Positions 1 to 64,000 of a stretch of DNA of 64,000 bases are shown here, one piece after another. Where the stretch lies: positions 1,856,068 to 1,920,067 of the forward strand of contig CM026427.1 of the NCBI GenBank assembly GCA_014871385.1. The letters run 5' to 3'. How positions within the stretch are numbered: position 1 is the stretch's first letter; every line of letters starts with the position of its first letter. This stretch comes from Ceratodon purpureus (taxonomy: Eukaryota; Streptophyta; Bryopsida; Pseudoditrichales; Ditrichaceae). A program made the position numbers and the translations under genes. The notes below the pieces were generated by a model. The model was not told the origin of the DNA. It saw nothing but the letters and a program-made list of their open reading frames with translations, and searched no databases.

Positions 1-4
1 CGAG

Positions 5-159
5 TTCTATGAGAATGTTGGACAATTTGCGGCATTAAGCCCCTCATAAAAAACTGTTATCCGTTGACAGCTCCATAGCGTGTGCCGTTGCGAAAGTTAG
101 ATTTGAGCTGTTGAAATCTCCTAGATAACTGCCGCAAATTGTCCAACATTCTCATAGAA
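5..159. mobile_element. Small inverted-repeat element (MITE-like)
   Basis: Positions 5-34 (TTCTATGAGAATGTTGG...) and 130-159 are perfect 30-bp reverse complements of each other. They enclose about 95 bp with no coding potential. This is the form of a short non-autonomous DNA transposon, or a large hairpin. The left flank is cut by the window edge, so a target-site duplication cannot be judged. The superfamily is not recognisable. Confidence 0.6.
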
Positions 160-256
160 TTATGCCATTATGTAAGCTAAACATGTTCTAGAAGAAAAGA
201 AAATAGATCTGATCAAAACTTGCGGTTGAAAATTCAACTACCCCGCATCATCCTAA

Positions 257-3200
257 TGGCGCTGGCGCCACGATAAATTGCCCCACCAACAGAAGCTGGT
301 ACACAAATCCTGAACAACAAAACCAATCCGCTCTCAAATGCCGTAGTCCATTCTGCTATGAACCACAGATGTCTTCACCATATCTGTACCTGTCAAAATT
401 TGGTTGGACTCGGCCGAGTTGGAATCCGGTACCTGCATTTTGAAACTCATTATAGATCTGCTAGTATCTGGTGTAAATGGATAGCTAGAAGTAGAATACC
501 AAGGATTTCGGGATTTGAAAAGGAGGTTTAGTGAATACCTACGGGTAATCCGTTTACTCATTCTGACCGCCTTCTTTGTTCTTCTTGCGGCTTGAAGTCA
601 AGGCTTCTCCTTTTTTGGAGTGTAGTTCATTCCACCGATATCGGAGTTGAGATGGCCCCGCTTCTTCTCACCTTCTCCAACATCCATATCGACACTTGGT
701 TTAAATGGACCTACACGGCATTTAGTTGGCAATTAGAATATAGATTTTTAATAAACAGAATAAGCAACAGACTTGAAAAGAGATTAGCAAAGACTTGCAA
801 ATAGATTGGGTAGAGGTATTAGAACATACCTTCTTCCCTGTAAAATCCGAAACTCTTGAGCCAGCCTGCAGAAAGTATCTTCTTGCATTTTGAGCACGCA
901 CAATTAGAATCAAGGGACATGTGCATCGCTGCACACCAAGGGTGATAAACACAGAAGCACGGAGCTAGTATAACGTCGAACAGTGGGAATCCTAATCCGC
1001 ACAGAGCACAATCTTGAATACTCCTTCCTTGTGCGGTTTTCTTACGAAAGTCCACGTCCTCGATATATCGGCCTGCAGTGCGAGTTGCTGGAATTGCAAA
1101 CCTGTCTTCAAGCTGCTTCGACCGTGCCTTCAAATTCTCTACTGTCGCCAATTTCTCAACCTTTTCCTCCAGCAGGCGCTTCTCCTCCTCCTCGGCGGCT
1201 GCCAAGTCCTCTGCACATGCTTCCTCGGGCTTCTCCTCCATTCATTCGGATTGCAGCTGCTCTACTCTGACATCTGTGCATATCTATGTTGGATTGCAAT
1301 TTCAATAGCTGATGCCAGCGCCGTTGCCTTCGATAGCGTGATTATTTTTGGGAGAAAATAGAGTGATTACCAAAGAAAGGAAGACCAACTCTCAACGCAC
1401 TATCGTCTAGGGCCTTCACGAGCATGATCAATAGCGTACATTGGGCGTTTCCTTCTATAAAAGCATGGATATACTGTATTGGTTTGAAACATCAAGGGCC
1501 GTGCTGAACCACTATCTCAAAGCCCTTAGTATCTGCATCAATGTTCATCGCCGGCGCTGGTGCCAACAGACGACATTCGGTGTTAAGTAAGAATTTTTTA
1601 TTTTGGATGTTACCGGGGCGGATCATTTTTTCCATTCATTCTTATTGCGAGGCCCACGAAATATATTAAACTCGATATCAACTTTCTCCAATGTTGAGTC
1701 GCGCTGGCAACAGTTGAATTATTCGGTCGATGTTCAATCTGAAGTGTACAAATTCATTTCCATATGTAGATCGCTATGCAATAAGTGACTTAAGTTTCAA
1801 TAGATGGCATTTGATTTAGTTTTTAGTTTTGTTCCTCGTTTTTTACAGGAAGTGCAAGTTCATCATCAGTCACTTGTCGACCAACCAACATATGGCAGTT
1901 GCAGTTAATATTTTGCATGCCACTCTCCCCGAAGCTGATTCGGTGGCTCTGATCATCATGCAAACTGATTTTGGTTGTGAGGTACAACTTTATTAATGTA
2001 GTTATCACTTGCTTTTTAAAATTCATTCATATAAGTCTTTGCTGAGGTGAAATGAGTCTTGCATGGCGCCGGCGCCAGTATTAGGTATGATTTTTCCTTT
2101 GTGCTCCGTGAGATTGTTGGATTCTTGGAAAAAAATTCTCTTCGGCTTTTTCTATTCTCGGTTTGCGCTGGCGCCATTTCAGTTAGCCAGGATTGAGATT
2201 TATTTGTTTGTATCTATTTCGATTTCGCGTGCGTTTTTCTCGGCTGGCGTTGGCGTTGGCTGGTACTGGCCAACTTGGGATTGACGATGGTCAGATCAAC
2301 GTCCAACTTGGGATCAGCTTCATAAATTCCACCGCCTTTTTTAGATATAACTCCATGATTGGATTCTTATATTGTTGCATATCCTCTTTGTTTAATTAAT
2401 TTGGACTCTTTGGAAGGGATTTGGATGTTGCTGCGATTTCAAATGTCTCTTTCTGGGACGTTTGAGCGATGGAATTTCTCTTCTTTTGGCGCAAACTATA
2501 ATATTTTAATTTTTGTGAGATTGTGATTTGGTATCATGTTGAAATTCCGTCTCTTGGTGGTGGATGTAATTAGTGACTTGGTTAGGAATAATCTTATTTA
2601 CTCTTGAATCTAGATGAAAACAAGGTCCTACTATAACGTAAATGGTATTGGATATCGCTTTGATTTCAGACTTGGCAAGTATATTGTTGTGTGGTGAAGG
2701 GTTTATACTTAGACGCATCTGCAAAGTATGTGGGAGGCTGTTGATGATGGAATCATAGTTTCTTGGCTCCTCTTGGTTTAGTCTTGATTTTATCAATGTA
2801 TTACTATATGGGTTTCCAAAACCGTTCACCTAAGTTTATTTCTGGCTCTGTTGGACATATGGTTTCGAAGCTAGAAGCTACAATTTAGCTTTCAGATGGT
2901 AGCCCTTGCTATGCGTTTTTTGGTGCTTTGCGGTCCGCGGCACGCTTACCTTAATTTGTATCATTGTGGCATTTGAGTCCTCGCAAGAATTGAATTGTTC
3001 TGTAATTTGAATCTTCAAATCGCATTTTGATCAAGCTCTAGAAGGTGAGAGAAACAACTAGCCTCCTAGTTGTCTGTTAGAATAATTCCTGTAAATAGTA
3101 GTTTGACATCGTCATTATGCATTTTATTTTCCCATTCTTTAATGGAGTTGCTATCTTGTTTGATATTGCTTGAATGAAATGCGTAATATATATTGTTTAA

Positions 3201-3800
3201 GGCTTGTGCATTATTAGTTGCAAATTTGGGTAATGTGTTTTGGGAAGATTTCTTGTACATCATGTTTTCTGTCCTTGATAATCGTCTAGTTGAATGAATA
3301 TAGTGAATATTGGTCCACGGCTTAACTTGGCCTTGTTTATGTCCTTGATGTCAGATGAAAAGATGTAGTCAACATTGTTGCACGACTGGTTTGTCCTCCT
3401 TTCGGTATCGTTTGATCAACGCCGATGTTTATGGCAACTCACGTCGGGGTCCAGAATTTGATTCGTCTCCAATGCCCAGACTCGAACTAGGATTACTTAT
3501 CTACTATTATTTACACCCGTTTTGTTCACTGTGACCAATTAATGGAATCAATCAGACGCTCGCATCACTGGTATCTGTTTTCTCAGTTTTAGGGTGTTTG
3601 CTATATTGTTGTGGTCAATTGATTACTGCATTTATCCTAATCGATATGTGCATGTTTTGATACAGATCGGTTCCTTTTGGAATTTTGGCTGTTTTTGTAA
3701 CGCATATGGATGACTTGTAGTGCTCAATGAGCCGTGGTTTTTATTCCTCATGACTTTCGTTTTTTAATTTTTTGAGTTCTTGCACTTGGCGTTAGCGCCA
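257..3800. repeat. Dispersed 14-bp palindrome TGGCGC-NN-GCGCCA
   Basis: Four good copies of a 6-2-6 inverted site lie at 257-270 (centre TG), 2064-2077 (centre CG, perfect), 2163-2176 (centre TG) and 3787-3800 (centre TA). Degenerate copies lie near 1313, 1548 and 2245. They fall around the decayed zinc-domain gene at 598-1273. I saw no comparable cluster elsewhere; single GGCGCC cores occur near 13708 and 23083. Apart from these sites and scattered AT-rich sequence I see no gene between 1274 and about 4300. Confidence 0.6.
598..1273 (-). pseudogene. Coiled-coil/zinc-domain protein, decayed paralogue of the 58-59 kb gene
   Basis: Two exons are visible: 1273..830 and 710..598, joined in phase (GAAG|gtatgt to gtgtag|GTCC). 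The first holds a charged coiled coil, then a Cys/His-rich segment: CALCGLGFPLFDVILAPC, CFCVYHPWC, then CACSKCKK and GWLKSFGF. The second encodes a tail with KKRGHLNSDIGGMNYTP and a TGA stop at 598-600. The same order, including SDIGG.NYTP after a phase-1 intron, occurs in the gene at 57.9-59.3 kb. An in-frame TGA just before the ATG at 1241 interrupts what reads as continuing coiled coil, and the N-terminal half of the paralogue is absent, so this is probably a fragment. The Cys/His spacing is RING/PHD-like, but I cannot assign a family. Confidence 0.6.
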
Positions 3801-4299
3801 TCTGTCTGATGCCTGTTCATATTCGTAGATAATGTTTTTGATATTCTGGTGGTTCTTGATTTTCGAGTACATTGATGTCACCTGAGGGGTTATGCAGGTC
3901 CATTATTTTGAGTGGTGATTTTGGATTCAGGACGTTATGCAGTAAACCACCCGAGCACAATTTTATGTTTCTTTGACTAATAGTCTCGAACAATTTTGTA
4001 GGCTTGAATGTTATTTATAGTTGAATTTTGTGTTCTATTATTGAATTCACCCACTTTGAATGGATATCTGACTGCGTCTATTTTGGCACACTTTCTGAGT
4101 CTTACGTATTTGTACTCCATGCTTTGTATACGTCTTTCCCAGCATACGCAAAGGTATTGTCCGCAGACGGTTCGTATTATTCATCCTTTTTAGATGAGAG
4201 TATCGTACGCCGGTTTTGTATTCAGTTATGTATTTTTGACTCGACATAATAAGTGTATACAGTTGCTGTTCCATTATTCGATGTGATTGGATGAACTTC

Positions 4300-5015
4300 G
4301 GATGTGGCAAATATGTTCTCTGTCTCTAACAATGGTAGCGACTTTTTCTCATTACTTAGTTTTACATACCGTCAGGCCTATATATAGGCGAGGTCCGGCT
4401 AGTTTGCAACCTATGCTCTCTGAACGATGCACGCTCCAAAGCTGTCCTCTACCTCAGAGGACAAAATTCTCTGTACACGCCCCACGGGCCACAACGCATA
4501 CCCGCCACCCTCCACAAACCCACGACCAGTCATACCCGCACACCACAGAACCCGTCCAAGTCTAAGACCCGGAGCCCTCCGTATACCCTCGAAAAAGATC
4601 AGGGTACAATCAGGGTAAGTGCCGTACTTTCCAAGTGCCGCCCTCTACCAAGCCCTCCTCTCGCTTCCTCTCCAACTCACACTCCAACTCACACTCAACT
4701 CCTTCCCCACTCCGAGTCCAGCTCCCCTTCCTTTTGGCTGAGTCCATTGTAACTTACTACGTTACCAAGGTAGTGACTCACTTCCATTGCCGAAAGAGTT
4801 CCACTCCACCATGACCTTCTCCTTCCGCCCCTGACCACACCCTGCTCTCTGCTCACGGAGCCCTGCTCATCGCTCCCACCACGCATGGCCACGCTCTAGG
4901 ACTCACAATTCCACTGCTGCGCAAAGGGAGGATTCCCACTCAGGATTAGGAGTTTGCTTTACTTGAGAGGACGGAGGGCTTTAGGACTTAGGGCGAGGTG
5001 GTGGTGTGGAGCGGG
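4300..5015 (+). promoter_or_regulatory. Upstream region of the TMEM192-like gene
   Basis: There is no convincing coding sequence here. A TATATATAGG stretch at about 4378-4388 could be a core promoter element. From about 4555 the DNA resembles 16185 onward, the upstream flank of the second copy, and from about 4790 the two are almost identical. Promoter assignment is inference. Confidence 0.3.
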
Positions 5016-8000
5016 ATGTTGCGATGGCAGGGTTCAATCCAGGCCAATCCCCACCCTCGCCAAGCTTCCGCCGATATTCCCATCAACCCCGACCAGTGCG
5101 TCTCGTCTCTCTTTCCTCATCGCGTCGATTGATTTTTGTTTTGTTTGATTTTGTTTTGTTTTGAGTAAGTTGAGCGGCCAGCTGTTCCTTCACTGATTCG
5201 TTGTGATTAAAATAATGTAGTAATAGAGGAATGAGATTTATTTGCGTAATTAATTTGGAGCTGCTGTTGTATAATCCAGTCCTTGGAAGATGTGCTGGTT
5301 TGGTAGAAGTGCTTGTTTGGTGATTGCATGTTGAATTCCTTTCTCTGATTCCTGTTTTTATTTTAATTTTAAATATAGACTAATGCGGACGCTTGGTTTT
5401 TGTGTTTGCGTTGCAGGTTTACAGACGTGATTCCTGAGCTGCCGCAGTCGGTGTGGCGGGAGAAGGCTAGTAAGATCGGGGGTGCACTCTACTGCGTTTA
5501 TCTTGTATGTATGCCAACTTAATTGTCTTCATTCATGTATGCACTGCTTTGGTAATGTTTGAGTTGCTTTGTGAATGCGGATTGTGGCGAGACGCTTGTT
5601 GACATGGATTATTCGGCTATTTGACAGAGTGCCTATGCTGTGCTGGTCATCACGTCTGCATGGCTGCCAATGTTAACGCCTATCAACCACGCGCCGATAT
5701 TTGCTCTCTGCAATTTTGTGATGCTAGCAATCACAGGTTCGTGTGGATTATCCATTCTACTGTTGCTTTGTGGGTCTATAGATGGAGCTCCTTCTGCTGG
5801 TCTGTTCTGATTAGTTTCATGATAGAATTATGTTCAAGAATTCGTGTTCTCTTATTCCAGGCTCCATAGTCAAGGGCAATAACAGGAATCCTGTTTCTTA
5901 TACCCGCACTTGTGTTTCACTTGGATGTTTTTTGCATTCTTGAACATGATGATGACGCGTCTTTCTCGAGCTTATGAGGGGTCGATGTATGATACTCCTT
6001 GGTTATTCGATGGTTCAATTAACGTTACATTCCTCATGTGTATGGCTGTTGTAAATATGGTTTGCAAGAAGAAAGCAAGGTTATGTTGCACACTAAGATC
6101 GATTGAACAGTTCAGTTATTACTATGCAGGTTTGTTACAACAGCATCTTCGTAGGCAATTGAAAAAAGAGCGGGATCAGGTGTGCATTTTCGACTCCTTC
6201 ATCTCATTGTGTAATTAGCATGTCACGTTTGACAAAGCTTGACTTCCGCAGTGAGACTTAGTGAAGAGGAACTTTCTGATTCTTGGTATGAATTGCTTTT
6301 GTCTTCTTTGCTACACGGTTACTCTTAACGGTTGCCCTCTATGGTTTAATTTGCGTTCTTAAGTCTCTGTTTTGTTTCTTACGCTTGTTTAGGTGTAGAC
6401 TTCTTATGTGTTCCTCTCCTTGTTGGGTTTTTGCAGGGTTTCCTCCAATTCAGTGCAGACCTTGAGTGGATCGTGGACTTGCCTTACAAGGTTGTAGCTT
6501 ATGGTACATCATCCCTTCTCCTCTCTCTTCAATTTATGAATTTGACGATTACGGTATGCATTTCGCTTATGTCGCACACTGGTGATTTATCATTCAAATG
6601 AATCTCTAAGTCACTGACTCCATTAGAAAGCTCTCATACGGCTCTGATGCTCCTTAGTTGGTGACTATCAGGAACGGGCTCGATTTTGGTTGTGGTAGCA
6701 TGGGATCTTCAGGAAGAACTGGACATCCCGCACTTGCTTCTGCTGCGGTTCGTGTCTTGTTTACTTTTACCCTTAGTTCTGCAAGTTGGTGATGTAATGT
6801 AGTATTACTTTGTCGCCTTATCGGATTTTTTGGTTAAGTCAGGACGACAATACACGAGGATTTGATTTGGATCTAAATTATCTGAATTCTTCTTCATCTT
6901 ACAAAGGTATATTTACCTAAGGGAGTTTCCTTTGGCTATCTTAGTATGTGAACCCTTGTTGAATATTCTTTTGTTTTTTACAGGCTAGTCACTTTGGTGC
7001 AGATTGTATGCGCTGCAGCGCTTGTTGGAACGTATATGTGTAAGTACACACCATCCATGAATGAGAACCTCATGTCAAATGAAGTGGTAATGACCAATAA
7101 ACCACTAGAACATGAACCACCGGTTCTTACATAAAGTTTAATAGGACTAAGTCGGCAAGAAGCATGGACTTGATGGTAAGCCCAGCGATGGTGCCGTGTT
7201 TGACTAGTATCGGGTTTGAGATTAAGATTATTCCCCTTGTTTCTAATAAGCGTTAAGATATGAGTAGAAGTATTATAGATCTCTTCGACGTTTCGGTGTG
7301 CAAAATGGAATCCCATGAACCTTGTATCATACTATTACTGAACCTGGCATGGTATACGCAGGGAAGGTTCACGAGCACAACTTGACTCATTGTGAACCGG
7401 ATGCCATGCACTCTCTTTACTCTCCATTGCAGCCTCCAGAGTCACTCAGAGGCATAAGGTGTAGCTTCTCTTCTTTCTCTTGCGTTTGAGCAGCATAACT
7501 GGGATTTTTTAAGTTGTGTTCCTATGAAGATGTTGTTGATCTTGAATGTTCAGTCATTAAGGGCATGTAACGCGAACCTTTTCCACGTTTGGGATTTTGA
7601 ACTGATTTTTCAAAGCTGCTGTTGTTGAGTTAGCATGAGAGTTGACCTGCGTTGAGATCTAGCAGGTATATAGACAGGGGAGGATTAGTGGAGCAGCAAG
7701 CAGCACTTCTTCATTACCAGCTGGACAACCTCCAACATCTCAATAAAGAGGTACGATTTAACCATGTTCTTTCAGGACACTATAGTTTGTGTTCACCTGG
7801 AAGACTTATTCTGGACATCTGTATATTTTGACATACGTCAGACTTGGTAGTCGACAACGTTTTTGTTATATTTTGTACATGGTGATTCCCTGTTTTATGT
7901 CATTTGCTGAATTTGGAGGATTTGGAAACAGCTGAGCCGTTCGTTTCACCTAATTTTCTGCCAATCTCTATCTGTGGTGAACGGTCTAGACTTTTAGAGA

Positions 8001-9271
8001 TTTCTTTAACGAAGTTTTTTTCTTCTAAATTCATACTGTTTAATCTTGGTTTGCAGTTGTCCAGACTTCAGAAAAGGTCTCTTGAACATGAACAGTCTCA
8101 GGATGGTAGCACAACACCACTGGTATGATTAGGTGAAGGCCCCTTATAGTTATGTTGATTAACGTGGGACTTATGCACATTTGGCGTCTTCTTTATATCC
8201 TAAGATTTCAAATTGGCGAGGCCCGAACCCATGTTCTACGTAATCTGAAACTTTGAAATAGCATGTCTTAACTGATTTTTTCATGTCAATGCCAGATAAT
8301 GCTCATTTTGGAAACTACGCTTGGATTCGTTGTCTTTGTTATATAATTCGATTCAAACTGATACCATTGTATTGAAATCTGTCAGGTGGATTTGAAAGAT
8401 CTACTCGACACTAGGGAACAAGAGTTGCGAGCAACTGCCGCTGAGGTACTAAAATAGAGACCGCAAATCAATGATTATACACTATCGGCAATGAATATTG
8501 TCTTTAAATTCCTATCATTTATTTCTGATACTTGGTGCTTTTGTCAGAGAGATATTTTGCAGGACGAGATAAGAGTAGCAAGGAGTCTTATAGGTGGACG
8601 AGAGCATGATCTGCTAATTGTACGCTCAGAGAATGACAAGGTAAGATCTTATCCTCAGAATGCCAATTCCATTTTTATGAGCTGTAGAATTTTTGGCATG
8701 ATGACTTTGTGAATGGGTCTCAGTTTTGTGTTCATACCTGGCGTTTGCGATGGCTTTTCTATATGATTTCATGTAATTAATATTGATCAAGCTGATCAAG
8801 TGTGTTTTGCTTTCATATCAGTATGTAGAAGAGAATGAAGGTTTGCGAGCTGAATTGGATGAGTGGAGTGTCCGGACAGCAAAGGTAAGCAGACTCGACA
8901 CAGTAATTGTAACAGTAGAAGAGGACTATCATTTATTCTTGTGCGTATTTTTAGTTACGCTTAGCCAATTTTATGTGCAGTAGGTCCATCTCGTTAGTCT
9001 GCGAGTCTTTGCGTATTGAGTGTTGCAAAACGATATACTGCCTATTATCGAAGTATTGTTTGACTCTAGGGTTTTTTACGCATTGTAACAAACAACCAAA
9101 GTATTTATAAATTTTGTGACGATAATATGGCCTTAAAGTGGTCGGAACGGATTAATAAGAATGTTTTGTTGAGTGCAGTTTGAGGTGGCACTTGAGGCCG
9201 AGCGACTCAGAAGTTTGGACCTGCGGAGACAGTATCATGAACTTCGAGAGTCAGCTACCATCGGAACCTAA
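5016..9271 (+). CDS. TMEM192/FIP1-like four-span membrane protein with C-terminal coiled coil
   Basis: The model starts at ATG 5016. Clear exons are 5016-5095, 5417-5504, 5628-5736, 5886 onward, 6437-6503, 6672-6747, 6984-7039, 7362-7458, 7666-7750, 8057-8122, 8386-8445, 8548-8640, 8822-8884 and 9179-9271 (TAA). Phases agree from exon 1 into exon 4 and again from 6437 to the end. The joins between about 5945 and 6437, with exon-like pieces at 6130-6179 and 6251-6284, are unresolved. Hydrophobic spans include GGALYCVYLSAYAVLVITSAW, the 5700-5940 region, VVAYGTGSILVVVAW and LVTLVQIVCAALVGTYM. The tail (YIDRGGLVEQQAALLHYQL, then LSRLQKRSLEHEQ and three more short exons) is coiled coil. Four spans plus a coiled-coil tail match the TMEM192 architecture, known in animals from lysosomal membranes. 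The family call is from memory of that layout and is moderate. A second, broken copy lies at 16.6-18.4 kb. Confidence 0.6.
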
Positions 9272-11926
9272 TGTCAGATGGTGCTGCTGCTGAGTATTCC
9301 TAATGCAGTCGCGTTCAACGCATCTAGCTAAAGATAATGGAGTTATATCATCTTCCTTCTTCGACCGGACATATTAGTTGGGCCTGTCTGGAACTGCTGG
9401 GCATAGATTTAGAACTGGAGTAGTCATTTTTATGCTATCAGCAAAATTTTGTTATGCAGTTGACTAAATTGGTCATAATTGATATCAATGAAAGATAAAT
9501 TGAAAATCAACATGAGAAGTTCCCAATGCGTCCGATGGAGGCAAGTAACCAATGTCGCAGTGATACTCAAGAATGTGTATCTGCAATTCAGGAGAATAAC
9601 AGATTATTCCTGACTTCTGGAACCCTTGATTGCCATTATTCTACTCTGTTATATCACCTAAAAGATGTGGGATGTGTTGCAGCGCTGCCTTATAAATTTT
9701 GAAGGAGGATTCTATCATCAACAAGTTGCGCACATTATGATACTCCTGGAACAAAAACTCAGATCCCGGATGGTAGAATTGCGAGGGCGAGGGACTCTGC
9801 CACCCACATTTTACAACCACTTTCACAACGTGCTAAGATCTGAAGTTCGGTAGTGATATTTTCTTGGCAGTGAATCGGTCAAGGTTCTCTGAGACAGAGA
9901 TTCTCGCATCATTTAGGTGGTGTAGAAGCAGAGATACACACCGGCAATCAAGGGTTGGTGAAAGTCTGAGTGATCTACCGAGGTATGCTGGCTACGGGCA
10001 GTTATTCAAGATAAATGGTCGTAATTAACTTTTCCACTTTGTCGGCAACTCTACAGTACTCTGTGGACCTCAAATATTCAGATCATGAATTCTGCCTCGA
10101 GCGCTTGGAGGCTCAGTTCCTCTAAAAACTTACATTAGGGTATTGAGCTCTGCGCCCTCACAGACTAGAGATGGATCAGCATCGCAGCTTTTGACATGTT
10201 TAGCTCTCCTGCGATGGATGCATAACGTACTGGATGTACTGGGTGGAGGCTGGAGCTGGTCAGTTTCTGAATTTGTCGGAGTCGTCGAGGCTGTCTTCTC
10301 CAACGGTTGGCGGTATGGTGACTTGCGCATCGTTTGAGGAGTTGGCCGTATATCAAAGCAAGGGTGACTCTTATTTTTTGCATCTTGCAATACTAGTGGC
10401 TGTTTGGTTCTCATCGAGTCTGTAAAATTGCCTTCGCTAGTCAAGGTGGTGGGGCAGCGGAATATGTGATTAAGGGTTTTGTGATATGCGAATCGAGCTT
10501 TCTCGTTCGGCATCGCCGACCAACTTGAAAGCTTGAGCTTTCGCTTCTTGCTTTGAAAGGCTGGAGCCTACGTCGAATCGAGAGGATTGGTGGAGCCGAA
10601 CCAGTCGCAATTTTATTGACTAGTTTTTAGGTGAGTATTCATCTTGGTGATCTTGTCACTACTACTTTTTTCTGCTTGATCTGAATTATATTGTGAGGGT
10701 ATTGGAGCCCTGGGGTGTACAGGGCTTATTTGCTGATTCACGGATTTTGAGGGCAAGTTATCGTAGTATACCTACACAAGCGTGTCGGTGGAGGTGAATT
10801 AGCCATTTTGTTGTGAACCATTGTGATGTTTTAATTTGACTTTCCGGTTATAATGGACTTCGTAATCGTAAATTTTTTTCTTTTCCTTTTCTGATTCGTC
10901 ACCTTGAATTACCTAACTATTACATATTGCTAATATATGAGGAATTTTCATGGACTTGTAAGCTAAGACTATTACTTGACATTGTGCCTTATTTTGCTGC
11001 TTTTGTTTCTTGCTGTCTGGTCTGAGGCTTTGAGTTTCGTGTTTTCTAAACATGTGTGCGGGACAGTTGGCAGACTTCAGAGATGGGGTTGTGTGCATGC
11101 TATTGTAAGGTGCTTGTTTGTGGAGAGCAATGTATCTACTTGCTGTTGCGCTTGAAACGTGATTTGCATTTTGAAGCTGATGCGTTTGGTTTGAAGATGC
11201 GTTTCATCAATGTCACGTGGAGTCTAGTCTGATAAGCCTACAGCGACGTGTTTTTCCCAGCTGTCTGCATTCTATAGTAATGTAGTCTATTGTCCCCAAT
11301 TCGGAATAATGATTCCTGTCTTGACTGTTGCGCTTCTCCATCTGAATGAGTTGCGTTGCCCTTTTTAAGCACAGCTATCGATCATGCTAGCCGAGTGGTC
11401 GGGAGGGTGGAGGATCGGTCAACCTCTCCAAATCACTTAGTACTTATGTTCGAACGGGGTCGGATGATTGAGGTTGGAGGCATGGCGAAGAGCGCATCAT
11501 TGGAGGTGCCGGCCGCAAATCATAGCCAGGCCTACCCTATTTTTTGAGGGATGGTGAAACAAATGGAGAGATCGCTGCCGGGTGAATTACATCGTAATTT
11601 GCTCCACTTGTTCAATGGTTTTGGTCCCAGAGAGCAACACAAGTTCTGATTGGCATGATTCTCTTGTAGCTTCTGGGTTTTAGGTTTCACGGTTTGTTGG
11701 ACTACATGGTCCTCTGGTGCAACATTACTTGGCAATGTAGCAGGGATCATCCACAACATGAGTATTTGGGGCTAGATAGTACCGTCATTGTAGCACACAT
11801 AAGAACTACTGAAATCGTCCTTCATCATCAGGTGGCCATGAAACTTGAGAGGAAGTATCCGGGGATGTTTGCTTGTGTTTCTTGAAGAACATCAAAGCAT
11901 GTTCAAAAATTTGAAGCCTTGACATC
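9272..11926. other. Intergenic region between membrane protein and receptor genes
   Basis: The first 540 bp (to about 9805) is 3' flank that is also present, diverged, at 18440-18983. The rest contains only short open frames without recognisable protein features. The region just upstream of 11927 could hold a 5' leader intron of the receptor gene: there is a donor-like site near 10630 and an acceptor-like CATCAG at about 11825-11830. I cannot support more. Confidence 0.4.
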
Positions 11927-14900
11927 ATGATTAGCATACCCTCAACCTCTGCGGCTGGTAGTCGTCATCCTAAATACGAGATCTTCATCAATCACCGAGG
12001 TACTGATGTGAAATTGAACTTTGTCGCCCACCTTGCGGATGCTCTACGAGAAAGACATTACAATCCTTTTGTAGATAAATATGATTTGGAGAAAGGGGGA
12101 ATGGCCCTTGCGGAGATTCAAGCAGCACTGGAAGGTGCTTCAGTACAGTTGGCAGTATTCTCCCCTGGCTATGCTGGATCTGAATACTGTCTTGACGAGC
12201 TTGTTGATATGTTAGAATGTTGTAAAAGAGATGAGGGAAATGTCATGTTGGTTCCAATATTTTTTGGTGTGCTACCTGAAGATCTTGAAAGGCCTGATGA
12301 TGGAGCTTTCAAGGTAGCATTTCAAAAGCATGAAAGCAGTGCAGTGTGCGATAACCGCATTCGAGCATGGAAGAAAGCTCTCATGGAGGCTACGCAGAGG
12401 ACTGGATTTGATTTGAGGCATGAAGCTGGGTGAGTACACGACCTTTGAATAGACATTTCTTTAAATGAGTCTATTTGAATGCATTAGATTACTGTGTTTT
12501 TGGCATGCTCTTTTTATTGATCAGTGAGTCTTTATGTAATGCGAAGTAATCCCTTGCAATGCTTAGTAGAAATTTGTATGTCCTGGTAATCATTTGTGAA
12601 TTCAAAATAGTCATGAATTCAAGAACAATTACTGAGGGCTTGCGTTGGTTGGTAATTCAGGGATGAAAATGTGCTCATGCATAAAATAATTTGTCGAGTT
12701 GAAAGTATCCTGAGTGCGCGTGTTGATAAAAAGCAACTACTTTCATTTCATGTTGGTCTTGAGACGGTGTTTGCTTCGGCAACGAGGGAGTTGGAGAAGA
12801 TGACAGATAAGGTTGGGGCTTTGGGGATTTGGGGCATGGGTGGGATTGGCAAGACTACCTTGGCCAAGGTGTTGTACAATCATTATTCAGAGCGATTTGG
12901 GTTCCACATCTTTTTGAATGGAGGAGGCCAAGTAGAAAATATGGATAAGGGCTGGTTTCAAAAGGTGAATGGAAGGAAAGTTCTTATTGTTGTTGATGAC
13001 ATTTCCAGCGAAGCTGAATTTTCCAAACTAGTGCCAAGCCTGAGGAATTTGGCCAAGGGGAGTTGTTTGATATTAACATCACGTGAACATCGTGTTATGA
13101 AATCAATCATGCGTGATGCCCAAGCCTCTTGTTTGCTTGAGATGGAAGTTTTGAGCCCTGAAGATTCATACAAACTCTTTTGTTATCATGCATTTGAAAG
13201 CAGAGAACATCCCAAGAAGTCTGATGACTTTTTCCCTCTATCAAAGAAAGTTGTTGATGGCTGCAATGGATTACCATTGGCATTGGAAATCATTGGCAAA
13301 CACTTATTTGAGAAGGACAAGATGGTTTGGACAGAGGCTTCCGAAATTCTGAAGATCAGTCCTGGCATCTCACGTATATTGAGGATCAGTTATGATGGGT
13401 TGTCTGATAGTGAAAAGATGATGTTTTTAGACGTCTCTTGTCAAATGGCTGGATTACTTGAGGATGACGCTATTGACATATGGAAGTCTTGTGGAGAACA
13501 TTGTTGGCCACCTGAATGCTTGACCTCCAAGATTGTACATGATTCGTTGTCGATTCTTAAGGACAAAGCTCTGGTGAAAGTAGACGGCAACAGTAGATTA
13601 TTTGTGGGACATGATCTACTCCAGGACTTGGGAAGAGAATTAGCTGGCAGAGATCCTGTAAGTGGCAGGATGCGGCAACTTGGAAGGCATAGCCACTTGT
13701 GGGATTGGCGCCTTGCAGAACGTGTCCTAAACACAGGAAAGGTATGTGCATTTCATTCAAATGACTTGTGGAGCCTGGATTTAGTTTATTGAAAAGTCTT
13801 GAAATGGATTAGTTGGATTACCGTAGTTCACACCCTTATTGCTTCGTAGGTGACCTCATATGGGAAAACAATCTTCATTTCATGCAGTATATTTAACATG
13901 CCTAACTTGCTATTTTGTGAAGTATTTATGCACAAATGATATTCATTGCAAATGTACTGCAAGTTGTGTTTATACTCTTGAATGTTATGTTATTGTGAGA
14001 TCTTTAAGTTTCAATTGTTGTCGCTTATATCAGGGAACACAGGAAATTAGAGGACTATCATTGGTTGGGGTAGAGTCCGACAAGGTTTTTGATGCCTCAA
14101 AATTTGATAAATTGACCGAGATTCATTTGCTACAATTAAGTAGAGCTCGTATTGAAGGCGATTTTTCAAAATGGTCAACAAATATTCGATGGTTGGATTG
14201 GACACGATCATCTCTTGTTGAGGTGCCTTGTGGTTTGCATATTTTGTACTTAACACATCTGGACCTCTCTCACAGCTGGAAGCTTACTCGACTTTGGTCT
14301 CAGGACGATAATGCTCAGGTATTAAGTACTTTTGCAAGCATTGTCTTTTGTACATTAATTTGACTAAAATGTTAGACATGTTTGATGGAATACCTTGAAA
14401 GAGTTTTGCTGGATTTCAAGGGATGATGCATGCATACAGTCTTGGATAGGACATGGTTGCACTTTATTGAACAAAGTTGTCATTTATTTTAATTTTCATT
14501 TAACTGAGAGATTTTTCCTCTAAATAAATCTATATGAACATTCTTGCTACCAAGAATGACAGTAGTGAAGGCCTAGTGGATACATGTAGCAATATTTGAA
14601 GCATTTGGTCTCAGTTTTGTGTGCATATGTTGAAATGCAGGTCCCCAGGTTCCTAAAAGTCTTAAACCTTCTTCATTGTATTTCTTTGAAAGAGATTCCA
14701 GAAAACATCAAGTTCCTTACAATGTTGAAGAGACTCAATTTGGGGCATTGCTCAAATCTGAAAACTTTACCAAGTTCGATTGGCCAGCTCACTGCGCTCG
14801 AGAATCTGGACTTGACTAACTGCAAGTTGGAGAACTTGCCTCGTGGCATTGTGGATTTGTGTAGTCTCAAGATATTTAGAGTGGATTGGTGTTACAAGCT

Positions 14901-16014
14901 AACAACACTGCCAAAGGACTTCGGCAATTTGGTTGGACTAGTTACGTTTTCAGCTGAGAGTACTGGACTGAGTTGCTTACCAGACTCATTCTCCAAGTTG
15001 TCTCTCTTGGAGGAGATGTCTCTGAAGGACTGTTATGGCTTTTTGGAGTTACCAAGTTCAGTTAAAGGTCTTTTAAAACTGAGGCTCTTAAACCTATGTG
15101 GAACAGCATTGAAGAAATTGCCCACCGATTTTGGAGATCTTGAACACCTTGAGGAGCTCAATCTTCAACTTTGCAAGAATCTAGTGGATCTTCCTAAGAA
15201 TTTTGGAAGTCTAAAGAGCTTGAGGTTTCTTGACTTTGGAAGGTGTAGGACCTTGCAAACGCTCTGTAGCAACTTCGGGCAATTGGTAAGTCTCGTGACT
15301 TTGGACCTTACAAATTGCCAAGTAAGAGATGAAGATGTTCTTCAAAGTTTTGGAGGCTTGTGCTGTTTAAGCACTCTGGTTATGCAGGGTAGCCATTTGA
15401 CTCAGTTGCCAGAGGATTTCAAGAATTTGACAACCTTGGTTCATTTAGATATGCGCCAAAGTTTAGCTTTGGTTGTTGTTGGATCATTACCTACATCTCT
15501 TGAAGTGTTGGATTTAAGGGATTGCCCTAGTTTGAAAGGTGTCCTTGTTGTGGAGCATCTTATCAAACTAAAAAGACTCGTGTTACGGAACTGCCATGGA
15601 TTAACTGCCATTCGAGGACTAGAGCATATGCAACCATTGGAGGAAATTAATGTAAGTGGTTGTTGGAATTTGGAAGCAATAGATGATGATAATGTTGCAA
15701 AATCAAATGTGAAGAAATACAATTGTGATCGAAATGCTTCGCATCAGCGGAAATCCTTCAAGGTATGGAAAAAGGGACCAATCAGCGAGGGAAGGCAGGA
15801 AATTGACATAGACATAGCCTTCGCGGGATTGCAGGAAAGGGACATGTTGGAACAGGAAAGTTTGGAACAGGAATTTTGGAACAGGGAAGTTCGGAACAGG
15901 AAAGTTCGGAACAGGAAAATTCGGAACAGGAAAGTTCGGAACAGGAAAGTTTGTTCGACGGAGGGCTGGACTTTGGCAAAGACTTCCAAACAGCCGTCGA
16001 GGCATTGGTGTTGA
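11927..16014 (+). CDS. TIR-NBS-LRR (TNL) immune receptor
   Basis: Four exons join in phase: 11927-12429, 12661-13741, 14034-14318 and 14641-16014, giving about 1,080 residues. Exon 1 is a TIR domain (KYEIFINHRGTDVK, then FSPGYAGSEYCLDEL). Exon 2 is the NB-ARC ATPase: P-loop GMGGIGKTTLAKVL, kinase-2 KVLIVVDDIS, RNBS-B GSCLILTSRE, GLPLALEIIG, and an MHD-like GHDLLQDLGRELAG. Exons 3-4 encode leucine-rich repeats with LP-containing units (LKTLPSSIGQLTALENLDL). Such proteins are cytoplasmic sensors of pathogen effectors. Two oddities: the stretch from P-loop to kinase-2 is only about 48 residues, about 30 fewer than typical; and the C-terminus runs into a 15-bp tandem repeat with a 1-bp slip. The gene could instead end or splice near 15762 (TTCAAG|gtatgg). 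Confidence 0.85.
15845..15950 (+). repeat. 15-bp minisatellite in the receptor C-terminal coding region
   Basis: Seven tandem units of GGAACAGGAAAGTTC run through the end of the last exon. All are 15 bp except the second, GGAACAGGAATTTT, which is 14 bp. The slip changes the encoded repeat from an acidic EQES type to a basic NRKVR type in the annotated frame. The acidic frame stays open to a TAG at 16068-16070. Confidence 0.8.
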
Positions 16015-16184
16015 TGGGAATGGACACTTTGGAACAAGACTCTTTCGACTTTATATGGACATGGGAGTAGGGAAAGAGGAGTTAGTGAGATTCTTAGTGG
16101 AAATGGAGGCACAACAAAAGGAAGTCAAGAAACGTACGAGGAAACTAGCTCGAGATAGAAAAAAGGTAACTGCAAGACTACTAG

Positions 16185-18983
16185 TACCCCCAAACCCGTC
16201 GAAGTCCGAGACCCGGCGTCCGAGTATACCCTTCGGAAGAAAGCCGTACATCCAATGCTTTCCCTCAACCCAGCCCCACTCACTCCCCAACTCACACTCA
16301 TACTCCATCCGAGTCTCAGCTCCCCTTCCCATTCCAGGCCAAGTCGGATGTAACTTACTACCTTACGCTTCATCACCAAGTTAGTGAGTCACTTCCATTG
16401 CCGAAAGAGTTCCACTCCACCATGACCTTCTCCTTCTCCCTAACCACACCCTCCTCTCTGCTCACGGAGCCCTGCTCATCGCTCCCACCACGCATGGCCA
16501 CGCTCTAGGACTCACAATTCCACTGCTGCGCAAAGGGAGGATTCCCACTCAGGATTAGGAGTTTGCTTTACTTGAGAGGACGGAGGGCTTTAGGACTTAG
16601 GGCGAGGTGGTGGTGTGGAGCGGGATGTTGCGATGGCAGGGTTCAATCCAGGCCAATCCCCACCCTCGCCAAGCTTCCGCCGATATTCCCATCAACCCCG
16701 ACCAGTGCGTCTCGTCTCTCTTTCCTCATCGCGTCGATTGATTTTTGTTTTGTTTTGATTGAGTTGAGCGGCCAGCTGTTCCTTCACTGATTCGTTGTGA
16801 TTAAAATAATGTAGTAATAGAGGAATGAGATTTATTTGCGTAATTAATTTGGAGCTGCTGTTGTATAATCCAGTCCTTGGAAGATGTGCTGGTTTGGTAG
16901 AAGTGCTTGTTTGGTGATTGCATGTTGAATTCCTTTCTCTGATTCCTGTTTTTATTTTAATTTTAAATATAGACTAATGCGGACGCTTGGTTTTTGTGTT
17001 TGCGTTGCAGGTTTACAGACGTGATTCCTGAGCTGCCGCAGTCGGTGTGGCGGGAGAAGGCTAGTAAGATCGGGGGTGCACTCTACTGCGTTTATCTTGT
17101 ATGTATGCCAACTTAATTGTCTTCATTCATGTATGCACTGCTTTGGTAATGTTTGAGTTGCTTTGTGAATGCGGATTGTGGCGAGACGCTTGTTGACATG
17201 GATTATTCGGCTATTTGACAGAGTGCCTATGCTGTGCTGGTCATCACGTCTGCATGGCTGCCAATGTTAACGCCTATCAACCACGCGCCGATATTTGCTC
17301 TCTGCAATTTTGTGATGCTAGCAATCACAGGTTCGTGTGGATTATCTATTCTACTGTTGCTTTGTGGGTCTATAGATGGAGCTCCTTCTGCTGGTCTGTT
17401 CTAATTATGTTCATGAATTCGTGTTCTCTTATCCCAGGCTCCATAGTCAAGGACAATAACAGGAATCCTGTTTCTTATACCCGCACTTGTGTTTCACTTG
17501 GATGTTTTTTGCATTCTTGAACATGATGATGACGCGTCTTTCTCGATGTATGATTCTCCATTGTTATTCGATGGTTTATTTAGCGTTTCATTCCTCATGT
17601 ATATGTTTGCAAGAAGAAAGCAAGGTTATGTTGCACACTGAGATCGACTGAACATTTCAGTGATTACTAAATGCAGGTTTGTTACAACAGCATCTGAGGT
17701 AATGAATTAGAGACTGCAAGTCGATGATTTTACACTTTAGGCAATGAACATCGTCTTCTACATTTTATAATTTAGTTCTGATACTTGCTGCTTTTGTCAG
17801 TGAGATATTTTGCTGGACGAGATAAGAGTAGCAAGGAGTCTTATAGGTGGACGGGAGTATGATCTGCTAATTGTGCGCTCGAAGAATGACAAGGTCAGAT
17901 CTCATCCTTATGAGTTATAGAATTCTTGGCATGATGACTTGGTGAATGGGTCTTAGTTTTGTGTTCGTATATAGTTTATCTGGTGTTCGCGAAAGCTTTG
18001 CTAAATGCTTTCATGGAATTAATATTGATCAGGCTGATCAAGTGTGTTTTGCTTTTTTATCAGTATGTGGAAGAGAATGAAGGTTTGCGAGCTGAATTTG
18101 GTGAGTGGAGTGTCCTGACAGCAAAGGTAAGCAGACTGGAGTGAGTGACGGTAACAGTAGAAGAGGTCTAATATATATTCTTGTGCGTATTCTCCGTTAC
18201 GGTTACCTGCCTTACATCGAAGTATTGTGGGATTTGAGGGTTTTGTGCGCATCGAACTAAACTATCAGAGTATCTGTAAATATTGTGATGATAGTAAGTC
18301 CTTAAAGTGGCCTGAACAGATTAATCAGAATGTACTGTTGAGTGCAGTTTGAGGTGGCACTTGAGGCCGAGCGGCTCGGAAGTTTGGACCTGGGGAGACA
18401 TTATCATGAACTTCGATAGTCAGCTGCCATCGGAACTTAATTTCTGATGATGATGATGCCACTGAAATATTCGTAATGCCGTCGAATTCTACGCATCTAG
18501 CTGAAGATAATGGAGTTCACACCCAGTTAACTTCTTCGACTGGACATATAAGTGAGGCCTGACTGGAATTGCTGAGACATACATATAGAACTGGAGTAGT
18601 CATCGTTACGTTATCGGCAAAATTTTGTTATGTAGTTGATTAAATATTTCATAATTGATATCAATCAAAGACAAATTGAATATCAACATGAGAAGTTCCC
18701 GATGCGTCCGATGAAGGCAAGCGACAACTGTCGCAGTGATTCTCAAGAACGTGTATCTGCAATTTAGGAAGGTAGGAGCTTATTCCTGACTTCTGGAACC
18801 CTTGATTGCCGTTATTTTACTCTGATGTGTCACCTAAAAGATGTGAGATTTTCTGCAGCTCTGCAATTTTAATTTTTAAGGAGGATTTCATCATAGAATT
18901 GCGCACATGAAGATACTCCTGAAACAAAACCACAGATCCCGGATGGTAGAATTGCGAGAGCTAGGTACTCTGCCACCCATTTT
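16185..18983 (+). repeat. Second copy of the 4.5-9.8 kb segment
   Basis: The DNA from about 16185 to 18983 is homologous to about 4555-9805, with one large deletion at about 17695 that removes the equivalent of 6150-8440. Similarity is uneven: about 16450-17400 is nearly identical to 4850-5820 including introns (one short intron deletion near 16755 and rare substitutions), whereas both flanks are clearly more diverged. The receptor gene lies between the two copies. Confidence 0.85.
16625..18440 (+). pseudogene. Truncated copy of the TMEM192-like gene
   Basis: Equivalents of the first exons are intact (ATG at 16625, the FTDVIPELPQSVWREK exon, the SAYAVLVITSAW exon). At about 17695 the sequence jumps from the equivalent of the 6130 exon straight into the intron following the 8386-8445 exon. 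All of the third and fourth membrane spans and the start of the coiled coil are therefore lost. The last exon also carries TAG where the intact copy has GAG (CTTCGATAG at about 18413). It could at most make a short two-span fragment. Confidence 0.8.
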
Positions 18984-19751
18984 AGAGTGACAATCAGCGG
19001 CAAACCTGTAATTTAAACCAGCTTGCTAACAGGGATTCCCTTTTTCACAAACCCACCATTTCTCTTGATCAAGTTTCACACCCTCCAGGCAGAAATGCTA
19101 ATTGGGTAATGGTGGAATTTTGATTTGTAACAATCTGCCATAAAAGCTTCCATCTGCTCTGGTCATGGGGATTTTGATGAAGGAATACACTAGTATTGTC
19201 GAAGAAGATAACCTACTACAATGGCTGATTGTGTTGTGAAAGTATGCTCTACAGTTCAACCTTTAGGATTGTCATCTCAGTAGGAGTCATCTTCAAGTGT
19301 AAACACTCACTACGTTCTGCAATGGAAGTATTTCATTTGTACTCAGAAAAAATGGGATTTACTTAGCCGAGACAATTCGGACCAAGTGGGTGCGTGCCTA
19401 TTCAAATGGCTGATACATCCATAAATGTCACACCAGAGCTCCATGGGAGCGAATATATGCAATAGCACACCATCCAACTCGGATTGAAACGCTCTATTGT
19501 AGACATTGGCACACGGCACTATCTAAGGCTATTAATTATCCTCCTAATCCATACCTCAACTGAAACTCCGCCTCTAAACTACGCTCAACCCAGCTCATCC
19601 TTTCTACACCTGTTTCTTTCACACAAACTTAGCATTATACTTTCAGTTGATAACTGAAACTCGAGTTGACATGAACAGCTTTCTCCAAATTTATGCTCCT
19701 ACTCATCCAGGACTCTGACAATCACTAATTCCATTCACAAAATTGGATGTT
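18984..19751. other. Intergenic / 3' flank
   Basis: No coding sequence is supportable. The part next to 19752 is expected to contain the 3' untranslated region of the minus-strand ferredoxin gene. Confidence 0.4.
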
Positions 19752-21405
19752 CTATTCGTCAGCCAAAGCTAACTCGAGCGCAAAATCATCCCGTTCCTGC
19801 ACATGAAACGTATATGTTACCGATGCCAGACAGCACAAGCATTGAACCGAGCAATTCGTTCCCAAAATGAAGCTGTGAAAGAGGCGTGGAGGAAAATAGA
19901 TAATTTGGAGATTGCTGCCACTTACAATAGCGTTTCTGGCAAAATATTGTCCAAATTGTAGCCAATAAACCTGGGGATCGGACGACAAGTCTCAATCACG
20001 TCAGTTTATAGATATTCGACTTCAAGGAAGAATACTTTACAATTCTTAACAGACAGAAAATGATATGAAATAGATGTTTAAAAAACCCTTACCTCGTCTT
20101 CGTCCTGAGTTTCAACTTCAATATCTGACAAAGGGTAGCCAACACAAAGGAGTCCATAGCCCTGAACATTTTGAACACTCTCATCAGTGCTCTGCCATGT
20201 AGCGTACATGAGAAACAAAATGAATCAAATTATATATAGTTTTATTAAATCTTTCCACTAAACCAATTCTCGACCTGATCTGATCATATCCAAGTGGGCA
20301 CAAGGCGAATTGCTTGAAATCAAAGGCTTTCTCACTAAACCCGGAAGTAAAATGCACCAAAGCAAAGTAATGAACAAACCTTTTCCCTGAGCTCCGCAGA
20401 GATACCGAGAGCCTGTGGTTGGTACAATTGGCCAGACTTTACACGGACCGCACATGCCGTGCAACATCCTGCTCACACAATAATCCAGATTTGTTACAAA
20501 CAAGATGCAGCAAGCGATAATAAAATCAGACTCCATATGCTATGGTCGGATTTAATTATGTTCTTAATCGTATCTTATTTGTAGCCTGTAACCTTCACAA
20601 CACACTCTGTACTTTTAGCACCTAAAATAATATTTTACAACTCCCAAATATTTATCCCTCGGTCCACTACTCTAAAATGCACGAAGTGAACCGCCCACTC
20701 CGCATTTTTCTTAATTCAGCAAAGCACCCGCTTCCAGATTCTCTACTTCTCCGAAAACCGACATCCATTGAGTTCCAAAATCCACACCTCCACTCAGTTA
20801 TCACTCAACCCGTGAAAAAATCAAAACATCTCAGGTAAATAAATCCGCACCATGCCTACACGAGAATGGCAACTCTATCTTCTGCTCCTCTCCAGTCTGA
20901 AGGATGTACTGATCCTGCAACAACAAGCTATCCCAAATTAGACACTCTTTCCAGAACCCCATGACAACTGCCCTCACGACTCAAAATCCTCTCCTACCAG
21001 CTGCTTTTCCAGCTGCGTGCTCACTGCACCAACACATTTAGCCCCCGCATTCACCAACCCGCAAAGGCCAGAAAATTCACCAGATAACCCCAATTCAAAC
21101 CCGCAACAAAACTCCCCGAAACCGAAACCCTAGCCACCACGAACCTCCGGAACGAAGAAGCTATGCGTGACGCCCTTCTGCCGGTCCTTCACAGTCACCT
21201 TGTGCACCGGCACCTCATACCAGTCCTCCTCGTCCTCCTCCACCGGCGGAACCTCCAGGTCCACAGCAGACTGCGCGCTCCCAGGCCCTGCAGCGCGCAC
21301 GCACACAGACTCAAACCGCGCCCTGCCCGACACCGAGCTCGACCCGGAGAGCGCCACAGTCGACGCCCCGACCAGCGGCGACCTCGCGGCGAACGCAGCC
21401 GCCAT
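19752..21405 (-). CDS. FdC2: Chloroplast ferredoxin C2 (FdC2), 2Fe-2S
   Basis: Six exons join in phase: 21405-21145, 20914-20851, 20468-20380, 20161-20093, 19970-19926 and 19796-19752, giving 190 residues. Exon 1 starts with MAAAFAARSPLVGAST, an alanine/serine-rich plastid transit peptide, and ends in an acidic stretch followed by VPVHKVTVKDRQ. The cluster ligands follow: CRHGCCTAC (spaced CX4CX2C) and LLCVGYPLSD. Downstream, ETQDEDEVYWLQFGQYFA and ERDDFALELALADE form the C-terminal extension that separates FdC2 from ordinary photosynthetic ferredoxins. FdC2 is a minor plastid electron carrier required for normal chloroplast function in angiosperms. I chose the ATG at 21405 over the upstream in-frame ATG at 21441 because the transit peptide then starts MAAAF. 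Confidence 0.92.
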
Positions 21406-22983
21406 AACTGAAACTGCCACAACAATCCTGTCCCACAACAATTAACAACAATGGCGCGACAGCAACAATCCTGTTCCGATCCTCAGTCTCCGTGCCAGTG
21501 ATAGCTTCGACGCGATGGCGATGGCGATGGCGATGGCGGATGATCAAGTTGCGCTCGAGATCAAGATCACGATGTCTAGAATGTCTAGAACGCCGAAGCT
21601 TTCCGGCGTTGTGTTGTTGCGTCGGGGAGAGCGTGAATGCGTGGGTAGGAGGCGGGTATCGGGCGAGTGTTGGGGTGATGTTGGGGTAGTATCGGAGGGG
21701 TATTGGGTGGGATTGCGATGGAGGTTCTTTGTGGAGGAGAATGAAGATGAGCCGGGCGTTGTGTCTGTGCGAGGGAGGGGGTGACGTGGACGGGTGGAAG
21801 CGGATTGGGTTTGTCCACGTCGGACGGTTCCGGGTGCCCCGTCAGCGTCCGGTTCCTGGCTTGGGTTTTTGGAAGGGAAATGGCTTGGTTTTTTAGATCA
21901 ATAAACTCAAAGAAGCAAAGTGATTTCGTATCATTGTTTCCATCATTTCTAAATCCTTAAATTTGCATCAATATTAAACTGGGAGTCTGGGTATATTAAG
22001 CGGATCCATTAAGCGGGGACACACTCTCCACCATTTTGAACCCTAATTCTGTGAGGTCTCTCTACCTCTCTCTAAGCTCATTGCGAATCACAGCAATAGT
22101 TAGGTTCCTTTTAACTCCAAATTTGGAAACACATAGGTAACCTCGGCATTGAGCGGGGACTACCGGTTTAAGATGATATTAAAACAACGTTATAATTTAA
22201 AAAAAAAACAATAAATAAAAGATGTTTGTTGATAGACACTAGTTTTGCAATAAATGTGGAAAAAATTATGAGTTAATTTTCTGTAAATATAATTTGAAAC
22301 TAATTATGAAGATTTATTGTTATTTTTATAAAGTTGTTTCAATTGACTATAGAGAGAGCATAAAACTTCATTTGGTATTTACTTGATAACTCAATACTCC
22401 AAAAATAATGTATCAATAAAGACATGATGCTATACCATATGCGTTTACAAATACCTCTAATGTCATGTTCAATAATTAAAGACTAGTCAAATTCTAAGCA
22501 AAGCCCAGTCGGTCAACGCATCAAAAACGGAAGGCACTTCTGTAGTCAATTCTACGGTAAACAGTCGTCCTCCATCCCGTAGGAGCCAATTCCATGCAGA
22601 ATATACTTCCTCCTTTCCTCACGACCCAGCTCCAGAGCCAATTCCACGTAGAACATTCCTCCGTCTCCAATATCCACTTCGATTGCATAGGTTTAGGGTT
22701 TCGGAGCTCTTGCGAAGCGAAGCACGAGCAGATGCGAGCTCACACACGGATTGCGCGAGGCTCTGTTGGTGGAGGAAAGAAGGGAGAGAGCGAGAGCGAG
22801 GGCGAGAGAGTGGCTTCTCCACCACATGAATTGCTTCTCTCAGCCTCACGCTACGCAGAGGAGCTCAGATTAGCCAGACTTACGCCAAGGTGAAACATCA
22901 GACCTCGTGTGACAGAGGCGGTGATGATTGAGCCAGGAAGGGAGGCGAATTGAGGTGCGGGGAGGGGAAGGCGCGTCGGCGGC
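21406..22983. promoter_or_regulatory. Shared upstream region between FdC2 and the large membrane protein gene
   Basis: The two genes are divergent with about 1.6 kb between start codons. The middle (21900-22500) is AT-rich. The part before 22984 contains a GA-rich run (about 22765-22815) typical of plant 5' leaders. No coding sequence is supportable. Confidence 0.4.
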
Positions 22984-25900
22984 ATGGCGCGTGTGGCTTC
23001 TCTGGTCGTGGTGTTGCTCGTCTTCTCCGCTGCAATTGCGGTAACGTTGCATTGGCTTTTCTTCCGTTCCTAGTTTTGTCGATCGGCGCCTTGATCGGTG
23101 AACTTTTCCGAGGCTTGGTGCACTACCCCCCCTTTTTTTTTTTTCTGATTAGATGATGAGGATATTGTTACTGGAATTGCTTGTGATCGCGACGATTACT
23201 TCTGAGACTTGCTAGGTGAGGGGAAAGTTTATTGCGTTTGAGATAGAGCTTACAGTGAATGGGAGGGTTTGTGAGGATGTGGAGCAAGAGGAAGTGATCG
23301 CGAGGTTAGGATTTGTACTGAAAGCTGAGATGGTTGAGGTCCGGGTTCAATTTTGAGTGTATATGTTAATGCAGAGGCATTTGACACAAGGATTCTAACT
23401 ACGCTAGATTGCATCGATTCTGCGATGAAACTAGCGGTGGCTTGATTAGTGGCGTGTGTAGATGCCATTCTAGAAAATGAGAGAATTTGATGGAGGCTGG
23501 ATTAGGAGAAACAAAGTCATCACGTTTCCTAAGCTCAAAGCTACTAGTTAATTGGGGATTTACGCGAGCAGAACAGCGTTTGTAATCTAGTTATTTATAA
23601 ACCTGGTGAATAATAGGTCGTCCTTATTAATGAGTATGCAGTGTTGATGAGCATCCTTGAATGGCTGTTCTTACTTACTCGGGATTTTCTGAGCTGGTTG
23701 CGGCGATCCGCTCATTCTTTTTTCTCGTAATTGGTAATCGACATTGCGAGAATTTCAACCGGATTTAAGACAATGCTCGTAGGTCTAGGCTCTATCCGGC
23801 TTCTATTGTCGCTGTTACTTCATTCTGGAATACGTTGATCAACGTGGAATGATATTTTTGTCTGAGCATCTCGGTGGAATCGTTAAAAATACCTCTGATG
23901 AAATCTTCTAGTTTCAAACTCTAAGCATGATATTCTTTTGAGAATTCGCAGGTCGGAGCAGTCGAGAAGATGGTAAGTAGCAAAGAATGGCAGACACGTA
24001 CCCGCAAGGCTCCGTCGGTGTTGTCTCTCTTCAACATGAACTTAAGAAGCAAGTTCTTGAACGAGAAAGTCTTGTCGCATGGTAAGTTGAGGGATATGTT
24101 TGGCCTGCAAACATGCCTCTGCTGATTATCACATGCTAAGTTTTCCCATTTGTCAGTAAGAATACGAAACGATTCAGAGTTTATCGGATACACTCGTCTG
24201 CAGGACTGAGAACAATCACCTTGTTGGTTGTTAGTTATTCAATTGCTGGGGTTGTATGGATAAATTCGTGATTTCTAATGATATTATTTTGTGTTCATTG
24301 GATCAGTGAATGACGACTGGGAAGTTTCGAATGTGGTCAAAAAAGAAGCCTTAGTGAATTACACCAAGGCAGGTACTGGTGCACTTTATTACTGAACACA
24401 GGCGAAAATGTCAGAATGTTGATGTCCTGTCTTGTTGTCAATGATGCCGGCTCATTTTTTCTGTAGGGTTGAGTATTTTGTTTTAAAGTGCGCTCTGTTT
24501 GGAGTGTACCTAATGAACATGTTGTGCAGGATATTTGGGATATTACTTGAAACTGGAGGAAATCGATGCAGTTCACATTCCTGTCCCTATCAACCTTATC
24601 TTTTTGGGTTTCAACGGGGATGGAAATCAAGGTATTGGAATCATAAACTATTCTGGTTCATGAGGAGGAGAAATACTCTATCCGTAGCATTGTCCACTCT
24701 CGTGGTTATTGCACACAATAGATTGTGGGATTGATAACCTTGTTGAATCAGAGATTCATGCCGATTGTGCTTGAGGCTGCAGATTGTTATGCAGGCCTTC
24801 GTGAAAAATCAGGCTCGTATGAGTCACAAACTCCTTGAACAAGACTAAGATCAACATTTTTTTGATGGCCTGACTGTGTGCTGTATCACGAAATTTCTTG
24901 TGCTCTTGTGACCGATGCTAGTCTCTTATTGTTCTAGGTATCAAGCTTGGACAAGCAGAGTTGGAGCGGTGGTTCACGAACCTCGACCATTTGTTTGAAC
25001 ACACTCGTGTGCCACAGCTAGGAGAGTCGTTGACACCTTTCTATCGCTTGAAGGGAGATGGAACTCAGAGGCATCATCTTCCCCTTGTTAGTAATACCCA
25101 CTACAAGTAAGCGTCCCATCCACCCCTTAATCCCGGAATATTGTGAGCGAGGGAGCTAAGTAGTGATGAGATCGCCAGATTTTACATTTCAGCAACTGTT
25201 TCGTCTTATTTTACATTTAATTATGTGACAGCTATTCTGTACATTCTATCGAGATGGATGCCGGAGTGACCGAAGTCTTCGAGAGGGCAATTGTAGCTCT
25301 ATCGCGTAGGGAAGATCCGTCCGATACAAAGTATGTTTTTCCTTATCCTTTACTCCTAAAGTTTTGTTGCATTAATGTAATTTCCATGTTCATATGAGTG
25401 TGATCAACTTCTTGGGTTACACATGAGGAGAGTAAAACAGAGTCGCTTTTGAGTTCTGAATTTTTACTGTAAGCACACATTGTAATATGTTTGTGTTCGT
25501 GAATTCCACTGTTCCAAATCTTCAGGCTTGACACGGAGGTTATGTGGCAAGTAGATATGGATGGCATGGCACATATCTTTTCCAGCTTTATTAACTTTCT
25601 CCAGCTGGAGGATGCATACAACATCATAGTGTTAAATCCAAAACGAAACGCAACACGTGCAAATTACGGTTACAGGTTTGCTTATTTGTGCCTTGTATGA
25701 AAGATGCTGGTAGTTTGAAAAAAACTTACAAACATACTTGGTATATAAGTATATAATTGTTCTGTCTATTCGATAGTTTCCAGTTGCTTGTACACTTGCA
25801 TGTAGTGTTCCATGGTATCTAGCTTTGGAGTGGTGCTCGTCTATGTGATTTATCCCAATTAGATTTTCGCATTATCCTGATTTGGGGTTTTAGTTCGAAT

Positions 25901-28900
25901 TAAAGACATTGTGGCAGGATAGTAAATGTTAGTTATAAGTTGACGCTTCAAGATGCTAACGGTTTCTAATCTCCTGTTGCTTTATATTCTGTGTTGGATA
26001 CAGACGTGGGTTATCAGAAGAGGAGCTTCGCTTTTTTGAAAATGTGAGAACCTGTGCTCGTGCTTTGTTACTCATATCATATGTTTTCTGTTGTGGGAGC
26101 TTATGGGTGCTAACTGGGAAATGTACATGCAGGATGGAGAAGCCAAGAAAAGAGTTTTCGAGTCTAAAGGACTTCGAGTCTCCAATCCTCTAGGTTTGGC
26201 ATTCTTGGACCGTCCGAATAATATAACTGTATTTCTTTTTGTTGCACATAATCATTTCATTATTTGAACTCTTTTTTTTGCATATGATTATAGCAGTGTT
26301 TTGATGGTTGTGCAGAGAAGGATAGATATCAGAAGCCTTTATATGCAAGACATCCTATGGTGAAGTTTGCATGGACCACAGCTGACTATAAAGATACGGT
26401 ACGTTTTCATCTTACACTCAGCAGTTGCTTCTTGTCTTTTTTTCTAGGAGCTGGAGAAGAGAGACTCATCCAAATTCATTCAGATTGTGTTAGGGTTACT
26501 GCCTGGCTTGAACTAACCTAAAGATTAGGTTTTCTTGTTCTGTAGTTCAGATGGTTGGTCTTCGAATAGTAGTAAAACTAATCAGTCAAAATTAGAGTTC
26601 AATAGAAAGGGAAATGTACAAGTTCCCTTTTCTGGGATAAAGAGCTCAAGTTCATGATAATGTTGCATTTGAGATTACTTTTTGTATATCAATCTCACAA
26701 AATTTGCTGAGACTTTCAGGGGCATTGGGTGGATGCATACAACGGTGCTTTAAGTGAAGTGGAGAAGGATCTGTATGGCAAGTCAGCTGTGGATACTCTG
26801 ATCCATACCGCTCAACAGGTGTGTTTCTAAGTGGCTTTGAATCATCTTCTTTTACATTAATCTATATTTTCTGCCTCAATCCAATGAATCTAGTGTGTTC
26901 AACTTTGAAACGTGCCTACTCTTTTCATTGTCTTTGCTACTTTGTGTTATGGAAGAGAATTGGTTCGCAGAAGTCAATTTGTAGGCACGTTGAGCACTTG
27001 AGGTGACCTGAGTTGTAAACCTGTTCTATTTTTCTAGCTTTATTCAATCTGTTGCATCCATCGGAGGTGTGCGCTGCATTTTGTTCCTGAGAGCAAGTTT
27101 TCTAAGTTATTATCCTCTAGTAGCAAGTGAGTTTGACGTCGCTTTTTTTTTTAATGTTCAGATACTGGCTGGACGGAGTGGAGAAGGGAATGGCCTTTTC
27201 AGAGCATTGAAGGAAGGTAAACCAACGAATTTGCAAGCGGACTGTATGGTGAATACTTGGGTGGGCAAGGAAAGGTAATCATTGCACGGATTAAATCCAT
27301 GAGTTTGCTTTTGTGTGTGAACGGTCATGCATCTAGCAGGTGTACTTTGTGAGACCATGGGCTGGTATTTTTACCGTAGATAGTATAGACTCTGAATTAT
27401 GATCTGTAATTATTTTGACAGGTGGGCTTTCATAGACCTCTCAGCAGGTCCCTTCACTTGGGGTCCAACTGTTGGTGGAGAAGGCGTTCGTGTTGAACGT
27501 AGCTTGCCATCTGTTGATGATAGTTTTGGGCCTCATGCTGGGATTTCTAATGGTACAGCGTAATATATCCCTTATGTGCTTTCAGGGTGGTTTGTGATCT
27601 GCAGCATTCATGGTGTTTTCATTAGGCCTTCATCAGCTTCTGTTCCTCAGAGTTTGAATCTTTCTGTTTCTTAAACTAAAGTAATGTGCTGCATTCTTAG
27701 GGGCGTCTGAAGACGAGGTACAGGAGGAGTTGCAGAACATGGTGCAAGATCGTTTTACCGTGTTTGAGGACAACCAGGTAAAGTTTAATTTTTGGTACTT
27801 TGAAGCTGGAAGTGGCTTTTTGGTGCTTGAAATTAACTTCATAGAATGTGAACAGTTGGATTTTTAAGGAGTTGGTGAGCCAATAAGTTTTTTCTTACAG
27901 TTAGAGCTTATTGAGTATGAGTGTTAAATACTTGGTGCTCTGAAATCCAAGGCTCTCAACGGCTGACGGCACCCGGACATGCTTCTACAAGGATGACATC
28001 TCCTATTTAGATTCCGTGAGTTCGTTCAACTAAAGGACAAATGTTTGGGTTTCAGGATCCTCAGCAGCATGCTGTTGATATGCTTCTGGCCGAAATTGAT
28101 GTCTATGAAATGTTTTACTTCAAGCATTGTCAGGGTCGGAAAGTCCAGCTTGCCCTATGTGAAGGTATTGTCTTCTGCTCATCACTTTATCGCTTTACAC
28201 TAAAAAATTAGTTTGCGATGGTTACTTCTACATATTTTCAACTCTACAACTAGTCCTACAGACGTCTTTTATATTTGTTGATGCATAGTGAAACTGCTAA
28301 AATTCTGCGTTTCTACTATTGTAATTAATTTTTTGAATTGCTTTTTCATTGAATGCCTATAATGCAAAATTGTAGTAAATGATTGAGCACGGGACCAGTC
28401 TGAGGATCTCATGCTCTGAAGTTTTTTCTGGTTGTAGAGCTTCGCGAACGGATGAGTGATGTGAAATCAGACTTGTCAAGTTACAGTGAAGAACTACCTC
28501 AAGAATCTCAGCGGATTAAAGCATCTGATGCATTGAAGCGCATTGAAGATTGGAACTTGTTCGATGTTCCTGTCGTCGTATGTATTTGAAAGCCTCAGTT
28601 CTTGTCAGATACTATCTCGGTTTCTTTACAAGTTTTGATGTATACCCTCAAGTGCATGTTTTTTTACAATATATCCTTCGAATTTGACTTTGTCCTTGGG
28701 CCATGTACAAACTAACTAGATTTGTTCTAATTTGTCAAATGTTGATGCTTCTGTAAACTGCAGAAGCCTGAAGCTTTCTCACTTTCACGAGATTCGTTTT
28801 TGGCACACCTTGCTTCAACTCTGTCTGGATCTATGAAGCACCTTGTTACGCCATCAACAGCTGACGGGGCATTCCATTACTATGAGAAGATTGTGTTCCA

Positions 28901-31900
28901 GATATATATTATTACTCAAGAGGTTTGTTATCAATGTGGTCATGTGCTGTTGAGCACCGAAAAAAAATTCTCCCTCCTGAAATTTCCAGTTTATTTGTGA
29001 AATGGAATGCGAGGAAAATAATCCTCGGGACATCAGGCGAATAGATATAACCGTTACTGATTTTTATAGACGTTGTGTACTTGAATCGGTGTACTAGAAA
29101 ATATCGGTGGTCCTTTGCCCTGAGTTTGTCCTCCTTTTCTTTTACTGTACGATTTGGAAGGTTTAGCTGGTACTGAATGAAGGAATGAATGCTTGTTTGT
29201 TGCAGAGGATGAAGAGTGCAGTCTCGGTGCCTGTGGATGTTGAAGCGATAGCTTCTTCCCTGAAAGAGTTGATTGTACCTCCTCAGAAAGTTGCATTTAG
29301 CGTAAAGAAGTAAGTACTATATCTATTTTGTGTGGATCTTCATGACCTTTTAAACTCAGTCGCATATTCATTTATTTGGATCGCTTCTCAGACTCTTCTG
29401 CGTCGCTTCTTATATTGATCTGGCCTAATGTACCTTTGTGCATTTATCATTCTAACTAGACGATGCAACGTCCATAATCATTTCTTGTATATTTCTCTTC
29501 GAATTTACTCTAAGTTGGAACTTGGACGTATTGAAGTTAGTGGATGCCCTTCTCTGGAATCTCCATAACGATAGGATCTCTACTATAGCGCTGGAATAGT
29601 GCTAGTCGTCACAGTGTACCGAGTAATGCAGACATTCTACTGCTCGTTGGGAATCTTCTTAATATGTTTGCATACTAGGACTTGGTATTTACAGTTTGGT
29701 GGTTTTTTTGTGGTCGTGGAAACACAGAGTAGTGCTTTCAGATGATCCTGCTCTAGCTATGGCTTTTACTGTTGCTCGACGTTCAGCCGCGGTCCCAGTT
29801 TTGTTGGTGAATGGAACTTATCGGGCCTCCAATCGTGTCTATCTTGATTCGCTACTTCTTCAGGAACAGCTACAACGGCTCAGTGGCTCTGGATCCATTT
29901 CAGGTGCGAATCTGCATCATGAACGTTCTAGTAAGAATCGACTATTGTTAAGATGTTCGTGTCCGTTGTCAATTGTTCACACGTCGTCTCAGAACCGTTG
30001 GGATGTTTCACTTTCCAGACCTGGCTCATGGATGTTCTTGTTCGAGCTTTAGAATTTTCATCTAATTTCCTGCTGAGAAATGAAGGTAGAAGATGTGGGG
30101 AGAGTTTTATCTTAGTTATTTATGTGTTGTCAAATATGTACAGAGTGAATTATGAGAGCAAAGGCTTTTTAATACATTGTAGGTCTTTTCTGTTATGTTC
30201 AGGACCTGTGCTTTAGTCTTGGTCTTACTTTAACTTATGCAAGTCCTATTCCGAGCAACTACTCTAGTTTGAATTTTATCGGGTTTATCACCAAACTATT
30301 TTGATCTTGTTGACAGTTCCAGAGAGATTGTCCGTTAGTGATAATTGAATGTATATAATGTCACGTAGTATGTAATAAATAGTTCGTCATTAAGTAATAA
30401 TCAGACAATCGTCTGAGTGAAAGATGCTGGGGATGTTTCCTTCTAGACCTTAATCCACAAGTAGTTGTGGTCTTACTGACATTTCATGATTTTTGGACAT
30501 TGATGTTGGCTACCTTGCAGACCTTAATGCACAGGAAAGAACTTCTTTAGAAGTACCAATTTTTTGGTTCGTGCGATCAGGTGAAGAGCCATTGTTTATA
30601 GACAAGCATTATGTGGCAAAGGCATTGCCGGACATGGTTTTTGTTGTGCAATCTAGCCAAAAAAAATGGGAGAGTCACTTGCAGTGCAACAGCAAAGTTA
30701 TCCATTGGGACCTCAGGTAAAGCCAGTACAGTACCGTACACAATATTATTCAGCAGAAATGATTGTTTTTGTGCATGGATTGCAATTTTTTTCGCAAGGC
30801 TGACAAGCTTGTGCACCATCGCAGCCGACCAATAAAAGCAGCAGTGGCAGCTGTGGCAGAGCACCTTGCAGGATTGGTTGAGACTCAGCTCACTTATAGT
30901 CATGCTCATCAGAATACTGCCCAGGTTTGGTTCAGAATTGCCTATCACTTAGTAGTTAATTTCTCGAAGTTGGGTTGACTTATAAGAGGAATATTTTTTC
31001 ATCTACATGTACTTAGCATTTGTGGCACTATCTTGTGGATGTAAACAATCACCATTAGGTGCCGATTTCTTGTTGTGTATTTGTTTCACACTTAAGCTAC
31101 CAAAAATTCCACTTTGTCACGGCTTTTCAATTTTGATTTATGGTACCAAAGTATGGAATTTTGGTAAGAATTTACAATTCTCCTTTTCAGTTTGCTCATG
31201 TGGTGGTTGCATGGAGACAGGATTGGACGTGGGTGGCAGGGTCACATGTACTATCATGCACATCAAAAGGTTATGAACTATCAAGTTTCCAAACTGATGC
31301 TATTGCTCGAAGCTACATGGTTACTGCGTTGGATGAGTCAATCGAGACAATAAACGCAGGAATAAGCCTTCTAAGCAAGGAGGGAACTTGTATCCTTTAA
31401 ATTTAACTTCAGTCTGCTGCACTATTGTACTGCTACTCTATATATCTTCTTCTGACGAGAGGTGAAGGAGAGTTTCATGCTTTGAGACAGGAGAGTGAGT
31501 TGGTTCGTTGCTCTGCTTTATTTAAGGCCTTGTGTATGACCAGATGTTGTGAAGCAAGATGAACAGCTATATGTTGCCTTGACTGTAATATTTTAGATGA
31601 GAAAACCTTTGGAGTGGTGAAAGCACGGCAAGCAAAACTATTGAGACATTATCAATCTGTTGTGCATCTTTGGAAGCGGGTTTGTCTTGCTACATTTTAT
31701 TCGTAAATTTTAATATTCAAACATGAAGCTCATCTTGTAAATCAGTCGTCTTCTCTACTAAATCAGTCGTCTATCTGGTGAATTTACTCCTCTATGTACA
31801 TTTGTGACTGCTGTCACCTAGCCGTCGTAGAACTCCAGCAAGAAGTGCTAGGAAAACTCGATCCTGAATTTTCTTTATTTGGTTATGTTGCAGATAGCAA

Positions 31901-32323
31901 GTTTGGCTGAAACTCTGCGTTATGGTGAAGTGGTGAAGCTGCTGGGTTACCTTGAACGAGACGCGAAGGAGTGAGTTTTGGATTTTTGTCATGGCCTCTT
32001 TCTTATCGACTGGAAGTACTTAGGTCCTAGAGTCAAGTCGATTTCATGCATTATATGGTGGTTCACATATGTCTGAATATTCAGTAACCTACCTCATTCT
32101 TGATTGCAATTTTATGTTCTTACAGTGCCTGTATTTGTGCTTTTGTAGCTTTTACATGGAAGCAAACGAGACTGTTGCTGCAATGCACCCTATCCGGTGT
32201 TTGAAGGAACGGAAAGTTGATATGAATTTTGACTCAACACAGGTGTTGGCTGGGGGTATTGTAGTTCTTGCTATGCTTTGGTTGCTACTTCGGAGGAGAA
32301 GGCCAAAACCAAAGATCAATTAG
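22984..32323 (+). CDS. Large type I secretory-pathway membrane protein (At5g58100/At3g28720-like)
   Basis: About 25 exons. Exon 1 (22984-23040) encodes a signal peptide, MARVASLVVVLLVFSAAIA, and joins in phase to 23952 (VGAVEKMVSSKEWQTRTRK). Recognisable blocks follow: IDAVHIPVPINLIFLGFNGD (about 24570), YSVHSIEMDAGVTEVFERA (25231), WQVDMDGMAHIFSSFINFL (25545), WAFIDLSAGPFTWGPTVGG (27422), LAEIDVYEMFYFKHCQGRK (28090), FWFVRSGEEPLFIDKHYV (30560), FAHVVVAWRQDWTWVAGSH (31192). The last exon (32149-32323) ends in one membrane span, VLAGGIVVLAMLWLLLRRRR, and a short basic tail. The estimated length is about 950 residues. This pattern matches a plant-conserved family of unknown biochemistry; I recall an Arabidopsis member linked to pollen exine formation, but that link and the DUF7906 name are from memory. 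The basic tail suggests ER/Golgi residence (inference). Confidence 0.8.
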
Positions 32324-33038
32324 AAGCACGCTAGTGTACTTTCTCCCTTGTGTCGTTTTCTTAGGTCACTAATCGACATATACAGTTGATGCTGGTATAT
32401 GAGCATGTTACACGTCTCCTGCCTTTGGCTGTATGTACATTCAAAAATTTGTCACTCAAGGGACATCCCGTAATCATCTTTAATTTCATACTTCATGTGT
32501 ACCAAATGTGCATACTGTTTTCCAGCATGCTTTGCCTTCTGAGCTTTGCTTATGAATAATCTTGAGTAGCTGATCGACGGATATCCCAAGGGCATTAACC
32601 AGATCTTGACGCCTGGAATTTAGATTTCTGTATCTAGTATGTCCAAAAGTGGAGTTTTAAAAAATCCGTGAAAACAGGTTGATGTGTGTTTTAGAATATG
32701 ATTCACAGTTACTAACATCAAAGCAGATCTCATTACATGTGTTCTAAACATGTGTGCAAGTCTCACTTTAAACTTCCTTTCCGTGTTGACTGATGTATTC
32801 TAGTTTCTTCAATAATTTTTTGATAGTATGTGAAATATCAAGCAAACTTATCAGAATCCATAACTGCATTTGAGAGGCTACCTGAACCAATCCCTTTTAT
32901 CGATGGATCATTGATTCGTGCAAAAAATTATGCATCTACTGTTCAGCTATGAGGTACTGAGAACACTTTCAAACAAGTGTCCTATTGGGATAAGATGTTT
33001 AGAGATGTTCGCAAGAAACATGGATCGGAACATGTTAA

Positions 33039-33965
33039 CCCCTAAAGGTTCTGGAAATCCAAAATGGCTCTCGGCTGTTTCGGGCAGCCTAGATGAAGGG
33101 GTTAAAAGTAATATTTTTGCCTAAGAATTTTACTGGATGCTCCTTATACCACAAAGTGTATGTGGTAAAATTTTCAAAGCCAAATTTCACTTTTAGAACC
33201 TTCATCTAGAAATTTTAGGTTTCAAGTCCAAAACGGGCAGTTTAAAATTAGGTTTTTTTAGATTTTTTTTTTGGAAATTTGTTCATAACCAATTCACTAC
33301 TCAAAATCTAAAGTGGCCTAAGTCAAAAAGTTTACCAATTTTACAAGGGCAGCCTCCAAAAATTACAAAAACAACCTTCAAAGTTTTTGGTATTTTTACA
33401 AATTTTTCTTTCAAAATTTGTCAAAATTTGAGATTTAGGAATTTTTCAAAAAAAAATTTCCAATAATTTTAAAAACTCAAGGACTTAACTTTTAACCGTT
33501 CGCTTTTTTAAAAAACTAAAAGCATTTCACGTCATTTAAGTTTTACCATATTGTAGTTTTTGTACCTTCTTCTAGAAAATAATTTGCATGAAAGCCAAAA
33601 AAGTGTAATGAGACTCTAAAATTTTGCATGGAGGTGCTCAACTTAGTTACCTACTTGGAAAAAATATGAGCAAAATGTTTGAGGTAACAATAATCAAGTC
33701 TCCTTTGGCACCATTTAGAGTATGCCTTTTGCGCAAAGCAAAAAAAAAAAAAATAGTAAAATTTGAATGCTATAATCTCACAAAAGGTAAAGATCCAACC
33801 GTTGAAATTTGACATGCTATTAGTGCAGGTAGTTAGGTTTAAGATCTTACGGTTGGATGTATCAAAAATTTAAAAAATTAAGAATCATACTTCAACTTCT
33901 ACAAGGTTGTCAAAAATCACAGTTTTTGGTCTTGGAGGTCCAAAAACGGCTTGAACCTTTAGGGG
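33039..33965. mobile_element. TTAA-flanked inverted-repeat element (piggyBac-like MITE candidate)
   Basis: CCCCTAAAGGTTC at 33039-33051 is the exact reverse complement of 33953-33965. Each end is bordered by TTAA (33035-33038 and 33966-33969). A TTAA duplication next to a CCC-starting terminal repeat is the piggyBac signature. The 927-bp interior is AT-rich and has no transposase frame, so the element is non-autonomous. The superfamily call is inference from the ends only. Confidence 0.6.
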
Positions 33966-33969
33966 TTAA

Positions 33970-35189
33970 CAAGCTCGAACTCCAGGCAAAGCATGAGATG
34001 TAATAATTTGTGAAAAGTTTTGTACTACCAAATACTTTCAAGCGATTGTCAAAAATTTGATTGTCAATAAAGGACAATTCTTGGAGGTATGAATCACAGG
34101 TCTAGTTTTTATGTAATGAGATTATTTGTATAGGAGGTCCTTAGATCTTTTTGTTCTAAAACAGAACTAAACAAAACTGATAAAATCTAAACTAATCGAG
34201 GAACACGAAGATATAAATGTTCGCACTGAGGTTCTCTAAGTCATAGTGCCCTAAAACATGAGTGATGAAATGAATCCTTACCTAAAACAGAATAGATGAA
34301 ATCAACCTTAACATTACTCAAGGTAAATGATGGCAAGTAGAGCTGCAGGAAGCATGGCAAATGTTTGGTAGTTGGTGGCCACATACTGCATCATTGGAGA
34401 AGCTATAGGCTTGCGGTAGCTGCGAATTGCATCATAATTGGCCGAGATTGGATCAATGAGCATAATATTCAAATTCATAAAAATACGGAAGGAGGGCTTC
34501 CTTTCGATACTATGGCAAATAAAATCCTTGATTGTGCATTGCCACTTATCATCATGCAATTCACGCATAGTCAAACGGTCTGCAATCCACTTAAATACAA
34601 GAAGCGCCCTATTATGTTGTGCGTAAAGAAGCATTATTGCCAAATTATCACTGAGATAAACGCCCCAATCGAACTCGTATCTATCAACGGACATAGGATC
34701 TTACATGGCGTTGATGATTTTATATCAAATCAATATAAATCACATCAAGAAACAACCTTTCTAAATTGCCTAAAATAACAACTTTATTCACTAAATTAAG
34801 ACTCACTTAATGTTTTATTAAAACTTTGGACAATTAAGACTACATATATAAATAGAAAGATCTATTAATCAAAAGTAAAAATAAATAAATCTAATTTTTA
34901 TTTATCAAATGTAAAAGCAAATACCACTAAAAAACCAAAATTTGAATCAATTATAGGTTACCATGCATATATTGAGGGCTTGCACCTTTGGCAACACCCA
35001 TAATCTCTATGTGAAAAATAAAGCTTTCCAACATTTAAAGTTAAGTGAAAACAAAAATGATAGTGTAATTAGTATAAATTAATTAATACAGGATAATTTT
35101 TGAACGATTCAAACGTAAAATGAAGGAATTGCTCACCAAACCTTACATCTTATGTAAATGGAAGATGAAATGCACATGATGGACGTTCG
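33970..35189. other. AT-rich intergenic DNA
   Basis: Open frames around 34314-34778 occur on both strands but show no recognisable domain, splice context or codon pattern. I do not call a gene here. Confidence 0.35.
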
Positions 35190-35697
35190 AGTGTTCAGTG
35201 GCAATTAATGCTACTATGGTCCATATGGTGATCCATTTGATAACTGGTGCAAACATTCCCTGATAATTTAATCCTGGCCTTTGTGAAAAACCGCGAGCTA
35301 TCAATCGGGCTTTGAATATGTCTAGAGAAACCTTTCACCTGAGTTTTGTTGTGTAAATTCATTTACAGCTAATTGGTTTGATACCTAGAGGTAAGTCCTC
35401 TATTCCCCATGTTTGGTTTTGGTAAATGCTGTCCATTTCATCCGACATTGCTTTGTACCACTTGGCATTGGATATGGCTTGCTTGAAGGTTGAAGGTGAG
35501 TCTTGAATGTATTCTAATTTGAGATGTAATTTGAAAATATAGATGCATGTCGAATTTTGATCTTGTATCAGAATTTCATAGTAATTGTCTTCTTCAACAA
35601 TGCAAAAGGAGATCTCTAAAGCTGCACCTTCAACATTCCATGTACCTTGTATGATAAGAGCTTTCAGAGCAAATAGGAAGCATTCTATGTCTTGCAC
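35190..35697 (-). mobile_element. Ty1/Copia retrotransposon relic (reverse transcriptase start)
   Basis: Read on the minus strand, 35697-35359 ends with KWYKAMSDEMDSIYQNQTW and DLPLGIKPISCK, the conserved beginning of the Copia-type reverse transcriptase. The next codon is TGA where the family has Trp, followed by IYTTKL. After frame changes, FKARLIARGFSQ-like and FAPVIKW-like segments follow down to about 35190. The copy is short, stop-ridden and inactive; no long terminal repeats were found. Confidence 0.75.
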
Positions 35698-37997
35698 TCA
35701 TAAACTGGAAATTGATGAGTGCTAACAATAAATCCTTAAAATTTAGTCATCTCTACGTGTCTTTAAAATTCAATTTAGATTATGGTGGCATATGGCTAAG
35801 CACCTTATCTTAGTTGGAATCTACAATAATTTTTAAGAATATTTTCTAAGTATGATAAGTGCAATGACGACAATCTTTTTGTTTTATTTACAAGTCTAGC
35901 TAGCCACAACACATTAATTCATAAATAAAAGTGGAATGAGGGTATGAAGTTTCAAACATGAATTCCTCCAATTTGACCTTCGATTGAATCAGAATACGAG
36001 TTTATTTTGCACAACTCAAAAACACATGCACAAGAAACATCATGAACAACCACAACCATTTTGAAAATCAAGAAATTGATCATCGATCCATCAATTGGTA
36101 TGAATGGGAATGTTGATTTGCACACATTATGTAGAATCTGCAAAGCTTATACTTGATTAGAGTTGATGCAATTTGCCGCTATGCTCAAAAAGACCATCTC
36201 CTTCTATCTTTGTATTATCTAAAGTAGAGCATTTCTTCCAATGTCTTGAGTATATAAATAATCATCGCACAGTTTGTGATTTTGATGCATATCAAATCAA
36301 GTAGGATGCATATCAAACCACGAGCGGTTTTAGAATCCCTCGCAATTTCTTTTACAGCGTTGTTGTTCAAATAGGATTTATATCTACAAGCATTGCTATT
36401 CACCTTGAGTTGTGAATACAAACTTCACGGAATCGCAAGGTCATGTGTACATTGTCAGATGGCCGTATATTGCTTGATGTTACTTGTTATGATGTCCAGT
36501 CGATTCCTGGGTTCTTATGATGTCATGTGCACATTGTGAAGTGAATATGAGTTGTTACAATGTTGAATCTTAGTGGCTGAGTTCTGTTGTGTGGATATAA
36601 AATGTATAATTGTCAAGTTGGATAGTTAAGATAGCGATTGTGTGTTGCTATGTCTTCTTTGTTCTTTAAGTGTTGAGATTAGATACAAAATAGTTTGAAT
36701 ACATGATTGTGTATTCTATGATTGAGTACATTCTTGCAAGGCGGCCTCTAATTTGTGTATAGATAGGCTACTGTAACACCATTTCAAGGCTTTCAGGGAG
36801 CTCAAATTGGCATTTAAGATTATACAAAGAACAATTATTTCAAGTCAAATACATGTAGAGGTGCACTTACTTGAGTGCGGCTTTTAAAATAAAGAGATAA
36901 AGAAAGGTAGGGTCATTTTAACGGCTTTGAAAGAGGTTCATGGCCATTTTGAAGGTGAAAATTTATACATGAAATTCCATGCCTTTTGTACATTAATCAA
37001 CGGGGAAATTTTAAAACTTCAATTCTACTATAAGGTTCTATATATATAATTGATATCCAAACGATTACAAGGTGTAATCTATACGTTTCAATAAAAATGA
37101 TAACCTAAACATGTCCAATTGAAAATCTAAACATGAGATATGTTATTTGTATGCATGAGATGTGTGCATGCAGAGTACCATACAAAGTTTTTCTAAATTC
37201 TTATGATTCTTAAAAATGAAATCTCATAAGAATAATGAGATATAAATTTGGAATCATAGACTAAATTTCACATGGTTTAAGATAGCTCCCATTTAGTCAA
37301 AGACACTTGAATTTCAAAAGTTCTTCATTCATTAATATACAAAAATGAAGTTGATGGATTATATATTGGGGGACATGTAAGAAAATATGCCAATATAAAA
37401 TGTAACAATACTTAAAGAAAACGTGAATTTTTCTATAATCTTCAAATAAACAAAAATGAATTTTATTTTATCTTTGACTTCTATGATTCTTTGCAATGAC
37501 CCTTCAAAGTCATACTTCTAAATTCACCTAATATCAAAAGAGATACGAATAAACAAATACAATTGATGATGCTCCTTTTTATGGTACACTATGGAATTAC
37601 TATTTTGTAAAGTATAGAAATCCAAAAGGGCATGTCGATTCTACAATCTATTTAAATTAGAGTTGAACATAAATCAATACACACTTACCATAGTAATATA
37701 TTGAAATACTCAATTTTCACATTCAGGTGTATTTGAAATCAATAAATTCTATAACTCATGTATTACAATTCTTCACTTCCAATATTATAATCCCTATATC
37801 CAAACATTCAAAAATTACATAAAAAATAATTATACATATTCATAATTCTTCTAACAATCTAATTCAAGATACTGTGCTTAAAGAAGAAAATACCATCTTA
37901 TTGCTATTACTTCTCTACACTTTAAAGTTTACGTGAAATCTTAACATAAAGTGAAAATCACTAACTGAATTATTTAATGTACTACGAATAACTTCTG
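35698..37997. other. AT-rich intergenic DNA
   Basis: I see no gene, RNA or clear repeat in this stretch. It is the flank to the left of the 23-kb element. Confidence 0.4.
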
Positions 37998-38025
37998 ATT
38001 CAGAGTCGTTAAAAACCTTGCAGAC
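37998..38025 (+). repeat. Left 28-bp direct repeat flanking the large element
   Basis: The 28 bases starting ATTCAGAGTCGT and ending CTTGCAGAC are identical to 61186-61213. The two copies lie exactly outside the terminal inverted repeats. They are either an unusually long target-site duplication or an attachment-like core. Confidence 0.8.
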
Positions 38026-38103
38026 GAGGGAGGCTATGACATGAGCAGTGAGCAATGAGCTGTAAGCCATGAGCGTACTTTTTACGCTCATGGCTCATGA
38101 AAT
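38026..38103. repeat. Left terminus: inverted repeat, CATGAGC array and hairpin
   Basis: The terminus reads GAGGGAGGCTATGACATGAG..., followed by several variants of the heptamer CATGAGC in both orientations. A perfect 12-bp inverted pair, GCCATGAGCGTA (38066-38077) and its complement (38083-38094), has a 5-bp loop. The last part, CGCTCATGGCTCATGAAA at 38086-38103, recurs as 61114-61131 near the other end. Such subterminal arrays are usual transposase-binding regions (inference). Confidence 0.7.
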
Positions 38104-38544
38104 TTATTTAATTATAGTAAGTACGACCTAATGAAAATTTGCATCACTGATGACTGAAAACTTGCGCCGAATGATTTTCATCCAATATTTCAAGGGCCAG
38201 GTTTCCAAGAGTACACATAAAAGGTAGTAGGTATGAATTTACAGGACATAAAATAAGATGCATAGATTATAAAAGGCTTACAAAGAGTAAGAAGATACAT
38301 AGATTATAAGAGGCTAACAGTAAATAAGGAGATATATAGATAATATAAGGCTTACAAGAAACAGTGAAGGATGCTTATTTAATTGGCATAAATCCAATCA
38401 AATCCATACTAATTGCCAATGAATACTAGAATGGAAAATGGAACATATCCATCATTTTCTAAGACATTCGAACACTATACTTATAGCACTAAGGCATCCT
38501 TAGGGTACTCTCAAGTTAAAAGATACTGTGAACAAAATAAAGAA

Positions 38545-41500
38545 TTAGATCTCCCAATTCCATCTGTCTAAAAGCATGCCAACTTCATTGAATGTCCAAG
38601 CTGGCCGGTGAATGAACTTATCGTCCACCGTACATCCCATGTATCGTTGAAGAAGACAATAAAGGTGCTTGCAGAGGATCCACTTCTTCTGACCACGACC
38701 AAGGGCTGTAGTCTTCATAGTAATAAAATCAAGGCATGTACAGGCAAGAAAATCTCCAATTGTAACCTCATACAACTGATTCTTGGCAATGGAGCCAGGA
38801 GTGTGGATAGTGTAAACAACTCCATAGCCTGGGTATGGAACCTTCACATATTTTACCACAGAGCAGTCGGTGGTAATTGATTTGACAAACTTGGCAACAT
38901 GCTCAGGTGAAGGTTCAGACACATTCTTGAATTTCTTACCATCTCTCATGGTGGGACGGTAATCTCCAGATGACTTAAGAGGTCTTAGACCATCAACAGG
39001 CTCAGATGGAGCGTAGATAGGATTGCTCCAATGAAAGGCATCAGAGGACTTTTCTTTAGGCTCATGGACATCCTCCTTGTCACCTTCAATCCCCTTAGAT
39101 GGAAGAAGGTGATCCTCCTCCAACATGAAACCTGCAGATTCCAATCCGTCGACCTCTGCTTGTGATAAATTAGTCCCCTCCTTAATAGGCCAGACATTAG
39201 GAACAATAGGATAATGCATAACAGACTTGGATCGACTCCCCATCACACAAGTAGCCAATTTGGATGGGCAAAACTTGAACTGCTTCTGCTCCGTATCTTG
39301 AGATTTGAATTTCCTTTGAAGGCCAGTAAATGTTGGAGCAGCTGTAGCCCTTCGATACTTTGCCATCACCGCATTGCATCTCTTGCCTTCGATGTTATAG
39401 CCTCTGCATTGGTCCTTGGATTGAGGTGAAATTCTTTCAATCCGCCAGTCCATGGGATTGTAACAAGGAGTCTCACGGATTATAAGGCCGTTGCGAGTAA
39501 CCACACGTCCTTCTACAGAGCCTTCAGTGAGTGAAGGATTGCTGGTGGTGGAATTCTGATTCAACGACCGGCTTTGTCCAGGCGTCATATTTTTCCCTAA
39601 CTTGGGAAGAGTGAAATTCACTCGGTCATGGCGATATGAATCATCATCATCACCAGGAGCCAAATCTAACTTCCTCTTTGCTGAACCAAAAATGTTTTCA
39701 CCTTCAAGATGAGGCAACCTCGAATTCAAACCGGCCTCGCCTGAAATTTGACCAACAATCTGCGCCACTTTTACAGGGTTACCCTTACGAGTAGCGAGAC
39801 GAAGCGCCAACACATTCCGACATGGCCCTTGTCCACCAATACGCCCCTTGAGGAAGTTGTGATATTGTGTTGACTGTAATGCGGCTCTGCAATAGTCATC
39901 AAGTGTGGCGTTGTAGAGATCCACCATATCATTCCCAGATGCTTGCAGCCATTTGTTGTGTACTGTCTCAGACAGATTGCATGTTGGCATAGAAGCTTCT
40001 TCCTCAAAGGAGAGAAAGTGCAATCATAAAGAATAATGTAAATGTCAACATCATAAAGTACATAAGTAATGCAATTGAAATGGAAAGAGAATCAAGGTAA
40101 ATAATTCATTAACAAGCACAGATGCTCTTCATTATAGATAAGGATATACTTCTATCATATCTCAACTTAGAAAAGATCTCAGCCTCTCGGCTTAGTGCTT
40201 ATTCAACATAAAGTCGAATGAAAATCTAGAATGCATGAGATGACGGTGATCTGTACAGAACACTATCTATTCCCCAATACTTGGACCCACTGGATGCCTG
40301 AAAATCATTAATGCAGAAGTGGAGGGTATTCTGTATAGAACATCATTGAGTTCCCAATACTTGGAGCCACTGGATGCCTAGACACACAGCGTTCTGTGCA
40401 GAACTCCCGTTCAGTTCCAAGTTGGTGTAAGGGAAGGTAAACGAAAGTAGCGTTCTGCATAGAACACCTCTAGGGGGCAATAACATGGAGAACCAAATTG
40501 GATGAAAAGAATGTGTTCTGTGCAGAACACTCTATTCTTTTTGTGTAGGAACAAAAGGAATAGAACACCTTTTTCGATCCAAAATCATATAACAGGTTTG
40601 TTTTGCAAATAGCCAACTTCGAAATAATTAAAGAAGCAAATTAAAATAATAGATAAAATTTAGAGTTTTGGACACATACCTCAGAGATGTGAGAGCCCCA
40701 CTGATGGTAGCGAAAATGCCAAAAATTTATCCAGTCGTGGAGCTCTTTTAAAGAGCTTTCAGCAACTGCACCAGATGAAAACCACCAAGCCTTGATCGCT
40801 GCCAAAGCGGTATCAGCATCTGATTTGGTGCGAGATTTTCGATAATCTTGGCACAACTTCAAGTGGACTTGTTGGAGCTCTGGCTTGATAAGTTGCTTTG
40901 TATGACGATCTAACGCCATTGTCCAATGAAATTGGCATGTACGCTCCCTACCTTCCATCGGCTCTTTCGAGTTTCCTGATCCAAATATGGATCTCACAGC
41001 ATTGAAGTTCGCTTGAGCCGAATCTGCCATGAAGCCTTTGAAGTTCACATTTGTGACCCCATGCTTTTCCAAGACGTTTAGCATAGACAACCACATTCGC
41101 TCTTGCGCCTCAGTTGTCTCAGACTGCATGTCGCAGACTGCTATGGTCATAACCTTGCAATAATCAGGGTGATAGACATGGATTCCCAGGGTCGACCACT
41201 CCTTCACTCTCTTGACATGGTCAAACATGACCTTCTCATTTTCAAGGTCTCCTCCAGTTTGCATTCTCTTCACAAGACCAACACCACTTCCTACGCCACA
41301 AGTTGACATCTTGAATAGATACACTAAGTCACTCCCCTGTCCGGAGAAAACACTATCATGTATATAATCGTAAGTTGAAGCCTTCTTCAACTTGAGAATG
41401 TTGTCAATGAATCCGCCCTCACCACAAAAGCGCCTAGCCTCTGCAATCATATTACGGATGCTTGGAGTGCTCAGTTTTGCCCATTTGTCAAACACCTGGG

Positions 41501-42968
41501 ATATTTCTGACTCTGTCAGCTTCTTGCCGTCCCCACTTACATCAACGAGGCCTTTTAGTAGAAGCTCCCGACCTACTGCCATTCCTATCGCCGAAACCTT
41601 AGATGCTGGTGTTCGGGCCACTTGGGTCAAAATCTCCTCCTTGATAAGATCTAGAGCCTCTCTACATTCTCCATTAGCAACTGGATGATCATGTGTTCCT
41701 ATGTGAACAGCAGCCCTGGACATGCAAGGATTCTTAGAGACAATATAGAACATTCTACACGTGCACAACTTCAGACAAGCGGGAGCAACTCTGCGGAATC
41801 GGCAGAGGACAGAACATCTCTTTGGTAGAAGAGGTGTTGGTCCAGGTGTCAAAATCTCGGGGCTGGATCCTTCCCAGTACATGTCGTTATAGTCACCATT
41901 GCGGATCAGATGAGGACATGTAGGATTTAAACATCGAAGATGTCCTAAACACTTTACGTGCTTGAATGAGAGCTCTGAATTTCGATCTGAGATGTTCGTT
42001 GTTGCAGTCTCGGTCCAAGCATATCCATTACTTCTTCGATCCATACCTTCAAGCAATCCTGCTCCTCCTTCCTTGACACAAGGCAGAGGTGGCAACTCGA
42101 AAATGACATTCCCATTGTATTGAATAGGTAAATACTTCACCTTCAAATGGGAAAAGGATGATAAATCCGCAGATTTCAAAATACTCTTCGACGATCCTTG
42201 ATTACCAAGGGCCACAATCAAGTCATAGATGCTTATTGTGGATGTCTCTGTGGTATCTGCCACAGAAAGTTTTGAAGACTTGATCTCAACTGAAGCAGTC
42301 ACTTCAATAGATTCAGACTTCACTGGCATGGAGGTCTCAGATTCTATTGGATAGCTAGCACCACTTTGTACAGATGCCGAGCATGGTGTGTCCATAGAGA
42401 AGGACTCTGAAACTATATTCCGTAATGGCGTCTCAGAAACCACGAAAGAATCGTCAGCAATGGCCTCACAGGATTCACTCATGAGTTCTTTCTGATCACA
42501 TGGTCCATCTGCACTAAAATGAAATGACTGCATCGCTATGTCATCCTCATCATCCTCATCATCAGAACTCAACAAGTTGATAGTATTCTCCGGAGACTCT
42601 TTAACAGTTGGTAACGCTCGCTTGAGATAATCACGACCTCGTCGCTCAAATGTAGCTTTAGACCGAGGAGTCAGAGTAGAAGATTGAGACATGTCTAGAG
42701 TAGATAACCCACCTATGATAGTGTAGCTACCTGCACGAAGCGTGTAAACTGTCCTACCATCTATAAGGTCTGGTTTCTGATAGATAGTCCTGAGAACCAC
42801 TCCATCAGCTCCCAGTTCCTCCTTCTCCACAATTAAAGAGATCTCATGTAACTGAAACTTCAGACACAGCAACCTCTCATCAACACTAACAAAGCCTGTG
42901 TCATCAACAAGAAGAATGAATGGAATCGAAGAGGTCAAGAGCCTGAACGATACTACTTGGCTAGCCAT
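38545..42968 (-). CDS. SWIM zinc-finger, Mutator-like transposase
   Basis: Two exons, 42968-40680 and 40002-38545, join in phase across a 677-bp intron (TCTGAG|gtatgt ... tttgag|GAAGAAG), giving about 1,248 residues. The start ATG at 42968 has a good context (CCACCATGG). An N-terminal region of unknown type is followed by an acidic linker, then a Cys-rich segment ending HIGTHDHPV, which resembles WRKY/GCM1-type fingers found in Mutator transposases. The catalytic-type region follows (VYHPDYCKVMTIAVCD, FKGFMADSAQANFNAV, then the CQFHW/H element). Near the C-terminus ACTCLDF...WILCKHLYCLL is a SWIM finger (CxCx(n)CxH). No frame breaks are seen, so it may be intact. The exact three acidic catalytic residues cannot be fixed by eye. 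Five copies of the element's palindrome lie within its intron. Confidence 0.75.
40250..40528. repeat. Palindrome cluster 1 (transposase intron)
   Basis: Five 6-2-6 sites lie within the intron of the transposase gene: around 40249-40262 (TCTGTACAGA core), 40329-40342, 40391-40404 (GTTCTGTGCAGAAC), 40452-40465 and 40515-40528 (extended to GTGTTCTGTGCAGAACAC). The spacing is irregular (about 50-80 bp). The position inside an intron points to a DNA- or RNA-level role rather than a coding one. Confidence 0.75.
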
Positions 42969-43379
42969 GGTGGCATCAGAAAGAGTGGAGCAATCAACTA
43001 GAACTGATGTCTTTTATACTTATTACGAAATATGATGTGGAGATTGGGATCCATTTACAATAGAATGAATGACTCCTTGTTGGGATCTGGTAGAGCAAGA
43101 CATAATAATAGTTACCTTTATTTGAGCAAAAATAAATTAAGTGGTCTTATCGGCACAGAACGGCTGACATTTATATTTTACCAAAATTTCTATAGCAGAA
43201 ATAGAGCTCTTAGGCTACCATCGTTCGACACAGAATGTCTGACATATACAGCTAATGTGGCCCTTCAGAGTCGCTAAAAGCACTGATGATGCGAACGATA
43301 AGTCCATTAACAGAATTGGGCTTGTAAGGTTTTAAAATACATAGAACATGCATTCAATTGAGGTCCCTTGATTTATAGC

Positions 43380-43818
43380 ATTCTGTACAGAATGACCATC
43401 ATCTATAGACATAACACACTAGACAATTACATTACAATAAATTTGGTCACAGAACAGGTCTTACAGTAATATGGAAACTAATCCCTCTAGGTGGTAAAAT
43501 GCCTAACAAGTTGTGATGACTTCTTTCTAGACGCTGAGTGGGATCAGAAGTAGTCATTGCCCTGGACATTTCTCTAGTGACGGTTGTACTTTAAAGTCTT
43601 TGAAATGAATTTCATTCATTTGTGTAAACAAAATTAGAAATTAAAATATTTATATTACGACATCAAAATGCATAGACTGGATTCTTTTAAGGCATTCCAA
43701 ATGCATGTTTGAAGGGCAACATTAGAGCCATAATCTTACTTGTGCCCTTCTGGTTAAAACAATTCTTGGATCACACAAACCTTTTAGATCGCTTGATTTA
43801 TAGCGTTCTGTACAAAAC
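43380..43818. repeat. Palindrome cluster 2 (upstream of the transposase gene)
   Basis: A perfect site, ATTCTGTACAGAAT, is at 43380-43393 and GTTCTGTACAAAAC is at 43805-43818. Weaker half-site pairs lie near 43151 (CGGCACAGAACG) and 43223 (GTTCGACACAGAATG). They fall 0.2-0.85 kb upstream of the transposase start codon. The region 43000-44521 holds no gene. Confidence 0.65.
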
Positions 43819-44521
43819 GCCCACCATCTATGGACATATTTACCTAGACAATAACATATACACCATTAAATTCATGGCCATAGAACAGTATATACAAATA
43901 TATCATTTAATGTTTAATAATAATAAGTCTCAAATATTAATAATTCAAACATTTATATCAATATAATAATTAAAATGACAATGGGCACAATGCTCAGTCC
44001 ATGTTTTACTCTAATTTGCATCTATCATGATTAAGATTAAAGTTACTTATATAACTAATAATATTTAATCTCATATAGAAAGGCGTAGATGAATTATATA
44101 GTAAACTGTATAGTTGGAAAGTAATGGCCGAAAGCACGCAGCAACAATATACAGTACGCCAACAAGAATTAGGACAAATCATAATTGATAGAGTCATAGG
44201 CCAATCTGTTACTGACGGCTGCGTATTCTAAAATTATGCAAATAAACACCTAATAATTAAATTAGCCGCCTATGCGTTTGAGATCCAATGTGAGAATAAT
44301 ACATTAGCCAATTTGGTAATCACTTTTCAGCAAATACATAGGATCAAATATAAGACCTACTATAATTCGAAGGGTTACAGCTAACACTTATTAAATATGG
44401 TTATTAAGCATATTGGAAGAAACAAACCCTCCTAAGACGCATCTCCATCAATATAAGCTTGGTCAAGTCCCGTACTTCTCACAATCATAAGTGAGCAGTT
44501 TTTATGATGTGTTCCTAAGTT

Positions 44522-45138
44522 ATGGTCGAGACGAGAGCTGTTAGGAGAGCAAAGGCATTACTAGAGTCTGTGGGAAGATCATTGAGTGAGGAGAGGTCCC
44601 TTCCAGAGGCGCATGATTCAGGAATCGAGTACTACTCAAAGACTTACTCCAGACGAAGATTAGCTGCATCTGTGCTACAACTTCAAGAGGTATCGTTTTC
44701 CCACACGCAATATTTCAAACTTCTACATTAGCATATAGAGATATGTTATTTCAAAAAGAATATAGAGATGACATCTGCAGCCATTTTTGTTTTTTCTAGA
44801 CTGCGATGATGCCAGACAGAGCGTTCAGTGTAAACATATTACTGGAGATGTCATCTGAGGCACTTGTTCTAGTTGCGGTTTTGGCTGTCTTTGTTACATA
44901 TTTTATAGTTTGGACTAGAGATGCTCCTAGAGAGAGACAAAATATTGAACTTCAAATAACAGCACCACTCCCATCAGACGTCTCATTAGACAAATCCGAT
45001 GGCACCTTGAATTATGAGAGTCACTTCAGTGAAGCCGATGAGGTTTGGAGCCATGAAAAATCATATCACATGTATTGTGATTTTAATGAAGGGCTCGACT
45101 ATGAAGCAATTCACAATGTAGAAAACATGATGGAGTAG
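44522..45138 (+). CDS. Small single-span membrane protein of the element
   Basis: Two exons, 44522-44689 and 44800-45138, join in phase (CAAGAG|gtatcg ... tttctag|ACTGCG), giving 168 residues. The N-terminal part is basic and serine/arginine-rich (MVETRAVRRAKALLESVG, SRRRLAASVLQLQE). One hydrophobic span follows, EALVLVAVLAVFVTYFIVW, then an acidic tail ending HNVENMME and TAG. I do not recognise the family. It lies between the transposase and the methyltransferase gene in the element; the role is unknown. A chance pair of open frames cannot be excluded, but the in-phase splice and clear membrane span argue for a gene. Confidence 0.5.
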
Positions 45139-45791
45139 AAGTACATTGGATAAGTATCGTTAAAGCGACAGAATAAGTCCACATGTATGATACCTTGATT
45201 ATACAAAATAATATCGTATCAAGCAATAATGACGGTTGGCCTAGCCTAGTGAGCAAATAGAATTGTGACAGTAATGTAGCTCAAATGTAATTCAAATTAA
45301 AGTTATCTATATTATATTTCTCTTTTTTGATGATGCGATCTGGTGGATGGAAGTAGCAAAAGTAATGAATATCGTGAAGGTACTATGGTCTGTACAAGGT
45401 CGAGGATCTGAATCTATTCTGCCTAGGGTCGGCAAGTGTCGATTTGGTTTGCGCTGTTTGTAATCGTTTGGGTGCGTGATTGCTCACTTATATGTGATGA
45501 ATTGTTCAGACTTCTTGTGATCCTTGATGCTTGTTATTCGAACTGTAAGTGTGTTCAAACTATGTTTCCAAGTAGTAATTTTGGTTCAGATCCAGGGGCG
45601 CAGTTGTTCCATGTCCACATTGTTCTTAGCAGGTCATGGTTGGATTCTTGGCTTCTTCGTTAGAAAAGCTCGGTGTATGTGTTGTGATTTTGGGTCCACG
45701 CTGTAGACATCCTTAGGTGTTCTATACCAAGTAGAAGTTTACAGGTAGCTTATAAGTTCAGAAATTTTGTTCCATATGAGAGTGAATGATA

Positions 45792-46464
45792 CTTCTGTGC
45801 AGAACAGGGATAACTAAGAATGATACTATGTTGTACTCTGCGTATAACAAGGCAGGCTTGTAGCTTAGTTCATTCAAATGTGGATTCAGATGGATTGATA
45901 GTTCCTAGATGTGGATTCAGATGGTTTGAATAAATGTAATGGAGTGGTGCCGAACGTGGGTTTATAGGTAGTTCAGTTGGCTCAGTCATAGTGCAAATTC
46001 GAAGAGGGGATTCTTGGGCAGCCGCTGTTCTAGATGTGGATCATGTTAGTCAATATTAATGTGACGTTTTGTGCCGAGCAATGGTCACATGGGTACGCAT
46101 GGTATCATTTGTAGATTGTAGTAGTTCAAATGAAATTGATGTTCCGTACCAAACAGGGGTTCAAAGCCCAAATGTGGATTCCGAGTAATTGGTCCGGGGC
46201 TTGTTCTGGGTACCATTCACGGAAACTTGAGATGGTTATTCTTTAGAGACTCATGGTGTTTTGTGCCGAATAGGGGTAATGTAGGCACATTATATGAATT
46301 ATGTGATAGTCATACTTGATATCATATGTAGGCACACAGAGGTCAATGATATCAGTGACTTAGTTAGTTGATAATCACCTACAATTACTCATGTTTCAGC
46401 TTTGGTGCTTCGCTAGGTCAGATGTATTAGAGAGTCTGTATAGAATTGTCGTTTTGCATAAAAC
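45792..46464. repeat. Palindrome cluster 3 (spacer before the ParB/methyltransferase gene)
   Basis: CTTCTGTGCAGAAC is at 45792-45805 and GTTTTGCATAAAAC at 46451-46464. Between them are degenerate sites (TTTTGTGCCGAGCA near 46066, GTTCCGTACCAAAC at 46141, TTTTGTGCCGAATA near 46260). More half-matching copies follow to about 47050. The region 45139-46690 has no supportable gene. Confidence 0.55.
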
Positions 46465-47513
46465 GTGGCATCTGGTATTGATTTAATCGCCAATTCCATA
46501 TGTTTTCCAAGAGATTAAGCAATTTTAACCATATATTTGTTGAGAATTATAGATTTTCTTATACTTAGGGGATTTGTGAGTATTCATCAGCTTCTTACTC
46601 ATCATGCTCTGTGCCGAAAGACTCACAGACCTACATTTTTTATTACAGATAGGAAGTCGAAATCAGCACGAAGAGGGAGAGCCGAGCAAAATGTCTGAGG
46701 AATTACACCGACTTGAAGAAGTCGTGACAGGAGAAATCGGTATGTTAATCACCTTGAGTCTCCCCAGTAATCTACAAAATGTAAGATGATGCATTGTGTT
46801 AATGTAAGATGATGCATTCTGTGACGAGTGCATGTATGTGGCCATTTTGGAGTTTATTTGTGTATTGATTTATGTTTGAATGGCAATGTTCTGGATGGCC
46901 TTGTTATGTGAATGGCAATGGACTCAATTCAAGATGGAGCGTTCTGTGACAAACAAATAATTGTTCGTATAGCTAATGATATGAATGGCTCCTGAAGGCT
47001 ACATGAATTGACAGGATCTGTATGCAAGAAAGTACGTTCTGTAACGAGCTTGCTCAGGCCGAATTTAACTCTTGCATTTTTCATGCCCAGATATTAACGA
47101 CATGTTACTCGCTGGTGACGAGAATGGTGCAATCTTGCAGCAAACACAAGAGAGCACGGGTATTTAGTTCTTAAACAAGGAACATATTCTTCTCACAATT
47201 CTGTAATGTTCGATGTACACAATATTGACTTCATTTTGCAGTTGCAGAACCGGGTGTTCTACGGGGAGAAGATGGGCCTGACTTCGATCATGCTGCTAAA
47301 GCACAGAGAGCAGGTGAACTTCGTAAGATTCTAAATATCTATGAGCAATATGTGTTTTCATTCAAATGCACCATCTGTGCTTCCTAATTAACTTCATTAG
47401 TATCGACATTTGCCGTTGCTCAATTGCCTTGGTCTGTGTCGAACGATGTATATCTCAACAATATTGCTGTTGTCATTTCTTAAGACATGGTGGCAATGAC
47501 TCTGGAATGGAAG

Positions 47514-48415
47514 ACGATGCTGGCTCAGATGGAGATAACGAGGAGCATGATATGATAGAGGAACTCGTGTTTCAGGATGATGCACCTGACAGAGTTCCAG
47601 TACTTAACCACAATGAGGAAGATGATAACGAAGGAATCCTTGATGGAGAACTGGAGCTGTCTGGACCAGCACTGGATTCGGCACAAGAGTACGATTTGAT
47701 TGTAGCACATCGACAGACGAGGGTGAACTCTATCCGGATCTTGAAGCGCCTGGAGATGTTCAAAGGTGGTAAATCTCACATAGATATACCATTGTGCAGA
47801 ATGAGGAAGTTGCAGGTGGTACGCCCTGCGCTGGAGAATGACATCACGAAGATGCAAGCTGAGTTTGTCCATGGCTACCGCGATGGAGCAGCTGCTTTTT
47901 ATGTTTCAACAACAAACTTTGAAGGTCAAGAGAAGATGGTTACCGCAGAGGATTGAGGAAAATGGAGTGCTAACTGGCGGCAAAGAGACTTAGAGTTTGA
48001 GGAGTTCTTGAAACGTGACAGCGAGCTCGCATCGTTGTCAGACAAGTATTTTTACATGTGGGATGGTAACCACCGTCTAGTAGCGTGGTATGATTTTATC
48101 AAGAAATCGCACAGAAAAGATTATGATTGGCACTTCAGGGTAAGATCCATTGTGCTCAAGACAGAAAAGGACGTGACGGATGTACTAACCGCAATGCACG
48201 ACAACAACAAATCAAATGAAAGCTCGCATGTGAAGCAGAACCAAGTCCATACTATGCATCGAATTCAAAAACTCGGATCTTTGCCAATTGAGCAATTTCG
48301 GGATTTACTTGCTCCTGATGAGATGAGCGCGGCTATCAAGGCTCAGGAGCTACCTGTGGAGAAAAGGCCGTGGTATCCTATTCCCAGAGCAAAGTTTCTC
48401 GAAATTATTCACAGT
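47514..48415 (+). other. Exon encoding the acidic region and ParB-like domain
   Basis: This 902-nt exon begins in an Asp/Glu-rich stretch, then QTRVNSIRILKRLEMF and HIDIPLCRMRKLQVVRP. After the in-frame TGA at 47954 it continues into the DGNHR motif (about 48062-48076), the hallmark of the ParB/Srx fold, and a helical region ending EIIHS at the splice donor. The entry phase (1) and exit phase (0) fit neighbouring exons only if the frame is read through the TGA, so the stop is a recent mutation rather than a wrong model. Confidence 0.7.
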
Positions 48416-48880
48416 GTAAGCAATATCCAATGCGTTCTTTAATGTACACTTCTAAACTTTATGTGTCGTTTATTCTTTACTCACTATTCTTTGGTTTATA
48501 TTGCAGCAAGAGATCACTGAGGCAGGTGATGAGGGTCAAAGGAGGTATGAAGAAGAGAATCCCCGACGTAGGCGTACTGCTAATGGTTTGCTTCAGGCCA
48601 TAAACTCTGCAATGGAAGCAAAGCGGAAGAGCTTGTCTGCTGCGTTTACCAAGTACCTGACCATTTCGAATCCTGCAAATGGAAAATCATTCCTCACCGA
48701 GGTATTGTTCTATCATCTCAGTCCATGATATTATGTTTCATTGTCTACTTCGAGATTGCCATATAGATTAAGACTTTAGTAATCATGCTGCATTCATCTG
48801 GGTTTGTAGTAGTCGATTTGATTGAAATAGGTTATCTTGCGCACGACTGGGGTCCACACGGGGTTCATCGCACTAATGGT

Positions 48881-49418
48881 GTTCTGTGCTGAACACCCTT
48901 TCTGCATGGTAACTATGAGATATGAATATATTGAACTTTGGGCGTTCTGTGTCAAACACCCATGTGGGCACGATAAGGTGGAATTCATTTGGTTATATTT
49001 GTTTAGCTTGCTGTGATGGTTTGGGTCTGTTGGTAGGGTCGGCCAACCCACAATGGCTTAAGCCGGTTGCTCTGCAGGCCCTATGTTTAACATGCTCGCA
49101 CATCCTTGTATTTGTATCATACATAGCATCTTGATTCATCATAAGCTGATGAGGCTATGTGCTGTGGGAATCCATTAGCAAGCGGGGTAGTCCATTTCGT
49201 GGACAATTTGTATGGATGGCCAACATGTTCGTCTGGTGAGAATTTCATGGTTAGCAAGCATCGAACTTCAAAAGAAATACTCCTGGGATGTTCTGGACCA
49301 AACTGGACTTTCGCCACCTCGCCTTAAGGGTTGATCGATGTTCTGTGTCTCACTGTATTCTCCATTCTTTAGTACTCAGTTGAAGTAGGTTTGCCTGATC
49401 TAGGGTTCTATGCCGAAC
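48881..49418. repeat. Palindrome cluster 4 (intron of the ParB/methyltransferase gene)
   Basis: GTTCTGTGCTGAAC is at 48881-48894, GTTCTGTGTCAAAC at 48944-48957 and GTTCTATGCCGAAC at 49405-49418, with a weaker copy near 49335. All fall within the intron 48702-49534. Confidence 0.65.
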
Positions 49419-51356
49419 AAGGATGAATTGAATGTAGACATCGTTCTCTTACTCTAGATTAATGGATGTCGTACTAAGCAATACATCTTGAATGACTTAT
49501 CTCACTAATTTTTTATTATTGTACTGTCTAGCAGATTGCTAAGCACTGGTCTGCAAATTTGACACCAGAGATGACCACAGAAAAATTACAGAATCTTGCT
49601 TCTTCTTGTATTCCCTCGACGGAAAAGGAGCAAATTCTGAGAATCTGGAACTCCTCCAAAGAGAATAGGAAGCTCAAGAAGTTTCCCCTTGCCCCAAGTG
49701 ACAAGACCTTCAACACGTACCTCCACAAATATGTGTTCTGGCATCAATTGAAAGAGAACTCTATGGAGTTTTACAAGGCTTTTGCTAGTGATTATGATCT
49801 CTAGGACATAACTCCTAGTATAAAGTTCGAGGCATATGTTAACTCAAATCAAGTTAGGCAATGGGATTATGCATTCAATCGGGCTATTCTGAACAAGGAG
49901 ATCCAGAAGTCAGAGGAATGGGGGAGCCCAAAGCAGCCCTATGGTGAACGGGCCATGAATCGCCTAATCTACCGGTGAGTTACTGTCCATTCTGAATACC
50001 TATGTAGATAAGTCTTACCAATCGAGTTTGATTTCGTATGTATATTATTTTCCCCTTGAGCTTATCACATCAATCCAATGCCCGGTTAGCTTGTTGGTGG
50101 TATATTTTCATAAACAAAATTAGAGTACTGTAGCAAGTTATGGCAACTGTATTTTTTCGTAAAAGAAAAGACAGTCAAAGTCCAACGAATCTCCAAAGCT
50201 TCCTTAGCTGCATGCACTGTTCTTTCAATTTTATTATTTTGTGATGAGTCTAGTTTCGGCATATGCCTTGTCCAAGCTAACTTATATGATCATTTTGGTC
50301 GTGGTTCGAGGCGTCTGTTTGCGCGTCACGGCTCAGTTTACAGAAGAGTCTATGCTTGAGTTTTCGAATCACATGCTACTGCTGTGACTTATAGCGTTGG
50401 AATTTGTTTGTGTGATTTCGAGGAAAAAATAATGTTAGAGTACTGTACATTGACTGTGCGACTGGGCCTGACTTCTTGTGGGCTGGTTGGTGTGGGGCAC
50501 TCACTTGCTGAGATATTGAGATTGTTTTTCATATGGAATTTCGTATGTTTAATATTCCTCTAATGCAACTTAATGATGTCTTTTTGTTTGCAGATATTGG
50601 ACGCATATATTAATGAAGGAAGGACTAGTGCTAGAGCCTCATCCTCTCTTTGCAGCGTGGCTTGATCTCAACAATGAGGATTCTATGTTTACGGCTGAGC
50701 AAGCAAGTGACTGGAGTGAGAACCACTTACAAGCTTGCCATTGGTATGTGGAAATCGATCCTCTTGATACCCCTCCTCATGAAATTGACAACAGGCGGTT
50801 GGTTGAGCCAACTTTCAAGCGCCAATGTGGTCCTCCTCAGGAATACGTGGAGCAACGGGCTGCCCCTGATGTAGCTACTGGAAAGACCGCAAAGCCAAAG
50901 TCCAAAGGCGGTGCAAGAGGGCCTTCGAATGTTGTTGCGACATCAAAGGATCTCACCGCTAAGGGCAACAAACGAACAGCCGGTGTAGAAAATGAACAAG
51001 CAGCCTCTTCAAAGAGAGGCAAGAAAAATGATGGAATCGCAAATCGGCCTGTCCATACTGACGGAGCTCAGTCTGAAGCTAGGTCTTCAAAATCCCATTC
51101 ACATGTCACTAGGAGTATAGCGGGTGGCTACTTGTCACAAATGCGGACCTCTCTAGTTCAACGCGCTCAAGAAGGAGAGACATTCCACGAAGTTGTCATC
51201 AACAACTCTGTGGGTGATTTCTTGGCAAGCGAGGCATCGATGTTCGAAGATTTTGCTGCCTTGGTACACTCCTTACAATATCCCTATCTCTTTTCATTTT
51301 AGTGAATCCATGTCAATTCTATTATTAATGACACCATTTTCTTGTAACTATCACAG

Positions 51357-53121
51357 GCAAGAGAAAACGTGCAGACCTTTCTTCGCGGCAAGGCAGGCAC
51401 GTTTCCAATAGCGGATCTTGTTATTATTGACCAGCCTTTCGAAACGTGTGTCGCTGGATTTGGAGATGGCATACCGGCGTGGAACTCATTGGATGGATCA
51501 ATTAGAAATTGGTACTCATCACGGTTCGAGTTTTGCAACGACTATCTCCACGACGATGGTGCTATTCTTATATTGATGCCCATGGGATTGAGTCACGAGA
51601 TTGTGCACTGGATTTTGAAGTACAAACTCAAAACAAAGTGCGAATGGCAAGTTCACCAGTCTGAGCCCCTTGCGCACCCAGCCTATGAGGGCATGATGGT
51701 GAGTCAATCATTGCACCCATGTGCTGCAATTTCTTAGAATCCAGTTTGACAAGTACTGCTGTGACTGCATAATGCCTGTTCTGTGCCAAACAGGCAAAGT
51801 CCAATTGTTCGAATTAGCAGCTTCGCAACTTTACTTGGTCATAGGCTATTGTGTTATAACCAATTGGTATTTGTTGAATTCGTGGATTCTGTGATATATG
51901 TTGTAAGTTGATGGAGATCAGTTTGACCTCTCATCGTCCTTTTACATTCTGGTGCCTCGTTCATTTTAGTGTGTGATAAATTTAATTCTTGATTCTTGTG
52001 GAGTTTTTCGCTGTGCCAAACAGGTTCTGTGCCAAACAAGTTCTGCTACATTTTTTTTTTTCATTCCCGTGCCTCCCTCATATCAGTGCGAATAGATTCT
52101 TGGCTTCGTGATTTTAGTGATTATGATCAGTCGTTGGTTCTCTTTAGGGCGTTCTGAAACTGTTGAGAATAAGGGATATTAGTTTTGTTGTGCGAGGTGG
52201 GGTGAGAAAATTTGATTTTCTTGAATCCTAATAATGAAGATTAGAACATGTTCGTCAACTAATTACTGAACCATGTCCATGTGCTAGTTGAAGTCGATAA
52301 TACTCAGTCCTTGTAATCTGTATAATTTTATTTGACTAGGAAATTTAGATTTGCTGATTCATGGGTTGCTGTTGTGAGAATAACCCTAGGGCAGGGCAAC
52401 GCAATTGTGGAGTTTAGGCTCTTGCAATGCCAGCATTAGTGGACGCAGTAGAAGATATTGAGTTTAGGAAGGATTAAAGGTTGAGATGCAGCGGAGACAC
52501 TTCGTAAAGAAGGGGGAAATGAATAATTCCGAGAGTTGGCAGTGAGAAGATGGGTGAAACTGCTTTTTTTCATTTCATCGTGACGCATGTGAGAGGAGAT
52601 TATCATGTACAGGCTTATTTGACATATCTCAAATATAAAACTGACTATTGCAAATGTCTTGTCCTGTTCAGACTTTCAATTTCTCAGCAGTGCTGTTAGT
52701 GAAAACGGGACGGCTCAAGGACAAGCAGTGGGAGAGGTTGCCAATTCCTCTGAAGTTAAACGCTGATCCATTGTTGGCCAATACCTCAGAGGACCCTCTG
52801 AGGTACCTTACTCTCACTAACCATGTGGAAAAACCTTCCACTGACAAAAGCGGAAACCCTTGGCGTGGACCACATGAGAAGTCACATATTTTCTTTCAAA
52901 TCCTTATTGACATGTGTTCAAAGCCAGGAGACATAGTTGTCGATTTGAATGCCTCTACAGGGGCATCTCTTTTGGCGTGCCGAGCTTCCGGGCGCCACTT
53001 CTTTGGCATCGAAGAAGATGTTGGCATATACAACGCTATCTTGAAGCCACTGACCACGGCAGGGGAGGCCAAAAATCCATTGAAAATCCGAGGTGGTATG
53101 GATGGTAACCTCAGCCCTTGA
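51357..53121 (+). other. Exons encoding the DNA methyltransferase domain
   Basis: Exon 51357-51698 carries motif IV and the strand DDGAILILMPMG. The next exon, 52672 onward, carries TFNFSAVLLVKTGRLKD, a putative target-recognition stretch, then HEKSHIFFQILIDM and motif I. Motif IV reads DQPF where active amino-methyltransferases have (D/N/S)PP(Y/F/W). Motif I reads DLNASTGAS instead of the usual D-F-x-G-x-G form. Either the enzyme is divergent or its active site has decayed. No stop codon falls inside this domain. Confidence 0.7.
51775..52037. repeat. Palindrome cluster 5 (methyltransferase-domain intron)
   Basis: CCTGTTCTGTGCCAAACAGG is at 51775-51794. GTTCTGTGCCAAAC is at 52024-52037, immediately after a further GTGCCAAACAG half-copy at about 52013, giving a near-tandem arrangement. 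All are in the intron 51699-52671. Confidence 0.65.
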
Positions 53122-54317
53122 ACTACAGTGTGCCATATATCGTATTTTATTGGATTCATTGCTTTACATGTTATCCATATCTGCTTGGCTTTATTATGTT
53201 TAGAACACGCAGTGTTGTAGCTTGTAGTACATTCATGTTTTCTACGAGAACAATGCAATGATAATATATCTATCATACTTTTGAGCCTATTGACTTCTTT
53301 TTCCATTCCACTCTATCGTCATATTTTTCCAATCCAGTCTATTGACTTCTAGTCCGAGAGAATGCACTATAGAACAAGCATGTAGGAAAGGGTCAATTGT
53401 TGCAGAGGTTCTTTGTGTTTCGCAAGGTTAATGCATCTGTGTATGGGAAATGCTGATGCATGCATGCCCAAGTTGGTTCCGGGGCTAAGTATTCATGCAT
53501 TGGCTGCTGTCGGTAGGGAGTGCAAGGCAAATTGCAATTCAGTGCAACCAACTACATAGAATGATTTCGGTAGTAGATCTAGGGAGCACTAGATTATGTG
53601 TACCCTTGGAATTGTGTTAGGTTCAAATGTTTTACGTCTAACTGGTTCGAATTCCTTGCCGTCTCTTCAGATTCTTACTAGTTAGAAGAGATCCACATCT
53701 GAATATTGAATCGTCAAGTATTGTGTGTGTACTGCCTCTTTAACGAGTAACGCCTCAAGAGAAGTATCAAAGGATTCAACAGTAATTAATCATGTATGTC
53801 AGTACGAAGAGACCATTCCCTGCGCTTCAACATGAGCTCTGAAATTCAACTCATACGTAGTTTAATCTCTGTGGTGAAAGCTCGAAATTCAAAAACACAT
53901 CACCATAAAAAATGAGTGCTGCTTCAGAAAAACTTCGATTCGCCTCAATATGGAACAACGAGTGCCATGAAATAATCTCACAAAATTTTATTTCTCATCT
54001 AAGTCTTTTCCTAATACTGTCTTGCTAACTGTGTCTCCATTTCTGCAGAGGTCCGGCCCAGGATGATTCCCTTCTTTGCGGATCCTAGTTTTATGAGAAG
54101 TCCATCCCCAACGTTCTCGCTACCTCCCGCAGCTGCAGCTTTCGCATCATATCTTGCCGTTCAAATATCACCGGAAAACCAGTCCAAAGAATTCAAGCGC
54201 CGCCCCAAAGCAAGTGTATATGTCGATTCTGAAGCAGTGGAGTCCACCTCCAAAGGTGGGAATACCATAGATCTTTTGAACTCTGAGTCTCCTGGGAATA
54301 GTTCTATATCTTCATAG

Positions 54318-55162
54318 ACACATAGTTTTCAGATGTTTATGGGAAACATGCATACCATCGTCCCTCACTTATAATGTGTGTGTATGTAAGAAGTATTGCA
54401 TCATGAAGCAAAGACACATATTTATAGCAGTTTTTATTCGAATTCTAGTCTCCACACAGAAAACTGTTCAAATTATAGAGTCATCCAACAGTAGTCCCTC
54501 CTATTTTTAGTTAAATCATTATACATCCTACTATATATTGACTTAATTTGCTAAAAATATTATATTATATTTAGCCTAATCCCTCTAAAAATAGTCTTAA
54601 TTCTTAATTATAGTAACATTCGCTATTTTTGTAATCTTATTTAGTTAGTATATGATATCATAACATAGCAAGTAGTTAGTATATGATGTCAAAACCTTAG
54701 TAATTATATGATATCAGAACATAGCAATTAAAAGATTTTCATATTTAGAGTTTAAAGTTGACATCAAAGAGACTCACAATTTGCAATTAGAAAATATATC
54801 TTGGTTATTCATATTTTTTGATATTTGAATAATATTTTGATACTCTCAAAATTTACTCTCAAAATATGTTACTCTCAAAGTATGTTACTTTCAAAATTTG
54901 TAAATATATAATTCTCAATTACTCTTTGTATATATATTATACTATCTTCTACACTTATGGAATAAATAAACATTCTTGCTTTTAAAATCGATACTATATA
55001 TATTTATAATATATAATAGAATAGATTGCAACATAATAATCTAGTATAGAGTCACATGATTATTCATTATTATAGCTATATGTTATTATACTAATGTTGG
55101 GATATATATATCTGATAAGTGAATCTTAGTATTATTGTTTATATAAAGTAATAATTATATAA

Positions 55163-55199
<37 letters not shown>

Positions 55200-55306
55200 T
55201 ATATACATGCATATGTACATAGAATTTATCACGTTAAGTGTTATTTTAGTGTTAGTTGAGGTATAATATAAATCCAAATTTCCAATAATATTTCCAATTT
55301 CATATT

Positions 55307-55340
<34 letters not shown>

Positions 55341-56223
55341 ATTAATTATATGTATATTAATTGAAATATTAATATATTATATATAATTAAGAATGCATAC
55401 AAATATATGTTAATGTCTATTACATAATTTAAAATAATTATAACATAGTCATGAAATATTTCCATATCGACACGTACATAATTTATGTCTTTATAATTAT
55501 TTTTATATGGATAAAAATTTAAACATAAATGAATGTAGATATTTATATACATGTATGACATATGTTTATTTATATAAATATATTTATATTGATATAAATA
55601 TATATATACATATATATATATATATAATTTTTTTTATGTACATAATTAATCTAAATTTCTTTATATTTATATATTTATATACGTAATTTTATATAGAAGT
55701 TTGCTTCATATAATCTACATACATCCGACCTAAACCCTTGCAATACATGTAATTATATACGTTTCAAGTAAGGCCTTTTGATTTGAATTGGATCTACTCT
55801 TTTTAGGCATGGAGAAATCCTTGGTGTTGTATATTTGGAATGTAACTAGATGTACTAACTCCTCTTAACGTATATAGATAGATATATATTAATTATTACA
55901 CCCTATTTAATATTTACAAAACGATATTATTTATAATGTATATATAATAACATACAATTTAACTTCAATATTTTGTCTAACTTCTAACATTGTATTCATA
56001 AATTTGGATTTTTTGTAATTTAGCAAGAACACCATGTTTACTTTTACATATAGAACATTGTTTTCAATAAATATCTATATGACTTTACTTTGACATATAA
56101 ATTTTATACATCTCAATAAAATATATTAGACATTTTTCAATAAAATAAAATTCGTATACACATTCGGCTAATAATGTATTGTCTTTAAAGATAAATTTTG
56201 AACAAGTATTTTACAGCTATGCG

Positions 56224-56297
<74 letters not shown>

Positions 56298-56760
56298 TAT
56301 ATACATTTATATATGTATATATATGTATATACACGCATATACTTATATATTAAACTTATCAAACAATTGAAGATGTAGCCTATAAAGTGTAAGATTGAGT
56401 ATTATTTGTAGACATTTACATATACATACACATTTATCAATAATAATACATTTTTATTATAATGATGAATTTTAAAGTATATAAAGAGGTTGTAACAAAA
56501 TTCCATTGTGTTTTTTGCCATTTCTACTGTATCTAGACAAGAGTTTATGAAGTGAATACGACAATATATGAATAGGTGAATACGGCCAAACAATAAATAA
56601 TTTTAAATGATTTTATAATTATATATTCTATTTTTAGACTCATTATTTTAATCAAACCAATTGTTAGCTTTTCTATTTTATCTATAAATAATCAGAAGAA
56701 ATCTACAACAAAATAGTATAGTGGATAAATACTATTGTTATTGGCTTAAATACATGTTCA
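54318..56760. repeat. Very AT-rich spacer with TA microsatellites
   Basis: Long (TA)n tracts lie at about 55166-55193, 55311-55337 and 56227-56294 in extremely AT-rich DNA. No gene is supportable. Open frames on the minus strand across the TA runs are artefacts. Confidence 0.8.
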
Positions 56761-56801
56761 AATATATCTAAAAACGATTAAAATTGCGCCCATGAATAGG
56801 T

Positions 56802-57389
56802 GTTCTGCACGAACACCAATATTTTGCGTGAATAAAGTCTAAAAATAACCAAGTATTTCCAGAATATTGGCTTCCTGGGTCGATTTCAATTACGTCATGA
56901 GCTGGTGTTCTGTACAGAAAGTGAGTAAAGGGAGAGGAGCGGCCCGTCAGGAATGGTCAGAGTGTTATTCTGCACTAAGTGATGTCCCTGTTCGGCACCG
57001 AAGGAGGTGATTGAGAATTTTAAGATGGATAAGTTATATTTCCAATGCTATGTTCTCACATTCGGCACCGAACTAGGCATTAAAAAATTTTCGATATGGA
57101 TTCTGGAGTTCTTCACTCCTCCCCTTCTTAAGTTAAGCATTTACTAATTTGATTATCAGGTACTAAATGGCTTAGGAACCTCAGGTGTTACCTTTAAGTA
57201 CGTGCTTCAGATTTGTGCATTGAGATTTCGTGTTCGACGCATAACAGTCATCAACAAGCAAATTTGAAGTTATTCCCTCAAGTTTCCTGAGTTGAAGATT
57301 TTTAGTAATTTGTCCTCATTAACATATCTCTTTTGTCATTAGTAAATCATGGTCTAACTTAATTCTACACTACTTGTTCGGCACAGAAT
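56802..57389. repeat. Palindrome cluster 6 (3' flank of the zinc-domain gene)
   Basis: Sites: GTTCTGCACGAAC (56802-56814, one base short), GTTCTGTACAGAAA (56907-56920), GTTCGGCACCGAAG (56990-57003), ATTCGGCACCGAAC (57060-57073) and GTTCGGCACAGAAT (57376-57389). Weaker ones lie near 57232, 57480 and 57650. Here the arm is often TTCGG/CCGAA instead of TTCTG/CAGAA, with both arms changed together, so symmetry is preserved. Confidence 0.7.
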
Positions 57390-58204
57390 GATCAGAGTCA
57401 ATGAATGATTGTCTCAACAAAAGTTGTTTCAACAAGTATAGCTAATTTCACCATTACCACATACATTGTCTAGATTATGCATTCTGAGCAGAGCAATCAG
57501 AAACATAGCACTAACTAATATGTACACATCTCTGATCATCTCATCCAAATATTCTAGTGGATTAAATGTTCACTGATGTCTTTGGTGTTGTGGTGATTGT
57601 TTAGTGCATCTACAATTTAAATTTCAAAGCTTTTTATCTAGACCTGGTTTGGCATAGAACTAGTATATCATGTCAAAAAGTAATAGTTGTATGTAAAGCA
57701 TGATTCAGTATTCCAGGGAGCAACATGATAGAGTTTGCCGAAGATGACCACATTAAGCCCGAAAAGAAGTATCACATAAAGTTCATTTCAGTAATCTGCA
57801 CAAGCATAAACAAGTATGTTGGAAAAATCACAGAACATATATACCGTTCTTGATGCAAAAAGAGAATACAATTATCTTAATATGATTAGATCAAAGCATG
57901 GACAGAGCTATAGTTTTACCTTGGACCTTGTACGCTTTTTGTTTTTATTGGGAGTGTAATTTGTGCCCCCTATGTCACTGTTGAGGAATCTTCTCTTTGT
58001 CTTCGGATTGGAACATTCACCAACCGTAGGTTCCTTCGTGATATCTGTACATTCATATTCAAATTAAGTTTCATAAATGACAATGATCTGATCAAAATTT
58101 ACATTTTATTTCAAATATAGTGGTAACATACCTGGCATTCTGTCCAGACCTACGCTCCTCTTCCAGTTTTCGGCGAAGGCTGATCGACATTCTGTCTTTG
58201 CGCA

Positions 58205-59284
58205 TCAATCTTCCAACCAGGTCTGCATCACTATACACCAAGGATGATACATGCAAGTGCAAGGTGCAACAATGATGTCCATGTGTGGGAATTTGCCATT
58301 GCACAATGCACACGGATTTACTGTTATCATATCTGTACTGTGGCTTGGTATTTCTTCCTGTACATGTTGACTAGGTGGCAAGTTCATGGGTAATCGAACC
58401 CGTTCTTCCATTTTCTTGAGGACGCCTTTCAATCTATCCATGTCTCCTTCAAGATTCACCTTTACAGTCTGCAATCGATCCAGCTCAATCAGGGCTTCAA
58501 GAATCTCACCCTTTGAGTCGACTAGGGCTATCTCTTTATGTTTAATTTTGTATTTTAGCTTGATGATCCGCCTCTCCTCCTTGACCATCCTCTCACCAAT
58601 CTTCTTCGAGATCTGCTCGCTATAGCTACCATTACCTGACTTCTCCTTGCACTTCTCTAAGTCCTCCTCTGCCTCCTGCAACTGAATCTTGAGCACCGAG
58701 ATTTGCTCCAGTAGACCTTCTCTTTCAGCTCCCTCACTTGGGTCTTTGGGTGATGTCATCCGTGAACTTATAAACACATGCGTATTAGTGTAATCTGCGT
58801 CTGCTTTGTTGTAAGCTACCCTCAAATCCTCAATCTCGCCCTCGATTTTGGACTTGGCTACTTCATAGTATGTCCCTTTCAGTGATTCTGCTCCAACATA
58901 CTTTATCACAGTTTCACTCTTCAAGTCTAAGTTCTTGCACGTACTCCATCTCTCCGCTGCGTACTGGGCCCAGTTCATTGGGTACCCATGGCAAACTTCT
59001 GACACAATCGCTTGAGCAAAACTCTCTGTAACACATTGATTTTTGGGCATCTTAGTAAGTTGGTAGACAGCTGGATACAGGTCCTCAACACGCCTTTTCA
59101 CTCTTTCCGACTTAGCACCTGGGTAGAAGTATCCCAAGTTCTGCTGCCTGGTACCAAACATTTGGACCAGCTCTTCATTCTGCACGTGGTTTACATCTCT
59201 GGAAGGATCCAGCCCATAGTTGGGCAATGACACATCCAACGCAAACCACGGCTCATTTCCTCTCTCCACATTACTCCTCTCCAT
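58205..59284 (-). CDS. Coiled-coil protein with truncated Cys/His zinc domain
   Basis: ATG at 59284; the open frame ends at TGA 58205-58207, giving 359 residues. An N-terminal globular part (NEPWFALDVSLPNYGLDPSR, MNWAQYAAERW) is followed by a long coiled coil, then the zinc-type segment CALCNGKFPHMDIIVAPC, CTCMYHPWC. Past the TGA the same frame continues CAKTECRSAFAENWKRSVG, matching CACSKCKKILSAGWLKSFG of the paralogue at 0.8 kb. It then splices in phase (58132, CCAG|gtatgt) to an exon at 58044-57920 with KTKRRFLNSDIGGTNYTP, and perhaps to a last short exon at 57795-57772. The gene therefore once ran to about 57772, and a nonsense codon now removes half of the zinc domain and the SDIGG tail. 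The function is unknown; its presence with the transposase and ParB/methyltransferase suggests an element-specific role. Confidence 0.65.
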   Translation of the reverse strand: MERSNVERGNEPWFALDVSLPNYGLDPSRDVNHVQNEELVQMFGTRQQNLGYFYPGAKSERVKRRVEDLYPAVYQLTKMPKNQCVTESFAQAIVSEVCHGYPMNWAQYAAERWSTCKNLDLKSETVIKYVGAESLKGTYYEVAKSKIEGEIEDLRVAYNKADADYTNTHVFISSRMTSPKDPSEGAEREGLLEQISVLKIQLQEAEEDLEKCKEKSGNGSYSEQISKKIGERMVKEERRIIKLKYKIKHKEIALVDSKGEILEALIELDRLQTVKVNLEGDMDRLKGVLKKMEERVRLPMNLPPSQHVQEEIPSHSTDMITVNPCALCNGKFPHMDIIVAPCTCMYHPWCIVMQTWLED

Positions 59285-61113
59285 TGCTAAACAATCTGTT
59301 CTTGCTATCCTCAAAAACAGTTTTCTCTAGTAAGATTATAACCGCTGCAAGGAACCCAGATACAGAACCTGCCAAATCGCCACCAAAGATTAACATTAAA
59401 TCATGATTGACACATTTATAATTCTGGTGAAATACTGGACTATCCAAAATGTAACAGCTACCGGTAATCTACTTACCTCTTTAGGATGAATATCCTACTT
59501 TTTCGAAATTATCATATCAAGAGTTAATTCTTAACTAGTGACAAGGATTTGCTTGGAAGCCCGAGACAGATACACATGAATCTTTAATACAAGGTTTCAA
59601 CAGATAAGTACCGAGATTTCCAGGTTGGCACGGTGAGGAAGCTCGCAGGGGAACACCAGACTGTACAGGCTCACGTAGTTCTCATGAAGGATACTGTAAG
59701 TTTATGACAGAGGATCCGCGTTTAGACCACCCCACCACAGAGAATTGCTGCATAGGACAATCCTTTCTGCACAGTGTTGATCTGGTGGTTCACAAGCACA
59801 AGAATATCAGCACCAATAACGGGGTCCATTTGGTATAACATTAATGAGAAATAACTTAACAAGAAAAAATGCTTACGGTGAATGTCAATAACAATTCCAC
59901 CTTTCCAAGTATTGCACTTGCTGATTAACTTGCAGACCTGAAGTAGTTCCCTTATTTGTAATATTTGGAGTTTTTCATTGATAGCTCCGCCTTTGGTCTG
60001 CAAGACAACAACATCTCAGTGCTAGAAAATTCATACCACCAAGATATTCTGAAAAGCAAAAATGAAGTACTGAACTGTTATACCTTGAGGTGGGTCTTAA
60101 CACCACATAATCTTGCTTTGCGTCCACATTTTTAAACTGACAGATTTGTCCTCCCTGTATTTTAACGAGAAGATAAATAAGTTACTGATGGGATTGAGAT
60201 ATTTACTACATTCTTTGTGGCCAAGGTGTCGAACAGACTTGACGATCAGCATTTGGCTCATCACATGACTTGCTTCATGCCTGAAATAAGATGGTTTATC
60301 AACACAAACCTGGGAAATATTCTGACTGGATGAAATATGCGAACCCTACATTTCTACTTGGGCAAGGTTTTCAGCCATTTGACAATGTTGAGTAAATTTG
60401 ACACTTTGTACCAAATATTACCTGATGCAGCTTGAGTCTTTGAAAGTCCTGGTATCGGATTGCATCAGTCTCTGATCAATCCACCATCCACGTTTGTGTG
60501 AAAATTAGCTCCTCAATCTCACTTTACCTCAACATCCATTCTTCCATAAGGTGCAAAACGAAAGAAACACAAAAAACTTATCAATAAAAGAAAGGAAATA
60601 ACAGGAAAACCTCATTCAACCCTTCAAAAGCATACCTAGCAGCTGTAGTCGAGATGATTTGTAGAATAGGGCACAACCAACGAGAGGGAACTTGAACTTG
60701 TACCACTAACATGGACAAATCAATCTTGAGCTCAATCACTTAGCGAATCCAGTAGCATTGTGGTAGTATTTGTCGCAACAGTGAATACGGAATACCGCAA
60801 CTATATATTGCTTGTGTATCAAGAGCTTGAGCAAGATGAGTTGCATTGCCCTGGCCATGGCCATGGCAGCTATGTGGATATGACAGACATTGTACTGTCT
60901 TAATTGTCATCAATTATCACTCATTGTGTGTTCCCCTAAAGCCGTTTTATTAACCTAAATTGGCCATCAAGTTGATTAAATTTGACACGTTGGTGGAGAG
61001 GTCATCATTTCAATTGGAATATCTTTTGATAGATTTCAAATCATTCACTAGTCATGGATGATTTCATCCTCATATACAGAATGAAACTGTCTTACTAAAT
61101 AAAATAATTCATT
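59285..61113. other. Right-hand spacer of the element, possible decayed exons
   Basis: On the minus strand several exon-like pieces with splice-like borders occur (for example about 60001-59882 with GAINEKLQILQIRELLQ, 60155-60085, and 60290-60200 containing an HEASH motif). Their phases do not join into one frame and I recognise no family. I do not call a gene; a decayed fourth cargo gene or 5' leader exons of the zinc-domain gene are possible. Confidence 0.3.
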
Positions 61114-61185
61114 CGCTCATGGCTCATGAAAACCTGCTCATGGCTCATGTGCTCATGGCTCTATGCTCATGCTCTAGCATTCCCC
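61114..61185. repeat. Right terminus: CATGAGC array and inverted repeat
   Basis: GCTCATGG-type heptamers repeat about seven times from 61114 and end in the terminal sequence 61165-61185 (GCTCATGCTCTAGCATTCCC...). Its reverse complement aligns with the left end at 15 of 21 positions, including the shared GCTA and CATGAGC. Confidence 0.7.
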
Positions 61186-61213
61186 ATTCAGAGTCGTTAA
61201 AAACCTTGCAGAC
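61186..61213 (+). repeat. Right 28-bp direct repeat flanking the large element
   Basis: Identical to 37998-38025. It lies immediately outside the right terminal repeat and about 380 bp upstream of the H2B start codon. Confidence 0.8.
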
Positions 61214-61436
61214 TTTAGAAAACAGACTCGTAGGTAAAGGTTGCAGACTTGGTGGAGACTTGAGAGACTTCCGAGTCCCTCCAACTCAGGTTCCCGCGTC
61301 CATTCGAACTGCCCCTCGAGGCCCAATCTGGAGGGAAACCCCAAACTCGCGCCACCCGACCCTTCAAACCCCCGCCCTCCGATCTCCATCCCACGGCTCC
61401 AGGCATCGATCCGGCCCACGCCAACGGAGCTCTCTC

Positions 61437-61468
61437 ATTGGCTGGCTTTAGAACCCGTACTATAAAAC
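61437..61468 (+). promoter_or_regulatory. H2B core promoter: inverted CCAAT box and TATA box
   Basis: ATTGG (inverted CCAAT) at 61437-61441 and TATAAAAC at 61461-61468 lie about 130-155 bp upstream of the H2B ATG. This spacing is normal for a plant histone promoter with a short leader. Use of these boxes is inferred. Confidence 0.6.
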
Positions 61469-61592
61469 CAAAGAGGCCATCGTGTTCCATCTCATTGCTG
61501 GCGTTGTTGTTTTTGTGATATTCTCATACCTTCCTGTGTTTGCTATCTAGTGCTCTGTATTTGCTTTCGGTTTAGTTGGCAGCGTAGCGAGG

Positions 61593-62272
61593 ATGGCCCC
61601 CAAGGCAGCGGAGGAGCAGAAGGCCGGCAAGAGCAAGGCCGAGAAGAAGCCCGTGGTGAAGAAGGCGGAGAAGAAGATCAAGGCCGATACCAAGGGCGAG
61701 GGCAAGAAGAAGAAGTCCAAGAAGAGCGTCGAGACCTACAAGATCTACATCTACAAGGTCCTCAAGCAGGTATAGCTTGTGTTCTCTCTCCCCCTTTTCT
61801 TTCTTAGAAGTGCGTCTCTTCTCTGTCGTATTTTGGTGTTTTCGTGTGCTGATTGTAGGTTCTTAGGGTAGGTTTGCTTTGCTTAGATTGAGTTGATGGA
61901 AAGGATACTATGATAGTTGTGTTATGCCATTCCGGGAGTGAGCGATTTTAGTTTAGGGTTTGGTTTTGGTTAGGGCGTATCGTAGATGGATATCTGCTTT
62001 GGGGATTGGAGGCTAACTGCTGTTTCTGGTTGGTGCAGGTCCACCCTGACACGGGTATCTCATCGAAGGCGATGGGAATCATGAACTCGTTCATCAACGA
62101 CATTTTCGAGAAGCTAGCACAGGAAGCTGCACGTCTGGCTCGGTACAACAAGAAGCCGACGATAACTTCTCGCGAGATTCAGACGGCGGTGCGTTTGATT
62201 TTGCCTGGTGAGTTGGCGAAGCATGCGGTGTCGGAGGGCACGAAGGCTGTGACGAAGTTTACGAGCGCGTAG
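61593..62272 (+). CDS. H2B: Histone H2B
   Basis: Two exons, 61593-61769 and 62039-62272, join in phase (AAGCAG|gtatag ... tgcag|GTCCAC), giving 136 residues. The lysine-rich N-terminal tail ([20 protein letters not shown]) leads to the histone fold starting [20 protein letters not shown], then [40 protein letters not shown] and the C-terminal helix ending VTKFTSA. H2B pairs with H2A in the nucleosome; the conserved C-terminal lysine that is ubiquitinated is present in VTKFTSA. A 269-bp intron between the tail and the fold is unusual, since most plant H2B genes are intronless; the intron implies a polyadenylated transcript. Confidence 0.95.
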
Positions 62273-64000
62273 GGGGCTCGAGGACATTTGGTCATTTTTT
62301 AATTTGGTGTTTTTTAACACCACCATTTTCATGAAAATACCGCTCCTTGGGGTTTGTATTCTGGATTGTAATTACTGTAACTTATCGGGACTTGGTTTTG
62401 AAGAATTTGTTTGTTAACCTTCTGCAGTCTGTCGGCCTGCTTGTTTAGTCATGGGTTGCAATACAGGGGTGACTTCTGTCTGGCCTCGATTTTGGTATAC
62501 GTGCGGCTTTCTCCTTGTCTTTCTGGAGGTATTTTTGTTGATGTTGATTTTGGTTTCGCTACACATGCCTTTATATCGGTACTTCAGGCTCTGCCTCTGG
62601 TATTCCGTTTTTTCTTCCTCGAGATTTCTGCGAATTCTGTTGGTTAATGTTATACAGTGTATTGAAGAAGTAGTACGTAACTGTAGATCATTGAGACACA
62701 ACCGTAGCACTACAAAAATAAATTTCCAGCTTTCACTACAGAAATAATACCGTTGTCAAATTGGCTTAATGTCTCCATGTTGCTACTTCCACTCCTTAAC
62801 GGTTGCCCTTTCTGTCATCTTTAGTTTCCATTTAACGCTCTGGGTTTTCCCGCTTATTTGGAACGGCTGCTGAAATTACGGTATCTAAAATTATCTCTAA
62901 TTAACCTGGAAATTCCCGTCTCAATTGTGATATTATCTTGTTCGCTTCCGAGTTATGCAGGCTGCATCTCTCTTTCAACGATATCCCTTGTTCTCATGAA
63001 GTAGATTCAGATGTTAGAAGGGCTACACACTAATATCAGCACTTACAAGTTGTACATACGCTTAGCATTGTCAGGCACAACATCCGACGTGATGCTCAAA
63101 CTCATACTCTCTGGGCATAAACAAATTTAGCTGTTAAGCGGGGATGTGCATTCATGGTCGTGCAATGGATGTGCATCCTTCCAAATTGAGATGATGCAGA
63201 TTTGGGTAACCCTGATAGAAAAACATTCACAGATACATAGTTGTTTATTATGGCATTTTAAAGTTTAATTTTCTTTGGATATATGATTTTTTTCTTTATT
63301 CCAATCGAGTTTTATGAATGTAAAACCACATTGATCAGTAATGAAAATATCTATTATGAATGCAGAATCCACCATAATCAACGAGGTGTATTTTAAAGTA
63401 AAAATAATGCATTTTAGATTACAATTCATAATGATTATGAAGTTGGAACAATTTGTGGGCAATGAGTCAGAAGGTAAATACAAAGTTTAAGATTCAATGT
63501 AAACCCAAATTATTTTTCCTTAAAAAAAAGATAGTTTCCGTGAGGTTTCGCCAAAAGTGAGCACCAAATTGTCGCTCTCCTGCCAAAATGCTTCCGTGAT
63601 TAGCTTACGCGATTGTGTCTAACGACCTCTGCCTTCACTCCTCTAGCATGCATCAAAATGAAACGCCATAGTGGCACTTTGAAACTTGCTTCCAAGACTA
63701 AAATTTCTTGTAATTCAGAGTCTAGGCAGAACAACGTAGCAGCTCACATGCCTCTGAGTGGATGTCGCACCAACTACGATTTGTTCTTAACTTCCGATGC
63801 TATCTTTGTCCACCTTGGATTTTATCGAAGTAGCTCCGACTGAACTACTTGTCGACTGACTATGAGAACCGTGTACAGACACAATTACGTTACTTTCAAG
63901 CGTACAGAATTTCTGCCTATTATAAAAAAATTCACCCCGACTACTGTACTGTAGTGTAGCCTGCTCCTGGTTTGTAGCTCCAAAAGTCGACATAGTGATT
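62273..64000. other. H2B 3' flank and intergenic DNA
   Basis: The first few hundred bases should contain the H2B 3' untranslated region. No further gene, RNA or repeat is supportable. Confidence 0.4.

Follow-up and report, generated by a model that had tools for sequence, protein, structure and literature searches.

The transposon and its genes

The window, namely the whole 64,000-nucleotide stretch of Ceratodon purpureus DNA that was analysed, contains a transposon copy at 38026–61185, to which no strand was assigned. Its borders were placed at the edges of homology to two other copies of the element (copies A and B), and the right end was read. The original prediction had bounded the element at 40,250–57,389. 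These borders were too narrow, while the idea of palindromes confined to one element held. The termini of the window copy are GAGGGAGGCTATGACATGAGC at the left and GGGGAATGCTAG (reverse strand) at the right. The copy is flanked by a 28-bp direct repeat on the + strand, the left repeat at 37998–38025 being identical in 28 of 28 bases to the right one at 61186–61213. The direct repeats are 9 bp for copy A and 10 bp for copy B. Target site duplications of 8–11 bp are given for Mutator-like (MULE) transposons in a previous report (PMC6446971). A Pfam MULE match was absent in 11 relatives, and the SWIM match of copy A (E 0.54, 10.3 bits) was below the Pfam cut-off of 19.6. A limited literature search found no published account of the element or of its 14-mer.

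Three genes were recognised in the element. At first, the transposase gene lies on the – strand with a first large exon at 40641–43010, which is an open frame with relatives, and a second exon at 38545–40023. The second exon is an open frame supported by tblastn, is about 70% identical to copies A and B, and carries a SWIM-like CxC...CxH motif seen by eye. Second, a ParB-like/DNA methylase gene of about 10 exons was modelled by eye at 44522–53121 (+). It is broken by in-frame stops in the window copy, and three of its exons (46650, 47091, and 47243), for which copies A and B gave no match, are tentative. Third, a gene for a zinc-motif/coiled-coil protein is located at 58205–59326 (–), which is also an open frame with relatives. 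The ParB-like exon (47489–48414, +) contains a DGNHR motif. None of 24 relatives of this exon matched a ParB model in Pfam. Therefore, the name 'ParB' rests on the DGNHR-type motif recognised by eye. The last exon (52661–53121, +) codes for the final part of an N6/N4 DNA methylase domain. It matched PF01555 with E values of 7e-7 in the window and 3e-7 in copy A, and the scores of 29.8 and 31 bits, which concern the end of the domain only, were above the curated cut-off of 26.7. The same exon matched phage DNA methylase families with a best E value of 1.4e-9. The usual catalytic motif of N4/N6 DNA methylases is of the DPPY type. By eye, DQPF occupies the catalytic place in the window, copy A, and copy B. 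Therefore, methylase activity is uncertain. The ParB-like exon was found divergent beside the transposase within 30 kb at 48 of 55 loci, and within 7 kb at 43 of these. A profile search against solved structures gave nothing of use, and no viral relatives of the transposase or the ParB-like exon were confirmed.

Abundance and placement of the palindromes

The exact pattern RTTCKGYRCMGAAY occurs five times in the window, all within 40,250–57,389 and none outside. With at most one mismatch, 18 matches were obtained, all of them inside the transposon. The mean in 100 dinucleotide shuffles was 0.49, and none of the shuffles got to 18. With at most two mismatches, 37 matches were obtained, consisting of 33 within 38,026–61,185 and four elsewhere (6448, 22589, 30925, and 31054). 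The predicted number of about twenty therefore agrees with the count at one mismatch, and confinement to the element is complete for the exact and one-mismatch sites and is relaxed to 33 of 37 at two mismatches. The enrichment was taken from the consensus of the original prediction rather than from a trained motif model, because that model was trained on the element's own sites. In the Ceratodon purpureus genome, the exact pattern was found 1,820 times and the reversed pattern 39 times, so that the control is 47 times rarer. Among the first 50 genome places listed, all on contig C1, 46 are in copies of the same element and four are single sites not placed in a copy. The motif is thus present elsewhere in the genome, where most of the listed occurrences belong to further copies of this element. 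This agrees with the predicted element-specificity, and rarity elsewhere refers to these 50 places and the 64-kb window. Chance and dinucleotide composition were ruled out as the origin of the enrichment by the shuffles and the reversed-pattern control.

The 33 sites of the window copy form four groups, none of which was assigned a strand. Five palindromes are arrayed in the transposase intron at 40248–40528 (starts 40248, 40328, 40391, 40452, and 40515). Four lie between the two divergent genes at 43148–43818 (43148, 43223, 43380, and 43805). Sixteen fall within introns modelled for the ParB-like gene, at 45792–52037 (45792, 46066, 46141, 46258, 46433, 46606, 46816, 46941, 47036, 47431, 48881, 48944, 49290, 49405, 51778, and 52024). 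The remaining eight are to the right of an AT-rich block at 56907–58150 (56907, 56990, 57060, 57232, 57376, 57481, 57647, and 58137). None of the sites touches a modelled coding interval (0/33 in the window, where these intervals make up 36% of the element, 0/35 in copy A, and 0/33 in copy B), as expected from the predicted location in introns and spacers. The same was observed at 30 loci picked by the transposase alone, which include that of the window and hold at least five sites each. Their flanking DNA (90 kb) contained 212 sites, and their matched coding sequence (65.5 kb) contained none. In the arrays, the sites are spaced by 63–65 or 42 bp. As for helical phasing, distances of less than 135 bp between site starts cluster around 42, 63, 84, 105, and 127 bp. 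These distances are non-independent, a test with distinct spacings was weak, and helical phasing was not adopted.

Conservation, symmetry, and origin of the sites

The sites were compared with the surrounding DNA between copies A and B, both of which were picked for holding clusters of sites. When the sites were chosen in A alone and scored in B, 30 of 434 site bases differed (6.9%) against 2,296 of 7,960 bases of the surrounding noncoding DNA (28.8%). Between two subfamilies, 9.8% of the site columns in the transposase intron differed versus 47.7% of the other columns, with the site columns picked by the motif, a choice that favours conservation. The contrast was weaker upstream of the transposase (18.7% versus 42.9%), where a contrast at least as strong was obtained with 27 of 300 shifted masks. 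The 14-mers are thus conserved within drifting DNA, which makes it probable that the element's own protein docks on them to recognise its copies, perhaps as an escape from silencing.

Selection for a symmetric, dimer-type site had been proposed, and it is supported by sites that outlast their surroundings and by the rarity of the reversed control. Paired changes between the arms had also been proposed. In a permutation among 35 sites, matching arms were not in excess (p 0.45 when oriented and 0.83 on the + strand), and the letter at position 5 varied independently between the arms (p 0.15, 0.73, and 0.31 in the window and two full copies). The arms therefore vary independently, and this part of the proposal was not supported. 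The window sites are close to palindromic and any polarity among them is regional at most, with 16 of 18 scored sites over the ParB-like gene pointing in the same direction. The flanks were examined for the possibility, raised at the outset, that the sites are pieces of one small transposon. Of the 595 pairs that 35 sites can form, only two have at least 22 of 40 flanking bases in common, so this origin was ruled out. Clear duplication was seen for two neighbouring pairs, 40248/40328 and 43380/43805.

Possible roles and comparison with known systems

The explanation that we favour as probable, judged from sequence, is that the 14-mers would be degenerate binding sites of a dimeric protein in a VANC-like anti-silencing system, and this protein is most likely a product of the element itself. 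Each monomer would read one half-site, GTTCKG, independently of the other, around a YR centre. The bound protein would mark the noncoding part of each copy as 'self', and along the element it would either retain or remove silencing marks. The result of such mark control would be that the genes of the element can be expressed. We infer all three parts of this explanation, namely the binding of a protein, the origin of the binder from the element, and the anti-silencing effect.

On the other hand, the ParB-like/methylase protein may bind the palindromes and methylate its own element at N4-cytosine or N6-adenine, and the foreign mark would protect the element from silencing or flag it for its own proteins. 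We regard this as a tentative alternative. A palindrome fits an enzyme acting on both strands, and the position of the ParB-like exon divergent beside the transposase at most loci, together with the PF01555 and phage methylase matches, is consistent with it. However, DQPF in the catalytic place makes the activity uncertain, the ParB-like part is without a Pfam ParB match, and the site has 14 bases while most such enzymes read 4–8. An extended version seems rather doubtful. It would require the ParB-like/methylase dimer to dock on dozens of intron palindromes, to spread, and to write a non-host methyl mark keeping every copy unsilenced, and the other motifs of sister elements would then be separate self-recognition codes.

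It is unlikely that the sites are intronic or promoter elements through which a host transcription factor drives the genes of the element. They do lie around and within these genes, with one prevailing polarity over the ParB-like gene, but a host factor with 46 of the first 50 listed sites in one element would be unusual, and a related element carries another palindrome. Binding by the transposase for transposition, in the manner of the Ac or Spm subterminal repeats, is still less likely. Groups of sites in the window copy are 2.2–2.5 kb from the left end and 3.0–4.3 kb from the right end. However, 16 of the 33 sites are in introns of another gene, and the termini and outer 2.2 kb of this copy are free of sites. 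Ac/Ds and En/Spm are also plant DNA transposons in which a short motif recurs. There the motifs are transposase sites in subterminal positions, whereas the moss sites are distributed over the interior of the element. That the sites are functionless leftovers of neutral tandem duplication is hardly credible, since despite two duplicate neighbour pairs they are about four times less divergent than their surroundings between A and B, and their flanks are mostly unrelated.

The favoured explanation, a dimeric self-marking protein, is modelled on the VANDAL elements of Arabidopsis, for which sequence-specific anti-silencing by VANC proteins is described (PMC5735166). According to that paper, the VANC21 motif is YAGTATTAY and the VANC6 motifs are AGTTGTCC and AGTTGTAC. 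The VANDAL21/VANC21 motif is found in introns, intergenic regions, and terminal noncoding parts, was multiplied in tandem, and differs between related elements (PMC5735166). The moss element is likewise a large multi-gene DNA transposon with a short motif in noncoding rather than coding parts, multiplied by tandem repeats and different in related elements. In contrast to the VANC21 motifs, which are non-palindromic and arrayed in one orientation (PMC5735166), the moss site is a near-palindrome of 14 bp, or 24 bp in one copy set. The accessory genes also differ, encoding a ParB-like/methylase protein and a zinc/coiled-coil protein, and the exons scanned gave no Pfam match to the VANC domain (DUF1985) at E values up to 1. 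ParB–parS sites are few and near-exact. The moss element shares with that system palindromic DNA of two half-sites and possibly a ParB-like domain, but it has dozens of degenerate sites and no Pfam ParB match. Fungal DNA transposons reported to encode TET/JBP dioxygenase (PMC12730594) also carry a DNA-modification enzyme, and the moss element differs from them in its methylase-type domain, its host, and its dispersed sites.

If a moss element combines the VANDAL layout with different proteins and a symmetric site, self-recognition codes would seem either to be old or to have several origins, and the palindrome would offer a handle for targeting chromatin state. The question is also raised whether an N4/N6-type methylase carried by a transposon is active on the DNA of plants. 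Motif multiplication by tandem repeats and a different motif in a related element are both present here. At a more distant ParB-like locus (L046), a tandem array of another, non-palindromic motif was found, and a 6-2-6 palindrome of this kind is absent from that array. Beside a related transposase (37–42% identical), a 10-kb stretch contains eight identical 24-bp palindromes of another sequence in a tandem array, the core of which gave genome-wide counts of 1,868 versus 9.

Extent and copies of the element

The comparison of two copies on contig C1, copy A (about 819,806-846,592) and copy B (about 16,281,849-16,309,097), which were chosen for their site clusters and read piecewise, gave sharp homology edges. 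Copy A carries inverted termini at both ends with GACATGAGCGGTGAGCGATGAGCC common to them, and the termini of copy B are similar. Matching edges lie at 38,026 and 61,185 in the window, which corresponds to 1,856,068-1,920,067 of contig C7. Therefore, the element in the window (38,026-61,185) measures 23.2 kb rather than the roughly 17 kb (40,250-57,389) originally assigned to it. By eye, the direct repeats in the flanks are 9 bp at copy A and 10 bp at copy B. The identical direct repeat flanking the window copy (37998-38025 and 61186-61213) is 28 bp long, which exceeds a usual target duplication. The length of the flanking duplications in these two copies, together with a weak SWIM motif, hints at a 'Mutator-like' label; the Pfam MULE domain had no match for the transposase among 11 relatives scanned. 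Inside the element, an AT-rich block with long TA runs (54500-56800) holds no motif match at up to two mismatches.

The transposase exon has at least 80 matches in the genome, a lower bound, with 57 candidates scored; the matches were grouped into 55 loci. A ParB-like exon lies upstream on the opposite strand within 30 kb at 48 of the 55 loci, at 43 of these within 7 kb, and 4 of the 52 ParB-like matches used were without a transposase partner. Grouped by identity, the copies form sets of roughly 97%, 91%, 84%, and 77%. On contig C6 (110 Mb), which is probably the sex chromosome, in-frame stops interrupt many of the transposase matches.

Abundance, location, and conservation of the sites

The main counts were done with the consensus first proposed, RTTCKGYRCMGAAY, unaltered. 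Its five exact matches in the window all fall within 40,250-57,389. With one mismatch allowed, 18 matches were found against 0.49 expected, a number reached by none of 100 dinucleotide shuffles, so the excess over a shuffled background was borne out. At up to two mismatches there are 37, of which 33 are in the element and 4 elsewhere in the window; the 18 matches at up to one mismatch are all inside the element. Genome-wide, 1,820 exact matches were obtained versus 39 for the reversed pattern. Of the 50 matches listed first, which are all on C1, copy A holds 22, copy B 19, and an internally deleted copy, in which portions of both the transposase gene and the zinc-motif gene remain, 5; the other 4 are isolated and assigned to no copy.

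The sites are found in noncoding sequence. Loci L005-L034, chosen by the transposase alone and including the window's own locus, each have at least five sites at no more than one mismatch. Together they hold 212 such sites in 90 kb of flank, whereas the 65.5 kb of coding sequence matched at these loci has none. The flank is partly coding, since some of the second exon falls in it and, for the 77% set, the beginning of the first exon as well. Likewise, coding intervals were touched by 0 of 35 sites in copy A and 0 of 33 in copy B (one mismatch) and by 0 of 33 in the window (two mismatches), although such intervals account for 30% of copy A, 30% of copy B, and 36% of the window copy.

Column tests, in which the motif itself defined the site columns, showed fewer differences at sites. 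Among 19 transposase introns from the 97% and 91% sets, 9.8% of site versus 47.7% of nonsite columns differ; when the site mask was shifted circularly 300 times, a contrast as strong was reached twice. The values were 5.2% versus 21.1% within the 91% set alone (0/300) and 22.7% versus 48.9% with the 84% set added (5/300). Upstream of the transposase gene the contrast was weaker (18.7% versus 42.9%, 27/300); it was 13.8% versus 25.5% within the 91% set (16/300) and 15.8% versus 59.5% between the 91% and 84% sets (4/300). Because these sites were motif-picked, the comparison was repeated on six noncoding segments of copies A and B, each copy in turn supplying the sites that were then scored in the other. 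For sites picked in A, 30 of 434 site bases differ in B (6.9%) against a background of 2,296/7,960 (28.8%), and 17 of the 30 differences are at the degenerate positions 1, 8, 10, and 14. The reverse choice gave 23/429 (5.4%) against 2,303/7,965 (28.9%).

Form of the sites and motifs of related elements

The site consists of GTTCKG half-sites around a YR centre. Paired changes between the arms, considered in the original prediction, were not supported: a permutation over 35 window sites gave p 0.45, and for covariation of the position-5 letter the p values were 0.15 (window), 0.73 (copy A), and 0.31 (copy B). Therefore, the symmetry arises because both half-sites, though degenerate, are conserved independently of each other. 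Flank complementarity around the sites in copies A and B is near chance. The palindrome is lengthened to 24 bp in the 84% set (AGGGTGTTCTGTACAGAACACCCT), and GTTCGGTACCGAAC is common in the 77% set. Scored against GTTCTGTGCCGAAC, 18 sites in the ParB-like gene gave 16 plus, 1 minus, and 1 neither, and 8 sites near the right end gave 5 minus, 2 plus, and 1 neither. Within the transposase intron, successive sites mostly begin 63-65 bp apart (84% and 91% sets) or 42 bp apart (77% set). The array units between sites are often dissimilar; at locus L024 one unit is, by eye, approximately the reverse complement of the next. Sites of the window copy depart from the consensus at 43 positions. In 23 cases the C or G of CKG/CMG is affected, 19 times by a C-to-T or G-to-A change, a pattern that would be expected if the CKG/CMG cytosines were methylated in a silenced copy.

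A 91%-set copy (L045), whose own ParB-like exon is 21 kb off, harbours a nested second transposase that is 37% to 42% identical. This 10-kb stretch has one two-mismatch match only to the 14-mer, and TGTCGTCAACGACA occurs in it eight times exactly, each within a 24-bp palindrome, CCTACTGTCGTCAACGACAGTAGG. A tandem array there (L045:8307-9798) is built of 210-212 bp units with one of these perfect 24-bp palindromes each; the units are nearly identical, so their likeness is no measure of palindrome conservation. From its position, the array appears to belong to the nested element. The TGTCGTCAACGACA core has 1,868 matches genome-wide versus 9 reversed. Beside a third, more distant ParB-like exon, another tandem array (L046:2626-4000, 171-bp units) repeats a TAGGGGCCGATCA-like motif, itself no 6-2-6 palindrome, and also has a 10-bp palindrome, TTTGTACAAA. 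No 6-2-6 palindrome of the 14-mer kind was found in this array, which argues against long palindromes being general throughout the group.

Genes of the element and comparison with VANDAL/VANC

The element has a transposase gene of two exons on the minus strand, a divergent ParB-like/methylase gene (about 10 exons) that carries a ParB-like motif and the terminal portion of an N4/N6 DNA methylase domain (PF01555, E 7e-7 in the window and 3e-7 in copy A), and a third, zinc-motif/coiled-coil gene; exon borders were read by eye. The ParB-like gene of the window copy is interrupted by in-frame stops, and its three small exons at 46650, 47091, and 47243 are without a match in copy A or B. The exons read in copies A and B are open (six of each, plus the last exon in A). 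The C. purpureus protein KC19_VG291500 is a relative of the ParB-like exon.

The boldest reading compatible with the data would be putative modification of its own element by the methylase. However, the catalytic place, where such methylases usually have a DPPY-type motif, reads DQPF in the methylase-like exon of the window (51358-51699), copies A and B, and locus L037 (864-1208), and is common to two subfamilies.

The closest known comparison is with the Arabidopsis VANDAL transposons. PMC5735166 describes VANC proteins whose binding to short motifs leads to local loss of DNA methylation. These motifs are multiplied within the protein's own element family, in introns and in intergenic and terminal noncoding sequence, and related VANDAL elements have other motifs; the system is also treated in PMC10398659. 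The moss element has the same motif layout, whereas its proteins are other ones. By this analogy it may work like VANDAL/VANC; it is not classed as a member because the VANC domain was absent from the Pfam matches of the scanned element exons. Each of the element's proteins is a candidate binder of the sites.

Outside the element, an open frame at 819-1241 (minus strand) has, by eye, a CxxC...YHPWC motif resembling the element's zinc protein and is perhaps a remnant of a relative. Also by eye, frames at 11915-16014 (plus strand) resemble a TIR-NBS-LRR disease-resistance gene, and a frame just right of the element (61952-62272, plus strand) resembles the final part of a histone H2B gene.
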